This document shows positions 1 to 64,000 of a DNA stretch of 64,000 nt, piece by piece. The notes beneath the pieces are model-generated. The model had not been told where the DNA came from. It did no database searches and worked only from the letters and a program-made list of their open reading frames with translations. Origin of the DNA: Klenkia soli (GTDB lineage: Bacteria; Actinomycetota; Actinomycetes; Mycobacteriales; Geodermatophilaceae); the NCBI RefSeq assembly GCF_900103975.1, contig NZ_FNIR01000005.1, forward strand, positions 1 through 64,000. Direction: 5' to 3'. The position numbers and the translations under genes are program-made. Each line of letters opens with the position of its first letter. Within the stretch, counting starts at the first letter, position 1.

Positions 1-2
1 GC

Positions 3-95
3 GACGCCCGCACCGTGGCCGGCGGCACCGCCCAGGACTTCCAGGGCGGCACCCTCACCTGGGACTCCACCACGGGTGCGGTGCGGCGCAGCTGA
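3..95 (+). CDS. C-terminal end of an LGFP-repeat protein (partial)
   Basis: The last 30 codons of a gene entering from the left are visible, ending in TGA. The residues include FQGGTLTWDSTTGAV, which matches the end of an LGFP repeat (F-x-GG-x-I/L-x-W-x-x-x-TGA). LGFP repeats occur in secreted or envelope-anchored actinobacterial proteins and are thought to bind the cell wall. Only the tail is present, so the catalytic or other upstream part cannot be named. It converges on the cell-wall glycosyltransferase that follows. Confidence 0.6.
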   Translation, partial: DARTVAGGTAQDFQGGTLTWDSTTGAVRRS

Positions 96-110
96 GACCG
101 GGCCGGTGGG

Positions 111-1010
111 TCAGGTCGGTCGGGTGAAGCGTTCCCGTCGGCCGGCCCTGGTGAGCCGGAGCCAGGCACGCCAGCCGTCGACGTCACGACGGGTCACCAG
201 GAAGAGCCAGCTGAACCGCACGAACTCCAGGGGCAGGAGCCACCGCATGCCGGGTTGGGCCATCAGGTAGCCCCGGTTGCGGTAGGTGAAGAACCGCTTG
301 GTGTCGTCGGCCGGGTGCTGGGCCGACAGCCGGCCCGCCAGGATCGGCTGGAACTCCGTGGTGCCCTCGGGGTGCAGGTACACCGCGTCGGTCGCCGTCC
401 CGAAGGCCAGACCGGAGCGGACCAACCGCCGGTGCACCTCGGTCTCGTCACCCCGGAAGAAGAACCGCAGGTCGGGGACGCCGATCGCCTCGATGGCCGC
501 GGCGCGGAACAGCGCCCCGTTGAACAGGGACGCGTACCCCCGCAGCAGCGGCACGTCCGCGAAGTCGCTGCGCGACCGACGCCAGCGCAGGCCTCTCCGC
601 AGCGGGAAGGCCAGGCGGGCCGGGTCGGCGGCGTCGGCGACCAACGGGCTGACCTCCGCCAGCCCGTACCGCTCCGCCGCCCCCAGCAGGGTGGCCAGCA
701 CGGTGTCGTCGGCCGGACGCCCGTCGTCGTCGGCGCACCACACCCAGTCCGCACCGAGGCTCAGCGCGGTCAGCATGCCCAGCGCGAAGCCCCCGGCACC
801 ACCGAGGTTGCGTCGGCTGAGCAGGTAGGTCACCGGCAGCCCGCACGCCCGGACCACGGCCTCGGCGTCCTCGTCGGGCCCGTTGTCCACGACCACGACG
901 TGGTCGACCGGGCGGCTCTGCGTCGCGATGACGCGCAGGCTCTCGGCGAGCAGCTCGCGACGGTGCCGGGTGACCACCACCACGACGACGAGCTCGCCGG
1001 CTGCGATCAC
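111..1010 (-). CDS. GT2 family glycosyltransferase, GlfT1/rhamnosyl-type
   Basis: This 299-residue GT-A fold glycosyltransferase has a nucleotide-sugar-binding start (VVVVDNG near residue 37) and an acidic DDD triad at 93-95 for metal and UDP-sugar. Further on it has an FFFRGDETEV segment and a conserved His in VYLHPEG. The start is GTG and overlaps the stop of the upstream ATPase gene by four bases, so the two are translationally coupled. The order permease, ATPase, glycosyltransferase matches the mycobacterial rfbD/rfbE/glfT1 galactan locus. A role in starting or capping an exported cell-wall polysaccharide is therefore likely. The exact sugar cannot be read from the sequence. Confidence 0.85.
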   Translation of the reverse strand: MIAAGELVVVVVVTRHRRELLAESLRVIATQSRPVDHVVVVDNGPDEDAEAVVRACGLPVTYLLSRRNLGGAGGFALGMLTALSLGADWVWCADDDGRPADDTVLATLLGAAERYGLAEVSPLVADAADPARLAFPLRRGLRWRRSRSDFADVPLLRGYASLFNGALFRAAAIEAIGVPDLRFFFRGDETEVHRRLVRSGLAFGTATDAVYLHPEGTTEFQPILAGRLSAQHPADDTKRFFTYRNRGYLMAQPGMRWLLPLEFVRFSWLFLVTRRDVDGWRAWLRLTRAGRRERFTRPT

Positions 1011-1759
1011 CGGCGCGCGTCCCGGTAGGACGCCAGGACGTCCTCGAGCGGGCCGTGCTCGCGGATCGTCCCGTGCTCCATCCAGATCGCGGTGTCGCAG
1101 AGCTCGCGGAGGAACTCGTCGGAGTGCGAGGCGAACACCAGCAGGCCGGCCCGGTCCACCAGGGCCGACAGGCGGCGCTTGGACTTCTCCAGGAACGCGG
1201 CGTCCACGGCTCCGATGCCCTCGTCGAGCAGCAGGATCTCGGGGTCGATGCTCGTCACGACCCCCAGCGCCAGCCGGACGCGCATGCCGGTGGAGTAGGT
1301 GCGCAGCGGCATCCGCAGGAAGTCACCGAGCTCGGTGAACTCGGCGATGTCGTCGACGCGGGACTCCATCTGCTTGCGGGTCATGCCCAGGAACAACCCG
1401 CGCACGACGATGTTCTCGAGACCGGAGATCTCGGGGTCCATGCCCACGCCGAGGTCGAAGATGGGCGCCACCCGCCCGCGGATGGTGGCGGTCCCGCGGG
1501 TCGGCTCGTAGATCCCCGACAGCAGCCGCAGGAGCGTGGACTTGCCCGCGCCGTTGTGGCCGACCAGGCCCACCCGGGCACCGTGCTGGAGGGTCAGGTT
1601 GATGTCCCGCAGCGCCTCGATGATGGGCACCCGGCTGCCGCTCTCGATGGTGCCGCCGACCATCCCCATCACGGTCTTCTTCAGCGACCGGCTCTTGGCG
1701 TCGAAGATCGGGAAGTCGACGCAGGCGTCCTGCGTCTCGATGCCGACGGCGGTGGTCAT
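1007..1759 (-). CDS. wzt: Polysaccharide ABC exporter, ATP-binding subunit (Wzt-like)
   Basis: A 250-residue ATPase of the polysaccharide/teichoic-acid exporter family. Walker A (GHNGAGKST) is at about 67-75, the signature-region motif YSTGMRVRLAL and Walker B (ILLLDEG) follow, and a switch His is in FASHSDE. It lacks the extra C-terminal carbohydrate-binding domain of O-antigen Wzt, as in the mycobacterial galactan exporter. It would energise flipping of a lipid-linked glycan through the permease encoded just upstream. The ATG at 1759 was chosen because the ABC domain begins soon after it; the longer open frame upstream runs antisense-like through the permease gene. Confidence 0.9.
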   Translation of the reverse strand: MTTAVGIETQDACVDFPIFDAKSRSLKKTVMGMVGGTIESGSRVPIIEALRDINLTLQHGARVGLVGHNGAGKSTLLRLLSGIYEPTRGTATIRGRVAPIFDLGVGMDPEISGLENIVVRGLFLGMTRKQMESRVDDIAEFTELGDFLRMPLRTYSTGMRVRLALGVVTSIDPEILLLDEGIGAVDAAFLEKSKRRLSALVDRAGLLVFASHSDEFLRELCDTAIWMEHGTIREHGPLEDVLASYRDARR

Positions 1760-1770
1760 TCCGGTCACTG

Positions 1771-2607
1771 TCACACCCAGTAAGCGATTCGGGCACGGTA
1801 GCGGCGGACGGCGATCAGGGTGACCGTCCATCCGACGACCGTGATGGCGAGGACGACGACCCAGTTGCGCAGCTCGAAGGACTGGCCGAGCATCGGGCGC
1901 CGCAGGATCTCGACGAAGTGCAGGAACGGGTTGAGCTCGGCGATCCGCGCCCGCTCGGCGATGGCCGGGTTGGCGCTGTTCTGCAGGTCCTCGTAGATCC
2001 ACACGATGGGGGTCAGGAAGAACGCGAGCTGCACGATCGACTGCGTGATCGGCAGCAGGTCGCGGAAGCGGGTGGTCACGATGCCCAGCAGCAGCGCCAC
2101 CCAGGTCCCGTTCACCACGAGCAGGCCGAACGCGGGGAAGGCCAGCAGCGACCCCCAGCCCAGCGGCTGCGGGAAGATGACGAGCATGACGACGTAGACC
2201 ACGAGGTTGTGCAGGAAGAACAGCGTCTGGCGCCACACCAGCCGGTAGACGTGCACGCTCAGCGGCGCGGGCAGGTGCGTGATCAGCCCGACGTTCGAGG
2301 TGAACACCTCGGACCCCTCGGCGAGGCAGCCGCTGATGAAGTTCCAGATGATGAACCCGACCAGGATGTAGGGCAGCTGGACACCCAGCTCGTTGCCGAA
2401 CAACCCGGCGTAGAGGATCCCGAGGGCGATCGCCGTCACGGCCATCGTGATGGAGATCCAGATGGGCCCCAGCACCGACCTGCGGTACCGCTGCTTGATG
2501 TCCTGCCAGCCCAGGTGACCCCACAGCTGCCGCTGCTGCCACCCGTTCCGCAGGTCGGCGGTCGTCCGCTGCCAGTCCCGACTGGCGGTCACCGCGCTCT
2601 GCGTCAT
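1771..2607 (-). CDS. wzm: Polysaccharide ABC exporter, permease subunit (Wzm-like)
   Basis: A 278-residue ABC-2 type membrane protein with a cytoplasmic N-terminus (WGHLGWQDIKQRYRRSVLGP is typical of this family) followed by about six hydrophobic helices. It is the first gene of a three-gene leftward operon with the ATPase and glycosyltransferase. It should form the channel that exports lipid-linked galactan-like or other wall polysaccharide. The ATG at 2607 gives a normal family length. The 196-bp gap to the LCP gene on the other strand holds the divergent promoters. Confidence 0.9.
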   Translation of the reverse strand: MTQSAVTASRDWQRTTADLRNGWQQRQLWGHLGWQDIKQRYRRSVLGPIWISITMAVTAIALGILYAGLFGNELGVQLPYILVGFIIWNFISGCLAEGSEVFTSNVGLITHLPAPLSVHVYRLVWRQTLFFLHNLVVYVVMLVIFPQPLGWGSLLAFPAFGLLVVNGTWVALLLGIVTTRFRDLLPITQSIVQLAFFLTPIVWIYEDLQNSANPAIAERARIAELNPFLHFVEILRRPMLGQSFELRNWVVVLAITVVGWTVTLIAVRRYRARIAYWV

Positions 2608-2803
2608 GGGCAGCACGCTACCTGCGGGCGGACCCGGAGCTGGTCGTGTCCGTCCCGCCCGACACTCCTGCACCGCTGCCGTGGGCAGGACGTCGCGACC
2701 GACCTCCGCCGGGTGGGCGCCGTAGGATCGGTGTCCGCCCCATCGGAGCCCGACCGCACGGGTGCTCCGGGCAGACCTGTGACCTCGAGGCGAGGACCCC
2801 ACC

Positions 2804-4363
2804 ATGACCCGGGACGACGACCAGGAACCCGCTGCACGACCGCTTCCCCCACGGCTGGACCCGCGGGCGGGCCGCTCCCGCGCTCCCGGCTCCTCCGGCG
2901 ACGGCGGGGCCCGGCGCCCGGCTGCGGGCAGGTCGTCGTCGGGTCCCCGTCCCGGGCGGGCGGTCGTCCTGGCCCGGGTGGTCGCCGGCGTCCTCTCGGT
3001 GGTCCTCGTCGCCGGGAGCGGCTGGGGCTGGTACCTGGGCCGGGTCGCCGAAGCCGCGGTCAACCGCACCGACGCCATCCCCACCGACGGCAACGAGGAC
3101 ACCGCGGGTGCGGGTGCGGCCATGAACCTCCTGCTGGTGGGCAACGACAGCAGGGTCAACCTCACCGACCAGCAGTTGACCGATCTCAACGCCGGCGAGG
3201 ACTCCGGCGTCAACACCGACACAATGATCCTGGTCCACCTGCCCGCCGACGGATCCAAGGCCTCGTTCGTCAGCTTCCCGCGGGACAGCTACGTGTCCAT
3301 CCCCGGGCACGGCCAGGACAAGCTGAACGCCGCCTACGCCTACGGCCTGCAGGACGCACCCGCGGACGCGACCGACGCCGAGCGGCAGAGCGCCGGGGCC
3401 CAGTTGCTGGTGCAGACGATCAGCCAGCTCAGCGGGCTGCGGATCGACCACTACGCCGAGGTCGACCTGCTCGGGTTCTTCCAGCTCAGCACCATCGTGG
3501 GTGGGGTGGAGGTCAACCTCTGCCAGGCCGTCGACGACTCGTACTACTCCGGCGCGGTCTTCCCGGCGGGGGTGCAGACCATCAGCGGCGCCGATGCCCT
3601 CAAGTTCGTCCGCCAGCGCCACGGCCTGCCGCGCGGCGACTTCGACCGGATCATCCGCCAGCAGGTCTACATCGCCGGGGTGCTGCGCAACATCCTCAGC
3701 GAGAACGTGCTCCTGGACCTCGGCAAGCAGCGCGAGCTCGCCGACGCCGCCGGTGACGCGCTGACCGTGGACCAGGGGTTGAACCTGTTCGACCTCGCGG
3801 CCCAGATGCAGTCCATCACCGCCGGCAGCATCGACTTCCAGACCATCCCCTACGTCGGCGACAGCGAGGACGACCAGGGCCGGTACATCCTCCAGCTGCA
3901 GGACGAGGACACGCTGCACACCTTCTTCGCCCAGCTGTCCGACGACCCCGAGCCGGTCCCGGCCGAGTCCTCGCAGGCGCCGGAGACGGCAGCCCCCGCG
4001 GACGTCACCGTCGACGTGTTCAACGGATCGGGCACCGCCGGGCTGGCCGCGAGCACCGCGGACCAGCTCACCGCCGCCGGCTTCGCGGTCGGCAGCACGG
4101 GCAACGCCGACAGCAACGCCTACACGTTGACCGAGATCCGGTACGCCGAGGGCGACGCGGCCCTGGCGAACACCCTCGCGGCCGCCATCCCGGGGGCGAG
4201 CACGGCGCAGAGCGACGACGCGACGTCCGGGACGGTCCAGCTGGTGCTGGGGTCGGACTTCACCGGCGTGGGCCAGGCCGTCGAGGCACCCGCCTCGACC
4301 ACCGCCGCCGCAGCAGCCGGCGAGGACGCCCGCACCGCCGCCGACACCAGCTGCATCAACTGA
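2804..4363 (+). CDS. LytR-CpsA-Psr (LCP) family wall-glycopolymer ligase
   Basis: A 519-residue LCP protein. A Pro/Arg-rich cytoplasmic tail is followed by one membrane helix (about 48-72), an extracellular LCP domain from AMNLLLVGNDSR to about residue 310, and a C-terminal LytR_C domain (DVTVDVFNGSGTAGLA). Conserved arginines appear in SFPRDSYV, FVRQRHG and DRIIRQQ, as expected for binding the polyprenyl-phosphate donor. These enzymes transfer wall polymers such as arabinogalactan or teichoic acid to peptidoglycan, which suits the neighbouring exporter. Its stop shares one base with the next start codon. Confidence 0.92.
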   Translation: MTRDDDQEPAARPLPPRLDPRAGRSRAPGSSGDGGARRPAAGRSSSGPRPGRAVVLARVVAGVLSVVLVAGSGWGWYLGRVAEAAVNRTDAIPTDGNEDTAGAGAAMNLLLVGNDSRVNLTDQQLTDLNAGEDSGVNTDTMILVHLPADGSKASFVSFPRDSYVSIPGHGQDKLNAAYAYGLQDAPADATDAERQSAGAQLLVQTISQLSGLRIDHYAEVDLLGFFQLSTIVGGVEVNLCQAVDDSYYSGAVFPAGVQTISGADALKFVRQRHGLPRGDFDRIIRQQVYIAGVLRNILSENVLLDLGKQRELADAAGDALTVDQGLNLFDLAAQMQSITAGSIDFQTIPYVGDSEDDQGRYILQLQDEDTLHTFFAQLSDDPEPVPAESSQAPETAAPADVTVDVFNGSGTAGLAASTADQLTAAGFAVGSTGNADSNAYTLTEIRYAEGDAALANTLAAAIPGASTAQSDDATSGTVQLVLGSDFTGVGQAVEAPASTTAAAAAGEDARTAADTSCIN

Positions 4364-5157
4364 TGACGGTCCCCGCCGACCTGCTGGCCGCCGTCGTCCG
4401 TCGCGACGGCGCCGCACCCCTGCTCACCCACTACGACGACGCGACCGGTGAGCGGGTCGAGCTGTCCGGGGCCACCACGGCGAACTGGGTGGCCAAGACC
4501 GCGAACCTGCTGCAGGACGAGTTCGACGTCGGACCCGGTGGCCGCGTTGCGCTGGCGTTGCCCGTGCACTGGCAGACCGCCGCCGTCCTGCTGGCGGTCT
4601 GGTCCTGCGGTGCCGCGGTGGTCGACACGGCCGCCGAGGACGACGGGCACCTCGCCGACGTCGACCTGGTGCTCGCCGAGCAGGGCCGGTTGGCCGCGAT
4701 CGAGGAGCAGGGGGTCGAGGAACTCCTGGGCCTGTCGCTGCACCCGCTCGGTCTGGGCATGACCGGGTACACGGGGGATGCCCGCGACTTCGCCCTGGAG
4801 GTCCGGGCGCACGGCGACCACTTCCAGCCCTACCAGCAGCCCGACCCGGCCGCCCCGGGGTTGCTGCTGGCCGGGCTCGAGCTGACCCTGGGCGGCCTCG
4901 TGGACGCGGCCCGGACGCTGGCCGACCGGTTGGGCGTGGTCACCGGCGACCGGGTGATGGTCGACGAGCGGGCGGCTGCCGAGGCCGGTCCGGCCGCCTG
5001 GCTGCTGGCCCCGCTCGCGGCCGGGGCATCGATCGTGCTCTGCCGCAACCCCGCTTCCGCCCAGTTGCAGCGTCGGGCGGAGACGGAGGGGGTCACCGCT
5101 ACCCTCGGCCTCGGGCTCGACGGGATCCGCGAGCTGGGCCGCCCCGCCGCGAGCTGA
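4363..5157 (+). CDS. TIGR03089 family protein (AMP-ligase-like, truncated fold)
   Basis: A 264-residue protein of the actinobacterial TIGR03089 type. It resembles the N-terminal half of acyl-adenylate-forming enzymes ([20 protein letters not shown] and a C-terminal [11 protein letters not shown]) but lacks the usual P-loop-like SGTTGxPK segment and the C-terminal lid domain. It is probably not a functional ligase. It almost always follows an LCP gene in related genomes (family knowledge). Here its ATG overlaps the LCP stop, so the two are co-translated. Function is unknown; a link to wall-polymer attachment is an inference from context. Confidence 0.8.
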
Positions 5158-5190
5158 TCGCCCAGCCACTCGATGGACGGTGGTCGCTGC

Positions 5191-5964
5191 ATGGACAAGG
5201 TCGTCGCCAGTGCTGCCGAGGCGGTGGCCGACATCGGCTCCGGCTCGTCGTTGGCCGTGGGCGGGTTCGGGCTCTGCGGGGTGCCGATCAAGCTGATCGA
5301 CGCCCTCCTGGCGCAGGGCGCGGACCGGTTGACCACGATCAGCAACAACTGCGGCGTCGACGACGCCGCCCTCGGCGTACTGCTCTACGCCGGCCGGATC
5401 ACCCGCACCATCTCCTCCTTCGTCGGCGGCAACAAGGAACTGGCCCGGCTGTACCTGTCCGGGCAGCTGGACGTCGAGCTCACCCCGCAGGGCACCCTGG
5501 CCGAGCGGCTGCGCGCCGGCGGGGCGGGCATCCCGGCCTTCTACACCCCCACCGGCGTCGGCACGATGGTCGCCGACGGCGGCATCCCCGTGCGCTACGA
5601 CGCCGAGGGCACGGTCGTGGAGACCTCCCGGCCCAAGGAGATCCGCGAGTTCGACGGCCGCCAGTACGTAATGGAGACCGCGCTGACCGCCGACTTCGGC
5701 CTCGTGCGCGCCGCGGTCGGCGACCGGCACGGCAACCTGGTCTTCCACGCCTCCGCCGGCAACTTCAACGCCCTGGCCGGCATGGCCGGGAAGGTGACGA
5801 TCGCCGAGGTCGAACGACTGGTCGAACCCGGGGACATCCCGCCCGAGCAGGTGCACCTGCCCGGGGTGTTCGTCCAGCGGGTGGTCGAGGTCGGCCCCGA
5901 GGGCAAGGACATCGAGAAGCGCACCACCCGCCCCCGCCCCGCCTCGACCGAGCAGGAGAACTGA
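5191..5964 (+). CDS. scoA: 3-oxoacid CoA-transferase subunit A
   Basis: The alpha subunit (257 residues from the ATG at 5191) of a family I CoA-transferase, moving CoA from succinyl-CoA to acetoacetate or a similar 3-oxoacid. The N-terminus ([15 protein letters not shown]) and the ISNNCGVDD and [11 protein letters not shown] motifs are typical. An ATG 18 bp upstream is possible, but the family usually begins near MDKVV. It is followed two bases later by subunit B, forming an operon for ketone-body or beta-oxidation-related carbon use. Confidence 0.9.
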
Positions 5965-5966
5965 CC

Positions 5967-6638
5967 GTGGCGCTCACCCGTGACCAGCTCGCCGCCCGCG
6001 TCGCGCTGGACCTGGCCGACGGCTCCTACGTCAACCTGGGCATCGGCATGCCCACCCTGGTGCCCAACTTCATCCCCGACGGCGTCCACGTCGTCCTGCA
6101 GTCCGAGAACGGCATCCTCGGCGTCGGCCCCTACCCCTTCGAGGGCGAGGAGGAGGCCGACCTGATCAACGCCGGCAAGGAGACCGTCACCCTCCAGCCC
6201 GGCGCCAGCTTCTTCGACTCCGCGATGTCCTTCGGCATGATCCGCGGCCACCACATCGACGTCGCCGTCCTCGGCGCCATGCAGGTCAACCCCCGCGGCG
6301 ACCTCGCGAACTGGCTCATCCCCGGCAAGATGGTCAACGGCATGGGCGGGGCCATGGACCTCGTCCACGGCGCCCGCCAGGTCATCCTCATGATGGAGCA
6401 CGTCGCCCGCGACGGCTCCGCCAAGCTGGTCACCGAGTGCACCCTGCCGCTGACCGGCAAGGGCTGCGTCGACCGCATCATCACCGACCTGGCCGTCGTC
6501 GACGTCGTCCCCGGCACCGGCTTCGTGCTCCGCGAGACCGCCCCCGGCGTCACCGCCGACGAGGTGGTCGCAGCGACGGGTGCGCCGCTGGCCGTCGCCG
6601 ACGACGTCCAGGAGATGGCACTGCCCGTTCCCTCCTGA
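5967..6638 (+). CDS. scoB: 3-oxoacid CoA-transferase subunit B
   Basis: The beta subunit (223 residues, GTG start). It shows the LGIGMPTLV motif and [10 protein letters not shown], where the glutamate of SENG forms the covalent CoA thioester. GGAMDLV lies near the middle. It pairs with the A subunit immediately upstream. A terminator hairpin follows at once. PcaJ (beta-ketoadipate) and SCOT enzymes cannot be separated by sequence alone; no other catechol genes are nearby, which favours SCOT. Confidence 0.92.
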
Positions 6639-6643
6639 CCACG

Positions 6644-6670
6644 GGTCCGGGCCGCCCGGCGGCCCGGACC
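6644..6670. terminator. Bidirectional terminator hairpin
   Basis: A perfect 11-bp GC stem (GGTCCGGGCCG paired with CGGCCCGGACC) with a five-base loop lies between the convergent CoA-transferase and methyltransferase genes. There is no U-tract, as is common in high-GC actinobacteria. Confidence 0.65.
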
Positions 6671-7510
6671 TCAGGCCGGGCCGACCGGTGTGCCGACGGA
6701 CAGGATCCGGACGCTGACCTGCTCGTCGTCCGCGGTGAACCCGAGGTACTCGAACTCGACGTCGTGGCGGGCGACGAACTCCTCCCAGGCCTTGTGCTCG
6801 TGGTCCTCCCAGCCCGGGTAGTTGAAGTACTCGTCGAACACCACGACGGTGCCGGGTCGGAGCCGGCCGACCAGCGCGGCCAGGACGGTGACGGTCGAGG
6901 AGTACAGGTCGGCGTCCAGGTGCAGGAACGCCACGTCCCGGGGCTCCCGGTCGAGGAACCCGGGCAGCGTCTGGTCGAACCACCCGACCACGAACTCGGC
7001 ACCCGGCACGTCCGGCAGCCCCTCGGTCGCGAACGCCCCGGCCCCGAAACCCATCCGCCAGTGCTCGGGGAGACCGTCGAAGCTGTCGAAGCCGTAGCAG
7101 CTGGCCTCCGGGGCGTGGGCGGTGATCTGCCGGAGGGTGCCACCCGTCGCGACGCCGAACTCCAGGAACACCCCGTCGATCGTCGCGGCGTCCAGCGCGG
7201 CGGCCAGCAGGTCGTGCTTGGCGAAGTAGGCGGTGGCCCGGTCCAACCGGGCGCGGCAGAACGCCGCCGAGGACCGCGCTGCCTCGACGTCGCCGACGGT
7301 CAGCAGGTCCCGTCGTTGTCGCCGCTCCCACGCGTGCATCGCGCGGGCCAGCTCGTCCTTGGCCTCCTCCACCGCGCGGCGTTGCTCGTGGAGGGCTCTT
7401 CGGGTGGCCTCGAGGTCGGCGGTCATGCGGGCCAGCAGCGGGTCGGTCACGTACTCCTGCATGGCGGCCCCGAGCTTGCGCCGGAGCACCTCCCGGACCC
7501 GCCGCCTCAT
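6671..7510 (-). CDS. TylF/MycF-like SAM-dependent methyltransferase with coiled-coil N-terminus
   Basis: A 279-residue protein. The first 90 or so residues are rich in Arg, Glu and Ala and look coiled-coil. A Rossmann methyltransferase domain follows, with FLEFGVATGGT as the SAM-binding glycine motif, CYGFDSFDGLPEHW, and the acidic HLDADLYSST metal-site region seen in TylF/MycF sugar O-methyltransferases. The acceptor is probably a sugar or glycan, but this is not proven. Before the island inserted, this gene lay directly downstream of the acyl-CoA dehydrogenase gene, whose severed end remains at 7591-7664. Confidence 0.8.
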   Translation of the reverse strand: MRRRVREVLRRKLGAAMQEYVTDPLLARMTADLEATRRALHEQRRAVEEAKDELARAMHAWERRQRRDLLTVGDVEAARSSAAFCRARLDRATAYFAKHDLLAAALDAATIDGVFLEFGVATGGTLRQITAHAPEASCYGFDSFDGLPEHWRMGFGAGAFATEGLPDVPGAEFVVGWFDQTLPGFLDREPRDVAFLHLDADLYSSTVTVLAALVGRLRPGTVVVFDEYFNYPGWEDHEHKAWEEFVARHDVEFEYLGFTADDEQVSVRILSVGTPVGPA

Positions 7511-7590
7511 CGTCCCGCCCCGTCCGCCCGGTTGGTCACCGACGCAGACTACGGGTGATCGACGGTGCACGGAGCGTCGTGCACCCCGGT

Positions 7591-7664
7591 CTACCGGAGC
7601 AGGTTGCGGGCGATGACCATGCGCTGGATCTGGTTCGTGCCCTCGTAGATCTGGGTGGTCTTGG
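7591..7664 (-). pseudogene. Displaced 3' end of the acyl-CoA dehydrogenase gene
   Basis: These 74 bases align with the 3' end of the intact dehydrogenase gene at 55646-55719 at 66 of 74 positions. On the minus strand they encode TTQIYEGTNQIQRMVIARNL and then LLR with the same TAG stop. From the core onward all codon differences are synonymous. This is the original chromosomal end of the gene, cut off when the element integrated. It has no start codon and no upstream gene body. Confidence 0.9.
7637..7657. repeat. attL core, 21 bp
   Basis: This stretch is identical to 55692-55712. Homology continues on both sides with mismatches and ends at about 7664. Strand exchange must occur within this identity block because sequence to its left is native and sequence to its right is element. 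Confidence 0.85.
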
Positions 7665-7711
7665 ACCTCACGCACACTCCCCCGCGTTGACCAGCGGGTT
7701 CGTACGGGGCT

Positions 7712-7728
7712 GTCACATACCCGTCACA
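7712..7728 (+). promoter_or_regulatory. Putative integrase/excisionase arm site, left end
   Basis: Two GTCACA hexamers lie 11 bp apart. The 17-bp unit matches a site inside the right end (55502-55518) at 14 of 17 positions and in the same orientation. Paired arm-type repeats near both ends are expected for a lambda-type integrase. The assignment is an inference. Confidence 0.45.
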
Positions 7729-7811
7729 ACGGGGGTGCCGGTAGATGCCCCGCAGTGCCCTCGGATGCCGGGCGACTGCGCAACCAGTGGGGCCATCGGA
7801 CGGGTCCCATC

Positions 7812-8069
7812 ATGGCCAACGACACCATGAGGCCCCCCGCCGACAAGGCCTGGGGACCCGACGACATCGCCCTCTACCTCGACGTCTGCGAGCGCCACCT
7901 CCGAAACGTCCGGAACGCGGACAACACCTTCCCCCGGCCGCGAATGCTCGGCCGCCAGCCCCGCTGGGACCCCGACGTGATCCGCCGGTGGGTCGCCGAG
8001 GGCGGGTCCGCTGAACCTGCCGCGAAGGCCGTGGCCGCCCCGAAGCGGAAGGGGTCGGCCCGTGTCTGA
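7812..8069 (+). CDS. xis: Excisionase-like helix-turn-helix protein
   Basis: An 85-residue basic protein with a MerR/Xis-like winged helix: WGPDDIALYLDVCERHLRNV, then PRWDPDVIRRWV. The domain chooses a DNA site and bends it, directing the integrase toward excision. The ATG at 7812 was preferred to an upstream ATG at 7755 because the domain starts just after it. It overlaps the integrase start by eight bases, so the two are coupled. It lies about 150 bp from attL. Confidence 0.75.
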   Translation: MANDTMRPPADKAWGPDDIALYLDVCERHLRNVRNADNTFPRPRMLGRQPRWDPDVIRRWVAEGGSAEPAAKAVAAPKRKGSARV

Positions 8070-9285
8070 GGGACGCACGAGCACCCGGCGCCGCGACAAC
8101 GACCCGGTACGGGTCTACGCGGACGGCCGCATCGCCTGGTACACCGGCGGCGCACCCGGCGTCGGCAAGCGCAAGATCAAGCGCTGCGGCAACCGGGAGG
8201 CAGCCGAACTGGAAGCCACCGAGCTCCGGGACCACCTCCGACTGCTTCCGTCTGGTGCTCACTCCAAGCTGGACCAGACCATCGACGACCTCATGAGAGC
8301 TGCCAGAGACCACTGGGAGGCAGTCGGGCGCCCACCCGGGACGATCCGGCAGTACCGGTCCAACTACAACACCCACATCCCCGAGTCTGTCGGTGCGAAG
8401 CTGTGCCATGACGCCGACATCAGCACCTGGACGGCCATCTTCGACAACCTGAACCGGGCACGAGCCTCCGAGCAGGTCGTCCGCTCCGTCGCCCGCACAA
8501 TGGGCGCACTGATCCAGTACGGGTCGAGCCGCGGCTACTTCCCGGACGGTCAGCCGTTCGGCGGCCTGGACCCGCGCAAGGCGGTGGTGAGCGGCGCGAA
8601 GGAGACCGCCGCCCATCAGAGCAAGGCGCGACCCAAGCCGGTTGTGCACCTACTCGACTGCCCCACCCCGGCCGACATCGACAAGTTCGCCGCAGCCTTC
8701 GAAGAGGAGTACCCCGGCTACGGCGCGCGGCTGGTCTGGCTGGCGTTCGGGACCGGTCTGCGCATCAACGAGGTGCTGGCCCTCCGGGTGGACTCCATCG
8801 ACCTCGACACCCTCGTCGTGGCGGTGGACTGGCAACTCGACCGGTACGGCAACTGGCCGGCACTGGTGAAGCCGAAGGGCAAGGACGCCCGCACCACGCA
8901 GCTCTGGACGTGCTACCGCGACGTGGCGGTCAGCCTGATCGAGGACGCCCGCTCGCGAGAGGGCATCGAGTACGGCTGGCTCTTCCCGAGGCACAGGTCG
9001 GAGACGAAGTGGGCAGAGCAGGCCGGCAAGCTCTCCGGGGCCGCCATCAGGCGCTGCGAATGGCAATGGTCCGGTTTCCACTGGCTTCGGCATGGGTTCG
9101 CGTCGTGGTCGCTCGCGCCGGCGTCGGACGGCGGGTTCGGGATGAACCCCACCCGTGTGCAGAAGTGGCTAGGGCACAAGAAGCTCAGCACCACCACCGA
9201 CTTCTACGTCCACACGCCGCGTAGCAACGACGCACACATCCGCGAAGCCACCCGCCACCTCCCCGGCACCCCGACCGGGAGGTAG
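8062..9285 (+). CDS. int: Tyrosine site-specific integrase
   Basis: A 407-residue phage-type integrase. An N-terminal arm-binding part (about 1-65) precedes a SAM-like core-binding domain (about 70-185) and a catalytic domain. Catalytic residues visible are Arg233 (TGLRINE), a Lys near 272, His340/Arg343 in FHWLRHG, His372 in LGHKK and Tyr382 (DFYVHT). The GTG start overlaps xis. This enzyme would recombine attP with the end of the acyl-CoA dehydrogenase gene. All catalytic residues are present, so it should be active. Confidence 0.95.
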   Translation: MSEGRTSTRRRDNDPVRVYADGRIAWYTGGAPGVGKRKIKRCGNREAAELEATELRDHLRLLPSGAHSKLDQTIDDLMRAARDHWEAVGRPPGTIRQYRSNYNTHIPESVGAKLCHDADISTWTAIFDNLNRARASEQVVRSVARTMGALIQYGSSRGYFPDGQPFGGLDPRKAVVSGAKETAAHQSKARPKPVVHLLDCPTPADIDKFAAAFEEEYPGYGARLVWLAFGTGLRINEVLALRVDSIDLDTLVVAVDWQLDRYGNWPALVKPKGKDARTTQLWTCYRDVAVSLIEDARSREGIEYGWLFPRHRSETKWAEQAGKLSGAAIRRCEWQWSGFHWLRHGFASWSLAPASDGGFGMNPTRVQKWLGHKKLSTTTDFYVHTPRSNDAHIREATRHLPGTPTGR

Positions 9286-9295
9286 ACGACCACCC

Positions 9296-9333
9296 GCGGA
9301 GGGGCCGACTGCAGCTGCAGCCGGCCCCTCCGC
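9296..9333. terminator. Bidirectional terminator after int
   Basis: A perfect 12-bp GC stem (GCGGAGGGGCCG with CGGCCCCTCCGC) holds a 14-nt loop that itself contains a CTGCAGCTGCAG palindrome. It separates the rightward integrase from the leftward VanZ-like gene. Confidence 0.7.
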
Positions 9334-9366
9334 CTGCCTCTACCGGACACCCGGCGTGCCCGGTCC

Positions 9367-9789
9367 TCAGACGGTGAGGCGTCCCCAGCCGCCACGGCGT
9401 AGCGCGCGGATCGCGAGGACTCCGATGACGACCAGGACAGCGCCGACCACGTTGAGGCCGACATCGACGACCGAGACCACCCGCCCCAGGGGAAGCAGTC
9501 TCTGCAGGGTCTCGATGGCGACCGCTGTCAACGCCGCCACGCCTACCACCAGGCGTACTCGCCCCGGCCACCAGACCGTGGCCAGGGCGGCGGGCACTGT
9601 GAGCAGCACCAGGTTGCCGAACCACTGGGTGAAAGCGGTGGGTCCCCACGGGTTATGCAGGTACCACGCGATCTCTGATGCCGGGTCCGCCCATGCCCAG
9701 CCCGTCCCGCGCGGCAACAATGTGATCAGCGCGATGGCGGCCAGGCAGGCGAGGAGTACGGACCCCCGGCCCTTCGGGCGCTCGGTCAA
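9367..9789 (-). CDS. VanZ-like small membrane protein
   Basis: A 140-residue protein with four hydrophobic helices. The ending VVSVVDVGLNVVGAVLVV is the mark of VanZ-family proteins (D-x-x-x-N-x-x-G). VanZ proteins are linked to lipid-II-targeting antibiotic resistance, but the mechanism is not settled. The likely start is TTG, overlapping the stop of the universal-stress gene in a TTGA arrangement. No ATG or GTG gives a better start. Confidence 0.65.
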   Translation of the reverse strand: MTERPKGRGSVLLACLAAIALITLLPRGTGWAWADPASEIAWYLHNPWGPTAFTQWFGNLVLLTVPAALATVWWPGRVRLVVGVAALTAVAIETLQRLLPLGRVVSVVDVGLNVVGAVLVVIGVLAIRALRRGGWGRLTV

Positions 9790-10721
9790 CGGCTGGCGCG
9801 TTCCGCGAACGGCACCATCATGACCGCGCCGTCTCGGTGGGCCAGGCATCGGCGGACGGTGGAGGTGGGCAGCCAGCCCCACTCGGACCGTCGCGCCGGA
9901 GCGCCGACCACGAGCAGGTCGGCCAACTGGGTGGTCAGGACGCCGACAGGTCTGCCCGGCAGGATGTCGTGCCGCGGGCGGGGGGTGATGGTCAGCGTTC
10001 CGGTGTCGGTGTTCATGTCCTGCAGGTCCTCGCGGTCGCGGCGCACCCGGGCGATTGGGCGGGTCCAGCTCTGGTCCCTGGGCCAGCCGTGCTTGTCGTC
10101 GACGACGGTGACCACGGTCAGGTCCCCTGGGGTGGCTGCCTCCCATCGTGCTCGGCGCAGGGCTGTTCGGGACCGGGCGGACCCGTCTACCCCGACCGCG
10201 ATCGACCATCTGATGGTCCCTGCTTCCCCGGTGGACGGTGCGACGAGAACGGGGCACTCGGCGCGGGTCAGGCAGTGCGCCAGCACCGGTCCCGGACGAC
10301 GTCTCCCCGATCGCGCCCGCTCCCCTACGCCGACCACGAGCAGGTCGGCGCCGTGGGCCGAGCGCACCAGGGCCGGACCGGCGGGCTCAGTGGTCCCGTA
10401 GAGGGAGACCGGGATCCGGGCCCCACCGTGCTCGTCGAGGCAGGTGCCGATCAGGGTGCGGACAGCGGCGGTGCGCTCCCGGGTGGCTGCGCCTTCGGGT
10501 CTGCTGGTGAGGACATCGAGCCGGGCTCCGCGCTTGAGGGCCCAGGTGATCGCCCAGCTCAGGACCGACCGGGCGCCGTGCCGGTCCTCCATCTGCAGGC
10601 CGACCACCGCACGTGGCACCCCCGTGGGTACGGGGTGGGACGACGGTCCGTGGTCCGGTGTGGCCTGGGCGTGGCCCGCCACATCGGACCGATGGCGATG
10701 GCGGCCGTGGTCGGCGGTCAC
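9786..10721 (-). CDS. Tandem universal stress protein (UspA)
   Basis: Two USP domains of about 140 residues each. The first ends in GADLLVVGVGERARSGRRRPG (G-2x-G-9x-G-type ATP loop) and the second has SIAVGVDGSARSRTAL and a DLLVVGAPARR end. Actinobacterial tandem USPs bind ATP and are induced by hypoxia or stress. A GTG 15 bp upstream at 10736 is in frame, but a clean AAGGAGG site sits five bases before the GTG at 10721, so that start was chosen. It forms a leftward operon with the VanZ-like gene. Confidence 0.85.
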   Translation of the reverse strand: MTADHGRHRHRSDVAGHAQATPDHGPSSHPVPTGVPRAVVGLQMEDRHGARSVLSWAITWALKRGARLDVLTSRPEGAATRERTAAVRTLIGTCLDEHGGARIPVSLYGTTEPAGPALVRSAHGADLLVVGVGERARSGRRRPGPVLAHCLTRAECPVLVAPSTGEAGTIRWSIAVGVDGSARSRTALRRARWEAATPGDLTVVTVVDDKHGWPRDQSWTRPIARVRRDREDLQDMNTDTGTLTITPRPRHDILPGRPVGVLTTQLADLLVVGAPARRSEWGWLPTSTVRRCLAHRDGAVMMVPFAERASR

Positions 10722-10764
10722 AAGTTCCTCCTTCACCGAGCGGGCGCGGCAGTTGTCGGCCGGT

Positions 10765-11034
10765 TCAGCCGAGGACGGGTCGCCTGGTCAGGCGCTGCAC
10801 CCAGGCGTGCCCGGTGTCCGCCAGCTCGTCGGCGGTGCGCAGGATGGTGAGCGCGACGTCGGGGTTGCGGTCAGCGACCGGTCCGAGAACGACGGTCATC
10901 AGTCGCCACCCCCAGTCCCCCACCGGCGGTCGGTCGACCAGGCGTACCGGCGCCGACGGAACGACGTCGATTCGCGCCTCGACGACGGGCTGGGCCGGTG
11001 CGGTCGGCGCGGCGAAGGCGAGCATGGCGGTCAT
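10765..11034 (-). CDS. Hypothetical protein, 89 residues
   Basis: A small protein with no membrane helix or signal peptide. The centre reads WGWRLMTVVLGPVADRNPDV and the end is Arg-rich. The gene is co-directional with the universal stress gene 43 bp downstream and with the reductase gene upstream, so it may belong to the same transcript. I do not recognise the family. Confidence 0.55.
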   Translation of the reverse strand: MTAMLAFAAPTAPAQPVVEARIDVVPSAPVRLVDRPPVGDWGWRLMTVVLGPVADRNPDVALTILRTADELADTGHAWVQRLTRRPVLG

Positions 11035-11143
11035 GTCCCGAGCATCTGTTCGGGCGGGTCAGCGGGGTCCCATCGCAATGTCTGCGGACGGCAAACCTGT
11101 GGTGCAACCGGCCCGGCGTCGGGTGCCGGCGCCCTGTCGGCCA

Positions 11144-12508
11144 TCAGGCGAACCGTTCTTCATGAAGTTGTCCCGCCGGTAGTCCACCCTCGCGCAGGCA
11201 GGTGCGCACGGCGGCGGTGAAACCTGGTGAGCCGCACATGTAGACGTCGCGGTCGGCGAGGTCGGGGACGGCGTGCAGGAGGGCGTGGGGGTCGGACAGC
11301 CGGGGGTCGCCGGTGAGCACGTAGCTGAGCCGGATGCCGCGGCGGGCCGCGATGTCCTCGAGCTCGTCGGCGAACAGGACGTCGGCGCGGTTGCGGGCCC
11401 GGTAGAGCAGCAGCAGGTCCTCTCCCGGTGCCACGGGCAGGGATTCGAACAGTGCCCGCATCGGGGTGATCCCCACGCCGCCGGCGATCAGCAGCACGTT
11501 GCGGTGGGTGCGCCGGGCGGCGGTGACCGCGCCGTAGGGGCCCTCGGCGGCGATGCGGGTGCCGACGGGCAGCCGCTGCAGCTGCTGGGTGCCGTCGCCC
11601 AGAGCCTTGACGGTGAGCCGCATGGAGGTCGACGTGGGTGGTGCGGACAGCGAGAAGGGGTGGGCGTTGCGCCAGTGGTGGCGGGTGAGGAACCGCCAGC
11701 GGAAGAACTGCCCGGACTCGGCGTCGAGCTCGTGCAGGTGCCGGCCGGTGACGTGGATGCTGACCACGCCGGGCCCCTCGGGCCGGATCTCGGCCACCCG
11801 CAGGCGATGGCGGGTGGCCTGCTGGATGGGTGCGATGACCCGGTAGCGGAGCACGAGGGCGAACACGTGCATGTAGGCCAGCGCCCAGCCGATCTGCAGG
11901 ACGGGGAAGCCGGCGAGGTCGGGGCCGGCGAGCATGTGGCCGAAGGACAGTGCGACGGCCAGGTACATCAGCAGGTGCAGGGCGTGCCAGGTCTCGTGGC
12001 GGATGCGGCGGCGGGCCGCTCGGGCCGAGGCGATGCCGGCCACGACCATCAGGACGGTGCCCACTGTTGCCGCCGGTAGCCAGGGCATGGCCATGACGGT
12101 GGCGATGGCGGTGAGCGGTCCGGTGCCGGTGGCTTGTGCCCACGCGGCGGTGGCGGCGATGCCGTGCACGCCGACCAGGGCGATGACGTTGCGGCCCAGG
12201 AAGGCGTGCCAGCGGGCCAGGACGTCGGCGCCGACGCCGAGCTCGAGGGCGGGGGTGCGGGCCATGAGCAGCAGCAGGACCAGGACGCCGAAGCCGGCGA
12301 GCATGCCGCTGACGTGGGCGATGATGCCCAGCAGGGACACTGCCGGGCCCAGGGTGGCCAGGGCGATGGGCCAGGTGGCCACGGTGAGCGCGCCGATGGC
12401 GGCGACGGTGAGTGCGGTGGCGCGGTCGATGACCGTGCGACGGCGGGTGGCCGTGACCGGCGACGGTCGGCGGGCCGTGCCGGGTTCAGGTGCCAGGCCG
12501 GCGGTCAT
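11144..12508 (-). CDS. Ferric-reductase-like transmembrane oxidoreductase
   Basis: A 454-residue flavohaem-type enzyme. Residues of about 30-220 form six hydrophobic helices with spaced histidines for haem. The second half is a ferredoxin-reductase module: an FAD site in HPFSLSAPP, a pyrophosphate loop in GGVGITPMRAL, and a CGSPGF nicotinamide-binding end. It should pass electrons from NAD(P)H across the membrane, with iron or another acceptor outside. Its ATG overlaps the stop of the small gene upstream by four bases. Iron reduction is consistent with the EfeUO importer 4 kb away, but this is inferred. Confidence 0.88.
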   Translation of the reverse strand: MTAGLAPEPGTARRPSPVTATRRRTVIDRATALTVAAIGALTVATWPIALATLGPAVSLLGIIAHVSGMLAGFGVLVLLLLMARTPALELGVGADVLARWHAFLGRNVIALVGVHGIAATAAWAQATGTGPLTAIATVMAMPWLPAATVGTVLMVVAGIASARAARRRIRHETWHALHLLMYLAVALSFGHMLAGPDLAGFPVLQIGWALAYMHVFALVLRYRVIAPIQQATRHRLRVAEIRPEGPGVVSIHVTGRHLHELDAESGQFFRWRFLTRHHWRNAHPFSLSAPPTSTSMRLTVKALGDGTQQLQRLPVGTRIAAEGPYGAVTAARRTHRNVLLIAGGVGITPMRALFESLPVAPGEDLLLLYRARNRADVLFADELEDIAARRGIRLSYVLTGDPRLSDPHALLHAVPDLADRDVYMCGSPGFTAAVRTCLREGGLPAGQLHEERFA

Positions 12509-12789
12509 CGGCCGCCACCGCCTCCGCCGCCCCGGCCGCCGGCGTCGCCGCCGCGGGGGCCGTCTTGCTGACCTGCGCCGCCGGGGCCGTCTTGCTGGCC
12601 TCCGTCGTTGGTGGGCTGGTCAGTCGTGGTGGTGGAGCCCGGGGCGACCTGCACGACGGCGGTGGGGTCGGCGACTGGGGAGACGTTGGGCGCGCTGACG
12701 CCGAACCACAGGCCGAGGGCTGTGGCCAGGGACAGCAGCGCCGCGGTGGCCCACGAGAGGGGGCGGGCCACCGCGTGCCGGGCAGTCAT
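12505..12789 (-). CDS. Small anchored protein with Gly/Gln/Asp-rich tail
   Basis: A 94-residue protein with one hydrophobic segment (about 10-33) followed by a low-complexity tail with two GGQQDGPGGAG-like repeats ending in poly-Gly. It is probably an exported or membrane-anchored partner of the reductase, whose start overlaps its stop. No family is recognised. Confidence 0.6.
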   Translation of the reverse strand: MTARHAVARPLSWATAALLSLATALGLWFGVSAPNVSPVADPTAVVQVAPGSTTTTDQPTNDGGQQDGPGGAGQQDGPRGGDAGGRGGGGGGGR

Positions 12790-12818
12790 GTCGTCCTCGT
12801 TCCTGCTGGTCGGGTGGG

Positions 12819-13460
12819 TCAGTTGCTAGTGGTCGGCGCGCTGGTGGTGGAGCTGGGGGTGGTCGCGCCGGAGGTGGTGCTGTCCGAGGTCGTGCCTGCG
12901 CTGCTGCTCGACGGGCTGGTGGACTCCTCGGTGGTGTCGCTGTCCTGGGTGGTCTCGTCGGTCTGGTCGTCGGTGTTCTCGTCGTCGGCGTTCTGGCCGT
13001 CGGTGTTCTCGTTGTCGTCGGCGTCGTTGCCGCGGTCACCCCGGCCACCGCCCTGACCGTCTCCCCGGTCGCCACCGCGGCCACCGTCGGCGTCCTGGGA
13101 GTGACCGCCGCGGTCGCCGCCGCCGTGGCCGGCCTCGGCGCCGATGGCCGCGCCCGCCCCGCCGCCGATCAGCAACAGCGCGACGGCGGCGACGGCGGCG
13201 AGCACGACGCGGCCGCGGTGGGTGCGGGGCGTGCGGACCGCGCCGCGGGCCCGGGCCCAGCGGCTGCGCTTCGGGGTGCTGCCGACCGAGGCGTGCTCGG
13301 CCGCGCCGTCGTCGGACAGACCCTCGGCGCGCACACCCTGCTGTCCGGCGGCGTCGGGGAGCTCGGTGGTGGGCTGCTGGTCGACCGGCACCCCGGGGCG
13401 CGCCGGGTCCACGGGCTCCTGGCCGGGGGTGGAACCGGTGCGGTCGTCGTTGCTGGTCAT
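12819..13460 (-). CDS. Single-pass membrane protein with long low-complexity Asp/Ser/Thr tail
   Basis: A 213-residue protein: a Pro-rich cytoplasmic part (1-85), a basic stretch, one membrane helix (about 87-110), then a Gly/Asp-rich segment and a long Thr/Ser/Asp/Glu-rich external tail. Such tails often span the wall or bind metal ions. The Asp-rich part could bind iron, but this is speculation. It lies in the reductase operon, 29 bp upstream of the next gene. Confidence 0.65.
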   Translation of the reverse strand: MTSNDDRTGSTPGQEPVDPARPGVPVDQQPTTELPDAAGQQGVRAEGLSDDGAAEHASVGSTPKRSRWARARGAVRTPRTHRGRVVLAAVAAVALLLIGGGAGAAIGAEAGHGGGDRGGHSQDADGGRGGDRGDGQGGGRGDRGNDADDNENTDGQNADDENTDDQTDETTQDSDTTEESTSPSSSSAGTTSDSTTSGATTPSSTTSAPTTSN

Positions 13461-13645
13461 GACTCTCCTTCAGTGGCCGCGAGCAGGAGCTGCGCGCGGG
13501 GTGGTGCCACGACCGTCGGCTGCGACGAGGCCGCCCGGGGGCGGCGCAGCTGGACCACGAGGTGGCCAGCCAGCGACACCAACCAGGCCGACGACGTCGG
13601 CAGCGCGGGGGCCGGGAGGGTTCCTCGGCCGGCGGTCGGGTTCAT
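13457..13645 (-). CDS. Possible small leading gene of the reductase operon
   Basis: A 62-residue frame whose stop overlaps the next ATG by four bases (ATGA), the same coupling seen elsewhere in this operon. It has one hydrophobic patch. No similarity is recognised and no strong ribosome site was found. It may be only an upstream open frame. Confidence 0.35.
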   Translation of the reverse strand: MNPTAGRGTLPAPALPTSSAWLVSLAGHLVVQLRRPRAASSQPTVVAPPRAQLLLAATEGES

Positions 13646-13849
13646 GCCGATGACGGTGCCGGGCTCAGGGGGTGCTGCGCGTCGTCCAGCGGCAGGCTCC
13701 TGCGCCTACTGCCGCCGAAGTAGACGGCGTTGGCAGGCGGCGGAGTACTCCCGTCGCGGTAGGCCCGGTGCCTGCGCCGGGACGACGACAGCAGCGGCCG
13801 GCCCGAGCAGGCTCAACGGCATGACCAGCGGCCCGGCAGGAAACCCCCG

Positions 13850-14464
13850 ATGAGCGTTGCAAGCACCGTCGCCGACGCGGCCACCGGCCTCGTCAACGCT
13901 GCGGGCAACGCCGGTCTGGCCGCGGTCATGGCTGTCGAGGCCGTCCTGCCGGTGCCCTCGGAGGTGGTGCTGCCGCTGGTCGGTAGCCAGGTCGCCGCCG
14001 GGCAGATGTCGTACGTCGCCGCGGTGCTCGCCGCGACGCTGGGCTCCACGCTCGGCGCGTGGGCGGTGTTCGCCGCCGGCCGCGCCGGCGGGCGCGCCCG
14101 GGTGCAGAAGCTGGCCCGCATCATCGGCCTGGACGCCGGTCGCTGGGACCGGATGGAGTCCTGGTTCGACCGCCGCGGCTCCTGGGTGGTGCTGCTGGGC
14201 CGGCTGGTCCCCGGCGTGCGGGTGCTGATCAACCTGCCCGTCGGGTCGCTGGGCATGCCCACCGCCAAGTTCCTGGCGCTGACCGCCGCTGGCTCGGCGG
14301 TGTGGAACGCGGCGTGGATCGGCGCCGGGTCCACCCTGGGCGCGCACTGGGAGACCCTGCTGGCTGCCCTCGTGCAGGCCCGTCCGGCTGTCCTGCTGGC
14401 CGCAGCGGTCGGCCTGTTCGTCGTCCTGGCCCGCCAAACCCGGGTCCGCGCGGTGCTCGGGTGA
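13850..14464 (+). CDS. DedA family membrane protein (first copy)
   Basis: A 204-residue DedA/SNARE-associated protein. It shows the conserved Glu and Pro of VEAVLPVPSEVVLPLVG, the G-x-x-x-G helix region, and the LGRLVPGVRVLINLPVG motif with the essential arginines. DedA proteins act as undecaprenyl-phosphate or phospholipid translocases (recent family knowledge). Its TGA overlaps the GTG of a sensor kinase, so membrane-lipid cycling and the sensor are coupled. A second DedA gene is at 26304. Confidence 0.88.
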   Translation: MSVASTVADAATGLVNAAGNAGLAAVMAVEAVLPVPSEVVLPLVGSQVAAGQMSYVAAVLAATLGSTLGAWAVFAAGRAGGRARVQKLARIIGLDAGRWDRMESWFDRRGSWVVLLGRLVPGVRVLINLPVGSLGMPTAKFLALTAAGSAVWNAAWIGAGSTLGAHWETLLAALVQARPAVLLAAAVGLFVVLARQTRVRAVLG

Positions 14465-15708
14465 GCGCCCCCGCTGCGGTACAACGGTCCACCATGTGGC
14501 CCCTGCTGACCCGGGTGAACCGGTGGGCCGGCGCGCATCCCCGCGTCGTTGACGTCCTGCTCGCCCTCGCCGCGCTCGGAGCGGCCCTGGGCGGGCTCGT
14601 CGACGGCGGCGGCCGCGGCCGGGGCGGCGGTGCAGGTGGCGGGTTCGGCACCGGCGGGGCAGGCACCTTCTCCGCTGGTGCGGTCGTGCTGCTCGTGCTG
14701 GCCGCTGCCGTCTTGCTGGCCCGCCGCAGCCACCCGGTACCGGTGGCTGTCGTGTCCGCCGGGGCGGTGGTGGGGGCGGTGCTGATGGGCGGGGCTGACC
14801 CGCTGGTGTCCGCGCCGCTGCTGCTGGCGCTGTTCACCCTGGGTTGGTTGGCGTCCCTGCGCACCACCGTGCTGACCGTCGTGATTGCCGGTGTCGGCTA
14901 CGTGCTGGCCCTGGCCGCCGCGCAAGGTGTCTTCCTGGACGAGCGCGGGGACTCCCCCGCCCTGACGGTGCTGGCTCTCGGTGGCGCGGCAGCCGCGGCC
15001 GGGGTCGCCCTCCGGGGTCAGCGGTCGGCGTTGGTCGCCGCCCGCGCCCGGGCGGCGCAGGCTGAGAGCACGCGGGAGGAGGAGGCGCAGCGGCGGGTCA
15101 CCGACGAGCGGTTGCGGATCGCCCGCGAACTGCACGACGTCGTCGCCCACCACATCGCCGTGGTCAACGTCCAGGCCGGTGTCGCCCGCCATCTGCTGCA
15201 CCGCGACCCGGACAAGGCCGAGCACGCCTTGACGCTGGTGCGGGAGGCCAGCAAGAGCGTCCTCACCGAACTGACCGCGGTCGTCGGGCTGTTGCGCACC
15301 GACGGCGGCGACGGGCCGGCCGCCCCGGCACCTGGGCTCTCGCGGCTGTCCGCCCTGGTCGACGATGTCCGCTCGGCCGGGCTCGCCCTTGAATGGCAGG
15401 TCACCGGTCAACCCGCCGACCTGCCCGCTGTGGCTGACCTGACCGCCTACCGCGTCGTCCAGGAGGCGCTGACCAACGCGGTCAAGTACGGCGACGGCCA
15501 GGCCACCCTGCTCGTCGACCACGGCGCCGGGGAAGTCACCATCGACGTCGTGAACGGCTTCTCCCCCCGCCCACCGTCCGGCACCGGCGGGCACGGGCTG
15601 ATCGGGATGCGGGAGCGCATCGACGCTGCGCACGGCCAGCTGGACGCCGGACCCGACGGCGCCGGCCACTGGCGGGTCCGGGCAGTCGTCCCGCGAGGCA
15701 TCGCGTGA
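14461..15708 (+). CDS. Sensor histidine kinase, NarL/DesK-type (HisKA_3)
   Basis: A 415-residue kinase: an N-terminal region of about five membrane helices, a dimerisation domain with the phospho-accepting His in IARELHDVVAHHI, and a degenerate but complete HATPase domain ending in GHGLIGMRERI. The GTG at 14461 overlaps the DedA stop; an ATG at 14494 is an alternative. It partners the response regulator whose GTG overlaps its stop. The stimulus is unknown; the lack of a large extracellular domain suggests sensing within the membrane. Confidence 0.9.
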   Translation: MSAPAAVQRSTMWPLLTRVNRWAGAHPRVVDVLLALAALGAALGGLVDGGGRGRGGGAGGGFGTGGAGTFSAGAVVLLVLAAAVLLARRSHPVPVAVVSAGAVVGAVLMGGADPLVSAPLLLALFTLGWLASLRTTVLTVVIAGVGYVLALAAAQGVFLDERGDSPALTVLALGGAAAAAGVALRGQRSALVAARARAAQAESTREEEAQRRVTDERLRIARELHDVVAHHIAVVNVQAGVARHLLHRDPDKAEHALTLVREASKSVLTELTAVVGLLRTDGGDGPAAPAPGLSRLSALVDDVRSAGLALEWQVTGQPADLPAVADLTAYRVVQEALTNAVKYGDGQATLLVDHGAGEVTIDVVNGFSPRPPSGTGGHGLIGMRERIDAAHGQLDAGPDGAGHWRVRAVVPRGIA

Positions 15709-16403
15709 GCGTCCGCGTGCTGCTGGCCGATGACCAGGTGCTCATCCGGTCCGGCTTCGCCGCCCTGATCGGCAGCGCCGAGGACCTAGAGGTGGTCGGG
15801 GAAGCAGGCGACGGCGCCTCCGCGGTCGACCTGGCCCGGAAGCTGCGCCCGGACGTCGTCCTCATGGACGTGCGTATGCCCGGCACCGACGGGCTGTCGG
15901 CGACCCGGCAGATCACCGGTGACCCCGACCTCGCCGGGGTGCACGTCGTCGTGCTGACCACCTTCGAGGCCGACGAGATCGTGCTCGACGCCCTGCGCGC
16001 CGGCGCCAGCGGGTTCCTGGGCAAGAGCGTGGAACCCGACGAGCTGCTCGAGGCGGTGCGGGTGGTCGCCCGCGGCGATGCCCTGCTGTCCCCGCGGGCC
16101 ACCCGCAGCCTCATCGCCCGCTTCCTGGCCGCACCCGAGGTCCCTGACGCACCCCGGTCGGGCACCGCGCCGGCGGCCCTGGCCGTGCTGACCGACCGGG
16201 AACGGGAGATGGTCGCCCAGGCCGCCCTCGGACTGAGCAACGACGACATCGCCGTTCGGCAGTTCCTGTCCCCGCTGACGGTCAAGACCCACCTGAATCG
16301 GGCGATGAGCAAGCTCGACGTCCGCGACCGCGCCCAGCTGGTCGTGCTGGCCTACCAGAGCGGTCTGGTCCGCGCGGGCGACACCGACACCGACACGGGC
16401 TGA
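15705..16403 (+). CDS. Response regulator, NarL/FixJ family
   Basis: A 232-residue regulator: receiver domain (1-120) with LLADDQ, the phosphorylatable Asp in VVLMDVRMPG and the Lys in LGKSVEP, then a LuxR-type helix-turn-helix (LTDREREMVAQAALGLSNDDIA to KTHLNRAMSKL). It is co-translated with the kinase before it. Its targets cannot be read from this window. It converges on efeO after a 37-bp gap. Confidence 0.92.
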   Translation: MSVRVLLADDQVLIRSGFAALIGSAEDLEVVGEAGDGASAVDLARKLRPDVVLMDVRMPGTDGLSATRQITGDPDLAGVHVVVLTTFEADEIVLDALRAGASGFLGKSVEPDELLEAVRVVARGDALLSPRATRSLIARFLAAPEVPDAPRSGTAPAALAVLTDREREMVAQAALGLSNDDIAVRQFLSPLTVKTHLNRAMSKLDVRDRAQLVVLAYQSGLVRAGDTDTDTG

Positions 16404-16440
16404 CCCATAGCGGGGGCCGTGGTCGCGAACCGAGTCTCGA

Positions 16441-17583
16441 TCAGCCAGCGACGAGGGCAGGGACCTGACTGACCAGCGCGGCCAGTGCGTTCAGGGAGTC
16501 CGACAAGCCCTGCACCTGCTGCGGGGTCAGGTCGGTGTAGGGCACGAACCCGTCTCCGCTGGCGTACTGGGCCAGCTCGGCTTGGGTGGACGTGAAGGCG
16601 GCGTCCAGTGCTGCGGCGAGGTCGGGGGCGGCTGCGGCGATGACTGGGCGCAGTGACTGCACGGCGGCTTGGGAACCGTCGAGGTTGGCGCGGAAGTCCC
16701 ACAGGTCGGTGTGGGAGTAGCGGTCTTCCTCGCCGGTGATCTTGCCGCTGGCGATCTCGTCGAGGAGTCCCAGCGCTCCGTTGGCCAGGTCCAGCGGCTG
16801 CAGCTGGATGGTCTGCACGCGGGCGACCAGGTCGGCGATGTCGGTCGTGAGCTGGTGTGCCACCGAGCCCGAGGCCGAGATGTCGCCGGTGGCCCACAGG
16901 TCCCGCTCGAGGACGTGGAAGCCGGTCCAGGTCTCGCCCTCGGCGACGTCGTTCTCCCGCGCGTCGATGCGCGGGTCGAGGTCTCCGAAGCTGGAGGCGA
17001 CCGGTTCGATGCGTTCGAAGTAGGTGCGGGCGACCGGGTACAGCGCCTGGGCGGCGGCGACGTCGCCGGCGTTGACCGCGTCGACGAAGGCTTGGGTCTG
17101 CTCCTGCAGCGCGACGGCCTGGCTGTTGACGTAGCGGGTGTAGTCGGTGACGGCGGTAGCCAGGGCCTCGTCGTCGGATAGCTGGACGGCATCGCCGGTG
17201 ACGGTCAGGGCGGTGCGGATGCCGTCGCCGACCATGCCGGGCTTGCAGGCGGTCTGGTAGTCCCCGGCCGGCAGCTCGACGAGCAGGGTGCGGGCGACCC
17301 CCGGGGCGATGTTCTCGACCTCGCCCATGATCCGATCGCCCTGGGCGTAGACGTAGAACTCGGTCACCGAGGAGCCCGCGTTGGTCACGGTGAACTCGTG
17401 GGTCCCGGCCGCGAGCTCCGTGGCGTCCAGCTCGCAGGTGCTGTCCGTGGCTGACACCGCGACGGCGGTGGGATCGGTGGAGCTGGTGGCCGTGGCGGGG
17501 TCCATGCCGCCGCAGGCGGCGAGCAGCAGCAGGGCCGGCACGGCGCTGGCCAGCCGGGTGGCGCTACGGGCGCGCGTCGACAT
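16441..17583 (-). CDS. efeO: Iron-uptake lipoprotein EfeO (cupredoxin plus M75 domain)
   Basis: A 380-residue protein with a lipoprotein signal (LLLLAACGG, Cys at about 25). An EfeO-type cupredoxin-like domain follows (to about 130), then an M75 imelysin-like domain with the HxxE-type signature in GFHVLERDLW. It binds ferrous or ferric iron outside the membrane and hands it to EfeU. The gene overlaps efeU by 20 bases. EfeB, the haem peroxidase of the classical EfeUOB system, is absent from this window. Confidence 0.92.
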   Translation of the reverse strand: MSTRARSATRLASAVPALLLLAACGGMDPATATSSTDPTAVAVSATDSTCELDATELAAGTHEFTVTNAGSSVTEFYVYAQGDRIMGEVENIAPGVARTLLVELPAGDYQTACKPGMVGDGIRTALTVTGDAVQLSDDEALATAVTDYTRYVNSQAVALQEQTQAFVDAVNAGDVAAAQALYPVARTYFERIEPVASSFGDLDPRIDARENDVAEGETWTGFHVLERDLWATGDISASGSVAHQLTTDIADLVARVQTIQLQPLDLANGALGLLDEIASGKITGEEDRYSHTDLWDFRANLDGSQAAVQSLRPVIAAAAPDLAAALDAAFTSTQAELAQYASGDGFVPYTDLTPQQVQGLSDSLNALAALVSQVPALVAG

Positions 17584-18448
17584 GGGTGGGGTTATCCGTC
17601 GGGGTGGGGGCGGGGGTGGTCGCGGCGGCGCGGCGGGCGCGAAGTCCGGGCAGCAGGAACAGGGCGAGGACCGGCACGAGGTAGGCCAGGTAGGCGGCGG
17701 TCTCCAGGACGGTCGGGCGGGCGGAGATGTGGAAGACGCCGTCGAGGACCACGCCGTACCAGCTGCCGGGGACCAGCCAGCCTGATGCGTCGTAGGCGTA
17801 GGTGGTCAGCCCCGGAAGGACACCGGCTTCCTGGAAGTCGTGTACGCCGTACTTGAAGATGCCGGCGGCGATGAAGATGAGCAGGACCCCGCTGATGGTG
17901 AAGAAGCGGGTGAGGTTGATCCGGAGCGCGCCGGCGTACAGCGCAGCACCGGCGGCGACCGACGTGGCCAGGCCGGCGGTGAGGCCCAGCACGGGGGTGG
18001 CGCTGACGGCTCCTTGCGCCGAGGCGAAGAACAGCAAGGTCGTCTCCAACCCCTCGCGGATGACTGAGGCGAACGCGATGCCGACCACGGCACCCACCCC
18101 CAGGCCGACCGCGTCGTCGAGGCGGCCGCGGAGCTCACCGGACAGCCGTCGGGCGGTGCGGCGCATCCAGAAGACCATCCAGGTCACCAGCGCGACGGCG
18201 ATGACTGAGGTGATGGCGTCGAACAGCTCCTGTCCCGGTCCACCCAGCACAGTGGAGGACACGTAGGACAGCACCGCACCGAAGCCCACCGAGAGGACCA
18301 CGGCGCCGGCCACACCTGCCCAGACCGGCACGAGGTGCGCCCGGCGGCCGGTCTTGACCAGGTAGGCGACGAGGACGGAGACGACGAGCACCATCTCCAG
18401 CCCCTCGCGGAGCCCGATCAGATAGCTGGGGAGGAAGACCTGTCCCAC
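17564..18448 (-). CDS. efeU: Iron permease EfeU (FTR1 family)
   Basis: A seven-helix permease of about 294 residues with two REGLE iron-binding motifs: LIGLREGLEMVL near the start and VIREGLETTLLF in the middle. These glutamates line the iron path in FTR1/EfeU proteins. GTG at 18448 was chosen because family members begin a few residues before the first motif; an ATG at 18493 is in frame but would overlap the iron box. Expression should be iron-repressed through the box at 18493-18509. Confidence 0.9.
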   Translation of the reverse strand: MGQVFLPSYLIGLREGLEMVLVVSVLVAYLVKTGRRAHLVPVWAGVAGAVVLSVGFGAVLSYVSSTVLGGPGQELFDAITSVIAVALVTWMVFWMRRTARRLSGELRGRLDDAVGLGVGAVVGIAFASVIREGLETTLLFFASAQGAVSATPVLGLTAGLATSVAAGAALYAGALRINLTRFFTISGVLLIFIAAGIFKYGVHDFQEAGVLPGLTTYAYDASGWLVPGSWYGVVLDGVFHISARPTVLETAAYLAYLVPVLALFLLPGLRARRAAATTPAPTPTDNPTHVDARP

Positions 18449-18492
18449 GACGTGACCCCTTCGCTCATCGACCACCGCCCGATGGTTGGGCA

Positions 18493-18509
18493 AGGCAAGC
18501 CTGACCTTA
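18493..18509. promoter_or_regulatory. IdeR/DtxR-type iron box upstream of efeUO
   Basis: The sequence AGGCAAGCCTGACCTTA matches the IdeR consensus AGGTWAGSCTWACCTWA at 15 of 17 positions. It is 45 bp upstream of the efeU start. Iron-loaded IdeR would repress the efeUO operon here. Confidence 0.75.
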
Positions 18510-18540
18510 GACGGGGCGCAAGGGTCGTCTGCACAGGAAT

Positions 18541-18584
18541 CTCAGTGTTCTCTCAGACCCGCCTCGACCTGAGAAGGCGCTGAG
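18541..18584. promoter_or_regulatory. Mirror pair of direct repeats upstream of the GT39 gene
   Basis: CTCAG occurs at 18541 and 18552 (11-bp step). Its reverse complement CTGAG occurs at 18569 and 18580 (again 11 bp). Two half-sites one helical turn apart are typical for OmpR-family regulators. The candidate regulator is the response regulator at 22613-23290, because a similar set lies before its neighbouring PepSY and kinase genes. Confidence 0.55.
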
Positions 18585-18641
18585 GAGCACCCAGCTGGCA
18601 CTCAGGGGCCGGTCGGGCGACGCTCAGCGAGGCCGGGCGGG

Positions 18642-20435
18642 ATGGCCGGCATGTCCTCAGCCCGGGTCCGGCTCGCCCTCACCGCTCAGCTGCTCCTCGC
18701 CGCAGCGCTCTACACCGTGGGTGCGGCGCGGTCGGGGTGGGGCAACGCGTACTACGCCGCCGCCGCGCAGGCGGGATCGGTGAGCTGGCACGCGTTCTGG
18801 TTCGGTGCGCTGGACCCCGCCGGGGGGATCACGGTGGACAAGCCACCGGCCTCGTTGTGGCTGATGGGGGCCTCTGTGCGGCTGTTCGGGCTGTCGCCGC
18901 AGGCCGTGCTCTGGCCGCAGGCGGTCTGTGGGGTTGGGGCGGTGTGGGTGCTGTACCTGACGGTGCGCCGGCACGCCGGCGCAGCCGCCGGCTTGCTGGC
19001 CTCGGGCATTCTGGCGCTCACCCCGGTGGTGACGCTGATGGCCCGCTACGACAACCCCGATGCGTTGATGACGCTGCTGTTGGTCGGGGCGGCCTATGCA
19101 ACAACTCGGGCCGTGGACCGGGATCGCGGTGGCCTTGCCTGGGTCGTGGTGGCCGGCGGTCTGGTGGGGACGGCATTCCTCACCAAGCAAATTCAGGCGC
19201 TCCTGGTGCTCCCTGCGCTCGTCGCGGTCCTGATGTGGGCCGGCCCAGGCTCTGTGGTGAGACGGTTGGGTCGTGCGGTCGCCGGAGGTGCCGCGGTTGT
19301 GGTGGCGGCGGGTTGGTGGGTGCTGCTCGTGCTGTCGACGCCGGTCTCGCAGCGGCCGTTCATCGGCGGCACGTCGACCAGCAGCATCTGGGAGCTGACC
19401 GTCGGCTACAACGGGCTGGGTCGGCTGAACGGGTCGGGGGCGAACGGGACGCATGCGGCCAGCTACGGCCGGTTGTTCGGGGGCAGCGCGGACGAGGCAG
19501 GTTGGCTGCTGCCCGCCGCCCTCCTTCTGCTCGTGGCGGCAGCTGTGGTGACCCGGCACGACCCGCGCCGGGATCCCCGCCGAGCCGGTTTGCTGCTGTG
19601 GGGTGGCTGGTTGCTCGTGGTGGGGGTCGTGCTCAGCAGCCTGCGGGGGATCTACCACAGCTATTACACCGTCGAGCTGGCTCCAGCCGTAGCTGCGGTG
19701 GTCGCCATCGGCGGTTCGGCGGTGTGGGCGGCCCGCGGACAGGTCCGGTGGGCGAACGGAGTGCTGATGGCCGTGGTCGCCGGGACGGGGGTGTGGGCGT
19801 GCGCGCTGCTGTTCGTGCAGCCGGCGTGGACGGTCCTCGCGGTGCCGGTCGTCGCCTGCGCCTCGGTGGTCGGTGTCGTCGCCCTCGCCCTGGATGGTCG
19901 GGGTGGGTTCGGCACGGCAACACGCCGGTTGGCTGCGACCGCGGGGTTGGTCGCCGCACTGGCCGCGCCGGCGACGTGGTCGGTGGCCACCGCAGCGTCG
20001 GTGCACCAGGGGGCCAACGTGCAGGCCGGACCGGGGGTGACCGAGTTGGGCACGGAGGCTGGGATTGTGCCGGGCACCCGGGTCCCGGTGGCCGTTGCCG
20101 ACCTGGTCGCGGCGGGCGCGGCTGGCCATGAGTGGGCGGCGGTGATGACTGGCCGGTACGCAGCGCAGGTGCAGCTGGCATCCGGGGCCCCGGTCCGGAT
20201 GCTCGGGGGCTTCACCGGTACCGACCCCGACCCGTCGCTGGCCGCCTTCCAAGACCTCGTCGCCGCCGGACGGGTGCACTACCTGCTCGTGGAGGCCAGC
20301 TCGCTGCGGTCCCGGCCGGACACCACGGCCGGGCAGATCACGGCATGGGCGGTACGCGGGTTCCCCCAGCGGCAGTACCAGGGATGGCTGGTCGTCGACC
20401 TGACCGCTGCGTCCCTGGCGGTCGCAGGCAGCTGA
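18642..20435 (+). CDS. GT39/ArnT-like membrane glycosyltransferase
   Basis: A 597-residue integral membrane protein of the ArnT/protein-mannosyltransferase superfamily with some 11-12 helices. It has the early periplasmic acidic loop with GGITVDKPPASLWLMG, where the conserved Asp sits, and ARYDNPDAL further on. A soluble domain is at the C-terminus (about 430-597). It would transfer a sugar from a polyprenyl-phosphate carrier to a lipid, wall polymer or protein outside the membrane. A second ATG nine bases downstream is possible. Upstream is an OmpR-type repeat set and downstream a strong terminator. Confidence 0.85.
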   Translation: MAGMSSARVRLALTAQLLLAAALYTVGAARSGWGNAYYAAAAQAGSVSWHAFWFGALDPAGGITVDKPPASLWLMGASVRLFGLSPQAVLWPQAVCGVGAVWVLYLTVRRHAGAAAGLLASGILALTPVVTLMARYDNPDALMTLLLVGAAYATTRAVDRDRGGLAWVVVAGGLVGTAFLTKQIQALLVLPALVAVLMWAGPGSVVRRLGRAVAGGAAVVVAAGWWVLLVLSTPVSQRPFIGGTSTSSIWELTVGYNGLGRLNGSGANGTHAASYGRLFGGSADEAGWLLPAALLLLVAAAVVTRHDPRRDPRRAGLLLWGGWLLVVGVVLSSLRGIYHSYYTVELAPAVAAVVAIGGSAVWAARGQVRWANGVLMAVVAGTGVWACALLFVQPAWTVLAVPVVACASVVGVVALALDGRGGFGTATRRLAATAGLVAALAAPATWSVATAASVHQGANVQAGPGVTELGTEAGIVPGTRVPVAVADLVAAGAAGHEWAAVMTGRYAAQVQLASGAPVRMLGGFTGTDPDPSLAAFQDLVAAGRVHYLLVEASSLRSRPDTTAGQITAWAVRGFPQRQYQGWLVVDLTAASLAVAGS

Positions 20436-20450
20436 CACGAGCAGGAACGA

Positions 20451-20485
20451 GGACGGGCCCCGGAGCATCGCTCCGGGGCCCGTCC
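20451..20485. terminator. Strong bidirectional terminator
   Basis: A perfect 15-bp GC stem with a five-base loop (CATCG) lies between the convergent GT39 and PepSY genes. It ends both transcripts. Confidence 0.85.
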
Positions 20486-20496
20486 TGATGCGCTGG

Positions 20497-21084
20497 TCAG
20501 TCCTGCGGGTCGTTGGCGCCCTCGGGCTGGTCGGCGGTGTCGGCCGGGTCGTTCGCCTCGCCGGCCTGCTGGGCCAGGACGCTGCCGTCGCCGGCGTCGA
20601 CGGCGACCTCGGTGACGGTGCCGTCGGCACCGGTGATCTCGACGCTGTAGACGACGTAGCCGCCCTCGGCGTCCAGGTCGGTCTCGGTCACCGACCCGGG
20701 GACCGCGGCGAGCGCGGCCTGCTCGGCCTGGGACTGGGTGACCGTAGCCAGGGCCTGCAGCGCGGCCTGCTCGGCGCTGTCGCTGCCTGCGGACTCCTGC
20801 CCGTCGGGCACCTCGGTGGCGGCCGGGGCCGGCACGGTGCCGGTGAAGGTCGGGTCCGCGGCGTCCTGCTCGCTGCCGGGGCCGCCGTCGGCGCCGTCGG
20901 CGGTCTCACCGTCGGACTGGGCGCTGTCGGTCTGGTCGGTGCCGACCTGGGCCGCGCTGGCGGTGATCGGGGCGCTGGCGGTGTCCGGGCCGCTGGCGGC
21001 GGCGATGGAGGCACCGCCGCCGACGACGAGTGCGGTGGCGATGCCGGCCGCGGCGAGCTGGCCCTTGCTCAGACGGAGCTTCAC
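20497..21084 (-). CDS. Secreted PepSY-domain protein
   Basis: A 195-residue protein with a signal peptide (about 10-30), an Asp/Gln/Ser-rich linker and a single PepSY domain (about 120-175; QAEQAALAAVPGSVTETDL). PepSY domains often modulate a sensor or a peptidase. The gene is divergent from a sensor kinase gene, so it may tune that kinase's signal. Family knowledge supports pairing of PepSY genes with OmpR-type systems. Confidence 0.82.
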   Translation of the reverse strand: MKLRLSKGQLAAAGIATALVVGGGASIAAASGPDTASAPITASAAQVGTDQTDSAQSDGETADGADGGPGSEQDAADPTFTGTVPAPAATEVPDGQESAGSDSAEQAALQALATVTQSQAEQAALAAVPGSVTETDLDAEGGYVVYSVEITGADGTVTEVAVDAGDGSVLAQQAGEANDPADTADQPEGANDPQD

Positions 21085-21145
21085 GGTTCCTCCTCGGTGT
21101 GGCAGAGCGGGTCCCGCCCTGTGCCACCACCGTGCGCCGGGGGCG

Positions 21146-21181
21146 CTGAGACCTTGCTGTGGTCGCTGTGGATCTCCTCAG
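21146..21181. promoter_or_regulatory. Divergent promoter region with CTGAG/CTGTG repeats
   Basis: CTGAG at 21146 and CTGTG at 21157 are 11 bp apart, and a reverse half-site CTCAG lies at 21177. These resemble the repeats before the GT39 gene. The region separates the PepSY and sensor-kinase genes and probably binds their response regulator. Confidence 0.4.
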
Positions 21182-21224
21182 CTCCCCACCGCAGGACGTC
21201 TTGGGTGGCACCTAGCCTGCCGTC

Positions 21225-22640
21225 GTGGATACCGCTGCTGACCCCAGGACGGAGAAGGGGCTGCCGTCGGGCCGGGTGGGCATGCGTGCCCGGGCGACGG
21301 CCGCTGCCGTTGCCGTGGTGGCCGTCGCGCTGGCGTTGGCGGCGACGGTGCTCGTCGGCCTGGTGGGGCGCACCGTGCAGGACACGGTGACGACGTCGGC
21401 GAGTACGCGAGTGCAGGAGGTGGCCGCCGACCTCCGGGTGAACGGTGTGGGCGGCCTGCAGATCGGCGGTTCTGAGGACGGTGCGCTGGTGCAGGTGTTG
21501 CGGGGGGACACGGTGCTGGCCGCCAGCGCCGACCTGGCCGGGGCGCCGGCCCTGACCGGGTTGACCCCCGGCCCCGGGCAGGAGGACACCGGGCAGGTGG
21601 ACGGCGCCGCGGTCAGCGAACCCGGGGACACCTTCCGCCTCGTCGTGCTCGGGGTGCCCGGCACCACCGGCGCCGACCGGGTGGTGGCCGTTCAGTCCCT
21701 GGCCGTCGCGGAGAATGCGCAGGCGCTGGTGACCCGGCTGGCCGCGGTCGGGGTGCCGGTGCTGCTGGTCGTCGTCGCGTTGGCCACCTGGTGGTCGGTG
21801 GGTCGGGCGCTGCGGCCGGTGGAGGCCATCCGGGCGCGGACCGCCCGCATCGGGGCTGAAGACCTGTCGGCCCGTGTGCCCCAGCCGCAGACGCGGGATG
21901 AGATCGCCGCTCTGGCGTCGACGATGAACGCGATGCTGGCCCGCTTGCAGACATCCGTGGCCCAGCAGCGCGCCTTCGTCTCCGACGCCGGCCACGAACT
22001 GCGCAGCCCGATCGCGACCATCCGCACCCAGACCGAGGTCGCCCGCCGAGTCGGCCCTCCTGATCCGGCCCATGACGTCGTGCTGGGCGAGGTCGCGCGG
22101 CTGGAGCGTCTGGTGACCGACATGCTGACCCTGGCCAGCGCCGACGAGGGGCAGGGCCGAGTGGGCCGTCGGCAGGACGTCGACCTCGACGACCTGCTGG
22201 CCGCCGAGCGTTCCCGGCTGCGGGCGCGGGCGGACCTCGTCGTGACCGGCGACCTGGCAGCTGCTCGCGCGTGGGGTGACCCAGCAGCGCTGGCCCAGGT
22301 CGTACGCAATGCCGTCGACAACGCCGTTCGGCACAGCCGCGGTCGCCTACACCTGACCAGCGGACCTACGGGTGGGCCGGACGGCGGTGCGTGGCTAGCT
22401 GTGGAGGACGACGGACCCGGGGTGGCCGTCCCGGACCGGGAACGGGTGTTCGGCAGGTTCGTCCGGCTGGATGAGGCCCGGGCCCGCGGCGACGGCGGTT
22501 CTGGGCTCGGGCTGGCCATCGTCCGGGAGATCGTGTTGGCCCACGGAGGGCATGTGAAGTTCACCGACCCGGTCACCTTGCCCGGCGCCCGGCTGCTCAT
22601 CCGTTTCCCGGCTCAACCGCCGTCGGGCTCGAAAAGGTAG
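21225..22640 (+). CDS. Sensor histidine kinase (HAMP, OmpR-type partner)
   Basis: A 471-residue kinase: membrane helix (about 23-45), short external domain, second helix (about 165-190), HAMP, HisKA with His in FVSDAGHELRSPIAT, and HATPase with NAVDNAVRH and GSGLGLAIV. The GTG start gives a short cytoplasmic lead; ATG at 21282 is possible. It runs toward its probable partner regulator on the other strand, and the two genes overlap by 28 bp at their 3' ends. Confidence 0.88.
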   Translation: MDTAADPRTEKGLPSGRVGMRARATAAAVAVVAVALALAATVLVGLVGRTVQDTVTTSASTRVQEVAADLRVNGVGGLQIGGSEDGALVQVLRGDTVLAASADLAGAPALTGLTPGPGQEDTGQVDGAAVSEPGDTFRLVVLGVPGTTGADRVVAVQSLAVAENAQALVTRLAAVGVPVLLVVVALATWWSVGRALRPVEAIRARTARIGAEDLSARVPQPQTRDEIAALASTMNAMLARLQTSVAQQRAFVSDAGHELRSPIATIRTQTEVARRVGPPDPAHDVVLGEVARLERLVTDMLTLASADEGQGRVGRRQDVDLDDLLAAERSRLRARADLVVTGDLAAARAWGDPAALAQVVRNAVDNAVRHSRGRLHLTSGPTGGPDGGAWLAVEDDGPGVAVPDRERVFGRFVRLDEARARGDGGSGLGLAIVREIVLAHGGHVKFTDPVTLPGARLLIRFPAQPPSGSKR

Positions 22641-23290
22641 CCCAGGCCGCGGACGGTGCGGATGCTGGCGCGACCGAAGGGCACGTCGATCTTGCGGCGC
22701 AGGTAGCCCACGTAGATCTCGACGTTGTTGACGTCCCCGTCGAAGGCGTCGTCCCAGACCTCCTGAAGGATCGTCAACTTGCTCAGCACCGTGTCCGGCC
22801 GCTCCATGAGGTAGGCCAGCAGCGCGAACTCGCGGGGGGTGAGCGCGATGTCGGTGGTACCGCGGCTCACCCGGTGCCGGGCGGGGTCCAGGACGAGGTC
22901 CCCGGCCCGCAGGACCGGAGATGGGCCGGTGCGCGCGCGCCGGGCCAGTGCCCGCAGGCGGGCGGTGAGCAGGACGAAGGAGAAGGGCTTAGTGAGGTAG
23001 TCATCGGCACCCAGGTCGAAGGCGTCGGCCTGGTCGTACTCGCCGTCCTTCGCGCTGAGCATCATCACCGGTGTGGTGACCCCGGAGCCGCGCAGCTCCT
23101 CCAGCACCCGGTAGCCGTGCAGCCCCGGCAGCATGATGTCCAGGACCACCACGTCGTAGCCGCCCTGCTGGGCGGCGTCGCGACCGCTGATGCCGTCGTG
23201 TGCGAGATCCACGGCGTGGCCCTCGGCGCGCAGCCCCCGGGCGATGGCGTGGGCAAGGCCGACCTCGTCGTCGACCAGCAGCACCTTCAC
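22613..23290 (-). CDS. Response regulator, OmpR/PhoB family
   Basis: A 225-residue regulator: receiver domain with VDDE, phospho-Asp in VVVLDIMLPG and Lys in LTKPF, then a winged helix (ALTPREFALLAYLMERPDTV to RRKIDVPFGRASIRTVRGLGY). It is probably the partner of the convergent kinase. The two mRNAs would be complementary over 28 bases at their 3' ends, which is unusual for a two-component pair. Confidence 0.92.
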   Translation of the reverse strand: MKVLLVDDEVGLAHAIARGLRAEGHAVDLAHDGISGRDAAQQGGYDVVVLDIMLPGLHGYRVLEELRGSGVTTPVMMLSAKDGEYDQADAFDLGADDYLTKPFSFVLLTARLRALARRARTGPSPVLRAGDLVLDPARHRVSRGTTDIALTPREFALLAYLMERPDTVLSKLTILQEVWDDAFDGDVNNVEIYVGYLRRKIDVPFGRASIRTVRGLGYLFEPDGG

Positions 23291-23321
23291 GACATCGCCC
23301 AGGGGCCCGGTTCCGGACGGG

Positions 23322-24119
23322 TCAACGCAGCGCGCCGGCCTCGACTGGGGGCAGCTGGTCGCGCTTGCTGACCGCCAGGTAGGACACGACGGCCAGGATC
23401 GTCACCAGGAAGATCACGCTGGTCAGCGTGGTGCCTAGCCCGAGGCCGCCGTCGACCTTGTCCTGGGAGAACCCGTCGCCCAGGGAGGCACCCAGCGGGC
23501 GGGTGAGGACGTAGGCGATCCAGAAGGTCAGCACCGCGTTGGCCCCGAGCACCAGGTGGCTGGCGGCGACCGCGCCGATGAGCGCGGCGAACAGCAGAGC
23601 CGACAACCAGTACCCCGCACCGAGCTTCTCCGCGATCAGGTCACCGGCGGCGGTGCCCAGGGCGAAGGTGAACAGGATGGCCAGCCAGTAGAAGGCCTCG
23701 CGGCGGCGGGTGACGATGGAGTGGATCGACAGCGTCCGCTCCGTGGCGTACCAGCCGGCGAAGGTCAGGGCCAGCGCGACGGTGAACAGTGCGGTGGTGA
23801 GCTCCAGCGGGACGCCGAGGTTGTCGGTCAGGTTGTCGGTGATGAGGGTGCCGACGACGCTGATCAGCACGACGGTGGCCCAGTAGAGCGGCGGGATGTA
23901 CCGCCGGGCCTTGAACTGGAAGCCGAGCACGACGAGGAAAATCGCGCCGACCACCACGGTGGTGCCGGTGAGGCCGAAGCCGAGAGTGCCGTTGAGGTAG
24001 TCCGCGGCGGTCTCCCCGACTGTGGTGGCCAAGATCTTGATGACCCAGAACCAGATGGTGACCTCGGGGACCTTGTTGAGCAGCGTGCGCCCCGTCGAGG
24101 GGGCCTGGGGTGTGGTCAT
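23322..24119 (-). CDS. COG4705-type membrane protein (first copy)
   Basis: A 265-residue protein with about eight hydrophobic helices. Motifs include VPEVTIWFWVIKILATTVGE, TRRREAFYWLAILFTFALGT and [18 protein letters not shown]. These identify the COG4705 'membrane-anchored' family, whose molecular role is not known but which often accompanies stress-type two-component systems in actinobacteria and acid-tolerant proteobacteria. A paralogue is at 33590. A shared operator lies 22 bp upstream of its start, pointing at this gene. Confidence 0.82.
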   Translation of the reverse strand: MTTPQAPSTGRTLLNKVPEVTIWFWVIKILATTVGETAADYLNGTLGFGLTGTTVVVGAIFLVVLGFQFKARRYIPPLYWATVVLISVVGTLITDNLTDNLGVPLELTTALFTVALALTFAGWYATERTLSIHSIVTRRREAFYWLAILFTFALGTAAGDLIAEKLGAGYWLSALLFAALIGAVAASHLVLGANAVLTFWIAYVLTRPLGASLGDGFSQDKVDGGLGLGTTLTSVIFLVTILAVVSYLAVSKRDQLPPVEAGALR

Positions 24120-24140
24120 GGCGGCAGAGTCGGGCCCAGC

Positions 24141-24161
24141 ATCTGCACACGACCTGAACGC
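24141..24161 (-). promoter_or_regulatory. GCGTTCAGGT-type operator (copy 1)
   Basis: Read on the minus strand, 15 of 21 bases match the copy at 33470-33490, including GCGTTCAGGTC and the second CAG half-site 11 bp on. It lies just upstream of the first COG4705 gene and 50 bp from the divergent regulator gene, so it could serve both. Confidence 0.55.
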
Positions 24162-24210
24162 ATCGCCCCGACCTCGGGGGGATGGCGGCCGGGTCACCCA
24201 TGATGGGGTG

Positions 24211-24903
24211 GTGAGCCAACTGCAGCCCCGGGTCCTGGTCGTCGAGGACGACCACGGCCTACGTGACGTGCTGGCCCGTGGGCTGCGCGAGCACGACTTC
24301 ACCGTCGTCACCGCCCGGGACGGCGCGGGCGCGCTGGGTGCGGTCCGCGGCGCAGGCGGGGATGACGGGGAAGGCTTCGACGCCGTCGTGCTGGACATCG
24401 GTCTGCCCGACTCCGACGGCCGGGACGTGTGCCAGGCGCTGCGCGCGCAGGGGCTCACCGCACCGGTGCTGTTCCTGACCGCCCGGGACCAACTGCACGA
24501 CGTGCTGTCCGGGTTCGCGGCCGGCGCCGACGACTACCTGGCCAAGCCGTTCCACCTCAGCGAGCTGCTGGCACGCCTGCGCGTGGCCCTGCGGCGCTCC
24601 GCAGCCGCACGCCCGGCAACGGCGGGCCTGACTCTGGACCCCACCACCCACGCCCTGGCCGGCCCGGCCGGGGCCCAGCGGCTCAGCCCCACGGAGTTCC
24701 GCGTCCTCGCCGCACTGATGGCCCGCCCCGGTGAGGTCGTCCGCCGCCGGGACCTGCTGGCCGCCGGCTGGCCCGACGGCGCCCAGGTCGCGGACAACAC
24801 CCTGGACCAGTACGTGGCACGGCTGCGCCGCAAGGTCGACGCCGCCGGCGACCCGGGCCGGTCGATCGGGACCGCGCACGGCGTGGGCTACACCTTCACG
24901 TGA
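24211..24903 (+). CDS. Response regulator, OmpR family
   Basis: A 230-residue regulator: receiver with VVEDDHGLRDVL, phospho-Asp in AVVLDIGLPDSDG, Lys in YLAKPFHLSE, and a winged-helix end (SPTEFRVLAALMARPGEV to TAHGVGYTF). The GTG at 24211 was chosen; the open frame upstream runs through the divergent promoter. It is co-translated with the following kinase. Given the position of the 24141 and 26261 sites, this is the leading candidate to bind the GCGTTCAGGT operators. Confidence 0.9.
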   Translation: MSQLQPRVLVVEDDHGLRDVLARGLREHDFTVVTARDGAGALGAVRGAGGDDGEGFDAVVLDIGLPDSDGRDVCQALRAQGLTAPVLFLTARDQLHDVLSGFAAGADDYLAKPFHLSELLARLRVALRRSAAARPATAGLTLDPTTHALAGPAGAQRLSPTEFRVLAALMARPGEVVRRRDLLAAGWPDGAQVADNTLDQYVARLRRKVDAAGDPGRSIGTAHGVGYTFT

Positions 24904-26243
24904 GCGACCGGGGCGCGCGCCGGAGCCTGCGCAGCCGGCTGTCCTGGTCGGCGACGGTGGTCGTCGCGCTGTGGGTGCTGCTGCTGGCGGTCGGCGCCAA
25001 CGAGCTGCTCGCCCGGGTCCTCGCGGGGCAGGCCGACGACGTCCTGCAGGCCCGGGCCGAGGCGGTCGCGCAGACCGTCGACGTGGCCCCCGACGGCACG
25101 GTGACGGTGCTCGACGGCCGGGACGACCAGGCGCTGGACGTCGGCACCTGGATCTTCGACGGCGCCGGCGGGATCGTCGAGAGGCCGCCGGGCAGCACTG
25201 ATGCGCTGGACCGTCGGGCCGCCGACCTCGCCGCGCAGGGCGCCAGCACCGTCGACGTCGACGCCAGCGGGCCCGTCCGGCTGCGATCGCTCCCGCTCAC
25301 CGACGGCGGCCAGCAGGTCGCCGCCGTGGTGACCAGCACCTCACTGTCGCCCTACCAGCAGGTCGAGCGGACCGCCCTGCTGGGCAGCATCGGGGTGGCC
25401 CTGCTGCTGGTCGTCGTCGTCCATCTCGTGCTGCGCGCCAACGTCACCCGCGCCCTCCGCCCGGTCCAGGACATGAGCACCCAGGCCGGCCGGTGGAGCG
25501 CTGACGACACCGATCTGCGGTTCGGCGACGACCCGCGCCCGGCCGAGCTCGCCGAGCTGGCCGGCACTCTGGACCAGCTGCTGGACCGGCAAGCTGCCGT
25601 CCTGCGCCACGAACAGCGCTTCACCGAGGAGCTGTCCCACGAGCTGCGTACCCCGCTGGCCCGCGCCCAGGCCGAGATCGACCTGCTGCGCGCCCAGCCG
25701 CGGGACGCCCGCGAACTCGCCGACGCCCACGCAGCCATCGACCGGTCCACCCGCGCGATGGCATCCATCCTCGAGACGATGCTCACCGCGGCCCGCAGCG
25801 CCGACGCGGTCACCCCGGGCCGGACCCGGCTGCTCGACGCGCTGGCCGTCCTGGCCGACCCCGACGCCCAGGACGTCCGCGTACCCGTCCACCTGACCGG
25901 AGATCCCGACCTCGTCGTCGGGGTAGACGCCGACGTCGTCGTCCGGGCCCTGTCCCCCGTGGTCGACAACGCCGTCCGCTTCGCCGCCGGCCAGGTACGC
26001 ATCCAGGCCGAGGCCCGCGCGGGGCAGCTGGTCGTCACGGTGCTCGACGACGGCCCAGGCATGACCGAGCAGGCTGCCGACCGGGCCTTCGACCCCGGGT
26101 ACCGGGGCGACCCGGACGACGGCCACGCCGGCGCCGGCCTGGGCCTGGCCCTGACCCGGCGGCTCGTGCTGGCCGCCGGTGGATCGGTGACAGCGGTGGC
26201 CGGCGACCGCGGCCGCGTCGAGATCGCCCTCCCGCGCGGGTGA
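24900..26243 (+). CDS. Sensor histidine kinase, OmpR-type partner
   Basis: A 447-residue kinase: helix (about 15-38), external domain of about 120 residues, second helix (about 160-180), HAMP, HisKA with FTEELSHELRTPLARAQ, and HATPase ending in GAGLGLALTRRL. The GTG overlaps the regulator's stop by four bases. The gene is followed 17 bp later by an operator and a DedA gene, tying it to membrane-lipid functions. Confidence 0.9.
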   Translation: MSDRGARRSLRSRLSWSATVVVALWVLLLAVGANELLARVLAGQADDVLQARAEAVAQTVDVAPDGTVTVLDGRDDQALDVGTWIFDGAGGIVERPPGSTDALDRRAADLAAQGASTVDVDASGPVRLRSLPLTDGGQQVAAVVTSTSLSPYQQVERTALLGSIGVALLLVVVVHLVLRANVTRALRPVQDMSTQAGRWSADDTDLRFGDDPRPAELAELAGTLDQLLDRQAAVLRHEQRFTEELSHELRTPLARAQAEIDLLRAQPRDARELADAHAAIDRSTRAMASILETMLTAARSADAVTPGRTRLLDALAVLADPDAQDVRVPVHLTGDPDLVVGVDADVVVRALSPVVDNAVRFAAGQVRIQAEARAGQLVVTVLDDGPGMTEQAADRAFDPGYRGDPDDGHAGAGLGLALTRRLVLAAGGSVTAVAGDRGRVEIALPRG

Positions 26244-26260
26244 GACCGGGAGCACCGGCC

Positions 26261-26281
26261 ACGTTCAGGCGGCGTACAGAC
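26261..26281 (+). promoter_or_regulatory. GCGTTCAGGT-type operator (copy 2, degenerate)
   Basis: CGTTCAGG followed by a CAG half-site at the same 11-bp step as in the other copies; 13 of 21 positions agree with the copy at 28127. It sits between the sensor kinase stop and the DedA start. Confidence 0.4.
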
Positions 26282-26303
26282 TCCGTGAGCGACGGTGGTG
26301 GGC

Positions 26304-26915
26304 ATGAGCGGCTTCCTGGACCCGACGAACCTCATCAACACCTTCGGCTTGATCGGCATCATGGCGATCCTGTTCGCCGAGACTGGCCTCCTGGTCGGCT
26401 TCTTCCTGCCGGGTGACTCCCTGCTGTTCACCGCCGGACTGCTCGCAGCCGGCGGGCTGATCGCCCCGTTGTGGGTGCTGCTGCTCCTGCTGCCGGTGGC
26501 GGCGATCGCCGGGAACCTGGTCGGCTACTGGATCGGCCGCAAGGCCGGTCCCGCCGTCTTCAACCGTCCCGACAGCCGCCTGTTCAAGGCCGAGTACGTC
26601 GAACGGTCCCAGGCGTTCTTCGACCGCAACGGCGCCCGCACCATCGTGCTGGCCCGCTTCGTGCCCGTTGTCCGCACCTTCGCCACCGTCATGGCCGGCG
26701 CCTCCCGGATGGACCTGCGCCGCTACGCCGTCTACTCCGTCATCGGCGGCATCGCCTGGGCCGCGGGTGTCACCCTGCTGGGCTTCTGGCTCGGCCAGGT
26801 CGCGCTGGTGCGCGACCACGTCGAGCTGTTCATCCTCGGCATCGTCGCCCTGTCCCTGGTTCCCGTGGCCGTCGAGTTCCTCCGTGCCCGATCCGATCGC
26901 CGGGTCCGCAGCTGA
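26304..26915 (+). CDS. DedA family membrane protein (second copy)
   Basis: A 203-residue DedA protein: FAETGLLVGFFLPGDSLLF (with the conserved acidic and Pro-Gly-Asp residues), NLVGYWIGRKAG, and LARFVPVVRTFATVMAGAS with the key arginines. Family members translocate undecaprenyl phosphate or other lipids. It belongs to a different DedA branch from the copy at 13850 (G-D-S instead of P-S-E in the first motif). ATG at 26304 was preferred to a GTG nine bases before. Confidence 0.9.
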   Translation: MSGFLDPTNLINTFGLIGIMAILFAETGLLVGFFLPGDSLLFTAGLLAAGGLIAPLWVLLLLLPVAAIAGNLVGYWIGRKAGPAVFNRPDSRLFKAEYVERSQAFFDRNGARTIVLARFVPVVRTFATVMAGASRMDLRRYAVYSVIGGIAWAAGVTLLGFWLGQVALVRDHVELFILGIVALSLVPVAVEFLRARSDRRVRS

Positions 26916-27067
26916 TCGCTCGACCGGCCGATCTACCCCGGGGTCTACTGACGATGCGGAGTTGGCCGTCCGCTCACCATCGGCTGACCGCCCGCTGTCC
27001 GACCCGGCCCCAGCCTGGACGCTGGCGAGCCGACCGGGTCGCTCGGGGGACGACGATCGGAGCAGTC

Positions 27068-28081
27068 ATGGGCACGCGGGGGCACTGGGTCGTCACCGGC
27101 GGCGCCGGGTACGTCGGCGGGCACGTCGTGCGCGCCCTGCACCGGGCAGGCCTGGATCAGGTGGTCATCGACGACCTGTCCACCGGGGTGGCCGCGCGCC
27201 TGCCCCGCGGGGTGCCGCTGGTGCGAGGGCAGGTCGGGGACCGCGACGTGCTGGATGCCTGCCTCCCCGGCGCGGCCGGCGTCGTGCATCTGGCGGCGCA
27301 GACCTCCGCACCCGGATCGGTTCGTGACCCGCTCGCGCACTACCGGGCGAACGTGGCCGACGTCGTCACGCTCACCTCGGCCATTCTGGATCACGGCGTG
27401 GACAAGCTGGTGGCCAGTTCCTCTGCCGCCGTCTACGGCGCAACGTCGGGGTCGGCACAGCTGTCCCGCCACACCGAGACCGACGTGTTGCACCCGCAGA
27501 GTCCCTACGGCAAGACGAAAATGATCGGTGAGATGGTCCTCGCCGACGCCGTGGCCAGCGGACTGTCCTCGATCGCGTTGCGCTACTTCAACGTGGCGGG
27601 TGCGGCGACCGAGGTGCTCGCCGACCGAAAAGTAGGTGGGCTGCCATCAGCGGTCCTGCAGGCCCGCCGGACCGGCCGGCCGCTACCGGTCCACGGTCTG
27701 GACCACCCCACACCCGACGGCACGGCGGTGCGGGACTACGTGCACGCCGTCGACGTCGCCTCGGCCCACGTGGCCGCGGTCGCCCGCCTGATGGATGCCG
27801 CGCTGGGTGCCTCGGTCTACAACGTGGGCACGGGGGTGGGCTCCTCGGTCCTGGACGTACTACGGGTGACCGCCGAGATCACCGGCGGCCCGGTACCCCA
27901 CAAGATCCACGGACGCCGTCCGGGCGATCCGTCGCACGCCGTCGCCGACGTGTCGGCCATCGCCCGGGACCTGGGGTGGCGCGCACGCCACGACCTGGGG
28001 GACTGCTTGCAGTCGGCGTGGGAGACGACGGGTGGGCACCTGCTCTCCCGGTCCCACCGAACCCTCGCTTCTGTCAGCTGA
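27068..28081 (+). CDS. NAD-dependent sugar epimerase, GalE-like
   Basis: A 337-residue extended short-chain dehydrogenase. The NAD loop GGAGYVGGH is at 11-19. Active-site Ser/Thr lie in SSSAAVYG, and the Tyr-x-x-x-Lys pair lies in SPYGKTK. RYFNVAGA and RDYVHAVDVA are typical of UDP-glucose 4-epimerases. It probably makes UDP-galactose or a related precursor for the glycosyltransferases in the element. The 150-bp gap upstream shows no clear operator. Confidence 0.88.
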   Translation: MGTRGHWVVTGGAGYVGGHVVRALHRAGLDQVVIDDLSTGVAARLPRGVPLVRGQVGDRDVLDACLPGAAGVVHLAAQTSAPGSVRDPLAHYRANVADVVTLTSAILDHGVDKLVASSSAAVYGATSGSAQLSRHTETDVLHPQSPYGKTKMIGEMVLADAVASGLSSIALRYFNVAGAATEVLADRKVGGLPSAVLQARRTGRPLPVHGLDHPTPDGTAVRDYVHAVDVASAHVAAVARLMDAALGASVYNVGTGVGSSVLDVLRVTAEITGGPVPHKIHGRRPGDPSHAVADVSAIARDLGWRARHDLGDCLQSAWETTGGHLLSRSHRTLASVS

Positions 28082-28126
28082 GCTGCCGCGGCCTCGCCAG
28101 CCGCCGGCGGGCGGTCAGGTGGTCAG

Positions 28127-28147
28127 GCGTTCAGGTGGTCGTCAGGA
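28127..28147 (+). promoter_or_regulatory. GCGTTCAGGT-type operator (copy 3)
   Basis: Nineteen of 21 bases are identical to the copy at 33470-33490; only the two central bases differ. Two more TCAGG half-sites lie just upstream at 28115 and 28123 (8-bp steps), making an array of four. It precedes the micro-ORF at 28198. Confidence 0.7.
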
Positions 28148-28197
28148 GCGCCTCCCTACCGTCGCCGTGCCTTCGCCGACTCACCTGGAGGACTTCC

Positions 28198-28257
28198 GTG
28201 GCCGACGCTCCCGCCTCCGCCCCGCTCGACCCCGTCGGGGAATCCGACTGCCGGTGA
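28198..28257 (+). CDS. Micro-ORF (19 residues) with strong ribosome site
   Basis: A GTG start is preceded by GGAGG at a good spacing. The frame encodes 19 residues (starting ADAPASAPLDPVGESD after the initiator) and its TGA overlaps the GTG of the next gene by four bases. It may be a leader that couples translation of the small membrane protein, or a functional micropeptide. It is too short to place in a family. Confidence 0.5.
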   Translation: MADAPASAPLDPVGESDCR

Positions 28258-28463
28258 GCGGCCACGTCGAACAACTGCTGTCGGACCTGTCGATGACACT
28301 GCTCGCGTTCCTGACCTCAGTAGCCGCGGTCATCGGGCTGGCGCTGCGATGGGGTCGGTCCTGGCGGGACCAGAAGGACGCCGTCGACCCGCCTCCCGGG
28401 GCGCAGCAGTCCGACCCTTCTGAGCAGAGTCCGGCTGCCCGCCATCGGCCCCCGCACCGGTGA
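28254..28463 (+). CDS. Small membrane protein, 69 residues
   Basis: One hydrophobic helix (LLAFLTSVAAVIGLALRW, about 16-33) is followed by a basic then Pro/Gln/Ser-rich cytoplasmic tail. It is translationally coupled to the micro-ORF before it and lies under the operator at 28127. Small one-helix proteins under stress regulators often tune a sensor kinase; the kinase at 28477 is on the opposite strand and converges on it. The function is unknown. Confidence 0.55.
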   Translation: MSGHVEQLLSDLSMTLLAFLTSVAAVIGLALRWGRSWRDQKDAVDPPPGAQQSDPSEQSPAARHRPPHR

Positions 28464-28476
28464 CCCCGGACGACGA

Positions 28477-29820
28477 TCAGCTGTCCGCAGACGCCGGCAG
28501 CAGCAGGCTGAAGACCGGCGGGCTCGGGCTGGCCACCCGCAGCCGGCCCCCCTCGGCCTCGGCCAGGGTGCGGGCCAGGGCGAGGCCGATGCCGTGGCCG
28601 TCGTCGCGGTGGCTGCCGCGCACGAACAACCGGTCGACCTCCAACGGCGTCGTCCCCTCGTCGGCGACATCGACGGCCAGCGCGCCGCCGGCGTCGCGGA
28701 CGGAGACGGTCACGGCACCGGCGCCGTGCACGGTGGCGTTGTCGACCAGCACCCCGACGACCTGGCGGACCGCCGCAGCGGACACCGCCGTGCCGGGCAG
28801 GTCACCTTCCAGGTGCAACTGCAGGACGCGGTCCTGGCGGTCGAGCAACGGACCCCAGGTCGCCTGCACCTCGGCGAGCAACTGTGCCGGGTCCAGTGGT
28901 GTGCCGTGCGCCCCGGTGTCCCGGGCCAACGCGAGCAGGTCGGTGATGGTGTTCTCCAGCCGGTCGGTGGAGGTCAGGGCGTTCTCGATGGCTGCCCGAT
29001 GGGCCTCAGCGGGCAGCTCCAGCGCGGTCTCCAGCGACAGCCGCAGGCCGGTCAGCGGGGTGCGCAGCTGATGGGAGGCATCGGCGGAGAACGCCCGCTC
29101 CCGCGCCAGCAGGGCACCCAGTCGTCCAGCGGTCGTGTCCAGGGCCGACCCCGCAGCGTCGAGCTCGGCGATGCCCGAACGGGCGGTCCGGGTGCCGAAG
29201 TCACCCTCGCCCAACTGCTGTGCCGCCACCGCCAGGGACTCCAGCGGTTGGGCCAGGCGGGCTGCCTGTCGGCGGGCCAGCAGCCAGGTGACGCCGACCG
29301 CTGCCGCAGCGAGGGCCAGCATGCCGGCCCAGGTGCCCACGATGCGCCATCGCACGGCGCTGTAGTCGGTGGCTGCGCGCACGACACCGCGGGTGCTGTC
29401 CCCGTCGACGACCGGGACGGCGACGACGAGTTGGCCGTCGATGTCGTTGGCGGTGGACACCCGGCCGTCGCCCAGCGCGTCAGCCGAGGCGGGGTCGAGT
29501 TCCTGTGGTCCATCACCGGCGACGAGTTCCCCATCAGTGCTGTAGAACGCGACGGCGACGTCACCGTCGCGACCCTGCCCACCGCCCAGGCCGGTGGGCG
29601 TGCGGCCGGCGGCGACGTCGAAGGCGACCGAGACGGCGTCGACGTCGGCGATGCGCTCCAGTTCACTCTGCTCGTCGCCGAGGTAGGACTGGGCGACTCC
29701 GTATGCCAGTGGGAGCCCGAACAGGGTGGTGGCCACGACAGCGGCCAGCACGGCCTGGGCGACGATGCGGCCGCGCATGCTGGCCCAGCGGCGACCCCGG
29801 ACCGGTCGCGGATCGGTCAC
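28477..29820 (-). CDS. Sensor histidine kinase, OmpR-type partner
   Basis: A 447-residue kinase: first helix (about 20-43), external domain (about 45-155), second helix (about 160-180), HAMP, HisKA with FSADASHQLRTPLTG (Gln in place of the usual Glu after His, common in actinobacteria), and HATPase with DNATVHG and GHGIGLALA. Its GTG overlaps the stop of the regulator gene upstream by four bases. Confidence 0.9.
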   Translation of the reverse strand: MTDPRPVRGRRWASMRGRIVAQAVLAAVVATTLFGLPLAYGVAQSYLGDEQSELERIADVDAVSVAFDVAAGRTPTGLGGGQGRDGDVAVAFYSTDGELVAGDGPQELDPASADALGDGRVSTANDIDGQLVVAVPVVDGDSTRGVVRAATDYSAVRWRIVGTWAGMLALAAAAVGVTWLLARRQAARLAQPLESLAVAAQQLGEGDFGTRTARSGIAELDAAGSALDTTAGRLGALLARERAFSADASHQLRTPLTGLRLSLETALELPAEAHRAAIENALTSTDRLENTITDLLALARDTGAHGTPLDPAQLLAEVQATWGPLLDRQDRVLQLHLEGDLPGTAVSAAAVRQVVGVLVDNATVHGAGAVTVSVRDAGGALAVDVADEGTTPLEVDRLFVRGSHRDDGHGIGLALARTLAEAEGGRLRVASPSPPVFSLLLPASADS

Positions 29821-30512
29821 GGCAGGTCCAGCCGGTAGCCGTGACCGCGCAGGGTGCTGATCTGCGGCTGGGGCACCCCGAGTCCATCGGCGACGACCGC
29901 GAGCTTGCGCCGGAGCGCGGCCACGTGCACGTCCAGGGTCTTGGTGGACCCGAACCAGTGCGCGTCCCAGACGTCCTCCATCAGGGTCTCGCGGCTCACC
30001 GCCGCACCCGGTTGCGCTGCCAGCCGCGCGAGCAGGTCGAACTCCTTCGTCCGGAGCACCACCTCGGCTCCCCCGACCGCGACGCGGCGGGCAGCGAGGT
30101 CGACGGTCAGCTCACCGACGACGACCGTGGCCTGCACGGCCGGGATGACCGAGCTGCGCCGCAGGTGTGCCCGCACCCGGGCCAGGAGCTCACCGAACCG
30201 GAAGGGTTTGGTCAGGTAGTCATCGGCCCCGGCTTCCAGACCGACGACGACGTCCATCTCCTCGGCGCGGGCGGTCAGCACCACGATCACGCACCCCGGC
30301 TGGGCTGCCCGGATGCGGCGGCACACCTCGATGCCGTCCAGGTCGGGCAGGCCGAGGTCCAGCAGCACCAGGTCGAAAGACCGGCCGGCGACGGCGTCCA
30401 GGGCGCTGCGGGCGGTGCGCTGCCAGGACACCGAGTGCCCGTGCGCCCGCAGCCCCGATCCGAGGGCGCCCCCGATGGTCTCGTCGTCCTCCACAACCAG
30501 CAGATCCGCCAT
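29817..30512 (-). CDS. Response regulator, OmpR family
   Basis: A 231-residue regulator: VVEDDE, phospho-Asp in LVLLDLGLPDLDG, Lys in YLTKPFRFGE, and a winged helix (LRTKEFDLLARLAAQPGAAV to STLRGHGYRLDLP). The ATG at 30512 was chosen; a longer frame begins at 30590 but adds unrelated residues. It is divergent from the GT28 gene, with a 150-bp promoter region between. It is an alternative candidate for binding the GCGTTCAGGT sites. Confidence 0.92.
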   Translation of the reverse strand: MADLLVVEDDETIGGALGSGLRAHGHSVSWQRTARSALDAVAGRSFDLVLLDLGLPDLDGIEVCRRIRAAQPGCVIVVLTARAEEMDVVVGLEAGADDYLTKPFRFGELLARVRAHLRRSSVIPAVQATVVVGELTVDLAARRVAVGGAEVVLRTKEFDLLARLAAQPGAAVSRETLMEDVWDAHWFGSTKTLDVHVAALRRKLAVVADGLGVPQPQISTLRGHGYRLDLP

Positions 30513-30662
30513 ACCGCTGACGGTAGGGCCCACCCACGGGTCGGACGGGGCTCCCGGTGGCGCCGGGACAGGGGTTTGCCTGGCGCTCACCTTCTACCCA
30601 CCGAACGCTGACCTGGCCCTCAGCAGCATCGGCGGTGTTCCCGACCGATGGAGGAGAGCCCT

Positions 30663-31844
30663 GTGGCCACCGCAGCAACCCACACCGTCCTGGACCGTCC
30701 CGCGACCCCGTCCGGTGATGCTGTCGCCGGCCCGGGCACCCGGGTGCTCGTGGTGACCGGGAGCGTGGGGGCCGGGCACGACGGCGCCGCCCACGAACTG
30801 GCCGCCCGGCTGACCGCGGCCGGCGCGCGGGTCGAGGTCCGGGACTTCCTCGACGCGCTACGGCCCCGACTGGCCTGCTCGCTGCGCAGCGGGTACACCG
30901 GCGGGGTCGGGCGGGCACCGGTGCTGGTCGAGCTGCTGTACCGGCGGCTGGAGCACCGCGGTCTGCTGTGGGCCATCGAGCGCCGCATCTGCCGTTCCGC
31001 CGAGACTGCCATGCGGGGCTGGGTGGACGCGATCGATCCCGACGTCGTGGTCACCACCTACCCACTGGCCGCCCAGACCCTCGGTGACCTGCGCGCCGCC
31101 GGCGACATCAGGGTCCCGGTGCTGACCTACCTGACCGACCCGGCCGTGCACGTCAGCTGGCTGCACCCGGCCGTCGACGCCCACCTCACCGTCACCGCGG
31201 CCACCGCCGCGCAGGGGCGTCGCGACTACGGCCTGCCCTTCACCGTCGCCGGACCGCTGGTGCCCGCTCGCTTCGGGCAGACGATGGACCTCGCCGAACT
31301 GGTGGCCCTGCGCGGGGAGGTCGGCGTGCGCACCGACCGGCCCGTCGCCCTTCTGGTCGCCGGATCCCTCGGCCTGGGCGATGTCGCCGGTGCCGCAGTC
31401 GACGTGGCCGCCGCCGGGTTCTCCCCGGTCGTGCTGTGCGGACGCAACGCGGCATTGCGGGACCGGCTGGACCGGCTGCCCGACGTCCTGGCGCTGGGCT
31501 GGCGCACCGACATGCACCGGCTGATGCAGCTCGTCGACGTCCTGGTGCACAACGCCGGTGGCCTGACCTGCACCGAGGCCCTGGTTGCCGGGCTGCCCAC
31601 CGTGACCTACAAGCCCATCCCCGGGCACGGTCGCGCCAACGCCACCGTGCTGCACGAGTCCGGGATGGGCCCGTGGGCCACCGACCCGGTCGACCTGCGC
31701 GCCGCCCTGCTGGCACAGCTGGGGCGAGACCGGACCCCACCGGCGATGCCGGACCCCACCGACACCGTGCTGTCCTGGGTGCCCGCTGCCCGCCGCCCGG
31801 CTCGTCCTGCTGTCCTGGCTGCCGCACTGGCGGTGGCGGCGTGA
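30663..31844 (+). CDS. GT28-type glycosyltransferase (MGDG synthase/MurG-like)
   Basis: A 393-residue GT-B enzyme. The N-terminal GSVGAGHDGAAHELAARL is the hallmark of the MGDG-synthase family. The C-terminal domain has HNAGGLTCTEALVAGLPTV, the nucleotide-sugar-binding segment shared with MurG. It probably glycosylates a membrane lipid such as diacylglycerol. GTG at 30663 has a GGAGG site eight bases upstream; the ATG at 30648 overlaps that site. It starts a block of coupled genes (deacetylase, DMT-type transporter). Confidence 0.85.
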   Translation: MATAATHTVLDRPATPSGDAVAGPGTRVLVVTGSVGAGHDGAAHELAARLTAAGARVEVRDFLDALRPRLACSLRSGYTGGVGRAPVLVELLYRRLEHRGLLWAIERRICRSAETAMRGWVDAIDPDVVVTTYPLAAQTLGDLRAAGDIRVPVLTYLTDPAVHVSWLHPAVDAHLTVTAATAAQGRRDYGLPFTVAGPLVPARFGQTMDLAELVALRGEVGVRTDRPVALLVAGSLGLGDVAGAAVDVAAAGFSPVVLCGRNAALRDRLDRLPDVLALGWRTDMHRLMQLVDVLVHNAGGLTCTEALVAGLPTVTYKPIPGHGRANATVLHESGMGPWATDPVDLRAALLAQLGRDRTPPAMPDPTDTVLSWVPAARRPARPAVLAAALAVAA

Positions 31845-32557
31845 GCGCCCCCACCATGACCACCGCAGTGGCCGGGGCCGCCGCCGGGTTGTGGCACGCC
31901 GCGCCGGCGCTGACCTCCATCGGTCCGCTGCGCCGCCCGCTCCCCCGGTTGTCCGGGCAGGGGAGGCCCGGTGGCATCGGGCTGACCTTCGACGACGGCC
32001 CCGACCCGCTGGGGACACCGGCCGTGCTCGCCGAGCTCGACCGCCTGGGGTGGACGGCGACGTTCTTCATGCTGGGCAGCCAGGTCCGCGCCCACCCCGA
32101 CGTCGCTCGCTCGGTCGTCGCCGCCGGCCACGAGATCGCCGTGCACGGAGACCTGCACCGAGTGCATCTGGTCCGCACCGCAGCCCAGGTCCGCTCCGAC
32201 CTGACCCGGGCCCTGGGTGACATCCGCGCGGTCACCGGCACCGACCCGCGCTGGTTCCGCCCGCCCTACGGCGTGCTCACCGCCGGGTCGCTCATCGCGG
32301 CCCGCAGCCTCGGGCTCACCCCCGTGCTGTGGACAGCCTGGGGCCGGGACTGGCAGAAGGCCAACCCCGCATGGGTGCTCGACAACGTCATGTCCGGCCT
32401 GGCCGACGGCGGCACCCTGCTGCTGCACGACTCCGACTGCACCAGCACCCCGCGCTCCTGGCGCACGACCGCCCGCACCCTGCCGCTGCTGGCCGAGCGG
32501 CTCGACGAGATGGGACTGCACGTCCGGCCCTTGCGCGACCACCTGACCGCGGCATGA
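31841..32557 (+). CDS. Polysaccharide deacetylase (NodB/CE4 family)
   Basis: A 238-residue protein. NodB motif 1 is LTFDDGPD, motif 2 is HGDLH (a Gly where Ser/Thr is usual), motif 3 RPPYG, and the last motif LLLHDSD. Metal ligands Asp, His, His are therefore present. It would remove acetyl groups from wall or lipid-linked glycans. A short hydrophobic N-terminus may anchor it. The GTG overlaps the glycosyltransferase stop and its own stop overlaps the next start. Confidence 0.87.
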   Translation: MSAPTMTTAVAGAAAGLWHAAPALTSIGPLRRPLPRLSGQGRPGGIGLTFDDGPDPLGTPAVLAELDRLGWTATFFMLGSQVRAHPDVARSVVAAGHEIAVHGDLHRVHLVRTAAQVRSDLTRALGDIRAVTGTDPRWFRPPYGVLTAGSLIAARSLGLTPVLWTAWGRDWQKANPAWVLDNVMSGLADGGTLLLHDSDCTSTPRSWRTTARTLPLLAERLDEMGLHVRPLRDHLTAA

Positions 32558-33465
32558 TCGCGGCCCTGCTGGCGCTCGCGTCCGCTCTGGCGTACGCGAT
32601 GTCCACGGTCATCGGCCACCGGGCCGCCACGTCCGCCCTGTCCGGCGTCGGCTCGGGGTGGGCCCGAGCGGGTCGGCTGCTGCGACGCCCCGGGTTCCTG
32701 CTGGGCCAGGCCGCGGGTCTTCTCGGGCTCGTCCTGCACGCCGCTGCCCTGGCAGCGGGTCTGGTCGTGGTGGTGCAGCCGATCCTGTGCGTCGGGCTCG
32801 TGCTCGCCCTGGTGCTCGGCGCGGTCGTCGACCGTCGCCACCCTGATCGCCCGCTGCCGGGACGCGGGCAGTGGTGGTCCGCAGGGATGGTCGTCGCCGG
32901 TCTGGTCGTCTTCTTGACCAGTGCAGCCCCCACGGCCGGCAGCGGGTCCGCCGTCGGCTGGGCGTTGCCCGCCGCCGTCGGGGCTCTCGCTGCCGCATCG
33001 GCCGCCGTCGGCATCGCTGTGCACCGCGGCCGTCTGCGTCGCCCCGCGGCAGCGCTGGCAGCCTGCTCCGGGCTGGCATTCGGGCTGACCGGGGTGCTGC
33101 TCAAGGCCGTGCTGGCGCTGCCGGTGACCGCGTGGCCGCTTGCCTGGCCGGTCTACGCCCTGATCGGGGTCGGGTTGGCCGGTACGGCGCTCGCGCAGTG
33201 GTCCTACGCCACCGGCCCACTGGTGCAGTCGCAGCCGGTGGCCTCAGCGCTTGAGCCGGTGGTCGCGGTCGCCCTGGCCGGACCGGTGTTCGCCGAAGGC
33301 CTCGCCGGTGGGCCGGTCGCGCACCTGGCACAGCTGGCCGGCCTGGTGCTGCTCGTCGCCGGGGTCATCGGGGTGGGACGGTGCGCCACCGCCCGCGAAG
33401 CCCGCCCGGGCAGTAGCGACCCGGCCGAGGACGAGGACCGCGTGCCGGTGCTCGCCTCGTACTGA
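32554..33465 (+). CDS. DMT/EamA-like ten-helix transporter
   Basis: A 303-residue membrane protein with two halves of about five helices each, the DMT superfamily layout. Motifs include AGLVVVVQPILCVGLVLALVLG and QSQPVASALEPVVAVALAG, matching actinobacterial DMT proteins of unknown substrate. Co-translation with the deacetylase and glycolipid glycosyltransferase suggests a lipid or glycan precursor as substrate, which is inferred. Confidence 0.8.
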   Translation: MIAALLALASALAYAMSTVIGHRAATSALSGVGSGWARAGRLLRRPGFLLGQAAGLLGLVLHAAALAAGLVVVVQPILCVGLVLALVLGAVVDRRHPDRPLPGRGQWWSAGMVVAGLVVFLTSAAPTAGSGSAVGWALPAAVGALAAASAAVGIAVHRGRLRRPAAALAACSGLAFGLTGVLLKAVLALPVTAWPLAWPVYALIGVGLAGTALAQWSYATGPLVQSQPVASALEPVVAVALAGPVFAEGLAGGPVAHLAQLAGLVLLVAGVIGVGRCATAREARPGSSDPAEDEDRVPVLASY

Positions 33466-33469
33466 TGAG

Positions 33470-33490
33470 GCGTTCAGGTCCTCGTCAGGA
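33470..33490 (+). promoter_or_regulatory. GCGTTCAGGT-type operator (copy 4)
   Basis: Nineteen of 21 bases are identical to 28127-28147. The two TCAGG half-sites are 11 bp apart. The site begins five bases after the transporter stop and about 100 bp before the second COG4705 gene, so it marks a separate promoter for COG4705-uppP. Confidence 0.7.
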
Positions 33491-33589
33491 TTCCCCCTCC
33501 ACCATCACCGCGGCCCTCCCGGCCCCAGGCACCACCCCACGGGCTCAACGCCGAGCTCCCCGCCTCGTCGTCCCCTTCTGGAGCAGCCC

Positions 33590-34354
33590 GTGCCGCAGCA
33601 CGCCCCGTCCACCCGCCCGCGGGTGCCGGTCACCGCCGTCAAGGTCCCCGCCGTCACCGCGGTCTTCTGGCTGATCAAGGTGCTCACCACCGGCACGGGC
33701 GAGGCCGCCGCCGACGGAGCCGCAGCCTGGAATCTGCCCGTCGCGGTCGCGGTGTCCGGGGTCGGTCTGGTCGCCGCGCTGTGGTGGCAGCTGTGCGCCG
33801 ACGCCTACCACCCGGGCCGCTACTGGACGGCGGTCACGATGGTCGCGGTGTTCGGCACGATGGTCGCCGACGGCCCGCACGTCGTGCTCGGCCTGCCCTA
33901 CCCGGTCACCGCCGGGCTCGCCGCCCTGGGACTGGCGGTGGTGTTCGCGGTGTGGCACCGGCTCGAGGGCACCCTCGACGTGCACAGCATCACCACCCGC
34001 CGCCGCGAGCTCCTCTACTGGGCCGCGGTGCTGACCACCTTCGCCCTGGGCACCGCCCTCGGTGACCTGGCCGCCGTGGTGTGGCACCTGGGCTTCGCCG
34101 GCTCCATCGTGCTGTTCGCGCTGGCCATCGTCCTGCCCTGGGTCGGCTGGGCCCGGTTCAGGCTGTCGCCGGTGGTCGCGTTCTGGGCCGCCTACGTCCT
34201 GACCCGCCCGCTGGGCGCCTCGGTCGCCGACTGGCTGGGCAAGCCCGCCCACCTGGCTGGCGGCCTCGGCCTCGGTGACGGCCCGGTCGCGGTGACCGGT
34301 CTGGTGCTCATCGCCGTTCTGGTGGCGACGACGGCCCGCCGGGCGACCCGGTGA
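33590..34354 (+). CDS. COG4705-type membrane protein (second copy)
   Basis: A 254-residue protein with eight helices, homologous to the one at 23322: [40 protein letters not shown] and [18 protein letters not shown] align closely with the first copy. GTG start with GGAG seven bases upstream. Its stop overlaps the uppP GTG, coupling it to undecaprenyl-phosphate recycling. The molecular function of the family is unknown. Confidence 0.82.
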
Positions 34355-35187
34355 GCTGGTTCGAGGCCCTCGTCCTCGGGATCGTGCAGGGGCTGACGGA
34401 GTTCCTCCCGGTGTCCTCCAGTGCGCACCTGCGCATCGTCGGCGCCCTCGCCGGCTGGTCCGACCCGGGTGCGGCGTTCACCGCGATCATCCAGATCGGC
34501 ACCGAGCTCGCCGTGCTCGTGTACTTCGCCCGCGACATCGCCCGGATCGTCACCGCGTGGGTGGCCTCCCTCGTGCAGCGGGACCGCCGCGGCGACCCCG
34601 ACGCCCGGATGGGCTGGCTGATCATCGTCGGCAGCGTCCCGATCGTGGTGCTGGGCCTGCTGCTGCAGAGCACGATCGAGACCACCTTCCGCGACCTGCG
34701 CATCGTCGCCACCGCGCTGATCGTGTTCTCCGTGGTCCTGCTGGTGGCCGACCGGGTCGGCCGCAAGCAGCGCACGCTGGAGGAGCTCACCGTCGGGCAC
34801 GGCGTCGCCTTCGGCCTGGCCCAGGCCCTCGCGCTGGTCCCCGGCGTCTCGCGGTCCGGCGGCACCATCACCGCCGGCCTCCTGCTGGGCTACACGCGGG
34901 AGGCGGCGGCGCGCTACTCCTTCCTGCTCGCCGTCCCGGCGGTGCTCGGGTCGGGCGCCTACCAGGCCTACGACGCGCTGCACGGCGACACCGCGGGCGC
35001 CCCGGTGGCCTGGGGCCCGACCGCGCTGGCCACCGTCGTGTCCTTCGGCGTCGGGCTGGCCGTCATCGCCTGGCTGCTCCGGTACCTGCAGCGGGGGAGC
35101 TTCGTGCCCTTCGTCGTCTACCGCGTCGTGCTGGGGGTGCTGGTGCTGGGCCTGGTCGGCGGTGGGGTGCTCGCGGCGGCCGTCTGA
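34351..35187 (+). CDS. uppP: Undecaprenyl-diphosphatase UppP/BacA
   Basis: A 278-residue integral membrane phosphatase. Motif [15 protein letters not shown] near residue 12 carries the catalytic Glu and Ser, and the PGVSRSGGT motif at about 165 carries the key Arg. It recycles undecaprenyl diphosphate to the monophosphate for wall synthesis and gives bacitracin resistance when abundant. As a second copy on an element it would raise carrier supply. It overlaps the COG4705 gene by four bases. Confidence 0.95.
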
Positions 35188-35210
35188 GGGCGCGGGCGAG
35201 GATGACCGGC

Positions 35211-35996
35211 ATGGGGTCCTCCGTCGTCCAGCTCGGCCCCGGCCTGCTCATCGCCCTCGCCACGCTGCTGGCCCTCGGTGTGCTGGTGGGCCGGGTGTCC
35301 GGGCTGGGGCAACAGCGACCGGTGCTGTGGGCGTGCCTGCGCGCTGCCCTGCAGCTGGCCGCGGTGTCCTCGGTGATCGTCCTGGTCGTCAGGTCGCTGT
35401 GGGCCTCGGCGGCCTTCGCCGTCCTGATGCTGACGGTGGCCGCGGTCACCTCGGCCGGCCGGGTCACCGGCGGCCCGACCTGGGGACGTCGGGCTCCCCG
35501 CCAAGCCCTGCTACTAGCGGCACCCATCGCCGCCGGCGTGCTCCCGGTGCTCGCCCTGGTGCTGGCCAGCGGCTCAGTCCCCCTGCGCGGTGAGGCAGTC
35601 GTCCCGATCGCCGGCATCGTCATCGGCGGCGCCATGACCGCCACCTCGCTGGCCGGCCGCCGGATGCTCGACGAACTGGAACAGCGCCACGGGGAGGTCG
35701 AGGCCGCACTCGCCCTCGGCCTGATCCCCCGCGACGCGGCCATGCTCGTCGCCCAGCCGGTCGCCGCCACCGCCCTGGTCCCCGCGCTCGACCAGACCCG
35801 CACGGTCGGCCTGGTTACCCTGCCCGGCGCCTACGTCGGCGTCCTCCTCGGCGGCGGCAGCGCCCTGCAGGCCGGCGCCGCACAGCTCCTCGTCCTCGTC
35901 GGGCTGCTGGCCGCCGAGGTGATCGCCGTCTGGGTGGTCACCGAGCAGGTCACCCGTGGGTTGGTTGGCCGTGCGCCCACTCCGCAATCCGACTGA
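35211..35996 (+). CDS. FetB-like ABC permease (UPF0014)
   Basis: A membrane protein of about 261 residues with seven helices. ALDQTRTVGLVTLPGAYVGVLLGG is the hallmark of FetB/YbbM. In E. coli FetA (ATPase) and FetB export iron under oxidative stress. No FetA ATPase is encoded beside it, so it may work with a distant ATPase. GAGGA lies eight bases before ATG 35211; ATG 35202 is the alternative. Taken with EfeUO and the reductase, it gives the element both iron entry and possible exit. Confidence 0.82.
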   Translation: MGSSVVQLGPGLLIALATLLALGVLVGRVSGLGQQRPVLWACLRAALQLAAVSSVIVLVVRSLWASAAFAVLMLTVAAVTSAGRVTGGPTWGRRAPRQALLLAAPIAAGVLPVLALVLASGSVPLRGEAVVPIAGIVIGGAMTATSLAGRRMLDELEQRHGEVEAALALGLIPRDAAMLVAQPVAATALVPALDQTRTVGLVTLPGAYVGVLLGGGSALQAGAAQLLVLVGLLAAEVIAVWVVTEQVTRGLVGRAPTPQSD

Positions 35997-36574
35997 CCTT
36001 CCTCATGGGCTTGGGTGTCGTCAGCTGAAGCCCTGTCCGCGGTCTCGTTCGGCCACAGCTCTGTGCTGCAGATCGGCTACAACGGCACCCCACCGCCGAC
36101 GACGACGGTCGCAGCGCTGCTGCCGTTGCAGGGGCGAACGCAACCGCGTGTGCGCACCGGTACTACGTCGACGCCGCAATCGTCGTGTTGACCGCTGCCG
36201 AGGAGGAGGTGCTTGCCCACCTCGTCGAACATCTGCCGCGGGTGACGCGCATCCTCCGCACCAGCTAGGAGACACGTTCCGTGGCGCGCCCGGCCCTATG
36301 GCCTGCGAGCAGACACTTGTCACTGTGCGTCCAGAACGCGGCTGAGTCGGCTTCCCCCATCTGCGGCTACAGTCCGCTCACAGGCGGACCAAGTGGTTCC
36401 GCCTCCGTCAGTCTGATGTCCTCACATCTCGGTCTTGGCGCACTGCGGCGATCTGCACGCGGAGCACGGGGGCGAGTGGGGGCATGCGCACGAGGGGGAC
36501 GAGTGGACGCGCTCTTCTGGTGGGAAGCTGCGCCCGCGGGGAGTGGCCCGGGTCCCCTCCTGCAGGAGGCTGAC
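35997..36574. other. Gene-poor stretch with possible remnant
   Basis: No intact gene is seen in these 578 bases. Just before 36268 the + strand reads YYVDAAIVVLTAAEEEVLAHLVEHL and ends in a stop, which looks like the coding end of a broken gene. A different frame upstream reads AVSFGHSSVLQIGYNG. These may be two parts of one decayed gene. The last 100 bases hold the kinase's leader with an AGGAGG site at 36564-36569. Confidence 0.3.
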
Positions 36575-37378
36575 GTGCAAGCCGTGTTCCACGCGGAAGC
36601 TGCTTCCTTCCTCGGCCGAGGTGCGTTCGGCGAGACCTGGCGGGTCGTCGACTCCGCCGGCACCTCGACGGCGGTGAAGATCATCCTGGACGAGGGGTAC
36701 CCGCAGGCCCTGCTCACCCGCGAGGTGGGCGGTCTGCAGCGTGCGCAGGACCCCAGGGTGGTCGCGCTGTTGGACGTGCGGGAAGTCGAGCTGGCCATCG
36801 GAGCCCGTCAGGCCCTGGTGTTCGAGTTCGTCGCTGGTGGTGATGTCGCAGGTCGGCTCGCTGCCGGAGCCGGGCCCTCGTGGGACGAGGCCGCCCAGTT
36901 CCTCCGCGAGCTCCTGGGCGCAGTGAACGCCCTGCACGCAGTTGACACCGTGCACCGAGACATCAAGCCCGAGAACGTGGCGTTGCGGGGCTCATCGTGG
37001 TCGGCCCCGGTCCTGCTGGACCTGGGGCTGGCCAAGCTCCTGAACGTCGAGTCCATGACCCAGTACCCGGCCCTCATGGGGACGTTGCCCTACATGGCCC
37101 CAGAGCAGGTCCAGCAGGAGAGCGGACGGAAGGCGGCCGACGTCTGGGCCGTCGGCGTGGTGAGCTACATCCTGCTATCGGGTCGGCACCCCTTCCTGGG
37201 CGGGCGGTCGACCGCGGTGCTGGGCGAGGAGCTCCTGGACCGGATGCGGGCCGGCGCCCCGCCGCTGCCTGCCGGGGTGCCGGGCGACGCCGCGGCGGTG
37301 GTGCACCGGCTGCTGTCGTTCGACGCATTCGAGCGCGGGTCGGCTGGCCGCGCCTACCGCGACCTGGGGGGAACGTGA
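36575..37378 (+). CDS. Soluble Ser/Thr protein kinase, kinase domain only
   Basis: A 267-residue kinase with every catalytic motif: Gly-loop GRGAFGET (14-21), Lys35 in AVKII, Glu50, HRDIKPEN (127-134), DLG instead of DFG (149-151), and APE (175-177). It has no membrane helix and no sensor domain, unlike housekeeping PknA/PknB kinases. GTG at 36575 has AGGAGG five bases upstream; the longer open frame has no good site. The next gene starts one base after its stop, so the two form an operon. In mobile elements such stand-alone kinases can be defence or toxin-like effectors, but no role is proven here. Confidence 0.88.
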   Translation: MQAVFHAEAASFLGRGAFGETWRVVDSAGTSTAVKIILDEGYPQALLTREVGGLQRAQDPRVVALLDVREVELAIGARQALVFEFVAGGDVAGRLAAGAGPSWDEAAQFLRELLGAVNALHAVDTVHRDIKPENVALRGSSWSAPVLLDLGLAKLLNVESMTQYPALMGTLPYMAPEQVQQESGRKAADVWAVGVVSYILLSGRHPFLGGRSTAVLGEELLDRMRAGAPPLPAGVPGDAAAVVHRLLSFDAFERGSAGRAYRDLGGT

Positions 37379-37379
37379 C

Positions 37380-38945
37380 GTGACCGAGCCTCATGACGTC
37401 GACGACGTGATCGGCCCGGACGACGACGATGACGACGGCGACCGGGACGACGTCGTCGAGCTCGACGACGAGGACGGGGACGAGTACGACCTCCTCGACG
37501 ACGACCCCTACGCCGACTATGACGGCTACGGCGACGAGGACGACCCCGCAGACGAAGACGACGAACGCGAGGTCGACACCGCCGAACTGGACGCGGCGGA
37601 GGCGGCCGGCGGGATCAGCGTTGCCGGCGATGGCGCCGAGGACATCGCGCCCAGCTCGATGGCGCCGGACCTGTCTGCGTACACGGTGGACATCTCGACC
37701 GGCGAGGTCACCGATGTGCCCGCCGTCGCCACCCCGGTGCAAGCCGACCTGGCTGCGCAGTTGTCCGGGTCCATGCCCCTGCTGCTGCTCGCAAAGAGCG
37801 CCCAGAAGGCCGGTCATCTCCCCGAGGTGGCTCAGGTGGCGACCCGGGTGACGGGAGGCGCGGTCGGCGTCGGGGTGGTCCTCCGGCTGCCCTCCCACAC
37901 GGCTGCTGCGGCGGCAGCGTTCCTGGCCCGGTTCGGCAGCTCCCCCGTCCGGCTGGCCGACCCAGACCTCTACCGGGCGCCTTCGCACGGGAGCCCGGAC
38001 AAGGCGATCGGGGTGCGCACCGTCAAGTGGCACCCCTGGCTGGCCAACGCACCTGCCCCCTCGAGCAGCACCGACACCGCGTGGGTCGGCACCGTGCTGC
38101 AGAAGCAGATCGACGCCGGCGCCACGGTGATGCTGTCGGCAACCGGCTGGGTCGGGGCGACCAACGGTGCGATCGAGCTGGGTCACGCTCGTCGGTGGGT
38201 CGCGGCCAGCCGCGCTGCCGCCCGCCCATCGACGCCGATGTTCGTCAACTTGACGATGGACCGGGCCTGGCTGACCGACTCGAACCTGCGCAGCCTGCTG
38301 CTGCAGGAGCTCGTCGAGTCCAACGAGCGCCTGTGGTACCTCCGGTTCCGGTGGCCGGTGACCAACCCCCGGTACGGGCAGCTGCGCGACGCTGCCGTGC
38401 TGGACGGCTACAAGCTGTTGGCGGTCACGGCGGCGCTGGAGGGCAAGGTGCTGGTGTTGCCGAACAGCGGGCTGACCGGCTGGGTGGCAACCGCGCTGGG
38501 GGCGACCGGGTTCTCCACCGGGATGAGCTGGGGCGAGCAGGCCTACGCCGACCCGCGGATCGTCAGCGCCCGCAAGGGCGAGCCGCCACCCCCGCCCACC
38601 CTGCGGCTGTTCGAGCGGTCGCTGCTGCACACCGTCGACCACGCCTCGCACGTGGCGCTGATGGCGCAGCAGGACTACCTGCTCTGCCGGTGCCGGTACT
38701 GCCAGGCCCTCGGTGCCCACACGCAGAGTCCGGCCAGGTGGGACCGGGAGACAGCCGGCCTGCACTACCTGCTCCGGGTCGCTCGCCTCACCGCAATGCT
38801 CAACGGGCCGGCCCGTCGAACCGAGGCAACGCGGGAGGTCCTTCGGGCACAGCAGTTCCTGAAGGCCACCGCCACCACCGCGGCGGCACCGACCGGGAAC
38901 AACGCGCCGGCGCACCTGTCCGAGTGGTACCGGCTGCTGCTGTAG
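37380..38945 (+). CDS. Acidic-tailed TIM-barrel-like protein with TGT-like zinc motif
   Basis: A 521-residue protein. Residues 1-75 are extremely rich in Asp and Glu. Residues of about 125-400 alternate strands and helices in a barrel-like way (ATVMLSATGWVGATNG; GKVLVLPNSGLTGWVATALGA). Then comes C436-x-C438-x2-C441-x20-H462, close to the zinc site of tRNA-guanine transglycosylases (C-x-C-x2-C then His), followed by LHYLLRVARL as in TGTs. TGT-like enzymes swap bases in tRNA, or in DNA (DpdA). Catalytic aspartates could not be assigned, so the link is a hypothesis. It is directly downstream of the kinase and may be its substrate or partner. Confidence 0.55.
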   Translation: MTEPHDVDDVIGPDDDDDDGDRDDVVELDDEDGDEYDLLDDDPYADYDGYGDEDDPADEDDEREVDTAELDAAEAAGGISVAGDGAEDIAPSSMAPDLSAYTVDISTGEVTDVPAVATPVQADLAAQLSGSMPLLLLAKSAQKAGHLPEVAQVATRVTGGAVGVGVVLRLPSHTAAAAAAFLARFGSSPVRLADPDLYRAPSHGSPDKAIGVRTVKWHPWLANAPAPSSSTDTAWVGTVLQKQIDAGATVMLSATGWVGATNGAIELGHARRWVAASRAAARPSTPMFVNLTMDRAWLTDSNLRSLLLQELVESNERLWYLRFRWPVTNPRYGQLRDAAVLDGYKLLAVTAALEGKVLVLPNSGLTGWVATALGATGFSTGMSWGEQAYADPRIVSARKGEPPPPPTLRLFERSLLHTVDHASHVALMAQQDYLLCRCRYCQALGAHTQSPARWDRETAGLHYLLRVARLTAMLNGPARRTEATREVLRAQQFLKATATTAAAPTGNNAPAHLSEWYRLLL

Positions 38946-38954
38946 GCCTCCGAG

Positions 38955-39755
38955 TCAGACGGCGTGCAGGGTCCGCCCGAACACGGGGTAGGACGGCCCA
39001 GCGGTCTGCCCGTTGAGGACTAGCTGCCAGACGCGTTCGGCCAGCACCGCATGCGCGGCCCGGTCGGGGACGTGCGCCCGTGGGCGGGCTGCCACCTGGA
39101 CCTGACCGGTCGGGCTGTCCACCAGCAACACGCCCACACCCAGCCCCGCGATGGCCGCCCGCTGCTCGACCGCAACGTCAGCGCGAGCTGCGTCCAGGGC
39201 GATGTAGCTGCTGTCCGCGCTTCCGGTATGACGCATCGCCTGATGGACGGCGCGCTGCCAGGCAGACTTCTTGGCCTCCACGGTGACCAGCTCATCACCC
39301 AGGGGCTGCAGGACGTGCACGGCGTCGACCTGGGCGGCCGCACCACGCCCCCGGACGGGGGTGACCCAGCCCAGGGTCGCCAGCGCGGGCAAGACGTTGC
39401 CGCGCAGGTGGCCCACGCTCAGACCGGTGGCGCCGGACATTGCGGTCACCGTGCGAAAGCCGTCAGCGACGACTAGCAGCGTGCGCACCTGGCTGTAGTC
39501 GACGACGGGACGCAGGCCAGCTGACCGTCGGGCCGCCACGGCCGTCTCGTTCAGCTCCGCCATCACGATGTCCGGGACCCCGGAGACGGTGGGCACCTCG
39601 GTCAGCACATGTCGTGCACCGGTCACATCTGGCGAACCGAGCTGCGCGATCGAACCCACCAGGGGCGCGATCATGTCCTGCTCCCACCGGAAGGCCTGCG
39701 GCCGTTCGGGTGTGGCGCCCACCTCGTCCAGGTGCGGGGCGGCCAGGCCGAGCAT
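38955..39755 (-). CDS. PD-(D/E)XK nuclease-like protein with internal winged helix
   Basis: A 266-residue protein. Nuclease-type motifs are Glu25 (FRWEQDM), Asp62 in GVPDIV and E160-A-K162 in VTVEAKKSAW, followed by the usual helix (QRAVHQAM). Between the Asp and the ExK is a winged helix (about 85-140; TVTAMSGATGLSVGHLRGNVL). The arrangement fits DNA-binding, restriction-like proteins of mobile elements. ATG at 39755 has an AGGTGA site; GTG at 39764 is an alternative. It converges on the TGT-like gene with a 9-bp gap. Confidence 0.6.
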   Translation of the reverse strand: MLGLAAPHLDEVGATPERPQAFRWEQDMIAPLVGSIAQLGSPDVTGARHVLTEVPTVSGVPDIVMAELNETAVAARRSAGLRPVVDYSQVRTLLVVADGFRTVTAMSGATGLSVGHLRGNVLPALATLGWVTPVRGRGAAAQVDAVHVLQPLGDELVTVEAKKSAWQRAVHQAMRHTGSADSSYIALDAARADVAVEQRAAIAGLGVGVLLVDSPTGQVQVAARPRAHVPDRAAHAVLAERVWQLVLNGQTAGPSYPVFGRTLHAV

Positions 39756-40375
39756 GGCAGTCACCTGTCGCACACTAGCCCGCCCTCCGGGTTGTCCTCG
39801 GCGCGTCCGCCGGCGCCCGTTCGACTGGTCCCGACAACGATCGGGGCGCGCTTGGTACCTGCTCAACTGGATCTGCAGAACGTGGGTTTCGATGAGCTCG
39901 ATGCCCGCCTCGACTGTGGCGGGACGGTGGCCGGCCGCACGGGTCAGGGGTCGGTGGCGAACTGGCGCCGGGGGTCCGATCTCACAGTTCTCGCCGCGGT
40001 ACGGGCCCCCGGTCACGACGGCGCGCGGCGAGAGATCATGAGCGCTAGGTGCATCTACCCGCTGTGCACCGCAGCCACGCAGCTCATGGAGTCGTGCCCG
40101 GCCCACAGCGCGCGGGCGGGCCGCGGCGTGGTTGGGCGGTAGCCGCGCGGACGCTGCCGGGCAGCTCGCCGGATCCAGGAGCCCACCCCGGGACGCCTGG
40201 GCCGGCCGTCGGCGGCATCGTCGGCGTGGTGCTCACCCCCTGACCAGCACATTGTCTGACTTGCGAGAGCCAGCAGCGTCATCCGGACCAGTCCTGTTCA
40301 AGTTGTCGCAGCTGATTGCGCTCAAGTCGCGCGCCGTCACGGTGCGGGTCATCCGACCCGACTGGAGGCGCCCCG
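39756..40375. other. 620-bp non-coding region with structured repeat
   Basis: No convincing gene. It holds repeat A (39937-40060), which has a covarying hairpin, and the leader of the 1130-residue gene with GGAGG at 40363-40368. Short open frames here are not supported by codon pattern or ribosome sites. Confidence 0.6.
39937..40060 (-). repeat. Structured repeat, copy A
   Basis: About 120 bp that match 51460-51596 in inverted orientation, at roughly 80 percent by eye. Read on the minus strand it runs from GGGTAGATGCACC to GACCCGTGC. Inside is a perfect 10-bp stem (TCTCGCCGCG with CGCGGCGAGA; + strand 39989-39998 and 40024-40033) with a 25-nt loop. In copy B one base pair of this stem is changed on both sides. 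It lies upstream of the nuclease-like gene. Confidence 0.65.
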
Positions 40376-43300
40376 ATGGCCCGCAGCAACAAGAAGAACA
40401 AGACCCCCGGCGCCGGCGTGCGCGAGCTGAAGCGCTGGCTACGCGGACGGGCCGAGCTCGCTGCCGCCAGCGGTCGTCCGATCGAGGACATCCGGTGCAT
40501 CCGGACGTCGAGCTCGAACGTCACGCAGTGGGAGGCGAGCGCAAGGACGTCGTTCGCCGCGCTAGAGCTGCTGCAGGACCCGGACGTCATCCTCGCCCAG
40601 TCCTACGGGATGGACCTGGTCCGGCGCGACGCAGCTGGCAAGGCCAAGCGCGCCGAACTCGGAGACGCGGTGTTCCCGCTGATGATGTGCCACGCCCCCG
40701 GTGGAGTGGGCTCCAGCAACATCGGACTCCTGCTGCACGTCGGCCGGACCCTGTTCGTGTACCTCCTGACCTCAGCACGCGCGGACAACCTCGAGGCCGA
40801 AAACGAGGACCGGCGTGGCAACGCGGCCACCGAGCTCCTCTCAGAGGTGGTGCGCCGGACCTTCGAAGTGGGACGCGCACACGACCCCACGTACCGGCCG
40901 CGGGTGCACGCCCGCGAGCACGAGAGGATCGTCCGCGACGAGCGGCACGGCACGGCGCTAAAGGAGACGTTCATCGCCTGCCACGTCATCGCGTTCATCC
41001 CGCACCGGATCGACATGCGGGAGCGCGGCGAGGCCAACACCTTCAGCTTCGGCACCCTCATGTCGGCCGTGGCCGTGGAGGGCCTCGTCCTCGGCATGAA
41101 CCGCGCCGAGGTCGTCATGCAGGCCAACGGCGGGTACTACGCCTGGGCCGCACAGGTGCCGTTCACCCACGAGCCGACGCGCACGACGGAGGTCGACCCT
41201 CGGACCGGGGTGACGTTCGCCAGCACGAACAAGCACCGGCTCGCCGTCACCGCAGAGGTCGACGGCGCCCGTGCCCTGCTGCGGACCCTGGCCGACGCGC
41301 TGCTCAAGGACCGGGTCGATCACCGGGGCGTCCAGAAGCCGCTGCCGGACTGGGCGAAGACGGCCGACCTCCCCGAGGTGCTGGCGCTGCCCTCGCGGCA
41401 GCCCTACGACCTCATGCGGGGCATCACCCTCGGGCAGAAGTCGCTCACCTCCCGAGTGAAGTCGCTGAAGTCGCTGATCACAGACCGGTGGATCGAGGCC
41501 TGGCGCACCGGCTGGCTGACCGTCGACGTGCCGATCAAGACGGACCTGAAGCTGGACCTCGGCGACGAGGTCGAGATCGTCGCGAAGGGCGACAAGAAGT
41601 ACTACCGGTGCAAGGTGGCCATGCCGGTCCCGGAGGGCGGCTGGGGCATCTCCGACGACGAGTGGAACGAGCTCCTCCGCCGCCGGTACCCGGACAAGAA
41701 GCGGACGCCCACGACCGACTGCCACCCCCTGGCCGGAATCGGCTGGGACGACCACGAGCGGGACCGGGAGTACCGGCTGGCCACTCGCAACCGCTACGTG
41801 GTGGAGAGCCGACAGCTGTCGGCGACCGCGACCGAGCACGGCGACCGCATCGGCTGGCAGGACGGCCCGGCCGTACGGCACGAGGCGACGATCACCTCAA
41901 CCGTGCTGCACGCCAGCGTCGCCGCTTCCGCCCGTGAGGCGCTGATCGGCCTGGACGCGCCGCTGGCCCCCGTGGTCCTGCGGCACGCGGCCACCATCCG
42001 GCCGGCAGAGCAGGCGACGTTCGATGTCGCCACGCGCGAGAGCCTGGTCGAAGCCCTGCAGGACGCCGAGGACCTCGAGGAGGTGGCCCTCTCCGACCAG
42101 CAAGGCGCCCGGGTGGCGCTGAAGAAGGTCGAACGAACCGGTGACGCCGCGGCCATAACCGAGGCGAGCCGACAGCTCGACATCGCCAACAAGGCACTGT
42201 CCCGGGCGCGGGAGACGCGTCGGAGAGCCAAGCAGGAGCTGGACGACTACGACACCAACCCGCCGGCAACGCCCGCGCTCCCGGCCGAGCAGCTGGTCGA
42301 CGTGCTGACCGCGACGCCGGAGTTCATTGTCGCCGCGTTGGAGAAGAGCCCCGGGGTCGGCCCGCTGTGGCTGCACACCACCTGCAGCACCATGTTCACC
42401 GACTGGCGGTGCCGGCTCGTCCGCCGCACCGGTGCCCGAGACCGGGTCGCCTGGGCGTGCGTGCTGGTGCTGGAAGTCGAGGGCAGCGACGACACGGTGC
42501 TGCTGCCGCTGTCCGGCGAGGTCGACAGCAGCTCGAACCTCAGCGGCTCCGCGGCGGCGACCACGGTGGAGGACTGGGCGTGGCGGTTCTTCTACCGCGG
42601 GCAGTCGTTCGCCGAGGTCGGTTCGGCCGCGGGAATCGATGGCAGTGGCCAGAAGAACACGTGGCTGTACAAGTCGCTGTCCGAGTGGTTGACCCCTGCG
42701 GTCCCCGACAGGGCCATGCGCACGGCCGCCATGCACTGCCCCATCCCGGCCGTCCGCCGCATCCTCTGGATGATGGTGACCGGCGACATCGCCGCGCTGG
42801 CCGGCATCGACACCGCCTTCATCGGCCACATCGAAACGCTTTACGGCAGCGTGGCGTGGCTGCCGAAGTGGTCGTGGTGCCGCGATACCCACACTGACGG
42901 TCGCCGCGTCGCGGCCGCGCTGCTCGCCGCCGACGGTGCTCACCTGCCGGTGCACATGCTCCTCGGCGAGGCGAAGCTCAGCCGCCAGGCGCTGATGGCC
43001 ACCGCCCGCGAGAACGGCACGACCACCACGGGTGAGGTGGGGCGCCGCACACCGCCGCGGGCCGTCGGCTACTTCGACAAGAGCTGCCGCCGTGGCGCAC
43101 CGACCGTTCACCCGGACAAGCAGCAGCTGCTCCTGCGGCCCTGCCCGCACGACGACTGCCCGGCCCGGGTGGCCGGCGGGCGAGGCTACGCCTCGCTGGT
43201 GCTCAACGTGCCCGAGACCGAGCAGTGGCACGGCGTGCTGTGCCCGTCGTGCATGCGCCTGCCCGTGAAGGACAAGCGGGATGTCCGGTTCCCCGCCGAC

Positions 43301-43768
43301 TACGCCCGCCCGTGGTCTGGGCACTTCGGGGCCCGCAGCACCAAGTCCGGCGCCCGGCACCAGGAGGCGTGGACCTTCGTAGACAAGGCTTTCCCCGACC
43401 CCGGCCCCGACGCACCACTGCCGGACACCGGCGCGCTGCCGCAGACCCCACGGCCTTCCGACGCAGCGGTCGCGCGGTGCAGGCCGACCGCATCTCTGCG
43501 CGCGACGGCACTGGGTGGTCGGCGGGTGCTGGCGGTCGCGCTGGCCGAGGGTCAGCAGGCTGGCTTCAACCAGCGGCTCGCCGAGCTCGGTGGCACCCAG
43601 GGGGAGCGCGTCACCGCGTCACTGGCCGCGGTCGTGGTCGGCTCGCGGCGGGCGACGGCCACGCCGCGAGCGGTCCGCGCCGCGGCGCTCGGCCTCCCGG
43701 TGCTCACGGTCACCGAGTTCGCCGCCTGGAAGCCCGCTTCCAGTGCCTCGGTGCCCCACCTGGCCTGA
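40376..43768 (+). CDS. Large protein of unknown family with zinc cysteines and BRCT-like end
   Basis: A 1130-residue soluble protein, ATG with GGAGG seven bases upstream. The start is Lys/Arg-rich. A helical segment of about 570-625 (ALQDAEDLEEVAL to SRARETRRRAKQEL) looks coiled-coil. Cys923, Cys928, Cys956 and Cys959 form a probable zinc ribbon. The last 85 residues resemble a BRCT domain (LGGRRVLAVA, NQRLAELGGTQ, AAVVVGSRRATATPRAVRAAALGLPVLTVTEF). BRCT domains bind DNA ends or phosphoproteins, which could connect it to the kinase 3 kb upstream. No catalytic motif was recognised. Confidence 0.75.
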   Translation: MARSNKKNKTPGAGVRELKRWLRGRAELAAASGRPIEDIRCIRTSSSNVTQWEASARTSFAALELLQDPDVILAQSYGMDLVRRDAAGKAKRAELGDAVFPLMMCHAPGGVGSSNIGLLLHVGRTLFVYLLTSARADNLEAENEDRRGNAATELLSEVVRRTFEVGRAHDPTYRPRVHAREHERIVRDERHGTALKETFIACHVIAFIPHRIDMRERGEANTFSFGTLMSAVAVEGLVLGMNRAEVVMQANGGYYAWAAQVPFTHEPTRTTEVDPRTGVTFASTNKHRLAVTAEVDGARALLRTLADALLKDRVDHRGVQKPLPDWAKTADLPEVLALPSRQPYDLMRGITLGQKSLTSRVKSLKSLITDRWIEAWRTGWLTVDVPIKTDLKLDLGDEVEIVAKGDKKYYRCKVAMPVPEGGWGISDDEWNELLRRRYPDKKRTPTTDCHPLAGIGWDDHERDREYRLATRNRYVVESRQLSATATEHGDRIGWQDGPAVRHEATITSTVLHASVAASAREALIGLDAPLAPVVLRHAATIRPAEQATFDVATRESLVEALQDAEDLEEVALSDQQGARVALKKVERTGDAAAITEASRQLDIANKALSRARETRRRAKQELDDYDTNPPATPALPAEQLVDVLTATPEFIVAALEKSPGVGPLWLHTTCSTMFTDWRCRLVRRTGARDRVAWACVLVLEVEGSDDTVLLPLSGEVDSSSNLSGSAAATTVEDWAWRFFYRGQSFAEVGSAAGIDGSGQKNTWLYKSLSEWLTPAVPDRAMRTAAMHCPIPAVRRILWMMVTGDIAALAGIDTAFIGHIETLYGSVAWLPKWSWCRDTHTDGRRVAAALLAADGAHLPVHMLLGEAKLSRQALMATARENGTTTTGEVGRRTPPRAVGYFDKSCRRGAPTVHPDKQQLLLRPCPHDDCPARVAGGRGYASLVLNVPETEQWHGVLCPSCMRLPVKDKRDVRFPADYARPWSGHFGARSTKSGARHQEAWTFVDKAFPDPGPDAPLPDTGALPQTPRPSDAAVARCRPTASLRATALGGRRVLAVALAEGQQAGFNQRLAELGGTQGERVTASLAAVVVGSRRATATPRAVRAAALGLPVLTVTEFAAWKPASSASVPHLA

Positions 43769-43839
43769 CCTGATTGCGCGGTGCCCTTGCGCGCCGGACG
43801 GATGTCCTCACGACACCCGTTCGGCAGAAGGGCAGGGCG

Positions 43840-44052
43840 ATGGACGCCAACACCGACCAGCAGAACCGGTACAAGCCGGCAAAGGGGGCGACGGTTGCGG
43901 CCCGCATCGCTCACTGGCGTGCGATGAGCTGGGAGGAGCTCTGCAAGGTCATCCTTGCGGGCGGCCCGGCCGCCGACACCACGACCGTCAGGGTCGCGGG
44001 GTTCAGCCCTCCTTCACCGTCGAGCCGGCCCGCAGCAACTACCGGCGGCTGA
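43840..44052 (+). CDS. Small protein, possibly the start of a frameshifted gene
   Basis: A 70-residue frame. The part to about residue 50 (RIAHWRAMSWEELCKVILAG) looks coding. The tail does not. In another frame the DNA from about 44010 reads PSFTVEPARSNYRRLMDEVLARIEPG, and in a third from 44090 reads VSPLLQTASRRLPADQQAHVQTVIVRYL. A single ancestral gene broken by two frameshifts would explain this. Confidence 0.4.
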   Translation: MDANTDQQNRYKPAKGATVAARIAHWRAMSWEELCKVILAGGPAADTTTVRVAGFSPPSPSSRPAATTGG

Positions 44053-44438
44053 TGGACGAGGTCCTCGCTCGCATCGAGCCGGGGTGTGAGATGGGCACCG
44101 ACGGCGGAGGCTGTGCGGTCGGTCCCCGACGGTGTCTCACCGCTGCTGCAGACCGCGTCGCGGCGCCTGCCAGCCGACCAGCAGGCGCACGTGCAGACCG
44201 TGATCGTGAGGTACCTGTCTCAATCCTCGACAAGGCCGCGGCTGGACCGGCGGGGCCCGCGCATCCGCGCTCACCTCCTGGCGGCCGCGCAGGGCCGGCA
44301 GGCCCGGTTACCCGTTCAGGTGACGTCGCTGGCCCCAGGTGCCTCCCGGACCCCCTTACGAGACACTCGGGGCCCGTCGCAGCCGCGGGGGGACCGACGC
44401 CCCTCAGCGGTGCTGGGCGGCCCGACCGAGGGCGTGTC
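44053..44438 (+). other. Possible continuation of a broken gene
   Basis: There is no intact gene with a clear start. The two coding-like frames described for the small gene before it run through here. One ends at a TGA overlapping the next ATG at 44439. Otherwise nothing is seen. Confidence 0.3.
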
Positions 44439-45392
44439 ATGACCACTCGCCGTCGCGCAGCTGCCGCGGGCCTGGCTGCGCTGCTGACCTCCGTCCTGGT
44501 CGCGCTGAGCTCACCGGCCCCAGCCCAGGCCGCCCCGGTCGGTGGCACCTCGGCCCCGGCGTGCGTCAACGTCAACGCCCAGGCCGACGACCTGCTCGCG
44601 CAGGCCTCGGCGCTGGACGCGCAGATCGCCGCGCATAACGCCCAACCGGTCGACACCACCAACGCCGCCGCCGTCGCGGCTTACAACGCCCGCGCCGATG
44701 AGCTCAACGCCCAGCGCGACGGCCTCATCGCCCAGGCCAACGCCCTCGACATCCAGGTCGCGCAGTGCATCAGCCTGGACACCCAGATCCAGGACACCAT
44801 CGCCGGTCAGCCCGGCGACTGGTCCTACGAACCATCGCCGGAGGTCATCAACGCCTTCGCCGGACGGCTGGCCCCGCTGAACCGCGCTGCAGTACCCCTG
44901 CCCACCGCACCGAAGCCGAACGGTGCCTGGTCGGTGAACGGTCCGATGGCGCCCTACTACGACCCGGTCCGGAACGCAGCCCCACCGCGCGACGTGGCCG
45001 CCCTCATCGGTGACGAGCCCCTCAACGGCCAGCCCCGGCCGGCGGTCGGAGACCCCGACCCAGCATTCCCCGGCCTGGTCATCCAGGGCCGGAACGGCAA
45101 ACCGAACGTCTCACCGGACCACATCGTCCCGCTGTCGGAGATTGCAGCAACCATGCCGGGGTTCTGGCAACTGAACCCACGCAACATGCTGCTGATCATC
45201 AACGCCCCGGTGAACTACCAGTGGCTGAGCTGGCTGGCCAACCAGTCCAAGCAGAACCGGCCCGTCACCACCATGAGCCAAGCCGACCCCGCCTGGGTCC
45301 AAGACCAGCTGGCTCTGCGCGAGCAGGTCCTCACCCGCCTGCGACAGGCCATCGACCTGATGCTGCAGCAGCAGCAGGCGGCCGGTGGGTGA
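44439..45392 (+). CDS. Secreted HNH-like nuclease-fold protein
   Basis: A 317-residue protein with a Sec/Tat-like signal (MTTRRRAAAAGLAALLTSVL, cleavage after AQA at about 31). An Asn/Ala/Gln-rich coiled-coil stretch (44-120) follows, then a C-terminal region with SPDHIVPLSEI (Asp227-His228), RNMLLIINAP and NQSKQNR, the layout of HNH nucleases (D-H-I-x-P-L, then Asn, then Asn/His). Zinc cysteines are absent. An exported HNH domain suggests an extracellular DNase or a toxin aimed at competitors. The next gene overlaps its stop. Confidence 0.6.
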   Translation: MTTRRRAAAAGLAALLTSVLVALSSPAPAQAAPVGGTSAPACVNVNAQADDLLAQASALDAQIAAHNAQPVDTTNAAAVAAYNARADELNAQRDGLIAQANALDIQVAQCISLDTQIQDTIAGQPGDWSYEPSPEVINAFAGRLAPLNRAAVPLPTAPKPNGAWSVNGPMAPYYDPVRNAAPPRDVAALIGDEPLNGQPRPAVGDPDPAFPGLVIQGRNGKPNVSPDHIVPLSEIAATMPGFWQLNPRNMLLIINAPVNYQWLSWLANQSKQNRPVTTMSQADPAWVQDQLALREQVLTRLRQAIDLMLQQQQAAGG

Positions 45393-45877
45393 TGGCCCGC
45401 ATCCCCGCCGGCCCTCGCGGCCGGCTGGCCGCCGCCGCAGCCGCCGTGCTCGTCCTGGCCCTGGCTCTGGGGCTCACCATGAACGCCGTCGCCAACACCA
45501 CCGTCCCCGGGGAGCCCACGCCCGCCATGACCCCTGATGAAGCTGCCCTCACCGCCCTGGTAACCGACTACTGGACAGCGATGGCCAACAACGACATCGA
45601 TGCCTTGACCCCGCTGCTGTGCGAGGACGACCGCGCCGACGCCCTCGAGGTCGCCGACCCCGACGCCACCCCGGCCGACCCCCCTGTGCAGGTCGACGTC
45701 GAAGTCACCGCCATCCGCATCGTGGAGCCCTACGCCGCGATCACCAACTCCACCAACCTGGGCACCCGCACCGGGGAGGCCTACGCGCAGCGCTTCGACG
45801 CCCAGTGGTTGCTTTGCAGCGACGCCGCCTTCCTCATGCCCGGCGCCGACGGGGTCCCAGCGACCCCCACCAACTGA
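45392..45877 (+). CDS. Exported NTF2-like small protein
   Basis: A 161-residue protein with a membrane/signal helix (about 11-33) and an NTF2/SnoaL-like domain (LTALVTDYWTAMANNDIDALTPLLCEDDR, then beta strands with Cys residues). Its ATG overlaps the stop of the HNH gene (TGATG), so equal production is expected. It could be an immunity or carrier partner of the HNH protein or simply a Mce-associated-like protein; context favours a partner. Confidence 0.6.
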   Translation: MARIPAGPRGRLAAAAAAVLVLALALGLTMNAVANTTVPGEPTPAMTPDEAALTALVTDYWTAMANNDIDALTPLLCEDDRADALEVADPDATPADPPVQVDVEVTAIRIVEPYAAITNSTNLGTRTGEAYAQRFDAQWLLCSDAAFLMPGADGVPATPTN

Positions 45878-46138
45878 CCGACACCCCACCCTGGCCTCCC
45901 ACCCTCGACCCAGAGCGTCGAGGTCCCATCCGAAGGGTGTCCACCCTCACCTGCCCGAGACCTCCTCAACGCGCATCGGTGACCCTCTCCCGAAGGGGTG
46001 GGATCGAGAAGAGGGCGTGGTGACGAGCGCGCCGGTGCGCGGCGGCTGTCGAGGGTGGCTGCCCGCGTAGCCAGGCTGCTAGCGGAGCTGGGCGGCGGGC
46101 CCCTCGTCCTGGGGGAGCCTCCCACGCTCGGACCACCT

Positions 46139-46462
46139 CGCGCGTTGCACAGGGTGCAGATACCGCTGCGGTTCTACAAGGTTGCGGTCTTCGTCCTTGC
46201 CCACAACGGCACGCCGTCGGGGGCGCCGGTGCTCGGGGCGACCGGCTACGTGCTGGACCAGACCCCGCAGGTCGCCGACCTGCCCGACATCCTTGCCCGT
46301 GCACATGAGGTCGGCGCACCTCCGCCGCTGGGGCCCTTCCGCACTTCCCAGGTGCCGATCGCCGACATCGCCGCGCTGACCGGCCTGGACTGGTCGGCCA
46401 TCGCGCCCCTGGACCGACTGCTCCCGGCCGGGATGAGCTCGCAGGCCGCATCCGCGCCGTAG
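46139..46462 (+). pseudogene. 3' fragment of a DNA/RNA non-specific endonuclease gene
   Basis: The 107 codons read VQIPLRFYKVAVFVL, ATGYVLDQT and FRTSQVPIADIAALTGLDW, the C-terminal part of the NUC (S1-like, DRGH) endonuclease family. The upstream half with the DRGH active site and Mg-binding Asn is missing; the preceding sequence is unrelated. This is a truncated, inactive remnant. The flanking 45,878-46,138 holds nothing else recognisable. Confidence 0.7.
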
Positions 46463-46519
46463 CGCCCCTTGCGCAGCTACGCCGACATCGTCCTGTAGCC
46501 CGGCGGGGCGCCGAACTGG

Positions 46520-47092
46520 TCATGGCTCGAACCTGCGGCCCTCGGTGCGCTGCACAGCGCCCTGCCACACCCAGCACCGGAGCTTCTCCTCCCCGACCTC
46601 CAGCTCGACGCCCACCGCCTCGTCGGTCCACCGGTTCACCTTGACCGTGCAGCGCACGTCAACATCCCCGAACCGCACCCAGGCCAGTGCCCACATCGGG
46701 CCCCTGTCCGGGGCGAGGGACACCACCCGAGTAGCAAGCTGGAGCTGCTCGTCGGACAGGGTCTGCAGAGCCCCGCGGTTGCGCGCGGCGAGCAGCCGTC
46801 GCTGCTGCGCCCGCTGCTCGCCGGTGTCGGGGTAGCGCCGGTTGGTCCCCACCCGATCACGTTCGCACACGTGTTCGAAACGCGTGGGGTCCGCGTGGCA
46901 GTTCCTCCTGTGGCGCGGGAGCGTCGACGCCTCCCGGTGTGCTCTGTGCAGGCGTCGGGAAGGCGACCAGGGGCACCCCCTGCCGAGGCTGGCGGCCTGC
47001 ACGCCCCGGCGGTGCAGCTGGCACGCGAGCATCGTGGAGGCGATGGCCCTTGCCCCGTGCTCCGCGAGCACGTCGACGCGCCATTCGCGCAA
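46520..47092 (-). CDS. Hypothetical protein, 190 residues
   Basis: The N-terminal half is Arg/His/Cys-rich. The C-terminal half (WALAWVRFGDVDVRCTVKVNRWTDEAVGVE to LRCWVWQGAV) looks like a small beta domain. The last 90 residues have the clearest coding pattern. The start (ATG 47092) is uncertain and the real gene may be shorter. No family is recognised. Confidence 0.45.
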   Translation of the reverse strand: MREWRVDVLAEHGARAIASTMLACQLHRRGVQAASLGRGCPWSPSRRLHRAHREASTLPRHRRNCHADPTRFEHVCERDRVGTNRRYPDTGEQRAQQRRLLAARNRGALQTLSDEQLQLATRVVSLAPDRGPMWALAWVRFGDVDVRCTVKVNRWTDEAVGVELEVGEEKLRCWVWQGAVQRTEGRRFEP

Positions 47093-47110
47093 CGGGTTAT
47101 CACCCGATTT

Positions 47111-47129
47111 CCCCGCAGCCTGTGGGGAA
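47111..47129. repeat. CTGTGGGG palindrome, copy 1
   Basis: CCCCGCAGCCTGTGGGGAA, an imperfect inverted repeat sharing its right arm with the perfect palindrome at 47607-47625. It lies in the 600-bp gene-free gap. Confidence 0.4.
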
Positions 47130-47364
47130 GTTCTGGTCAGCGGCGGCGCGGTTCGAGGTGGTGCAGCGAGCCGCGCTTGTCGGTGATCGCATCGAGCGGA
47201 CCGCTACTGCTCAACATGCCTGGAGGTCAACTGCGGCCGGCCCGTGCAGGGTGGGCGGGTGGGCGCCTCACCCGCCAGGGTGAGCGTGGGCGGAGCCTGT
47301 GGACCAGGCTGAAATCGTGACGCTACGGTTGCCATGTCGGACGCCAGCGCGTCTGACCGCCAGA

Positions 47365-47465
47365 CTGCGGCGGGCCTTCGGGTCGGCCGCCGCGCCTTCG
47401 GGCGTCGCACCTCCGGGTGCACCGGGACCCCGGGTCGGCTCACGCCAACCCGGGGTCTCGTCGTT
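47365..47465 (+). ncRNA. Candidate structured RNA, copy C1
   Basis: A 101-bp unit nearly 90 percent alike (by eye) to 50547-50648. It can fold into successive hairpins: GCGCC-TTCG-GGCGT (47392-47405), GCACC-TCCG-GGTGC (47407-47420), then a 10-bp stem 47426-47435/47448-47457 that resembles a terminator and is followed by TCTCGTCGTT. A possible promoter (TGGACC, 18 bp, TACGGT) begins at 47300. It may be a small RNA or a terminator complex. The rest of the gap 47,093-47,693 holds only the two palindromes. Confidence 0.45.
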
Positions 47466-47606
47466 GATGGCCGCACCGGTTGCGCTGTCACCTCTCCGGC
47501 CTCAGTCGAGCTCGGTACTGCTGCACCCGGCGCTGCAGGTCCGGGCAGGCTCAGGCATGGGCCCGATCGGCGGGGTAACCGGCTCGAGGCGTCGAGCCCG
47601 ACACCC

Positions 47607-47625
47607 CCCCCACAGGCTGTGGGGG
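47607..47625. repeat. CTGTGGGG palindrome, copy 2
   Basis: A perfect inverted repeat with 9-bp arms (CCCCCACAG and CTGTGGGGG) and one central base, followed by GAACTG. It could be a protein-binding site or part of a replication origin. Confidence 0.45.
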
Positions 47626-47693
47626 AACTGCGCCACAGCCTGTTGCGCAACCTCGCGCCCGGCGGTCGTTCATCGCTCCGACGGAGCTGGGCC

Positions 47694-49439
47694 TCAGCGG
47701 CGGCCGGGCAGGCCGGGGACCGGTAGGTAGGGCTCGCCCAGGTCATCGACTGCGCGGATCAGGTAGGCCTTGTGCTCGCCGACGCAGGTGAACTGGGCGG
47801 CCGCCGGTGCGACCGGGCGACCTGCCCGCTCGTCGGCGGCGAGGGCATGCAGCTGCTCGCGGTTGGTCAGCTGCATCCCGGGCGACCACATCGCCAACCC
47901 GGGCACCTTGTACGTGGTGCCGTCCAGGGTGAGGGGGAAGGCGTCGGGGGCGCCGTACAGCGCGCCGGGCGCGGTCGGCACCGAGTCCAACAGCTGCCCG
48001 ATCTGGCCAGCGACGATGGGGGCGCTCAGCCCGTCGTAGGGCAGCAGGCCCGGGGTGCCGGTCAGCGCCGAGGCCACGGCCATCAGCTCGCCGGCCTCCC
48101 GGCCGGCCGGTGGGTCGGTGGGGATGGGCACCAGCTGGCCGAGGTGGTTCTGCAGCAGCTCCAGGGCGGCGATGAGGTTGTGCAGGTAGTCCACGTTGGC
48201 CGAGGCCTCGCCGCCGGCGTCGTAGGACGTCAGGACCACCGGGCCCTGCTTGAACACCAGCCGGGTCCCGGGCCGGCAGGCCGCGAGGAACGCGATGGCC
48301 GGCAGCGCGTCGTGCGGGTACCGCCCGGCCAGCGGGGCCAGGCTCAGGTTGAGCTCGGTGCCCTCGGACTCATCCGCGCCGGCCTGCACCCGGCCCAGCA
48401 GCAGGCCGCTGGGGTCCGCGCCGGTCATCGCAACACCGTGCGGGGCGACGATGCGCTTGGTGAAGGCGAAGGGCACCGACGGCAGCCCGCGCTCGGGCTC
48501 ATCCAGGCCGTCGGCCGCGAGGACGACCACCCCCTCCCCCGCTGACGGTGGGGCCGCATCCTCCAGGGCCAGGGTGCAGTGCAGCGGCAAGTCGGTGGTG
48601 TCCGGGACGGTGATCAGCCGCACCGAGCTGACCGGCCGGGAGGGGTCCCCGATGAGGCGCTGGGTGGCCTCGGAGGAGGCGAGCACCTGCACGTCGTCGA
48701 TGAACCGGCCGTCGATCTCCACGTCCCCGCCGGAGCGCAGCCACCGCTGCAGCACGGCGCGGGCCGCGTCGGCGTCGGGGTCCCCGGCCGGGAAGGTGAA
48801 CTGGGTGTTGATCGACACCGGGTCGGCGGTGGCCGCGTCGGGAGTCTGGGCGGTGAGCACATTGGCCGGGCCGATCGGGCTGTCCTGGACGTCCCAGCGC
48901 CAGAACGGGCTGATGGTGCCGCCCAGGGCGTGCAGCTCCTGGACCCGCTGCAGGTAGTCCTCGCCGGTGGCCAGCGCGGCGCGTTCCTGGGCGTGCTGGG
49001 CGGCGCGGCGCAGCACCTTGTACTGCGCGCCCTCCACGTAGCTGATCAGGTCCTCCCGGCCGGCGATCTGCCCGTCCAGCCAGTCCCGGCCGAACCACTC
49101 CAAGACGACCTGTGGGTGCTGGACGCGCAGCTTGTCGAACCAGGTGAGCTCGGCGGGTGTGGGGTCCAGCGGGATGACCAGCACCCAGCGGGCCGGTGCG
49201 TGCTTGCCCACGGCGCCGGTCAGCGATCGGGCGACTTGGCGCCGCTGACTGGTGGTCAGGCGCCGGGTGAAGGACTTGACCTCGTAGATGGTCAGCCCGT
49301 CGGGGCCGTCATGGCGCAGGTCCTGGGACCCGTCCCCGCCCGAGCCGTCGATGCCGGTGGCCCCGCATGCGGCGCGGACCAGCATCTTCACGACCCGCTC
49401 GAGCTTGGCGGGATCCAGCTCTGCCCAGTCCAGCACCAT
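47694..49439 (-). CDS. Protein with Mrr-like restriction-nuclease N-terminus
   Basis: A 581-residue protein. Residues 1-130 form a restriction-endonuclease-like domain: Glu14, Asp40 in GGDGSQDLRH and E53-V-K55 in IYEVKSF, followed by a helix (TTSQRRQVARSL) and VLVIPL. The remaining 450 residues include DPVSINTQFTFPAGDPDADAARAV and beta-rich segments of unknown type. The ATG at 49439 begins just before the domain. The gene ends a three-gene leftward unit. A DNA-targeting defence role is plausible but unproven. Confidence 0.65.
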   Translation of the reverse strand: MVLDWAELDPAKLERVVKMLVRAACGATGIDGSGGDGSQDLRHDGPDGLTIYEVKSFTRRLTTSQRRQVARSLTGAVGKHAPARWVLVIPLDPTPAELTWFDKLRVQHPQVVLEWFGRDWLDGQIAGREDLISYVEGAQYKVLRRAAQHAQERAALATGEDYLQRVQELHALGGTISPFWRWDVQDSPIGPANVLTAQTPDAATADPVSINTQFTFPAGDPDADAARAVLQRWLRSGGDVEIDGRFIDDVQVLASSEATQRLIGDPSRPVSSVRLITVPDTTDLPLHCTLALEDAAPPSAGEGVVVLAADGLDEPERGLPSVPFAFTKRIVAPHGVAMTGADPSGLLLGRVQAGADESEGTELNLSLAPLAGRYPHDALPAIAFLAACRPGTRLVFKQGPVVLTSYDAGGEASANVDYLHNLIAALELLQNHLGQLVPIPTDPPAGREAGELMAVASALTGTPGLLPYDGLSAPIVAGQIGQLLDSVPTAPGALYGAPDAFPLTLDGTTYKVPGLAMWSPGMQLTNREQLHALAADERAGRPVAPAAAQFTCVGEHKAYLIRAVDDLGEPYLPVPGLPGRR

Positions 49440-49554
49440 AAGAGTATGTAGGCCGGGGGTGTCAGCGTCCCGACCTCCCGAGCCCGCGACGGGCCGCGGC
49501 GGGCCGCGAGCGCGCTGTCGCATCCGTACCGACGGCGGTACGGATGCGCCACGG

Positions 49555-49935
49555 TCAACCGGCCGACCCCGCCAGCGGGTCGGGGTCAGTGGGGTCCTGA
49601 CCAGCGGGCTGCAGGTGGCCGGCCCGGCGCAGGGCGACCGGGGAGATGTCCAGGCCGGTCGCGGTCCACACCAGCGTGCCGGCATCGGGGTCGACCTGCA
49701 CGGCGGCGAACACTGCCGGGTCGCGCACCGGTTCACCGACTTCCCCGAGCAGGAACGGCTCGCAGTCCACGGTGCTGACCAGCCCATCGGCCCAGCCCAG
49801 GCGCACCCGGTAGCCATCCAGTGGGGTCGCGGTGACGACGTCGACGAACTCCTCTGTGCCGGCCGATGCGCCCTCCGACGGCGCATCAGGCGCGTCGAGC
49901 GGTGCGCCGTGGGGTGTGTCGTGGGGTGCGGTCAT
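49555..49935 (-). CDS. DUF2442-like protein
   Basis: A 126-residue protein with VVTATPLDGYRVRLGWADG, VDCEPFL, DPAVFAAVQVDPDAGTLVW and TGLDISPVALRR, matching the DUF2442 pattern (strand, D-G, V-D, GTI-x-W, D-I-x-P). DUF2442 proteins often sit beside toxin-antitoxin or nuclease genes. Its ATG overlaps the stop of the preceding gene. Confidence 0.7.
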   Translation of the reverse strand: MTAPHDTPHGAPLDAPDAPSEGASAGTEEFVDVVTATPLDGYRVRLGWADGLVSTVDCEPFLLGEVGEPVRDPAVFAAVQVDPDAGTLVWTATGLDISPVALRRAGHLQPAGQDPTDPDPLAGSAG

Positions 49936-50309
49936 CGGTCCTCGATGACGGTGACCGGGGTGCTGAGCCGGATGGTGGGGTCCCCGGTGTCCTCCCGGAC
50001 CGACAACAGCAGCTGCAGGGGCCGGCCGACGGTCATCGTGGGCCACGTCCACAGGTCCAGCCGTTCGCTGTCGCGCCGGAGCGTGACCCCGTCCCCGCGG
50101 CGGTGGCGGGTGGCGGTCATCGTGGCCGGGTCCAGGTCGTAGACGGTGCCGCTGAGCGTGTACACCCGCACCCGGCGGGCGCCTGGCGGTGCTGAGCGGC
50201 GGACCGCGACGCGCTGGACAACGCGCACCACTCCCCCGCTGTCGTCCTCGTCCGGGCCACCGGCTGCCTGCTTGTCGCTCCGCACATCCAGCCCCTCACG
50301 CGAACGCAT
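49932..50309 (-). CDS. Hypothetical protein, 125 residues
   Basis: A beta-rich protein (VRVYTLSGTVYDLDPATMTAT; PLQLLLSVREDTG) with an Asp/Gly-rich N-terminus. It is coupled to the DUF2442 gene by an ATGA overlap and heads the unit that ends with the Mrr-like gene. No family is recognised. Confidence 0.5.
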   Translation of the reverse strand: MRSREGLDVRSDKQAAGGPDEDDSGGVVRVVQRVAVRRSAPPGARRVRVYTLSGTVYDLDPATMTATRHRRGDGVTLRRDSERLDLWTWPTMTVGRPLQLLLSVREDTGDPTIRLSTPVTVIEDR

Positions 50310-50546
50310 GTTCGATGTGGTCTTACGGCGATCTTGCAGGGGCAGCCCTCTGGCGGCAAGCGACCAAGTGCTCGGCCTGTCGACGACGTCGCCGGCGGAC
50401 GTCTGGGTGGACTGGGTCGTTCGTGCAGCGGGCGCTCACCGGCGAATGCCGCTCACTCCGAGAGGTCACCTACCGCCCACAGTCGGGGTCGAGGGCGGTT
50501 CGGTCGGGCTACCGTTCTGCCTGCCCGGCGCCGCGCCGGGCTACGG

Positions 50547-50648
50547 ACCGCGGCGGGCCCTCGGGCCGGCCGCCGCGCCTTCGGGCGTCGCACCCCCGGG
50601 TGCACCGGGACCCCGGGTTCGGCTTCGGCCGGCCCGGGGTCTCGTCGT
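50547..50648 (+). ncRNA. Candidate structured RNA, copy C2
   Basis: The second copy of the 100-bp unit found at 47365-47465. The same three elements are kept: the TTCG hairpin, GCACC-CCCG-GGTGC (50589-50602) with a changed loop but intact stem, and the final stem (50608-50616/50632-50640) followed by TCTCGTCGTT. It lies in the gap 50,310-50,739 between divergent genes; nothing else is seen in that gap. Confidence 0.45.
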
Positions 50649-50739
50649 TGCGCCTGTGCCGGCGAGCTGGCCCGCTGGCGGCCGAGAGCCCTACCGTCGG
50701 CAGTGTGACGGACGACCGCAGCCTGACCCTCGGGCCCAC

Positions 50740-51507
50740 ATGGGGGCCGCCGTGGTGAGTGTGCACGCCGAGTTGGGCCCGCTGGAGCGTCAACTGGGCG
50801 TCCTGGAACTCGGTGACGTCGACTTCGACGACGCGGCCCCGACGGTGGGCCAGCAGCTCGAGGTCATCGACGAGGGCGGCGTCGCCCACCGCGCCGTAGT
50901 CGAGGACATCACGCCTGGCCGCTACGGGCGGCACTTCCGCCTGCGGTTCACCGACCCGCCCCCTGTCCTCGCCGACGCGCGCAGTACTCACGGTCAGCCC
51001 GTTTCGGGACCAACGGTTCGCTGTCCGGGCACGCCAGCTTCCTCGGATGGGACCGAGTACGCGACCGTGGTCGATGGCGGCGACACCGTGGGGTCCGCCC
51101 ACCGGTGGCCGGTGGTGGTCGATCTGCCTCTCGACGTCCAGAGCATGGATGAGACCGGGCAGCCGTGGAACTTCCTCGACGAAGCGCGCGACCCATCGCT
51201 GATCGTGCCCGGCGCTGTGATCGTGGCCGGGGACGAGGACGAGCCGGTACTCGGCCGAGTCATCGACGTCGTCGGGGACGACCAGGTTGTTCATGTTGAG
51301 GTTCTGGGCCGCTTGTTCGCTGCCGACCTCAACTTCGTCGACGATGCCGACCTCGTGCTGGCCCAGGCGCCTCTCGAGGGGGTGCCACAGCCCGGTGCGG
51401 TCATCCTGGTCGGCACCCGAATCGCCTGGTCGTGGGCGACAGTGGCCTCGTTGGACGGCGGGTGGATGCACCTGGCGCTTACGGGTTCTCGTCGCGCGCC
51501 GTCGTAG
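50740..51507 (+). CDS. Hypothetical acidic beta-rich protein, 255 residues
   Basis: It contains two similar halves, each with a short strand pattern around 'G-x-x-V-x-V-D-x-x' (QQLEVIDEGGVAHRAVVEDI; VIVAGDEDEPVLGRVIDVVGDD), perhaps SH3-like or DUF6881-like barrels. No signal or membrane helix. Its last 15 codons lie inside structured repeat B. Start ATG at 50740; GTG at 50755 is possible. Function unknown. Confidence 0.5.
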   Translation: MGAAVVSVHAELGPLERQLGVLELGDVDFDDAAPTVGQQLEVIDEGGVAHRAVVEDITPGRYGRHFRLRFTDPPPVLADARSTHGQPVSGPTVRCPGTPASSDGTEYATVVDGGDTVGSAHRWPVVVDLPLDVQSMDETGQPWNFLDEARDPSLIVPGAVIVAGDEDEPVLGRVIDVVGDDQVVHVEVLGRLFAADLNFVDDADLVLAQAPLEGVPQPGAVILVGTRIAWSWATVASLDGGWMHLALTGSRRAPS

Positions 51508-51596
51508 CCGGATGGGGCCCGTACCGCGACGAGAACTGTGCGGTCGGAACTGCGGCGCCGGTTCGCCACCGCATAGCCGCCGACGCCGACCCGTGC
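51460..51596 (+). repeat. Structured repeat, copy B
   Basis: The inverted partner of 39937-40060. Its stem is TTCTCGTCGCG (51486-51496) with CGCGACGAGAA (51525-51535), 11 perfect pairs with a 28-nt loop. Relative to copy A one pair is changed from C-G to T-A on both arms, a compensatory change. The downstream GCGCCGGTTCGCCACCG is also shared. The gap to 51,697 holds nothing else. Confidence 0.65.
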
Positions 51597-51696
51597 AGGC
51601 CTCGACCGTCCCGGCCCGGTCGGGGGCGGAAGCCAGGCCGGACGGGACCGCTGGAGCTACGGGGCCGACGTCCTGACCGGAAGCAGGTGACCCCGA

Positions 51697-52014
51697 TCAG
51701 AGGTCGGGCTCCATCGGGCGACAGACGGGGAACGGGTCGTGCAGGTCCGGGTGCTCCAGTACGCGTCCGTCGAGCTCGTCGGCGCCCTCCTCGAGCATCC
51801 CATCGAGCTCCAGGATGGCCTCGTACAGCGTGCCTCGCCGCACCGGGTTCTCCAGGTCGACCGGTGCGATGTCGTACTTCGCCCGAAGCACCTCCCGCGC
51901 TGCGGCCAGACCCTCCAACATGCCCGACATCAACTGCCACTCACCGAATGAGATTGTCCGGACATGTGCTTCCTCTGAACCTGCGCTGCTGTTGGTCACA
52001 TGATCACCATGCAC
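51697..52014 (-). CDS. Hypothetical protein, 105 residues
   Basis: A mostly helical acidic protein (EWQLMSGMLEGLAAAREVLRAK; AILELDGMLEEGADELDGRV). GTG start at 52014; another GTG at 51999 is possible. The family is not recognised. It is co-directional with the zinc-finger/GIY-YIG-like gene upstream but separated from it by a terminator. Confidence 0.5.
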   Translation of the reverse strand: MHGDHVTNSSAGSEEAHVRTISFGEWQLMSGMLEGLAAAREVLRAKYDIAPVDLENPVRRGTLYEAILELDGMLEEGADELDGRVLEHPDLHDPFPVCRPMEPDL

Positions 52015-52173
52015 CGAAACTCAGACAAGATCATCTGTAAGGTGCGATCGCCGACGCAGTTCCGTTCGCGGGAGGTCCGGGGCGGCGGTCCAGTCGCCCC
52101 GCTCGACGGGTCCCGTCGCCGCTGGCGCGTAACGGCACAACCGTGCCACCGGCCCGCCAGAAGAACCCCAGTC

Positions 52174-52202
52174 AGGAGGGGTGTCCGGTTACCACCCCTC
52201 CT
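52174..52202. terminator. Terminator hairpin
   Basis: A 10-bp stem (AGGAGGGGTG with CACCCCTCCT) and 9-nt loop lie 54 bp beyond the end of the leftward zinc-finger gene. Confidence 0.6.
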
Positions 52203-52255
52203 ACCTGTCACCTGGGGGCGTGATGGAGGGGTGGGAACCAGACGCCGATTCGGGG

Positions 52256-53220
52256 TCAGACCGGTGCAGCCTGTGCGCTCAGCCTCTCCCGGGCGGCGAG
52301 CACCTGACGCAGAGCGCGCTCCTCGGACACCGCATCCAGGCTGACGGTCTCGGTGTGCCCCTCGGTCTCCTCCCGGCGCAGGTACGGGGGCAAGTGCAGC
52401 TCCTGGCGCCACCCACGCAGCACAGCCCGTTCGATTCGGTAGGCCAGCCGCCCGGTGGGGACGAGCACCCGGGCGTAGGGGACCCACCCGAACCGCTTGC
52501 ACAGCAGGTCCACGCGCGACGCGGTCCCTGGCGACGGGCGGGCCTTCGCCACCCCGACCTTCAGGGCCAGTGGGTGGGGTGCACCAGGACGTACACCATC
52601 GCGGGCCCGTCCCAGTCCAGGCCGTAGCGGCCGCACGGGCGGCACCCACCGACCCCGGCTTTGATGTTGTCGTAGGTCGGGCGGACGTGCGCCCCGCACA
52701 CCAGGCAGTGGCACAGCCACGGCTTCCCCGACGTCGGGTAGGGCACCAGTGGCTCGAGGTTGCCCGCGCGCATGATCGCGGCCGCGACCTTCGGGTCGAC
52801 CTGGCGGTTGCGGCCGCGGGTCTCACGGGCGCAGGACTCACATCCACCGCCGCGGGACTTCACGTTGGAGGGGTAGGGCGCGCACGGCCGTCCGCAGGCC
52901 AGGTGCACCGACGGCCAGGGCGCGTCGTTCCCGGGGTAGGGGCCGATGGGCTCGAACCCGTGCGCCAGGAAGACCTCGACCATCTCGTCGTGGTCGGCCA
53001 GGAAGGTGGCCCGCCGGTGGGCTCTGTCGCACTCCCGGCAGACGTTCTTCTTGCCCCGGGTGATCATGGACGCGTAGGTCGGGGTCGCCACGTTCCCGCA
53101 GCGTCTGCACAGGCAGCGCCACCGGGCGTGCGGCCCGGGATAGGGAGCCAGGGGCTCGAGGTCCCATGCGGCGACCACAGCCATCATCTGCTCCCGCGTC
53201 CTGGGACTTCGGCGCACCAT
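52256..53220 (-). pseudogene. Zinc-finger plus GIY-YIG-like nuclease gene with one frameshift
   Basis: The first frame (53220 to about 52563) encodes three CxxC-pair zinc ribbons (CLCRRCGN/CRECDRAH; CGRPC/CESCARET; CHCLVCGA/CRPCGRYG) and then MVYVLVHPTHWP before a stop. The next frame continues ALKVGVAKARPS, FGWVPYARVLVPTGRLAYRIE and ETEGHTETVSL. Joined, VYVLVHP-x-ALKVGVA resembles the start of a GIY-YIG-like domain. Restoring one G at about 52565-52570 (GG to GGG) rejoins the frames. It is either a true inactivating deletion or a sequencing error. Confidence 0.6.
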
Positions 53221-53316
53221 CGAGCCTCCCGACCTCGGCGATGGCGCGACCGTAGCCAGGGGCACCGACACAACGGCGCCACCATGCGCCCCGCCTCGCA
53301 GCCTGCGGCAGCGACG

Positions 53317-54960
53317 TCAGGCGGCAGCCGGCTCCCCTGTCCCGCGCCTGGTCCTAGCGGCGACCAGCCTCCGACGATGGGCGACGACGACCCGCTCGGG
53401 CAGCCCAGCGGCTGCTCGCGCCCAGCCGACCTGGTCGCCGGCGGCGTGCGCGCGCACCAGGGCACTCACCGCCTGACGCCACCGATGCTGCAGCTCCCGC
53501 CGCGCAGCCCGGACCGCAGCGACCGCCGCCCGGGCAGCAGCCTGCCGGCCGGCGACCCCCAGCCGCTGCGCGACGACCTCCGGCGCCAGGCCGGTGAGCT
53601 GCCACAGCGCCCCGGCGTTGGACGCCACACCGGCCGCGGCGAGCTTGCGCAGCTGGATGCGCACCGAGTTCACCGAACACCGCAGCGCCGCAGCCAGCTG
53701 CACCGCCGGCAGCGGGCCGGTCGACAGCTCCCGCGCCACGCGCACGGCCGTCTTGCCCAGCGCGCCCCACCTGCCGGCGTCCAGGCCGAGGTCCTCCCAC
53801 TGGCCCCCGGCACCACCGCGCGGCAACTCCAGCTCAGCCTCGGGCTCAAGCTCGTGCCCGGCCGGGATGCCGACGCGGTACACCCGCGCAGCCGTCGCCG
53901 TCGCCTCCGCTGCCACCGTCAGCCAGCCGGCCGTGACCAGCCGGCGCACCGCCACGCGGGCGGTGTCGGTCGACACCCCGGCCTCCACGGCCAGGTCCGG
54001 CAGCGAAACCGCCACCACATCACGCCCCAACCTGGTCGCCACGTCCAGCACCACCTCGAGCACAGCCAGGTTCGAGGCTCCGGCCATCCCCGGCCAGGCC
54101 GACGACCTGGCTGCCGCGGCCACCCGCTGCGCTGGCCACCGGTCCCCCACTGGCGTCTGCGGGTGCGCGAGTACCCATCGCTGCGCCTTCGTCCACAGCC
54201 GGCCCAGCTCCTGGGCCCGCCAGCGCGCCGGCCGAGCCCGGAACGTCGCTCCCAGCGGAGACCGTGGGTCGCCTAGCAGCCTGGCCAGGGCATCCGCCCC
54301 CAGGCCGCGGGCGGCGCACTGCACCGCGACCGCCATGCGCGCCTCCGACGCCGATGCGTACCCACCGGCGGCGTGGCCACCGGTCAGCGCCGCCGACACC
54401 CGGCGGGACAGCCGTCCACCCAGCGCCGCAGCCAGCACCGCCGCGCCGCCGGTCACCGGTGCCGCGCGCAGCGTCTGCACCGGGCGGGCCGCGGTCGGTG
54501 GGAACAGCAGCTGACCGCGGCCGCCCAGCCGGTGGGCCGCCAGCGGCGGGCGAACCCCGGCCGCGCGCACGTCCAGCCCCGCCGCCCGACAGGCCGCTTC
54601 CAGTGCGGTCCGGTCGGCGCCGGCCGGCTTGATGACGAAGAAGGCATGCCGGTGCCCCGGCCGGCCCGAGGAGGCCACGACGTGCGGCACACCGGCACCG
54701 GCCGCGGCCCTCAGCAGGGCGTCCAGTGCCCGGCCGCGGGCCGCGGCGGCGGTGGGGCTGACCCCGGCCAGGTCGACGTCGAGGACCAGCAGGTCCGGGC
54801 GCGGAACCACCGCGAACGCGGCATCGGCGGCCACCAGCTCGGCCACTGCCGCCCGGCCGGCGGCCCGGTTCCCGGCATCCAGCGCCCAGCCGGTGGGGGC
54901 ATCGGTGACCACGCGCGTCAGCGCCAACCGCCACCTGGGGGCGGCGCAGTCCTCGGTCAC
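53317..54960 (-). CDS. Primase-polymerase-like replication protein of the element
   Basis: A 547-residue protein (GTG start). The N-terminal half resembles an archaeo-eukaryotic primase domain: D61-V-D63 in LLVLDVDLAG, then ASSGRPGHRHAFF with His103/His105. The C-terminal half has winged helices (LAVEAGVSTDTARVAVRRLV; LRCSVNSVRIQLRKLAAAGV). No helicase motif is present. Actinomycete integrative elements encode such proteins to replicate the excised circle. Its place 700 bp from attR supports this. Confidence 0.65.
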   Translation of the reverse strand: MTEDCAAPRWRLALTRVVTDAPTGWALDAGNRAAGRAAVAELVAADAAFAVVPRPDLLVLDVDLAGVSPTAAAARGRALDALLRAAAGAGVPHVVASSGRPGHRHAFFVIKPAGADRTALEAACRAAGLDVRAAGVRPPLAAHRLGGRGQLLFPPTAARPVQTLRAAPVTGGAAVLAAALGGRLSRRVSAALTGGHAAGGYASASEARMAVAVQCAARGLGADALARLLGDPRSPLGATFRARPARWRAQELGRLWTKAQRWVLAHPQTPVGDRWPAQRVAAAARSSAWPGMAGASNLAVLEVVLDVATRLGRDVVAVSLPDLAVEAGVSTDTARVAVRRLVTAGWLTVAAEATATAARVYRVGIPAGHELEPEAELELPRGGAGGQWEDLGLDAGRWGALGKTAVRVARELSTGPLPAVQLAAALRCSVNSVRIQLRKLAAAGVASNAGALWQLTGLAPEVVAQRLGVAGRQAAARAAVAAVRAARRELQHRWRQAVSALVRAHAAGDQVGWARAAAGLPERVVVAHRRRLVAARTRRGTGEPAAA

Positions 54961-55038
54961 GTCCGGTCACCGTCACCGGAGCCCCGCGGTGGGCAGTCAC
55001 CTCACGACCCGGATGCGGGCCCCCGCGGCAACCGCACA

Positions 55039-55323
55039 ATGCCTGCCGCGTGCGCGCAGCGCGCTCCGGGCGGGCCCGAGACGTTCGAACCTGGAGTCGC
55101 CCGTCCCCTCGCACCCTGTCGTCGACAGATCATCGGCGCCCTGGTCACCGCCGTGGCCGCCACCGCCCTCAGCCTGCCAACGCCGACGCCGACGCCAACG
55201 CCAACGCCAACGCCAACGCCAACGCCAACCATCCGCCGAACCGACTGCGGCGGCCACGGCCACCAGCCCCCCGAGCGCGTCGGCCACCTCTGCGGCAGTC
55301 CCGACGTCACCCTGTTCGGATGA
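55039..55323 (+). CDS. Possible small secreted Thr-Pro-repeat protein
   Basis: A 94-residue frame with a basic N-terminus, a hydrophobic stretch (IIGALVTAVAATALSL), a Thr-Pro run coded by the hexamer repeat, and a Cys/Gly/His-rich end. It looks like an exported peptide but has no clear ribosome site. The rest of 54,961-55,645 holds only this frame, the hexamer repeat and the right arm site. Confidence 0.3.
   Translation: MPAACAQRAPGGPETFEPGVARPLAPCRRQIIGALVTAVAATALSLPTPTPTPTPTPTPTPTPTIRRTDCGGHGHQPPERVGHLCGSPDVTLFG
55176..55229 (+). repeat. Hexanucleotide tandem repeat (GCCRAC)9
   Basis: Nine perfect-length units of GCCAAC or GCCGAC. In the + frame above they encode Thr-Pro repeats. Such repeats change length by slippage without shifting the frame. 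Confidence 0.8.
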
Positions 55324-55501
55324 TCAGCCCGGCTTCCCCCGCCCCATCGACGACCTGACAGTCGGACCGCAGCCGCCGGTGGCCGCCGAATCCGCAGCCT
55401 GCCGTGATCGGGGGCCAGGCGTGCAGCGCCGGACGGCAAAGCCGCACCGGTGTGCGCCTGCAACTGGAAGACGCGTCGACCATGATCACCGGTGCTCGGG
55501 C

Positions 55502-55518
55502 GTCACGTACGTGTCACA
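55502..55518 (+). promoter_or_regulatory. Putative integrase/excisionase arm site, right end
   Basis: GTCAC and GTCACA lie 11 bp apart, matching the left-end site 7712-7728 at 14 of 17 positions in the same orientation, 174 bp inside attR. Confidence 0.45.
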
Positions 55519-55645
55519 CAAGCCCTGCCGACCGGTTCCGCAGCGTGCCACGGTGGTCCGGCGACGAGCCCAGGCGGAAACCCGAGCCCGATGTCTGCGG
55601 AGCCGCCTACAGTGGTGCTGACCTGGGAAAATGTAGGACCGCTGA

Positions 55646-56803
55646 CTACCGCAGGAGGTTCCGTGCGATCACCATCCGCTGGATCTGGTTGGTGCCCTCG
55701 TAGATCTGGGTGATCTTGGCGTCGCGCATCATGCGCTCGACCGGGAAGTCCTGGGTGTAGCCGGCCCCGCCGAACAGCTGGACGGCGTCGGTGGTCACCT
55801 GCATGGCGACGTCGGAGGCGAAGGCCTTGGACGACGCCGACACCATGGTGAGGTCGGGGCCACCGGTCTCACCGCGTGCCGCGGCGACGTAGACCAGGTG
55901 CCGGGCTGCCTCGATCTTCATGGCCATGTCGGCGAGCATGAACTGCACGCCCTGGAAGTCCGAGAGCGCGGAGCGGAACTGCCGACGGTCCTTGGTGTAC
56001 GCGATCGCGGCGTCCAGCGCCCCCTGGGCCACGCCCACGGCCTGCGCACCGATCGTCGGCCGGGTGAAGTCCAGCGTCTTCAGCGCCGTCTTGAACCCGG
56101 TACCGGGCGCGCCGACGATCCGGTCGGCCGGGATGGTGCAGTCGGTGAAGTGCAGCTCGCAGGTCGGCGAGCCCTTGATGCCCATCTTGCGTTCCTTGGC
56201 CCCGACCTCGAAGCCCGGGTCGTCGCGGTGCACGACGAACGCGGAGATCCCGTTGGCGCCCTTCTCGGGGTCGGTCACGGCCATGACCGTGTACCACTCG
56301 CTCACGCCGGCGTTCGTGATCCAGGCCTTGGTGCCGTTGAGCACCCACGAGTCGCCGTCCAGGCGGGCGCGGGTCTTCATGGCCGCGGCGTCGGAACCGG
56401 CCTCGCGCTCGGAGAGGCCGTAGCTGATCATCGCGTCGCCGGCCGCGATCGACGGCAGCACCTTCTGCTTGAGCTCCTCGGAGGCCGACAGGATGATCGG
56501 CACCGACCCCAGCTTGTTCACCGCCGGGATAAGCGACGCCGAGACGTCGACCCGGGCGACCTCCTCGATCACGATGCAGGTCGCGATCGCGTCGGCGCCC
56601 TCGCCGCCGTACTGCTCCTCGATGTGGGTGGCGTGGAAGCCCGCCGCCGTCAGCGCCTTCTGCGCCTCGATCGGGTACCGGGAGTCGGCGTCGCACTCGG
56701 CCGCCCAGGGGGCGATCTCCCGCTCGGCGATCTCGCGGACCGCCTCGCGGATCGCGTCGTGCTCCTCGGTCAGCGCGTACAGCCCGCCGGCGTTGTTACC
56801 CAC
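55646..56803 (-). CDS. Acyl-CoA dehydrogenase with element-supplied 3' end
   Basis: A full-length 385-residue FAD enzyme: YGLSEREAGSDAAAM and WITNAGVSEWYTVMAV bind FAD and substrate, and the catalytic Glu is in IYEGTNQIQR near the end. It catalyses alpha,beta-dehydrogenation of an acyl-CoA. The last 24 or so codons, from the att core on, come from the element and restore the same residues as the displaced native end at 7591. Expression therefore continues after integration. It is downstream of purK-purE, which end 20 bp before its start. Confidence 0.93.
   Translation of the reverse strand: MGNNAGGLYALTEEHDAIREAVREIAEREIAPWAAECDADSRYPIEAQKALTAAGFHATHIEEQYGGEGADAIATCIVIEEVARVDVSASLIPAVNKLGSVPIILSASEELKQKVLPSIAAGDAMISYGLSEREAGSDAAAMKTRARLDGDSWVLNGTKAWITNAGVSEWYTVMAVTDPEKGANGISAFVVHRDDPGFEVGAKERKMGIKGSPTCELHFTDCTIPADRIVGAPGTGFKTALKTLDFTRPTIGAQAVGVAQGALDAAIAYTKDRRQFRSALSDFQGVQFMLADMAMKIEAARHLVYVAAARGETGGPDLTMVSASSKAFASDVAMQVTTDAVQLFGGAGYTQDFPVERMMRDAKITQIYEGTNQIQRMVIARNLLR
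55692..55712. repeat. attR core, 21 bp
   Basis: Identical to 7637-7657. On the coding strand it covers the codons for TQIYEGT, including the catalytic glutamate. Confidence 0.85.
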
Positions 56804-56823
56804 CGGTACAGGTTATGCCGGGT

Positions 56824-57333
56824 TCACTCCCCAGCGGTAGCGAGCCGCTCCTGCAGCTGCGCGTCGCGGGCCACCACCGAGTCGGCGAGGGCCGCCTGGA
56901 ACTCCTCGACGCGGGCGCGGAGGGCCTCGTCGGACGCCGCCAGGATCCGGACGGCGAGCAGTCCCGCGTTGCGTCCCCCGCCGATCGACACCGTGGCCAC
57001 GGGGACCCCGGCCGGCATCTGCACGATCGACAGCAGGCTGTCCAGGCCGTCGAGCCGGTCGAGCGCCCGGGGGACGCCGATGACCGGGAGCGGGGTGGCC
57101 GCGGCGATCATCCCCGGCAGGTGGGCCGCTCCCCCGGCACCGGCGACCACCACCCGCAGCCCGCGGCCGGCCGCGCCCTCGGCCCACTCGAGCATCCGGC
57201 GCGGGGTGCGGTGCGCCGAGAGCACGTGCGCCTCCCAGCCGACGTCGAACTCGTCGAGCGCCCGGGCGGCGGGCTCCATCGTCGGCCAGTCGGAGTCGCT
57301 GCCCATCACGATGCCGACGACGGGACCGCTCAT
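56824..57333 (-). CDS. purE: N5-carboxyaminoimidazole ribonucleotide mutase
   Basis: A 169-residue class I Pur[14 protein letters not shown], the catalytic His in [22 protein letters not shown] and [22 protein letters not shown] are all present. It converts N5-CAIR to CAIR in purine synthesis. Its ATG overlaps the purK stop by one base (TGATG). Confidence 0.96.
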
Positions 57334-58541
57334 CAGTGGTGCTCCTCCTCGAACGCGAAGGCCGGGTCGACCACGCCGTCGGCCAGGTAGCGGGCGGCCG
57401 CGACGGCCCGGGCGCGCACCTCGGCGAGGTCGTCGCCCAACGCCGTGACGTGCCCGAGCTTGCGGCCCCGGCGCTGCCCCTTGCCGTACCAGTGCAGCTT
57501 GACGTCGGGCCAGTGCGCCATGAAGTGGTGGATCCGCTCGTCCAACCCCGGACCGGCCCAGTCGGCGTCGGCGGCGTCGCCGCCGAGCACGTTGGCCATG
57601 ACGACCACCGGCGCGGTCATCGCGGTCGAGCCGAGCGGGTAGTCCAGGACTGCACGCAGGTGCTGCTCGAACTGGCTGGTCACCGCGCCCTCGATCGACC
57701 AGTGGCCGGAGTTGTGCGGGCGCATCGCCAGCTCGTTGACCACGACGCCGTCCGCGGTCTCGAACAGCTCGACGGCCAGCATGCCGACCACGCCCAGCCG
57801 GTCGGCGATCCGCACCGCCATCTCCTGCGCCGTCGTGGCCAGCTCGTCGGACAGCCCGGGCGCCGGCACGAGGGCCTCGTTGCAGACCCCGTCGCGCTGG
57901 ACGGTCTCGACCACGGGGTAGACGGCCACCTGGCCGAACGGGGAGCGGGCGACCTGGGCGGCCAGCTCCCGGACCATGGCCACGCGCTGCTCGGCGAGCA
58001 GCGTGCCGTGCTGCTCGAGGAGCTCGGCGGCGACCGCCTCGTCGGGGACGACGAAGACACCGCGGCCGTCGTACCCGCCGCGCGGCGTCTTGAGCACCAC
58101 CGGCCACCCGTGGGCGGCGGCGAACACGGCGACATCGGCGGCGGTGTCGACCTGCGCCCAGGCCGGCTGCGGCTCCCCCGCCGCCGCCAGCGCCCGGCGG
58201 AGCACCAGCTTGTCCTGGGCGTGCACGAGCGCGTCCGGCCCGGGCGCGACCCGGTGGCCGGCGGCCACCAACGCGTGCAGGTGGTCGGTGGGCACGTGCT
58301 CGTGGTCGAAGGTGACGACGGTGGCGCCCTCGGCCAACGCGACGAGGTCCTCGAGGCTGGTGTGCTCGCCGATCCGGACGTCGCCCGCGACGAGCGCGGC
58401 GGACTCGGCCGGGTCGGCCGCGAGGACCCGCAGGGACTGCCCCAGGGCGATGGCGGCCTGGTGCGTCATCCGCGACAGCTGACCACCACCGACCATCGCG
58501 ACGACAGGGGTACCGGTCCGTGCGTCGAGGTGGGCCACCAT
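57333..58541 (-). CDS. purK: N5-carboxyaminoimidazole ribonucleotide synthase
   Basis: A 402-residue ATP-grasp enzyme: [12 protein letters not shown] at the start, [14 protein letters not shown] as the ATP loop, and [30 protein letters not shown] near the end. It makes N5-CAIR from AIR, bicarbonate and ATP and feeds PurE. The gene is divergent from GtrA, with a short shared promoter region. Confidence 0.96.
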
Positions 58542-58608
58542 GGTGCGGTCAGGCTATCGGGCCCGTCGTGCGGGCCGAGCACAGCCGCCGTCCGTACAGT
58601 GCCCTCCC

Positions 58609-59061
58609 GTGGCCGTGCTCGACTCGTTGCTCCGGCGGACCGGCTTGAGCTGGCAGCTGCTGGTGAAGGAACTCAGCGCCTTCGGCGTCGTCGGGGCGAT
58701 CTGCTTCGTCATCGACCTCGGACTCTTCCAGCTGCTCTACGCCCACGCCGGCGTGGGCGCGGTCACGGCCAAGCTGGTCTCGACGCTGGTCTCGATGACG
58801 GTTGCCTACGTCGCGCACAGGTACTGGTCCTTCAGCCACCGAGCGCGCACCGGAGTCCGACGGGAGTACCTGCTCTTCGCCGCGATCAACGGTGCGACGC
58901 TGCTGCTCGGGCTCGCGGTCGTGGCGCTGGTCCGCTACCCGTTGGCGCAGGAGGGGGCCCTGGTGCTCCAGGTCGCCAACGTCGCGTCCATCGCCGTGGG
59001 CACGGTCATCAGGTACCTGTCCTACCGCCGCTGGGTGTTCCCCGCACCCCCCACCGCCTGA
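58609..59061 (+). CDS. GtrA family membrane protein
   Basis: A 150-residue four-helix GtrA/DPMS-like protein (FGVVGAICFVIDLGLFQLL; VAYVAHRYWSF; IRYLSYRRWVF). GtrA proteins help flip polyprenyl-phosphate sugars or act with wall glycosyltransferases. In actinobacteria it commonly sits divergent from purK. GTG start. Confidence 0.9.
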   Translation: MAVLDSLLRRTGLSWQLLVKELSAFGVVGAICFVIDLGLFQLLYAHAGVGAVTAKLVSTLVSMTVAYVAHRYWSFSHRARTGVRREYLLFAAINGATLLLGLAVVALVRYPLAQEGALVLQVANVASIAVGTVIRYLSYRRWVFPAPPTA

Positions 59062-59070
59062 GGCCCCCGC

Positions 59071-62019
59071 TCAGGACGCCAGGCGGGAGCCGTTCCTCCC
59101 GCTGGTGATCTCGATGCGGCTGGGGATGCGGGTGCGCAGCTCCTCGACGTGGCTGACGACGCCCACCGTGCGACCCCCGCGGCGGAGCTCGTCGAGCACG
59201 CCCATGACGGCGTCCAGGGCCAGCGGGTCCAGCGAACCGAACCCCTCGTCGACGAACAACGTGTCGAGCTGGACGCCGCCGGACTCGGCGGTCACCACGT
59301 CGGCCAGGCCCAGGGCCAGGGCCAGGGACGCCATGAAGCTCTCGCCGCCGGAGAGGGTCTTGGTCGGCCGTTGCTGACCGGTGTACTCGTCGAGCACGTC
59401 CAGGCCGAGCCCACCGCGGGCGCCGTTGCGGCCGACCGCGTCGCTGTGCCGGAAGGTGTACCGGCCGCCGGACATGTCCTGCAGCCGGATGCTGGCCACC
59501 TCGGCGACCTGCTCGAGGCGGGCGGCCAGCACGAAGGACTGCAGGCGCATCTTCAGGGTGTTGGCGCCACGGCCGTTCACCAGGTCGGCCATCGACCCGA
59601 CGTGGTCCACGACCGACCGGCGCTCGTCCAGCTCGACCTGGGCGGCGGTCACCTCCCCGGCCAACCGGTCGAGCTCGACCAGGCACCGGGCCGCCGCGAC
59701 GGCCTCGGCCACGGCGGTCTCCCGTCGTCCGGACGCCCCTCGGTGCTGCTCCTCGACCACCGGCAGGTCGGGCCGCTCACCCAGGTCGACCAGCTCCGGC
59801 TCGCCCAGCACGGCGCGGGCCACCGACACCGCCCGGTCGTGCTCGGCGATGCGGTCGACCAACCGGCCGGCCTCGCCCGGGGCGAGCAAGGCCGATGCCG
59901 CCGCGGCGACGTCGGGGAACCCGGCGCCGGTGACCCTGCCCAGCGCACGTTCGGTGGCGACCGCCCAGTCGTCCCGGGCGCGCTGGTCGGCGGTCCGGGC
60001 CTCCAGGGCGGCCTCGCACCGCTGCGCCTCGGCCACCAGCCGGGCGCCGCGCGCCGCCAGGTCGGTGTCCTCGCCGACGGCGGCGGCCAGGCGTGCACCG
60101 AGCTCGCTGCGGGATGCCTCGACGGAGGCCCGCTCCGCCTGCCGGGCGGAGAGCTCGGTGCGCGTGGCCCCCAGCAGCTCGTCCTCCTGGACGACGTCGG
60201 CCAGGAAGACCTCCAGCGCGGCTTCGGCCGCCGCGCCACCGGTGGCGAGCGCGGAGGCGGCGGACACCGCGGACCGGGCACGGTCGGCCCCGTCGCGGAG
60301 CTCCGCGACGGTCTCGTCACCGGCGACGGCGCGCAGTGCGGCCAGCTCGCCGGCGAGGTCGGCCCGCGCGGCCTGCGCGGCCCCCAGCTCGGCGTCGGCC
60401 TGCTCGACCCGGGCCCGCGCAGCGTCCTCGCGATCGGCGGTCACCGTCGGGCCGGTCGCCTCGGCGGGGGCGGGGTGCTCCGCGGACCCGCAGACGGGGC
60501 ACCCCGCCCCGGGGAGGAGGCCGGCGGCCAGCTCGGCCGCCATCCCGTCGAGGCGGGCCGACCGCAGGTCGGCTGCGTGCTCGCGCACGGACACGAGCAC
60601 CTCGCGGAGCTGCAGCACGTGGTCGTCGGCGGTGCGGAGCCGCTCGGCCAGCCCCGTGGCGGCCACCGCGGCCCGGGTCCGCTCCACCCAGCGCTCCTGG
60701 TCGACCAGCAGCCCGGGCAGCCGGGCTGCCGCGTCGGCGCACCGGACCACGTGGTCCTCGAGCTGGGCCCGCCGTTGCGGGCGGCGGGCCACCGACTCCT
60801 GCACGGCCGCCACGCGCCCCCGGAGCTCCACGACCTGCCGGTCGAGGTCGGCCACCCTGCCCCGCAGCTCAGCGGCCCGCACCGTGTCGGCCTCCAGGCC
60901 CCGCACCACCGCGGCCTCGTCCCGCAGGGACCGCGCCGTGGCGAGGTCGGCGGTCCGACCAGCGGCCACCGCGCCCCAGGCCGCATCGGCCGCACCCAGC
61001 CGGTCGGCGGCCGCCTCGGCCACGGCGGCGCACCGCCGGACCGTCTCCAGGAGATCGCGGACGCCCTCCGACCGACGACCGGCGTCCGCCCGTGCCCGCA
61101 CCGGCCCGAGCTGCGACTCCTGGGCGAGCAACCTCTCCAGGTCGGCGGCGGCCCGGTCACGGCGGGTGTGCCGCTCGGCCGACGTGCGTGCGGCGGCCAG
61201 CAGCGCCGACGCCGCGGTCAGCTCCTCCCCCGTGCTGCGCACCGCTGCCCGCGCCCGGTCGTCACGCTCGCGGGCCCCGGCGACGGCGCCCCGCACCCAG
61301 CGGTCGACGACCCCGCGCGCCGGGTCGTGCGCGAGGTCCTCGGGGACGGCGGTGCCGGCGACCTGGGCGATCCGCGCCAGCAGGGTGCCGAGGGCGGTGC
61401 GGGCGAGGTCGAGGCGCTGGGCGGCGCCGCGGCGCTCCTCGGCCAACCACTCCTCGGCACGGGCGAACCGCCCGACGTCGAAGAGGGTGCGCAGCAGCCG
61501 GCTGCGGTCGTCGGGCTCGGCCCGCAGGAACCGGGCGAAGTCCCCCTGCGGGAGGAGCACCACCTGGCAGAACTGCTCGGCCGACAGACCCAGCTTGGTG
61601 CGCAGGTGCTCGGAGCCCTCGTCGATCCGGGTGCTGACCGGCTCCCACCCGCCGTCGGTGAGCCGCTGCACCAGCAGCGTGGCCTGCTCGGTCGTCCAGC
61701 CGGCACCGCGCTTCTTCGGCCGAGCCTGCTCGGGGCGTCGCGTGATCCGCAACCGCTCGCCGCCGATCGTGACCTCGCACCCGACCTCGGTGCGCACGTC
61801 GGCGCCGGCGTGGTCGCTGCGCAACCGCTTCTCCTGGCCACGCGGGCCGGGGACCGAGCCGTAGAGGGCGAACACCACGGCGTCCAGCAGGGTGGTCTTG
61901 CCGGCGCCGGTGGGACCCCACAGCAGGAACAGCCCGTCGCGGGCGACGTCGTCGAGGTCGACCGACACCCGCCCGGCGAAGGGCCCGAACGCGCTGAGCG
62001 TGAGCGCGTGGACCCTCAT
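59071..62019 (-). CDS. sbcC: DNA repair exonuclease subunit SbcC (Rad50-like)
   Basis: A 982-residue ATPase: Walker A GPTGAGKTTLLDAVVF near residue 36, long Ala/Arg/Glu-rich coiled coils, a zinc hook CPVCGS near the middle, the signature LSGGESFMASLALALG and Walker B DTLFVDEGFGSLD. With SbcD it opens hairpins and trims DNA ends. Its ATG overlaps the sbcD stop by four bases. Confidence 0.95.
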   Translation of the reverse strand: MRVHALTLSAFGPFAGRVSVDLDDVARDGLFLLWGPTGAGKTTLLDAVVFALYGSVPGPRGQEKRLRSDHAGADVRTEVGCEVTIGGERLRITRRPEQARPKKRGAGWTTEQATLLVQRLTDGGWEPVSTRIDEGSEHLRTKLGLSAEQFCQVVLLPQGDFARFLRAEPDDRSRLLRTLFDVGRFARAEEWLAEERRGAAQRLDLARTALGTLLARIAQVAGTAVPEDLAHDPARGVVDRWVRGAVAGARERDDRARAAVRSTGEELTAASALLAAARTSAERHTRRDRAAADLERLLAQESQLGPVRARADAGRRSEGVRDLLETVRRCAAVAEAAADRLGAADAAWGAVAAGRTADLATARSLRDEAAVVRGLEADTVRAAELRGRVADLDRQVVELRGRVAAVQESVARRPQRRAQLEDHVVRCADAAARLPGLLVDQERWVERTRAAVAATGLAERLRTADDHVLQLREVLVSVREHAADLRSARLDGMAAELAAGLLPGAGCPVCGSAEHPAPAEATGPTVTADREDAARARVEQADAELGAAQAARADLAGELAALRAVAGDETVAELRDGADRARSAVSAASALATGGAAAEAALEVFLADVVQEDELLGATRTELSARQAERASVEASRSELGARLAAAVGEDTDLAARGARLVAEAQRCEAALEARTADQRARDDWAVATERALGRVTGAGFPDVAAAASALLAPGEAGRLVDRIAEHDRAVSVARAVLGEPELVDLGERPDLPVVEEQHRGASGRRETAVAEAVAAARCLVELDRLAGEVTAAQVELDERRSVVDHVGSMADLVNGRGANTLKMRLQSFVLAARLEQVAEVASIRLQDMSGGRYTFRHSDAVGRNGARGGLGLDVLDEYTGQQRPTKTLSGGESFMASLALALGLADVVTAESGGVQLDTLFVDEGFGSLDPLALDAVMGVLDELRRGGRTVGVVSHVEELRTRIPSRIEITSGRNGSRLAS

Positions 62020-63167
62020 CGGGCCGTCTCCTCGCGGTCGGCGACCGCCAGGGCGCGCCCCAGCAGCTCACGCTCCGCGGCGGACACCCCGACCCCACCC
62101 CGGACGTGGCCGACGAACTCCCCGGCGATCGACAGCGCGTCGCGACCCCGCAGCCGTTCGGTGTAGCTGCGCTCGTCGGCCCCCGACGGCACCCCGGACC
62201 ACTCGAGGTGGACGCAGTGCGGGAAGCGGGCCTGCAGGCGGCGCATGGCATCGGTCGGTCGGACGGGGTCGGTGAGCCGGGCCGACACGAAGTGCTCCAG
62301 CACCGCCTCGTGGGCGGGGTCGGCCAGCAACTGCGCGAGCTCACCGGTGAGGACGCTCAGCCGTCGGGGCAGCGGGAGCGGCACCGCGCGCACCTCGGCG
62401 AGGCCACCGGCGTCGAGGTCGACCAGCCAGACCTGCTTGGTCTGGCCGGCTTCGCCGAAGGAGTAGGGCAGCGGTGAGCCGCTGTACCGCAGCCGCGGGC
62501 TCAGCGTCTGCGGGCGGTGCAGGTGCCCCAGGGCGACGTAGTCGACGCCGTCGAACACCGACGGGCTGACCAGGTCGACGCCGCCGACGGCGATGTCGCG
62601 CTCGCTCTCGCTGGGCAGGCCACCCCCGACGAAGGCGTGCGCCAGCACCACCGACCGGGCACCGGGCCGGAAGTACAGGTCGGCCCGCACCTTGTCCATC
62701 GCCGCGGCGAGCACCGCCTGGTGGGACCGGGCGAGGTCGGCGCCCAGCTCGTGCCGGGCCACCTCGGGCTCGAGGAACGGCAACCCGTAGACCGCGACCT
62801 CGCCGTGCTCGTCGGGCAGCAGCACCGGTTCGTCCAGCGAGGCGGTGGTCGCCCGGACGTGCACCCCCGAGACGGCCAGCAGCCCGGCGGCGAACCCCAG
62901 CCGACGGGCCGAGTCGTGGTTGCCGGGGGTCAGCACGACGGTGGCACCCGCGGCACGCAGCCGGGACAGCACCCGGTCGAGGACGCCGGTGGCGTCGGCG
63001 GAGGGCACCGCGCGGTCGTAGACGTCTCCGGCGACCACCACGACGTCGACCCGCTCGGCGCGCACGACCCGGGCCAACCCGGACAGCACGGCCTCCTGCT
63101 CGGCGAGCAGGTCGGTCCCGTGCAGGGACCGACCCACGTGCCAGTCGGAGGTGTGCAGCAACCGCAT
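62016..63167 (-). CDS. sbcD: DNA repair exonuclease subunit SbcD (Mre11-like)
   Basis: A 383-residue metallophosphatase: LLHTSDWHVGRSL (Asp, His), VVVAGDVYDRAVP, TPGNHDSARR, and ALGHLHRPQ provide the two-metal site. It is the nuclease of the SbcCD complex and the first gene of the operon. Confidence 0.96.
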   Translation of the reverse strand: MRLLHTSDWHVGRSLHGTDLLAEQEAVLSGLARVVRAERVDVVVVAGDVYDRAVPSADATGVLDRVLSRLRAAGATVVLTPGNHDSARRLGFAAGLLAVSGVHVRATTASLDEPVLLPDEHGEVAVYGLPFLEPEVARHELGADLARSHQAVLAAAMDKVRADLYFRPGARSVVLAHAFVGGGLPSESERDIAVGGVDLVSPSVFDGVDYVALGHLHRPQTLSPRLRYSGSPLPYSFGEAGQTKQVWLVDLDAGGLAEVRAVPLPLPRRLSVLTGELAQLLADPAHEAVLEHFVSARLTDPVRPTDAMRRLQARFPHCVHLEWSGVPSGADERSYTERLRGRDALSIAGEFVGHVRGGVGVSAAERELLGRALAVADREETAR

Positions 63168-63224
63168 GCCGAGGACGCTAGGCGGTCCCTCCGACAGAAA
63201 CGGGATCCGGGGAGGAACCCCAGG

Positions 63225-63791
63225 TCAGCGCTGGGGCGGGACCGGCCCGGTCTCGCCGCGGTAGTACTGGCCGATGTAGCCGGCGCTCTCCTGCGCCCGC
63301 CGGTCGGCGTCCTCCTCGACCATGTGGTTGAGCAGCTGCTGCACGCCGTCGGAGTCGGGGATGGCCGACCAGATCGTCGAGCCGCCCTCACCGGCGGTCT
63401 CGATGGTGATCTTCCCCGAGTTGATGATCCGGTCCCACAGCGTCTGGGTGTAGGACACGTCGGTGATGCGGGAGAGCCCGATGTCCCGACCGGTGCGGGA
63501 CAGGATGCCGACCCGGTACAGGATCCGGTGCGTCGTGATCACGTAGTGCGTCGTCCGCCACTTCAGCAGCGGGACGACGACGAACGCGACCGCCAGCAGC
63601 ACCGCCAGGACGACGACCACCAGGCGGTAGACGCCCTGGTTCGACCCCTCGGGGATCAGCGCCGCACCGAAAGAGCCCAGGCCGACGAGGACCAGGAACG
63701 CCACGATCGGCCAGAAGACGGTCAGCCAGTGCGGGTGCAGGTGCCGGACGACCTCTTCGTCGTCGGCCAGCAGCTTTGCGGGGTACGCCAC
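63225..63791 (-). CDS. PH-domain (bPH2) membrane protein
   Basis: A 188-residue protein with two helices (about 23-45 and 53-73) and a bacterial PH domain (THYVITTHRILYRVGILSRTGRDIGLSRITDVSY). It is a conserved actinobacterial gene between birA and sbcD or purK. The role is unknown, probably membrane-associated stress. Confidence 0.88.
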   Translation of the reverse strand: MAYPAKLLADDEEVVRHLHPHWLTVFWPIVAFLVLVGLGSFGAALIPEGSNQGVYRLVVVVLAVLLAVAFVVVPLLKWRTTHYVITTHRILYRVGILSRTGRDIGLSRITDVSYTQTLWDRIINSGKITIETAGEGGSTIWSAIPDSDGVQQLLNHMVEEDADRRAQESAGYIGQYYRGETGPVPPQR

Positions 63792-63822
63792 GGCGACAGG
63801 ATGACCGACCGCGCCGCCGCCG

Positions 63823-63999
63823 TCACGAAGGCGGGGTGCGCCTCCGCACGTGTCGCACGTCGCCGGCGGCCAGCTCGTACCGACCCTCGGGCGTCCGGAC
63901 CACGAGCCGACCGTCCCAGTCGACCGCCTCGGCCACGCCGTCCAGCAGCGAGCCGTCGGGCAACGTCACCGTGACGTCGGCCCCGACCGTGGAGCACCA
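63823..63999 (-). CDS. birA: C-terminal part of biotin-protein ligase (partial)
   Basis: The 58 visible codons (VGADVTVTLPDGSLLDGVAEA, DWDGRLVVRTPEGRYELAAGDV) match the SH3-like C-terminal domain of BirA. The catalytic domain lies beyond the right edge. Confidence 0.75.
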   Translation of the reverse strand, partial: WCSTVGADVTVTLPDGSLLDGVAEAVDWDGRLVVRTPEGRYELAAGDVRHVRRRTPPS

Positions 64000-64000
64000 C

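Follow-up and report, generated by a model that had tools for sequence, protein, structure and literature searches.

Several described systems resemble the sites considered here, and what follows draws on parts of the papers cited. For the Streptococcus response regulator CiaR, promoters have been predicted from the pattern TTTAAG-N5-TTTAAG placed ten from the -10 (PMC3091779). The PmrA (BasR) box, TTTAAGNNNNNTTTAAG in Acinetobacter, is also a direct repeat (PMC10927774), as are the PHO boxes of Streptomyces coelicolor, 11-bp repeats with GTTCACC (PMC9019756). In Frankia, three paralogous UppP+DUF347 operons are up under lead stress (PMC4531530). Among the papers listed in a limited search of the open-licence literature, none was seen to describe the motif or regulon discussed below.

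The window, by which we mean the whole 64-kb stretch analysed, contains four copies of a directional 11-bp tandem repeat, GTTCAGG and then a CAG half-site 11 bp further on. The first-pass annotation had listed these at 24141, 26261, 28127 and 33470, two of them agreeing at 19 of 21 bases; all four are present, and the 28127 and 33470 copies indeed differ at two bases. It had also described the copies as facing membrane genes, which they do, except that the 24141 copy has to be read on the minus strand, toward DUF347a. Exactly 10 bp 3′ of each operator is a -10-like hexamer, NANNNT. Operator 1 (GTTCAGGTCGTGTGCAGA, 24142..24159, minus strand) points at DUF347a and is followed by GACTCT (24126..24131, minus strand), 6 nt before ATG 24119; the DUF347a transcript from this promoter is probably leaderless. 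The other three are on the plus strand. Operator 2 (GTTCAGGCGGCGTACAGA, 26263..26280) lies 5′ of DedA, its -10-like GACGGT (26291..26296) ending 7 nt before ATG 26304; operator 3 (GTTCAGGTGGTCGTCAGG, 28129..28146), with TACCGT (28157..28162), lies 5′ of a micro-ORF; and operator 4 (GTTCAGGTCCTCGTCAGG, 33472..33489), with CACCAT (33500..33505) and a further 84 nt to GTG 33590, lies 5′ of the DUF347b-UppP pair. Two direct half-sites 11 bp apart are what is looked for in a tandem-repeat operator of the OmpR/PhoB family, as is a linked regulator gene whose product has receiver and Trans_reg_C domains, which is found here; a downstream -10 at fixed spacing is the mark of a class II promoter. From this pattern and by analogy, the operator would belong to the known OmpR/PhoB tandem-repeat class, with CiaR/PmrA-like geometry.

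DUF347a (23322..24119, minus strand) is a COG4705-type protein with four DUF347 repeats and eight predicted helices (PF03988, 1.5e-59, in four stretches). Both it and DUF347b (33590..34354, plus strand; PF03988, 6.1e-38) exceed the gathering score of 28.2 bits, with 198.5 and 129.3 bits respectively. The AF2 model of DUF347a has a mean pLDDT of 85.9; Foldseek returned no match to it in the PDB at E<=0.001, and the best VIA-align hit, a SotB transporter chain (Z 6.9 over 121 residues), is one from which we draw no function. The DedA-family membrane protein (26304..26915, plus strand) has a VTT domain (PF09335, 3.2e-23, scored on the 26295 start). Promoter fit and relatives favour ATG 26304 over GTG 26295 as its start, and five DedA orthologues on other contigs have a like start, 7-8 nt after their -10. 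The micro-ORF (28167..28463, plus strand) encodes 98 amino acids from GTG 28167 or 69 from GTG 28254; the longer form has no Pfam match and the shorter no NCBIfam match, while relatives of 65%, 53% and 58% occur at three other loci (L009, L105 and L106). DUF347b is overlapped at its end by an undecaprenyl-diphosphatase, UppP/BacA (34351..35187, plus strand), which scores 358.3 bits on NF001392 (cut-off 308).

The first half-site by itself is weak evidence: CGTTCAGG occurs seven times in the window against a shuffle mean of 1.82, and one of 100 shuffles also reached seven. The extra copies at 16488, 37039 and 44313 have no second CAG at the expected place. When both halves are required, a scan of the whole genome, as the annotation had proposed, gives 11 occurrences of GTTCAGG-N7-CAG against one for the backwards pattern. 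Four of these fall in the window, each between accepted genes, and three at a paralogous locus; the remaining four (contigs C11, C15, C17 and C18) are treated as chance matches because they have no -10 and are lost in the composite search. Operator plus -10 occurs exactly seven times in the 4.76-Mb genome, namely the four window sites and the three at the second locus. Scored with a 36-column matrix whose training set was 37 sites of other genomes, own-genome sites being left out, the four window sites reach 29.7-36.6 and nothing else in the window is at or above 8; twenty 64-kb Markov-1 sequences gave 15.8 at best. The second locus lies on another contig and resembles the first at 87-92% identity in five of six proteins; its micro-ORF directly follows DedA, and a UppP match is absent from it. 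Three further sites are found there, and other members of the family show the arrangement too, so the regulon extends beyond the window and the earlier idea that it is internal to the element is not supported.

Among 112 related genomes the composite was matched 51 times, in 23 genomes, against no match for the backwards control, which supports the proposal of a shared operator defining a regulon. Forty-five of the matches precede DUF347 or DedA genes and one a DedA remnant; three stand before a PAP2 phosphatase, a PMT_2 glycosyltransferase and the micro-ORF, and two have no evident target. For conservation we took sites from a scan at <=2 mismatches, followed by choice by eye of those before genes; the 51 contexts so listed (DUF347a, DedA, DUF347b and "other", with seven ABC-type sites left out) were reduced to 40 non-redundant ones by removing those with >=60% flank identity. 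Core columns average 1.73 bits, in part owing to selection, and flanks 0.21. The -10 played no part in choosing the sites, and NANNNT is found at offset 10 in 36 of the 40, while no other offset between 0 and 29 has it in more than two. The spacing from operator to -10 is fixed on the DUF347a side and, by eye, varies on the side of the divergent regulator.

A site with <=2 mismatches is present 5′ of DUF347a in all 22 other loci where the fetched stretch also holds a regulator of the 24211 type described below; two loci cannot be judged, L134 having DUF347a at the contig edge and L128 lying some 80 bp short of the end of its contig. Three relocated DedA genes, away from the DUF347 locus (genomes G034, G035 and G095), retain the composite. 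The DedA genes of G037 and G097 follow a 24900-type kinase, the usual order interrupted by contig ends. Like sites in other genomes precede UppP, PAP2 phosphatases and PMT_2 glycosyltransferases. Together with the overlap of UppP and DUF347b, this strengthens the undecaprenyl-phosphate context first suggested for these genes; DedA itself falls short of the UptA undecaprenyl-phosphate transporter model NF052604, with 64.1 bits where the cut-off is 250. In the rest of the order, five of 20 fetched DUF347a loci retain the site upstream (<=2 mismatches), and 10 of 15 composite matches outside the family have no evident target, the control giving four matches. On a Streptomyces plasmid a 56% relative of 24211 lies behind DedA-PAP2-PAP2, with no such site before DedA. 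In other genomes of the family a related site, GTTCAGGGTCNGTTCAGG, precedes the gene of an ABC-transporter ATPase; it was left out of the regulon because its -10 spacing is different and the fetched stretches hold no 24211 homologue.

The best candidate for binding the operator is the response regulator at 24211..24903 (plus strand; PF00072, PF00486), and its presumed partner is the sensor histidine kinase at 24900..26243 (plus strand; HisKA and HATPase_c, with HAMP below cut-off). A second OmpR-type response regulator (22613..23290, minus strand; PF00072, PF00486) follows DUF347a in the same orientation after a 31-bp gap and is possibly part of its operon. The 24211 type is present at both own-genome loci and, among the matches listed (the best ~25 of up to 73 first-look candidates scored per genome), in 21 of the 23 operator genomes. 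Over the 112 genomes, again among the matches listed and at E<=1e-60, regulator and composite occur together in 21, the regulator alone in two, the operator alone in two and neither in 87 (Fisher 2e-18, a value that overstates independence, the genomes being related). Because 24211 and DUF347a share one locus, co-occurrence cannot tell them apart.

We hold it to be about 75% probable that the sites are operators of 24211, through which DUF347, DedA and, via DUF347b, UppP undergo class II activation; the grounds are those of sequence comparison. Kinase 24900 would phosphorylate 24211, an OmpR/PhoB-type regulator, two monomers of which would occupy the 11-bp repeat in head-to-tail arrangement at about -40 to -23, standing in for a -35 box, and bring RNA polymerase to the -10 located 10 bp downstream. 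The regulon would then comprise, in the window, DUF347a (perhaps together with the 22613 regulator gene that follows it), DedA, the micro-ORF and DUF347b-UppP, and would also take in the three promoters of this kind at the second locus; its role may be to increase undecaprenyl-phosphate recycling under envelope or metal stress.

As to the signal, it is a reasonable possibility, though one we do not quite expect to hold, that the regulon responds to lead, zinc or similar metals, and that DUF347 and UppP export the metal or precipitate it as phosphate. This is compatible with 24211 as activator. The metal-phosphate idea was proposed for the lead-induced Frankia operons (PMC4531530) and is restated in part of a later paper (PMC11534348). 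The best NCBIfam matches of kinase 24900 (TIGR01386, 141.8 bits) and regulator 22613 (TIGR01387, 215.4 bits) are heavy-metal models, but both fall below the cut-offs (292.55 and 279.2), as does 24211 on TIGR01387 (145.3 of 279.2), and the effect of lead could come by way of phosphate or envelope stress.

Binding of the sites by regulator 22613 or regulator 29817, whether alone or jointly with 24211, is unlikely. The annotation had named 24211 and 29817; the former fits better, with 21 of 23 operator genomes against 11, among the matches listed. The 22613 type also reaches 11; both counts of 11 are at E<=1e-75 (best ~25 of up to 73 candidates per genome), and at that threshold the 22613 and 29817 types appear in 13 and 15 composite-free genomes. 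The second own-genome locus has three operators, yet 22613 and 29817 are single-copy, both in the window (among the matches listed), and 29817 is found in three of 23 DUF347a loci with a site (fetched stretches plus window). On the other side, relatives of 22613 adjoin DUF347a in several order-level loci that have no 24211, some of which carry CTTCAG/GTTCAG repeats (L187, L188), and at L129 a 75% relative of 22613 is preceded by the site GTTCAGGTCGCGTACAGG. Distribution disfavours 29817 as sole cognate regulator; in its favour are the relocated DedA genes of G034 and G035, where DedA with its operator adjoins a 28477-type kinase and a 29817-type regulator is on the same contig.

That the sites are repressor sites, the regulator lying over the -35 region and blocking polymerase until a signal frees the promoter, seems improbable to us. 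The operator does cover the -35 position, and response regulators such as CutR can repress from promoter-overlapping sites, according to part of PMC12802291; CutR itself, with a published motif of TAWATAAA (PMC12802291), is unlike this operator and was rejected as the regulator. However, the fixed 10-bp spacing to the -10, together with the like geometry of CiaR-activated promoters (PMC3091779), favours activation by 24211 over repression.

A reading of the sites as PHO boxes under a general PhoP-type phosphate regulator is very unlikely. It has in its favour the S. coelicolor boxes already mentioned and an Actinosynnema motif, GTTCAGGT, termed PHO box-like (PMC9019756). All four window sites have GTTCAGG rather than GTTCACC in the first half, however, and GTTCAGG is the half-site at both own-genome loci; the PHO pattern at <=1 mismatch has 11 own-genome matches, none on the window contig C20; and a general phosphate regulator would be expected to be widespread, whereas the composite is limited to 23 of 112 genomes. 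That descent of a duplicated locus explains the similarity without any function is scarcely credible, since, for all the likeness of the second locus, conservation across genomes covers the core and the -10 but drops close to background in the flanks, and the relocated DedA genes retain the composite.

DUF347 still bears the name of a domain of unknown function. Here and in related soil bacteria a specific operator accompanies a single regulator and stands before DUF347, DedA and, in some cases, UppP, PAP2 and PMT_2 genes, which places DUF347 in a functional neighbourhood and allows it to be tested directly. The main value of the sites lies in tying DUF347 (COG4705) to undecaprenyl-phosphate recycling: genes linked to recycling of the wall-building lipid carrier are probably switched on by one neighbouring sensor-regulator pair, which would be a dedicated control circuit for this process in actinobacteria. 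We suggest, tentatively and with some doubt, that DUF347 is an unrecognised working part of the pathway, for example as a carrier or a helper alongside UppP and DedA, under a dedicated actinobacterial two-component regulon. If so, the operator could be used to find missing members of the lipid-carrier recycling regulon.

Compared with the systems named at the outset, the actinobacterial PHO box shares 11-bp direct repeats starting GTTCA and differs in having CACC where CAGG is found here (PMC9019756); unlike the PHO box, the present operator is limited to 24211 genomes plus two exceptions (among the matches listed). The PmrA box shares a direct repeat with a 5-bp gap but has another hexamer and other targets, pmrC and naxD, as against DUF347, DedA and UppP (PMC10927774), and 24211 scores 129.2 bits on the PmrA model, below the 330-bit cut-off. 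CiaR of the CiaRH system shares the 6-bp direct repeat, the 5-bp gap and the 10 bp to the -10 (PMC3091779). Activation by the response regulator is described for CiaR and would apply to 24211 here; half-sites are TTCAGG-like in place of TTTAAG-N5-TTTAAG, and regulon and phylum are different. The Frankia operons, for which the portions of the report drawn on give no regulator or operator, have in common with this locus that DUF347 and UppP genes stand together and are co-regulated (PMC4531530).

The operator is real, conserved and of a known kind, and its mechanism is better defined and its reach wider than the first-pass annotation saw. The four copies in the window are directional repeats, each pointing at the next gene: operator 1 (24142-24159, minus strand) at DUF347a, operator 2 (26263-26280, plus strand) at DedA, operator 3 (28129-28146, plus strand) at the micro-ORF and operator 4 (33472-33489, plus strand) at DUF347b. 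All four carry the second CAG, as that annotation had described, and all lie between accepted genes. Little weight can rest on the first half-site without its partner, because CGTTCAGG by itself is found seven times in the window; the second CAG is absent from the three other occurrences. The whole-genome motif scan that had been proposed gave 11 matches to both halves in the 4.76-Mb assembly, versus one for the pattern read backwards. With a scoring matrix trained on 37 sites, all from other genomes, the four operators score 29.7-36.6, and no further position in the whole 64-kb window reaches 8; the maximum over twenty random 64-kb sequences was 15.8.

Fifty-one contexts chosen from this and related genomes, reduced to 40 non-redundant sites, align as an 11-bp direct repeat. 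The sites were chosen on the repeat itself, the -10 playing no part, and NANNNT stands exactly 10 bp past the repeat in 36 of the 40, with two or fewer at every other offset from 0 to 29. The repeat therefore covers the -35 position. The operator with its -10-like element at this spacing (the composite) occurs seven times in the genome, four times in the window and three times at a second locus on contig C8. The regulon had been called internal to the element; it is not, since the second locus (L009) has composites too, with genes in the compact order DUF347a, regulator, kinase, DedA, micro-ORF, DUF347b. Identity to the window is 87-92%, except for the micro-ORF (65%), which has no operator ahead of it there, and no UppP match is found in L009. 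Beyond these genes, the window locus carries an epimerase gene, a second kinase-regulator pair (28477, 29817), an MGDG-type glycosyltransferase, a polysaccharide deacetylase and a membrane protein that matches no Pfam family. All 16 DUF347 repeats found in the genome (E<=0.001) fall within the two loci, in two genes each.

A survey of 112 family genomes gave 51 composite matches, spread over 23 of them, and none for the backwards control. A tblastn search of the 700 bases behind each assigned 22 to DUF347a, 17 to DedA, six to DUF347b and one each to a PAP2 phosphatase, a PMT_2 glycosyltransferase and the micro-ORF of the window, leaving three without match. Two of these (G040, G106) have no evident target; the third, at L123:4390-4500, keeps operator and -10 before a DedA truncated after about 18 codons. 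On another contig the L123 genome also carries a complete DedA, likewise preceded by an operator and adjoining a second 24211 homologue. Five DedA composites lie on contigs other than those of DUF347: in G037 and G097 DedA follows a 24900-type kinase, the usual order split by contig ends, and three are moved genes, beside a 28477-type kinase (G034, G035) or a second 24211 homologue (G095). Such an operator-bearing DedA, next to a 28477-type kinase and apart from the 24211 locus, is seen in L283 and L305, from two genomes. A site at two or fewer mismatches lies upstream of DUF347a in 22/22 fetched loci with a 24211 homologue, and likewise in the window. Among DUF347 loci whose fetched stretch has no such homologue, L127, L129, L130 and L131 have no site directly upstream and L125 a weak one; in L128 and L134 the contig end is too close for a verdict.

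Of the two response regulators named in the first-pass annotation, 24211 tracks the composite better than 29817 does. With about 25 scored out of as many as 73 initial candidates in each genome, 24211 homologues (E<=1e-60) occur in at least 23 of the 112 genomes, and at least 21 of these also carry the composite, which is present in 23. The pattern is broken by G059 (55% identity) and G096 (a site with a changed base), with a homologue and no composite, and by G040 and G106, with a composite and no homologue among the candidates scored. Since 24211 and DUF347a belong to one locus, this co-occurrence is evidence of linkage and not of binding, and 22613 and 29817 remain rivals as regulator of the operators. 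The former follows DUF347a at 31 bp and may share its transcript; its homologues (E<=1e-75; at least 24 genomes) share at least 11 genomes with the composite, versus at least 21 for 24211. For 29817 (E<=1e-75; at least 26 genomes) the overlap is likewise at least 11, and it is no part of L009, which holds three composites. The 22613 gene (22613-23290, minus strand) converges on a histidine kinase gene (21225-22640, plus strand), their 3′ ends overlapping; similar convergent pairs adjoin DUF347a in L106, L107, L110 and L115.

UppP at 34351 exceeds its curated cut-off, and operator 4 probably drives it, because it overlaps DUF347b. Similar sites precede UppP in L108 and L197, PAP2 phosphatases in L113, L124, L188 and L197, and PMT_2 glycosyltransferases in L106 and L107, of which eight cases the composite set includes only L113 and L106. 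The theme shared by the operator-linked genes is undecaprenyl-phosphate recycling, the context first suggested for them. The window DedA falls below the requirement of the UptA model, which thus does not set its substrate. A Streptomyces plasmid carries a 56% relative of 24211 in the order DedA, PAP2, PAP2, regulator, kinase, with no such operator before DedA. A PMT_2/YkcB-type glycosyltransferase at 18642-20435 (plus strand) has no operator found ahead; the same class bears one in L106 and L107. A metal is a fair guess for the signal, since UppP+DUF347 operons of Frankia are reported to be raised under lead stress (PMC4531530). The operator places the DUF347 family in a context that can be tested.

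Conservation of the operator drops off beyond the family: of 20 DUF347a loci taken from elsewhere in the order, 5 have a site at two or fewer mismatches upstream. A scan of 298 order-level genomes, themselves drawn from a larger group, gave 15 composite matches outside the family versus four for the backwards control: three before DUF347a, two before small secreted proteins (PepSY-like by eye) and 10 with no evident target. Similar sites precede small secreted proteins in L310 and L321 (judged by eye) and at L197:3657-4022 (a PepSY match just below cut-off). At L201:3656-4906 (minus strand; Actinomadura harenae) the DUF347 frame extends about 150 residues past its DUF347 part. A related repeat, GTTCAGGGTCNGTTCAGGGC, precedes an ABC-transporter ATPase gene in L135-L141 (Pfam checked for L135) and other family genomes, with three half-sites in tandem in G026, G031 and G032; its -10 spacing differs, and the fetched stretches hold no 24211 homologue. 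The sequence GTTCAGGTGACGTTCAGG is found ahead of a gene for a small membrane protein at L142:3664 (a weak DUF7937 match, below cut-off) and L143:3715, in two genomes without DUF347a match.

In the window the DUF347a and DedA transcripts are probably leaderless, because their start codons stand 6 and 7 nt past the -10; the leader of DUF347b is 84 nt long. For the micro-ORF, GTG 28167 and GTG 28254 are both possible starts. By eye, a possible 19-codon leader frame with GGAGG ahead (28200-28256, plus strand) overlaps GTG 28254, which would couple translation of leader and micro-ORF. A repeat over the -35 position is how PhoB-type regulators are placed in class II activation. CiaR has this arrangement too, its promoters having been predicted with TTTAAG-N5-TTTAAG and a spacing of ten to the -10 (PMC3091779).
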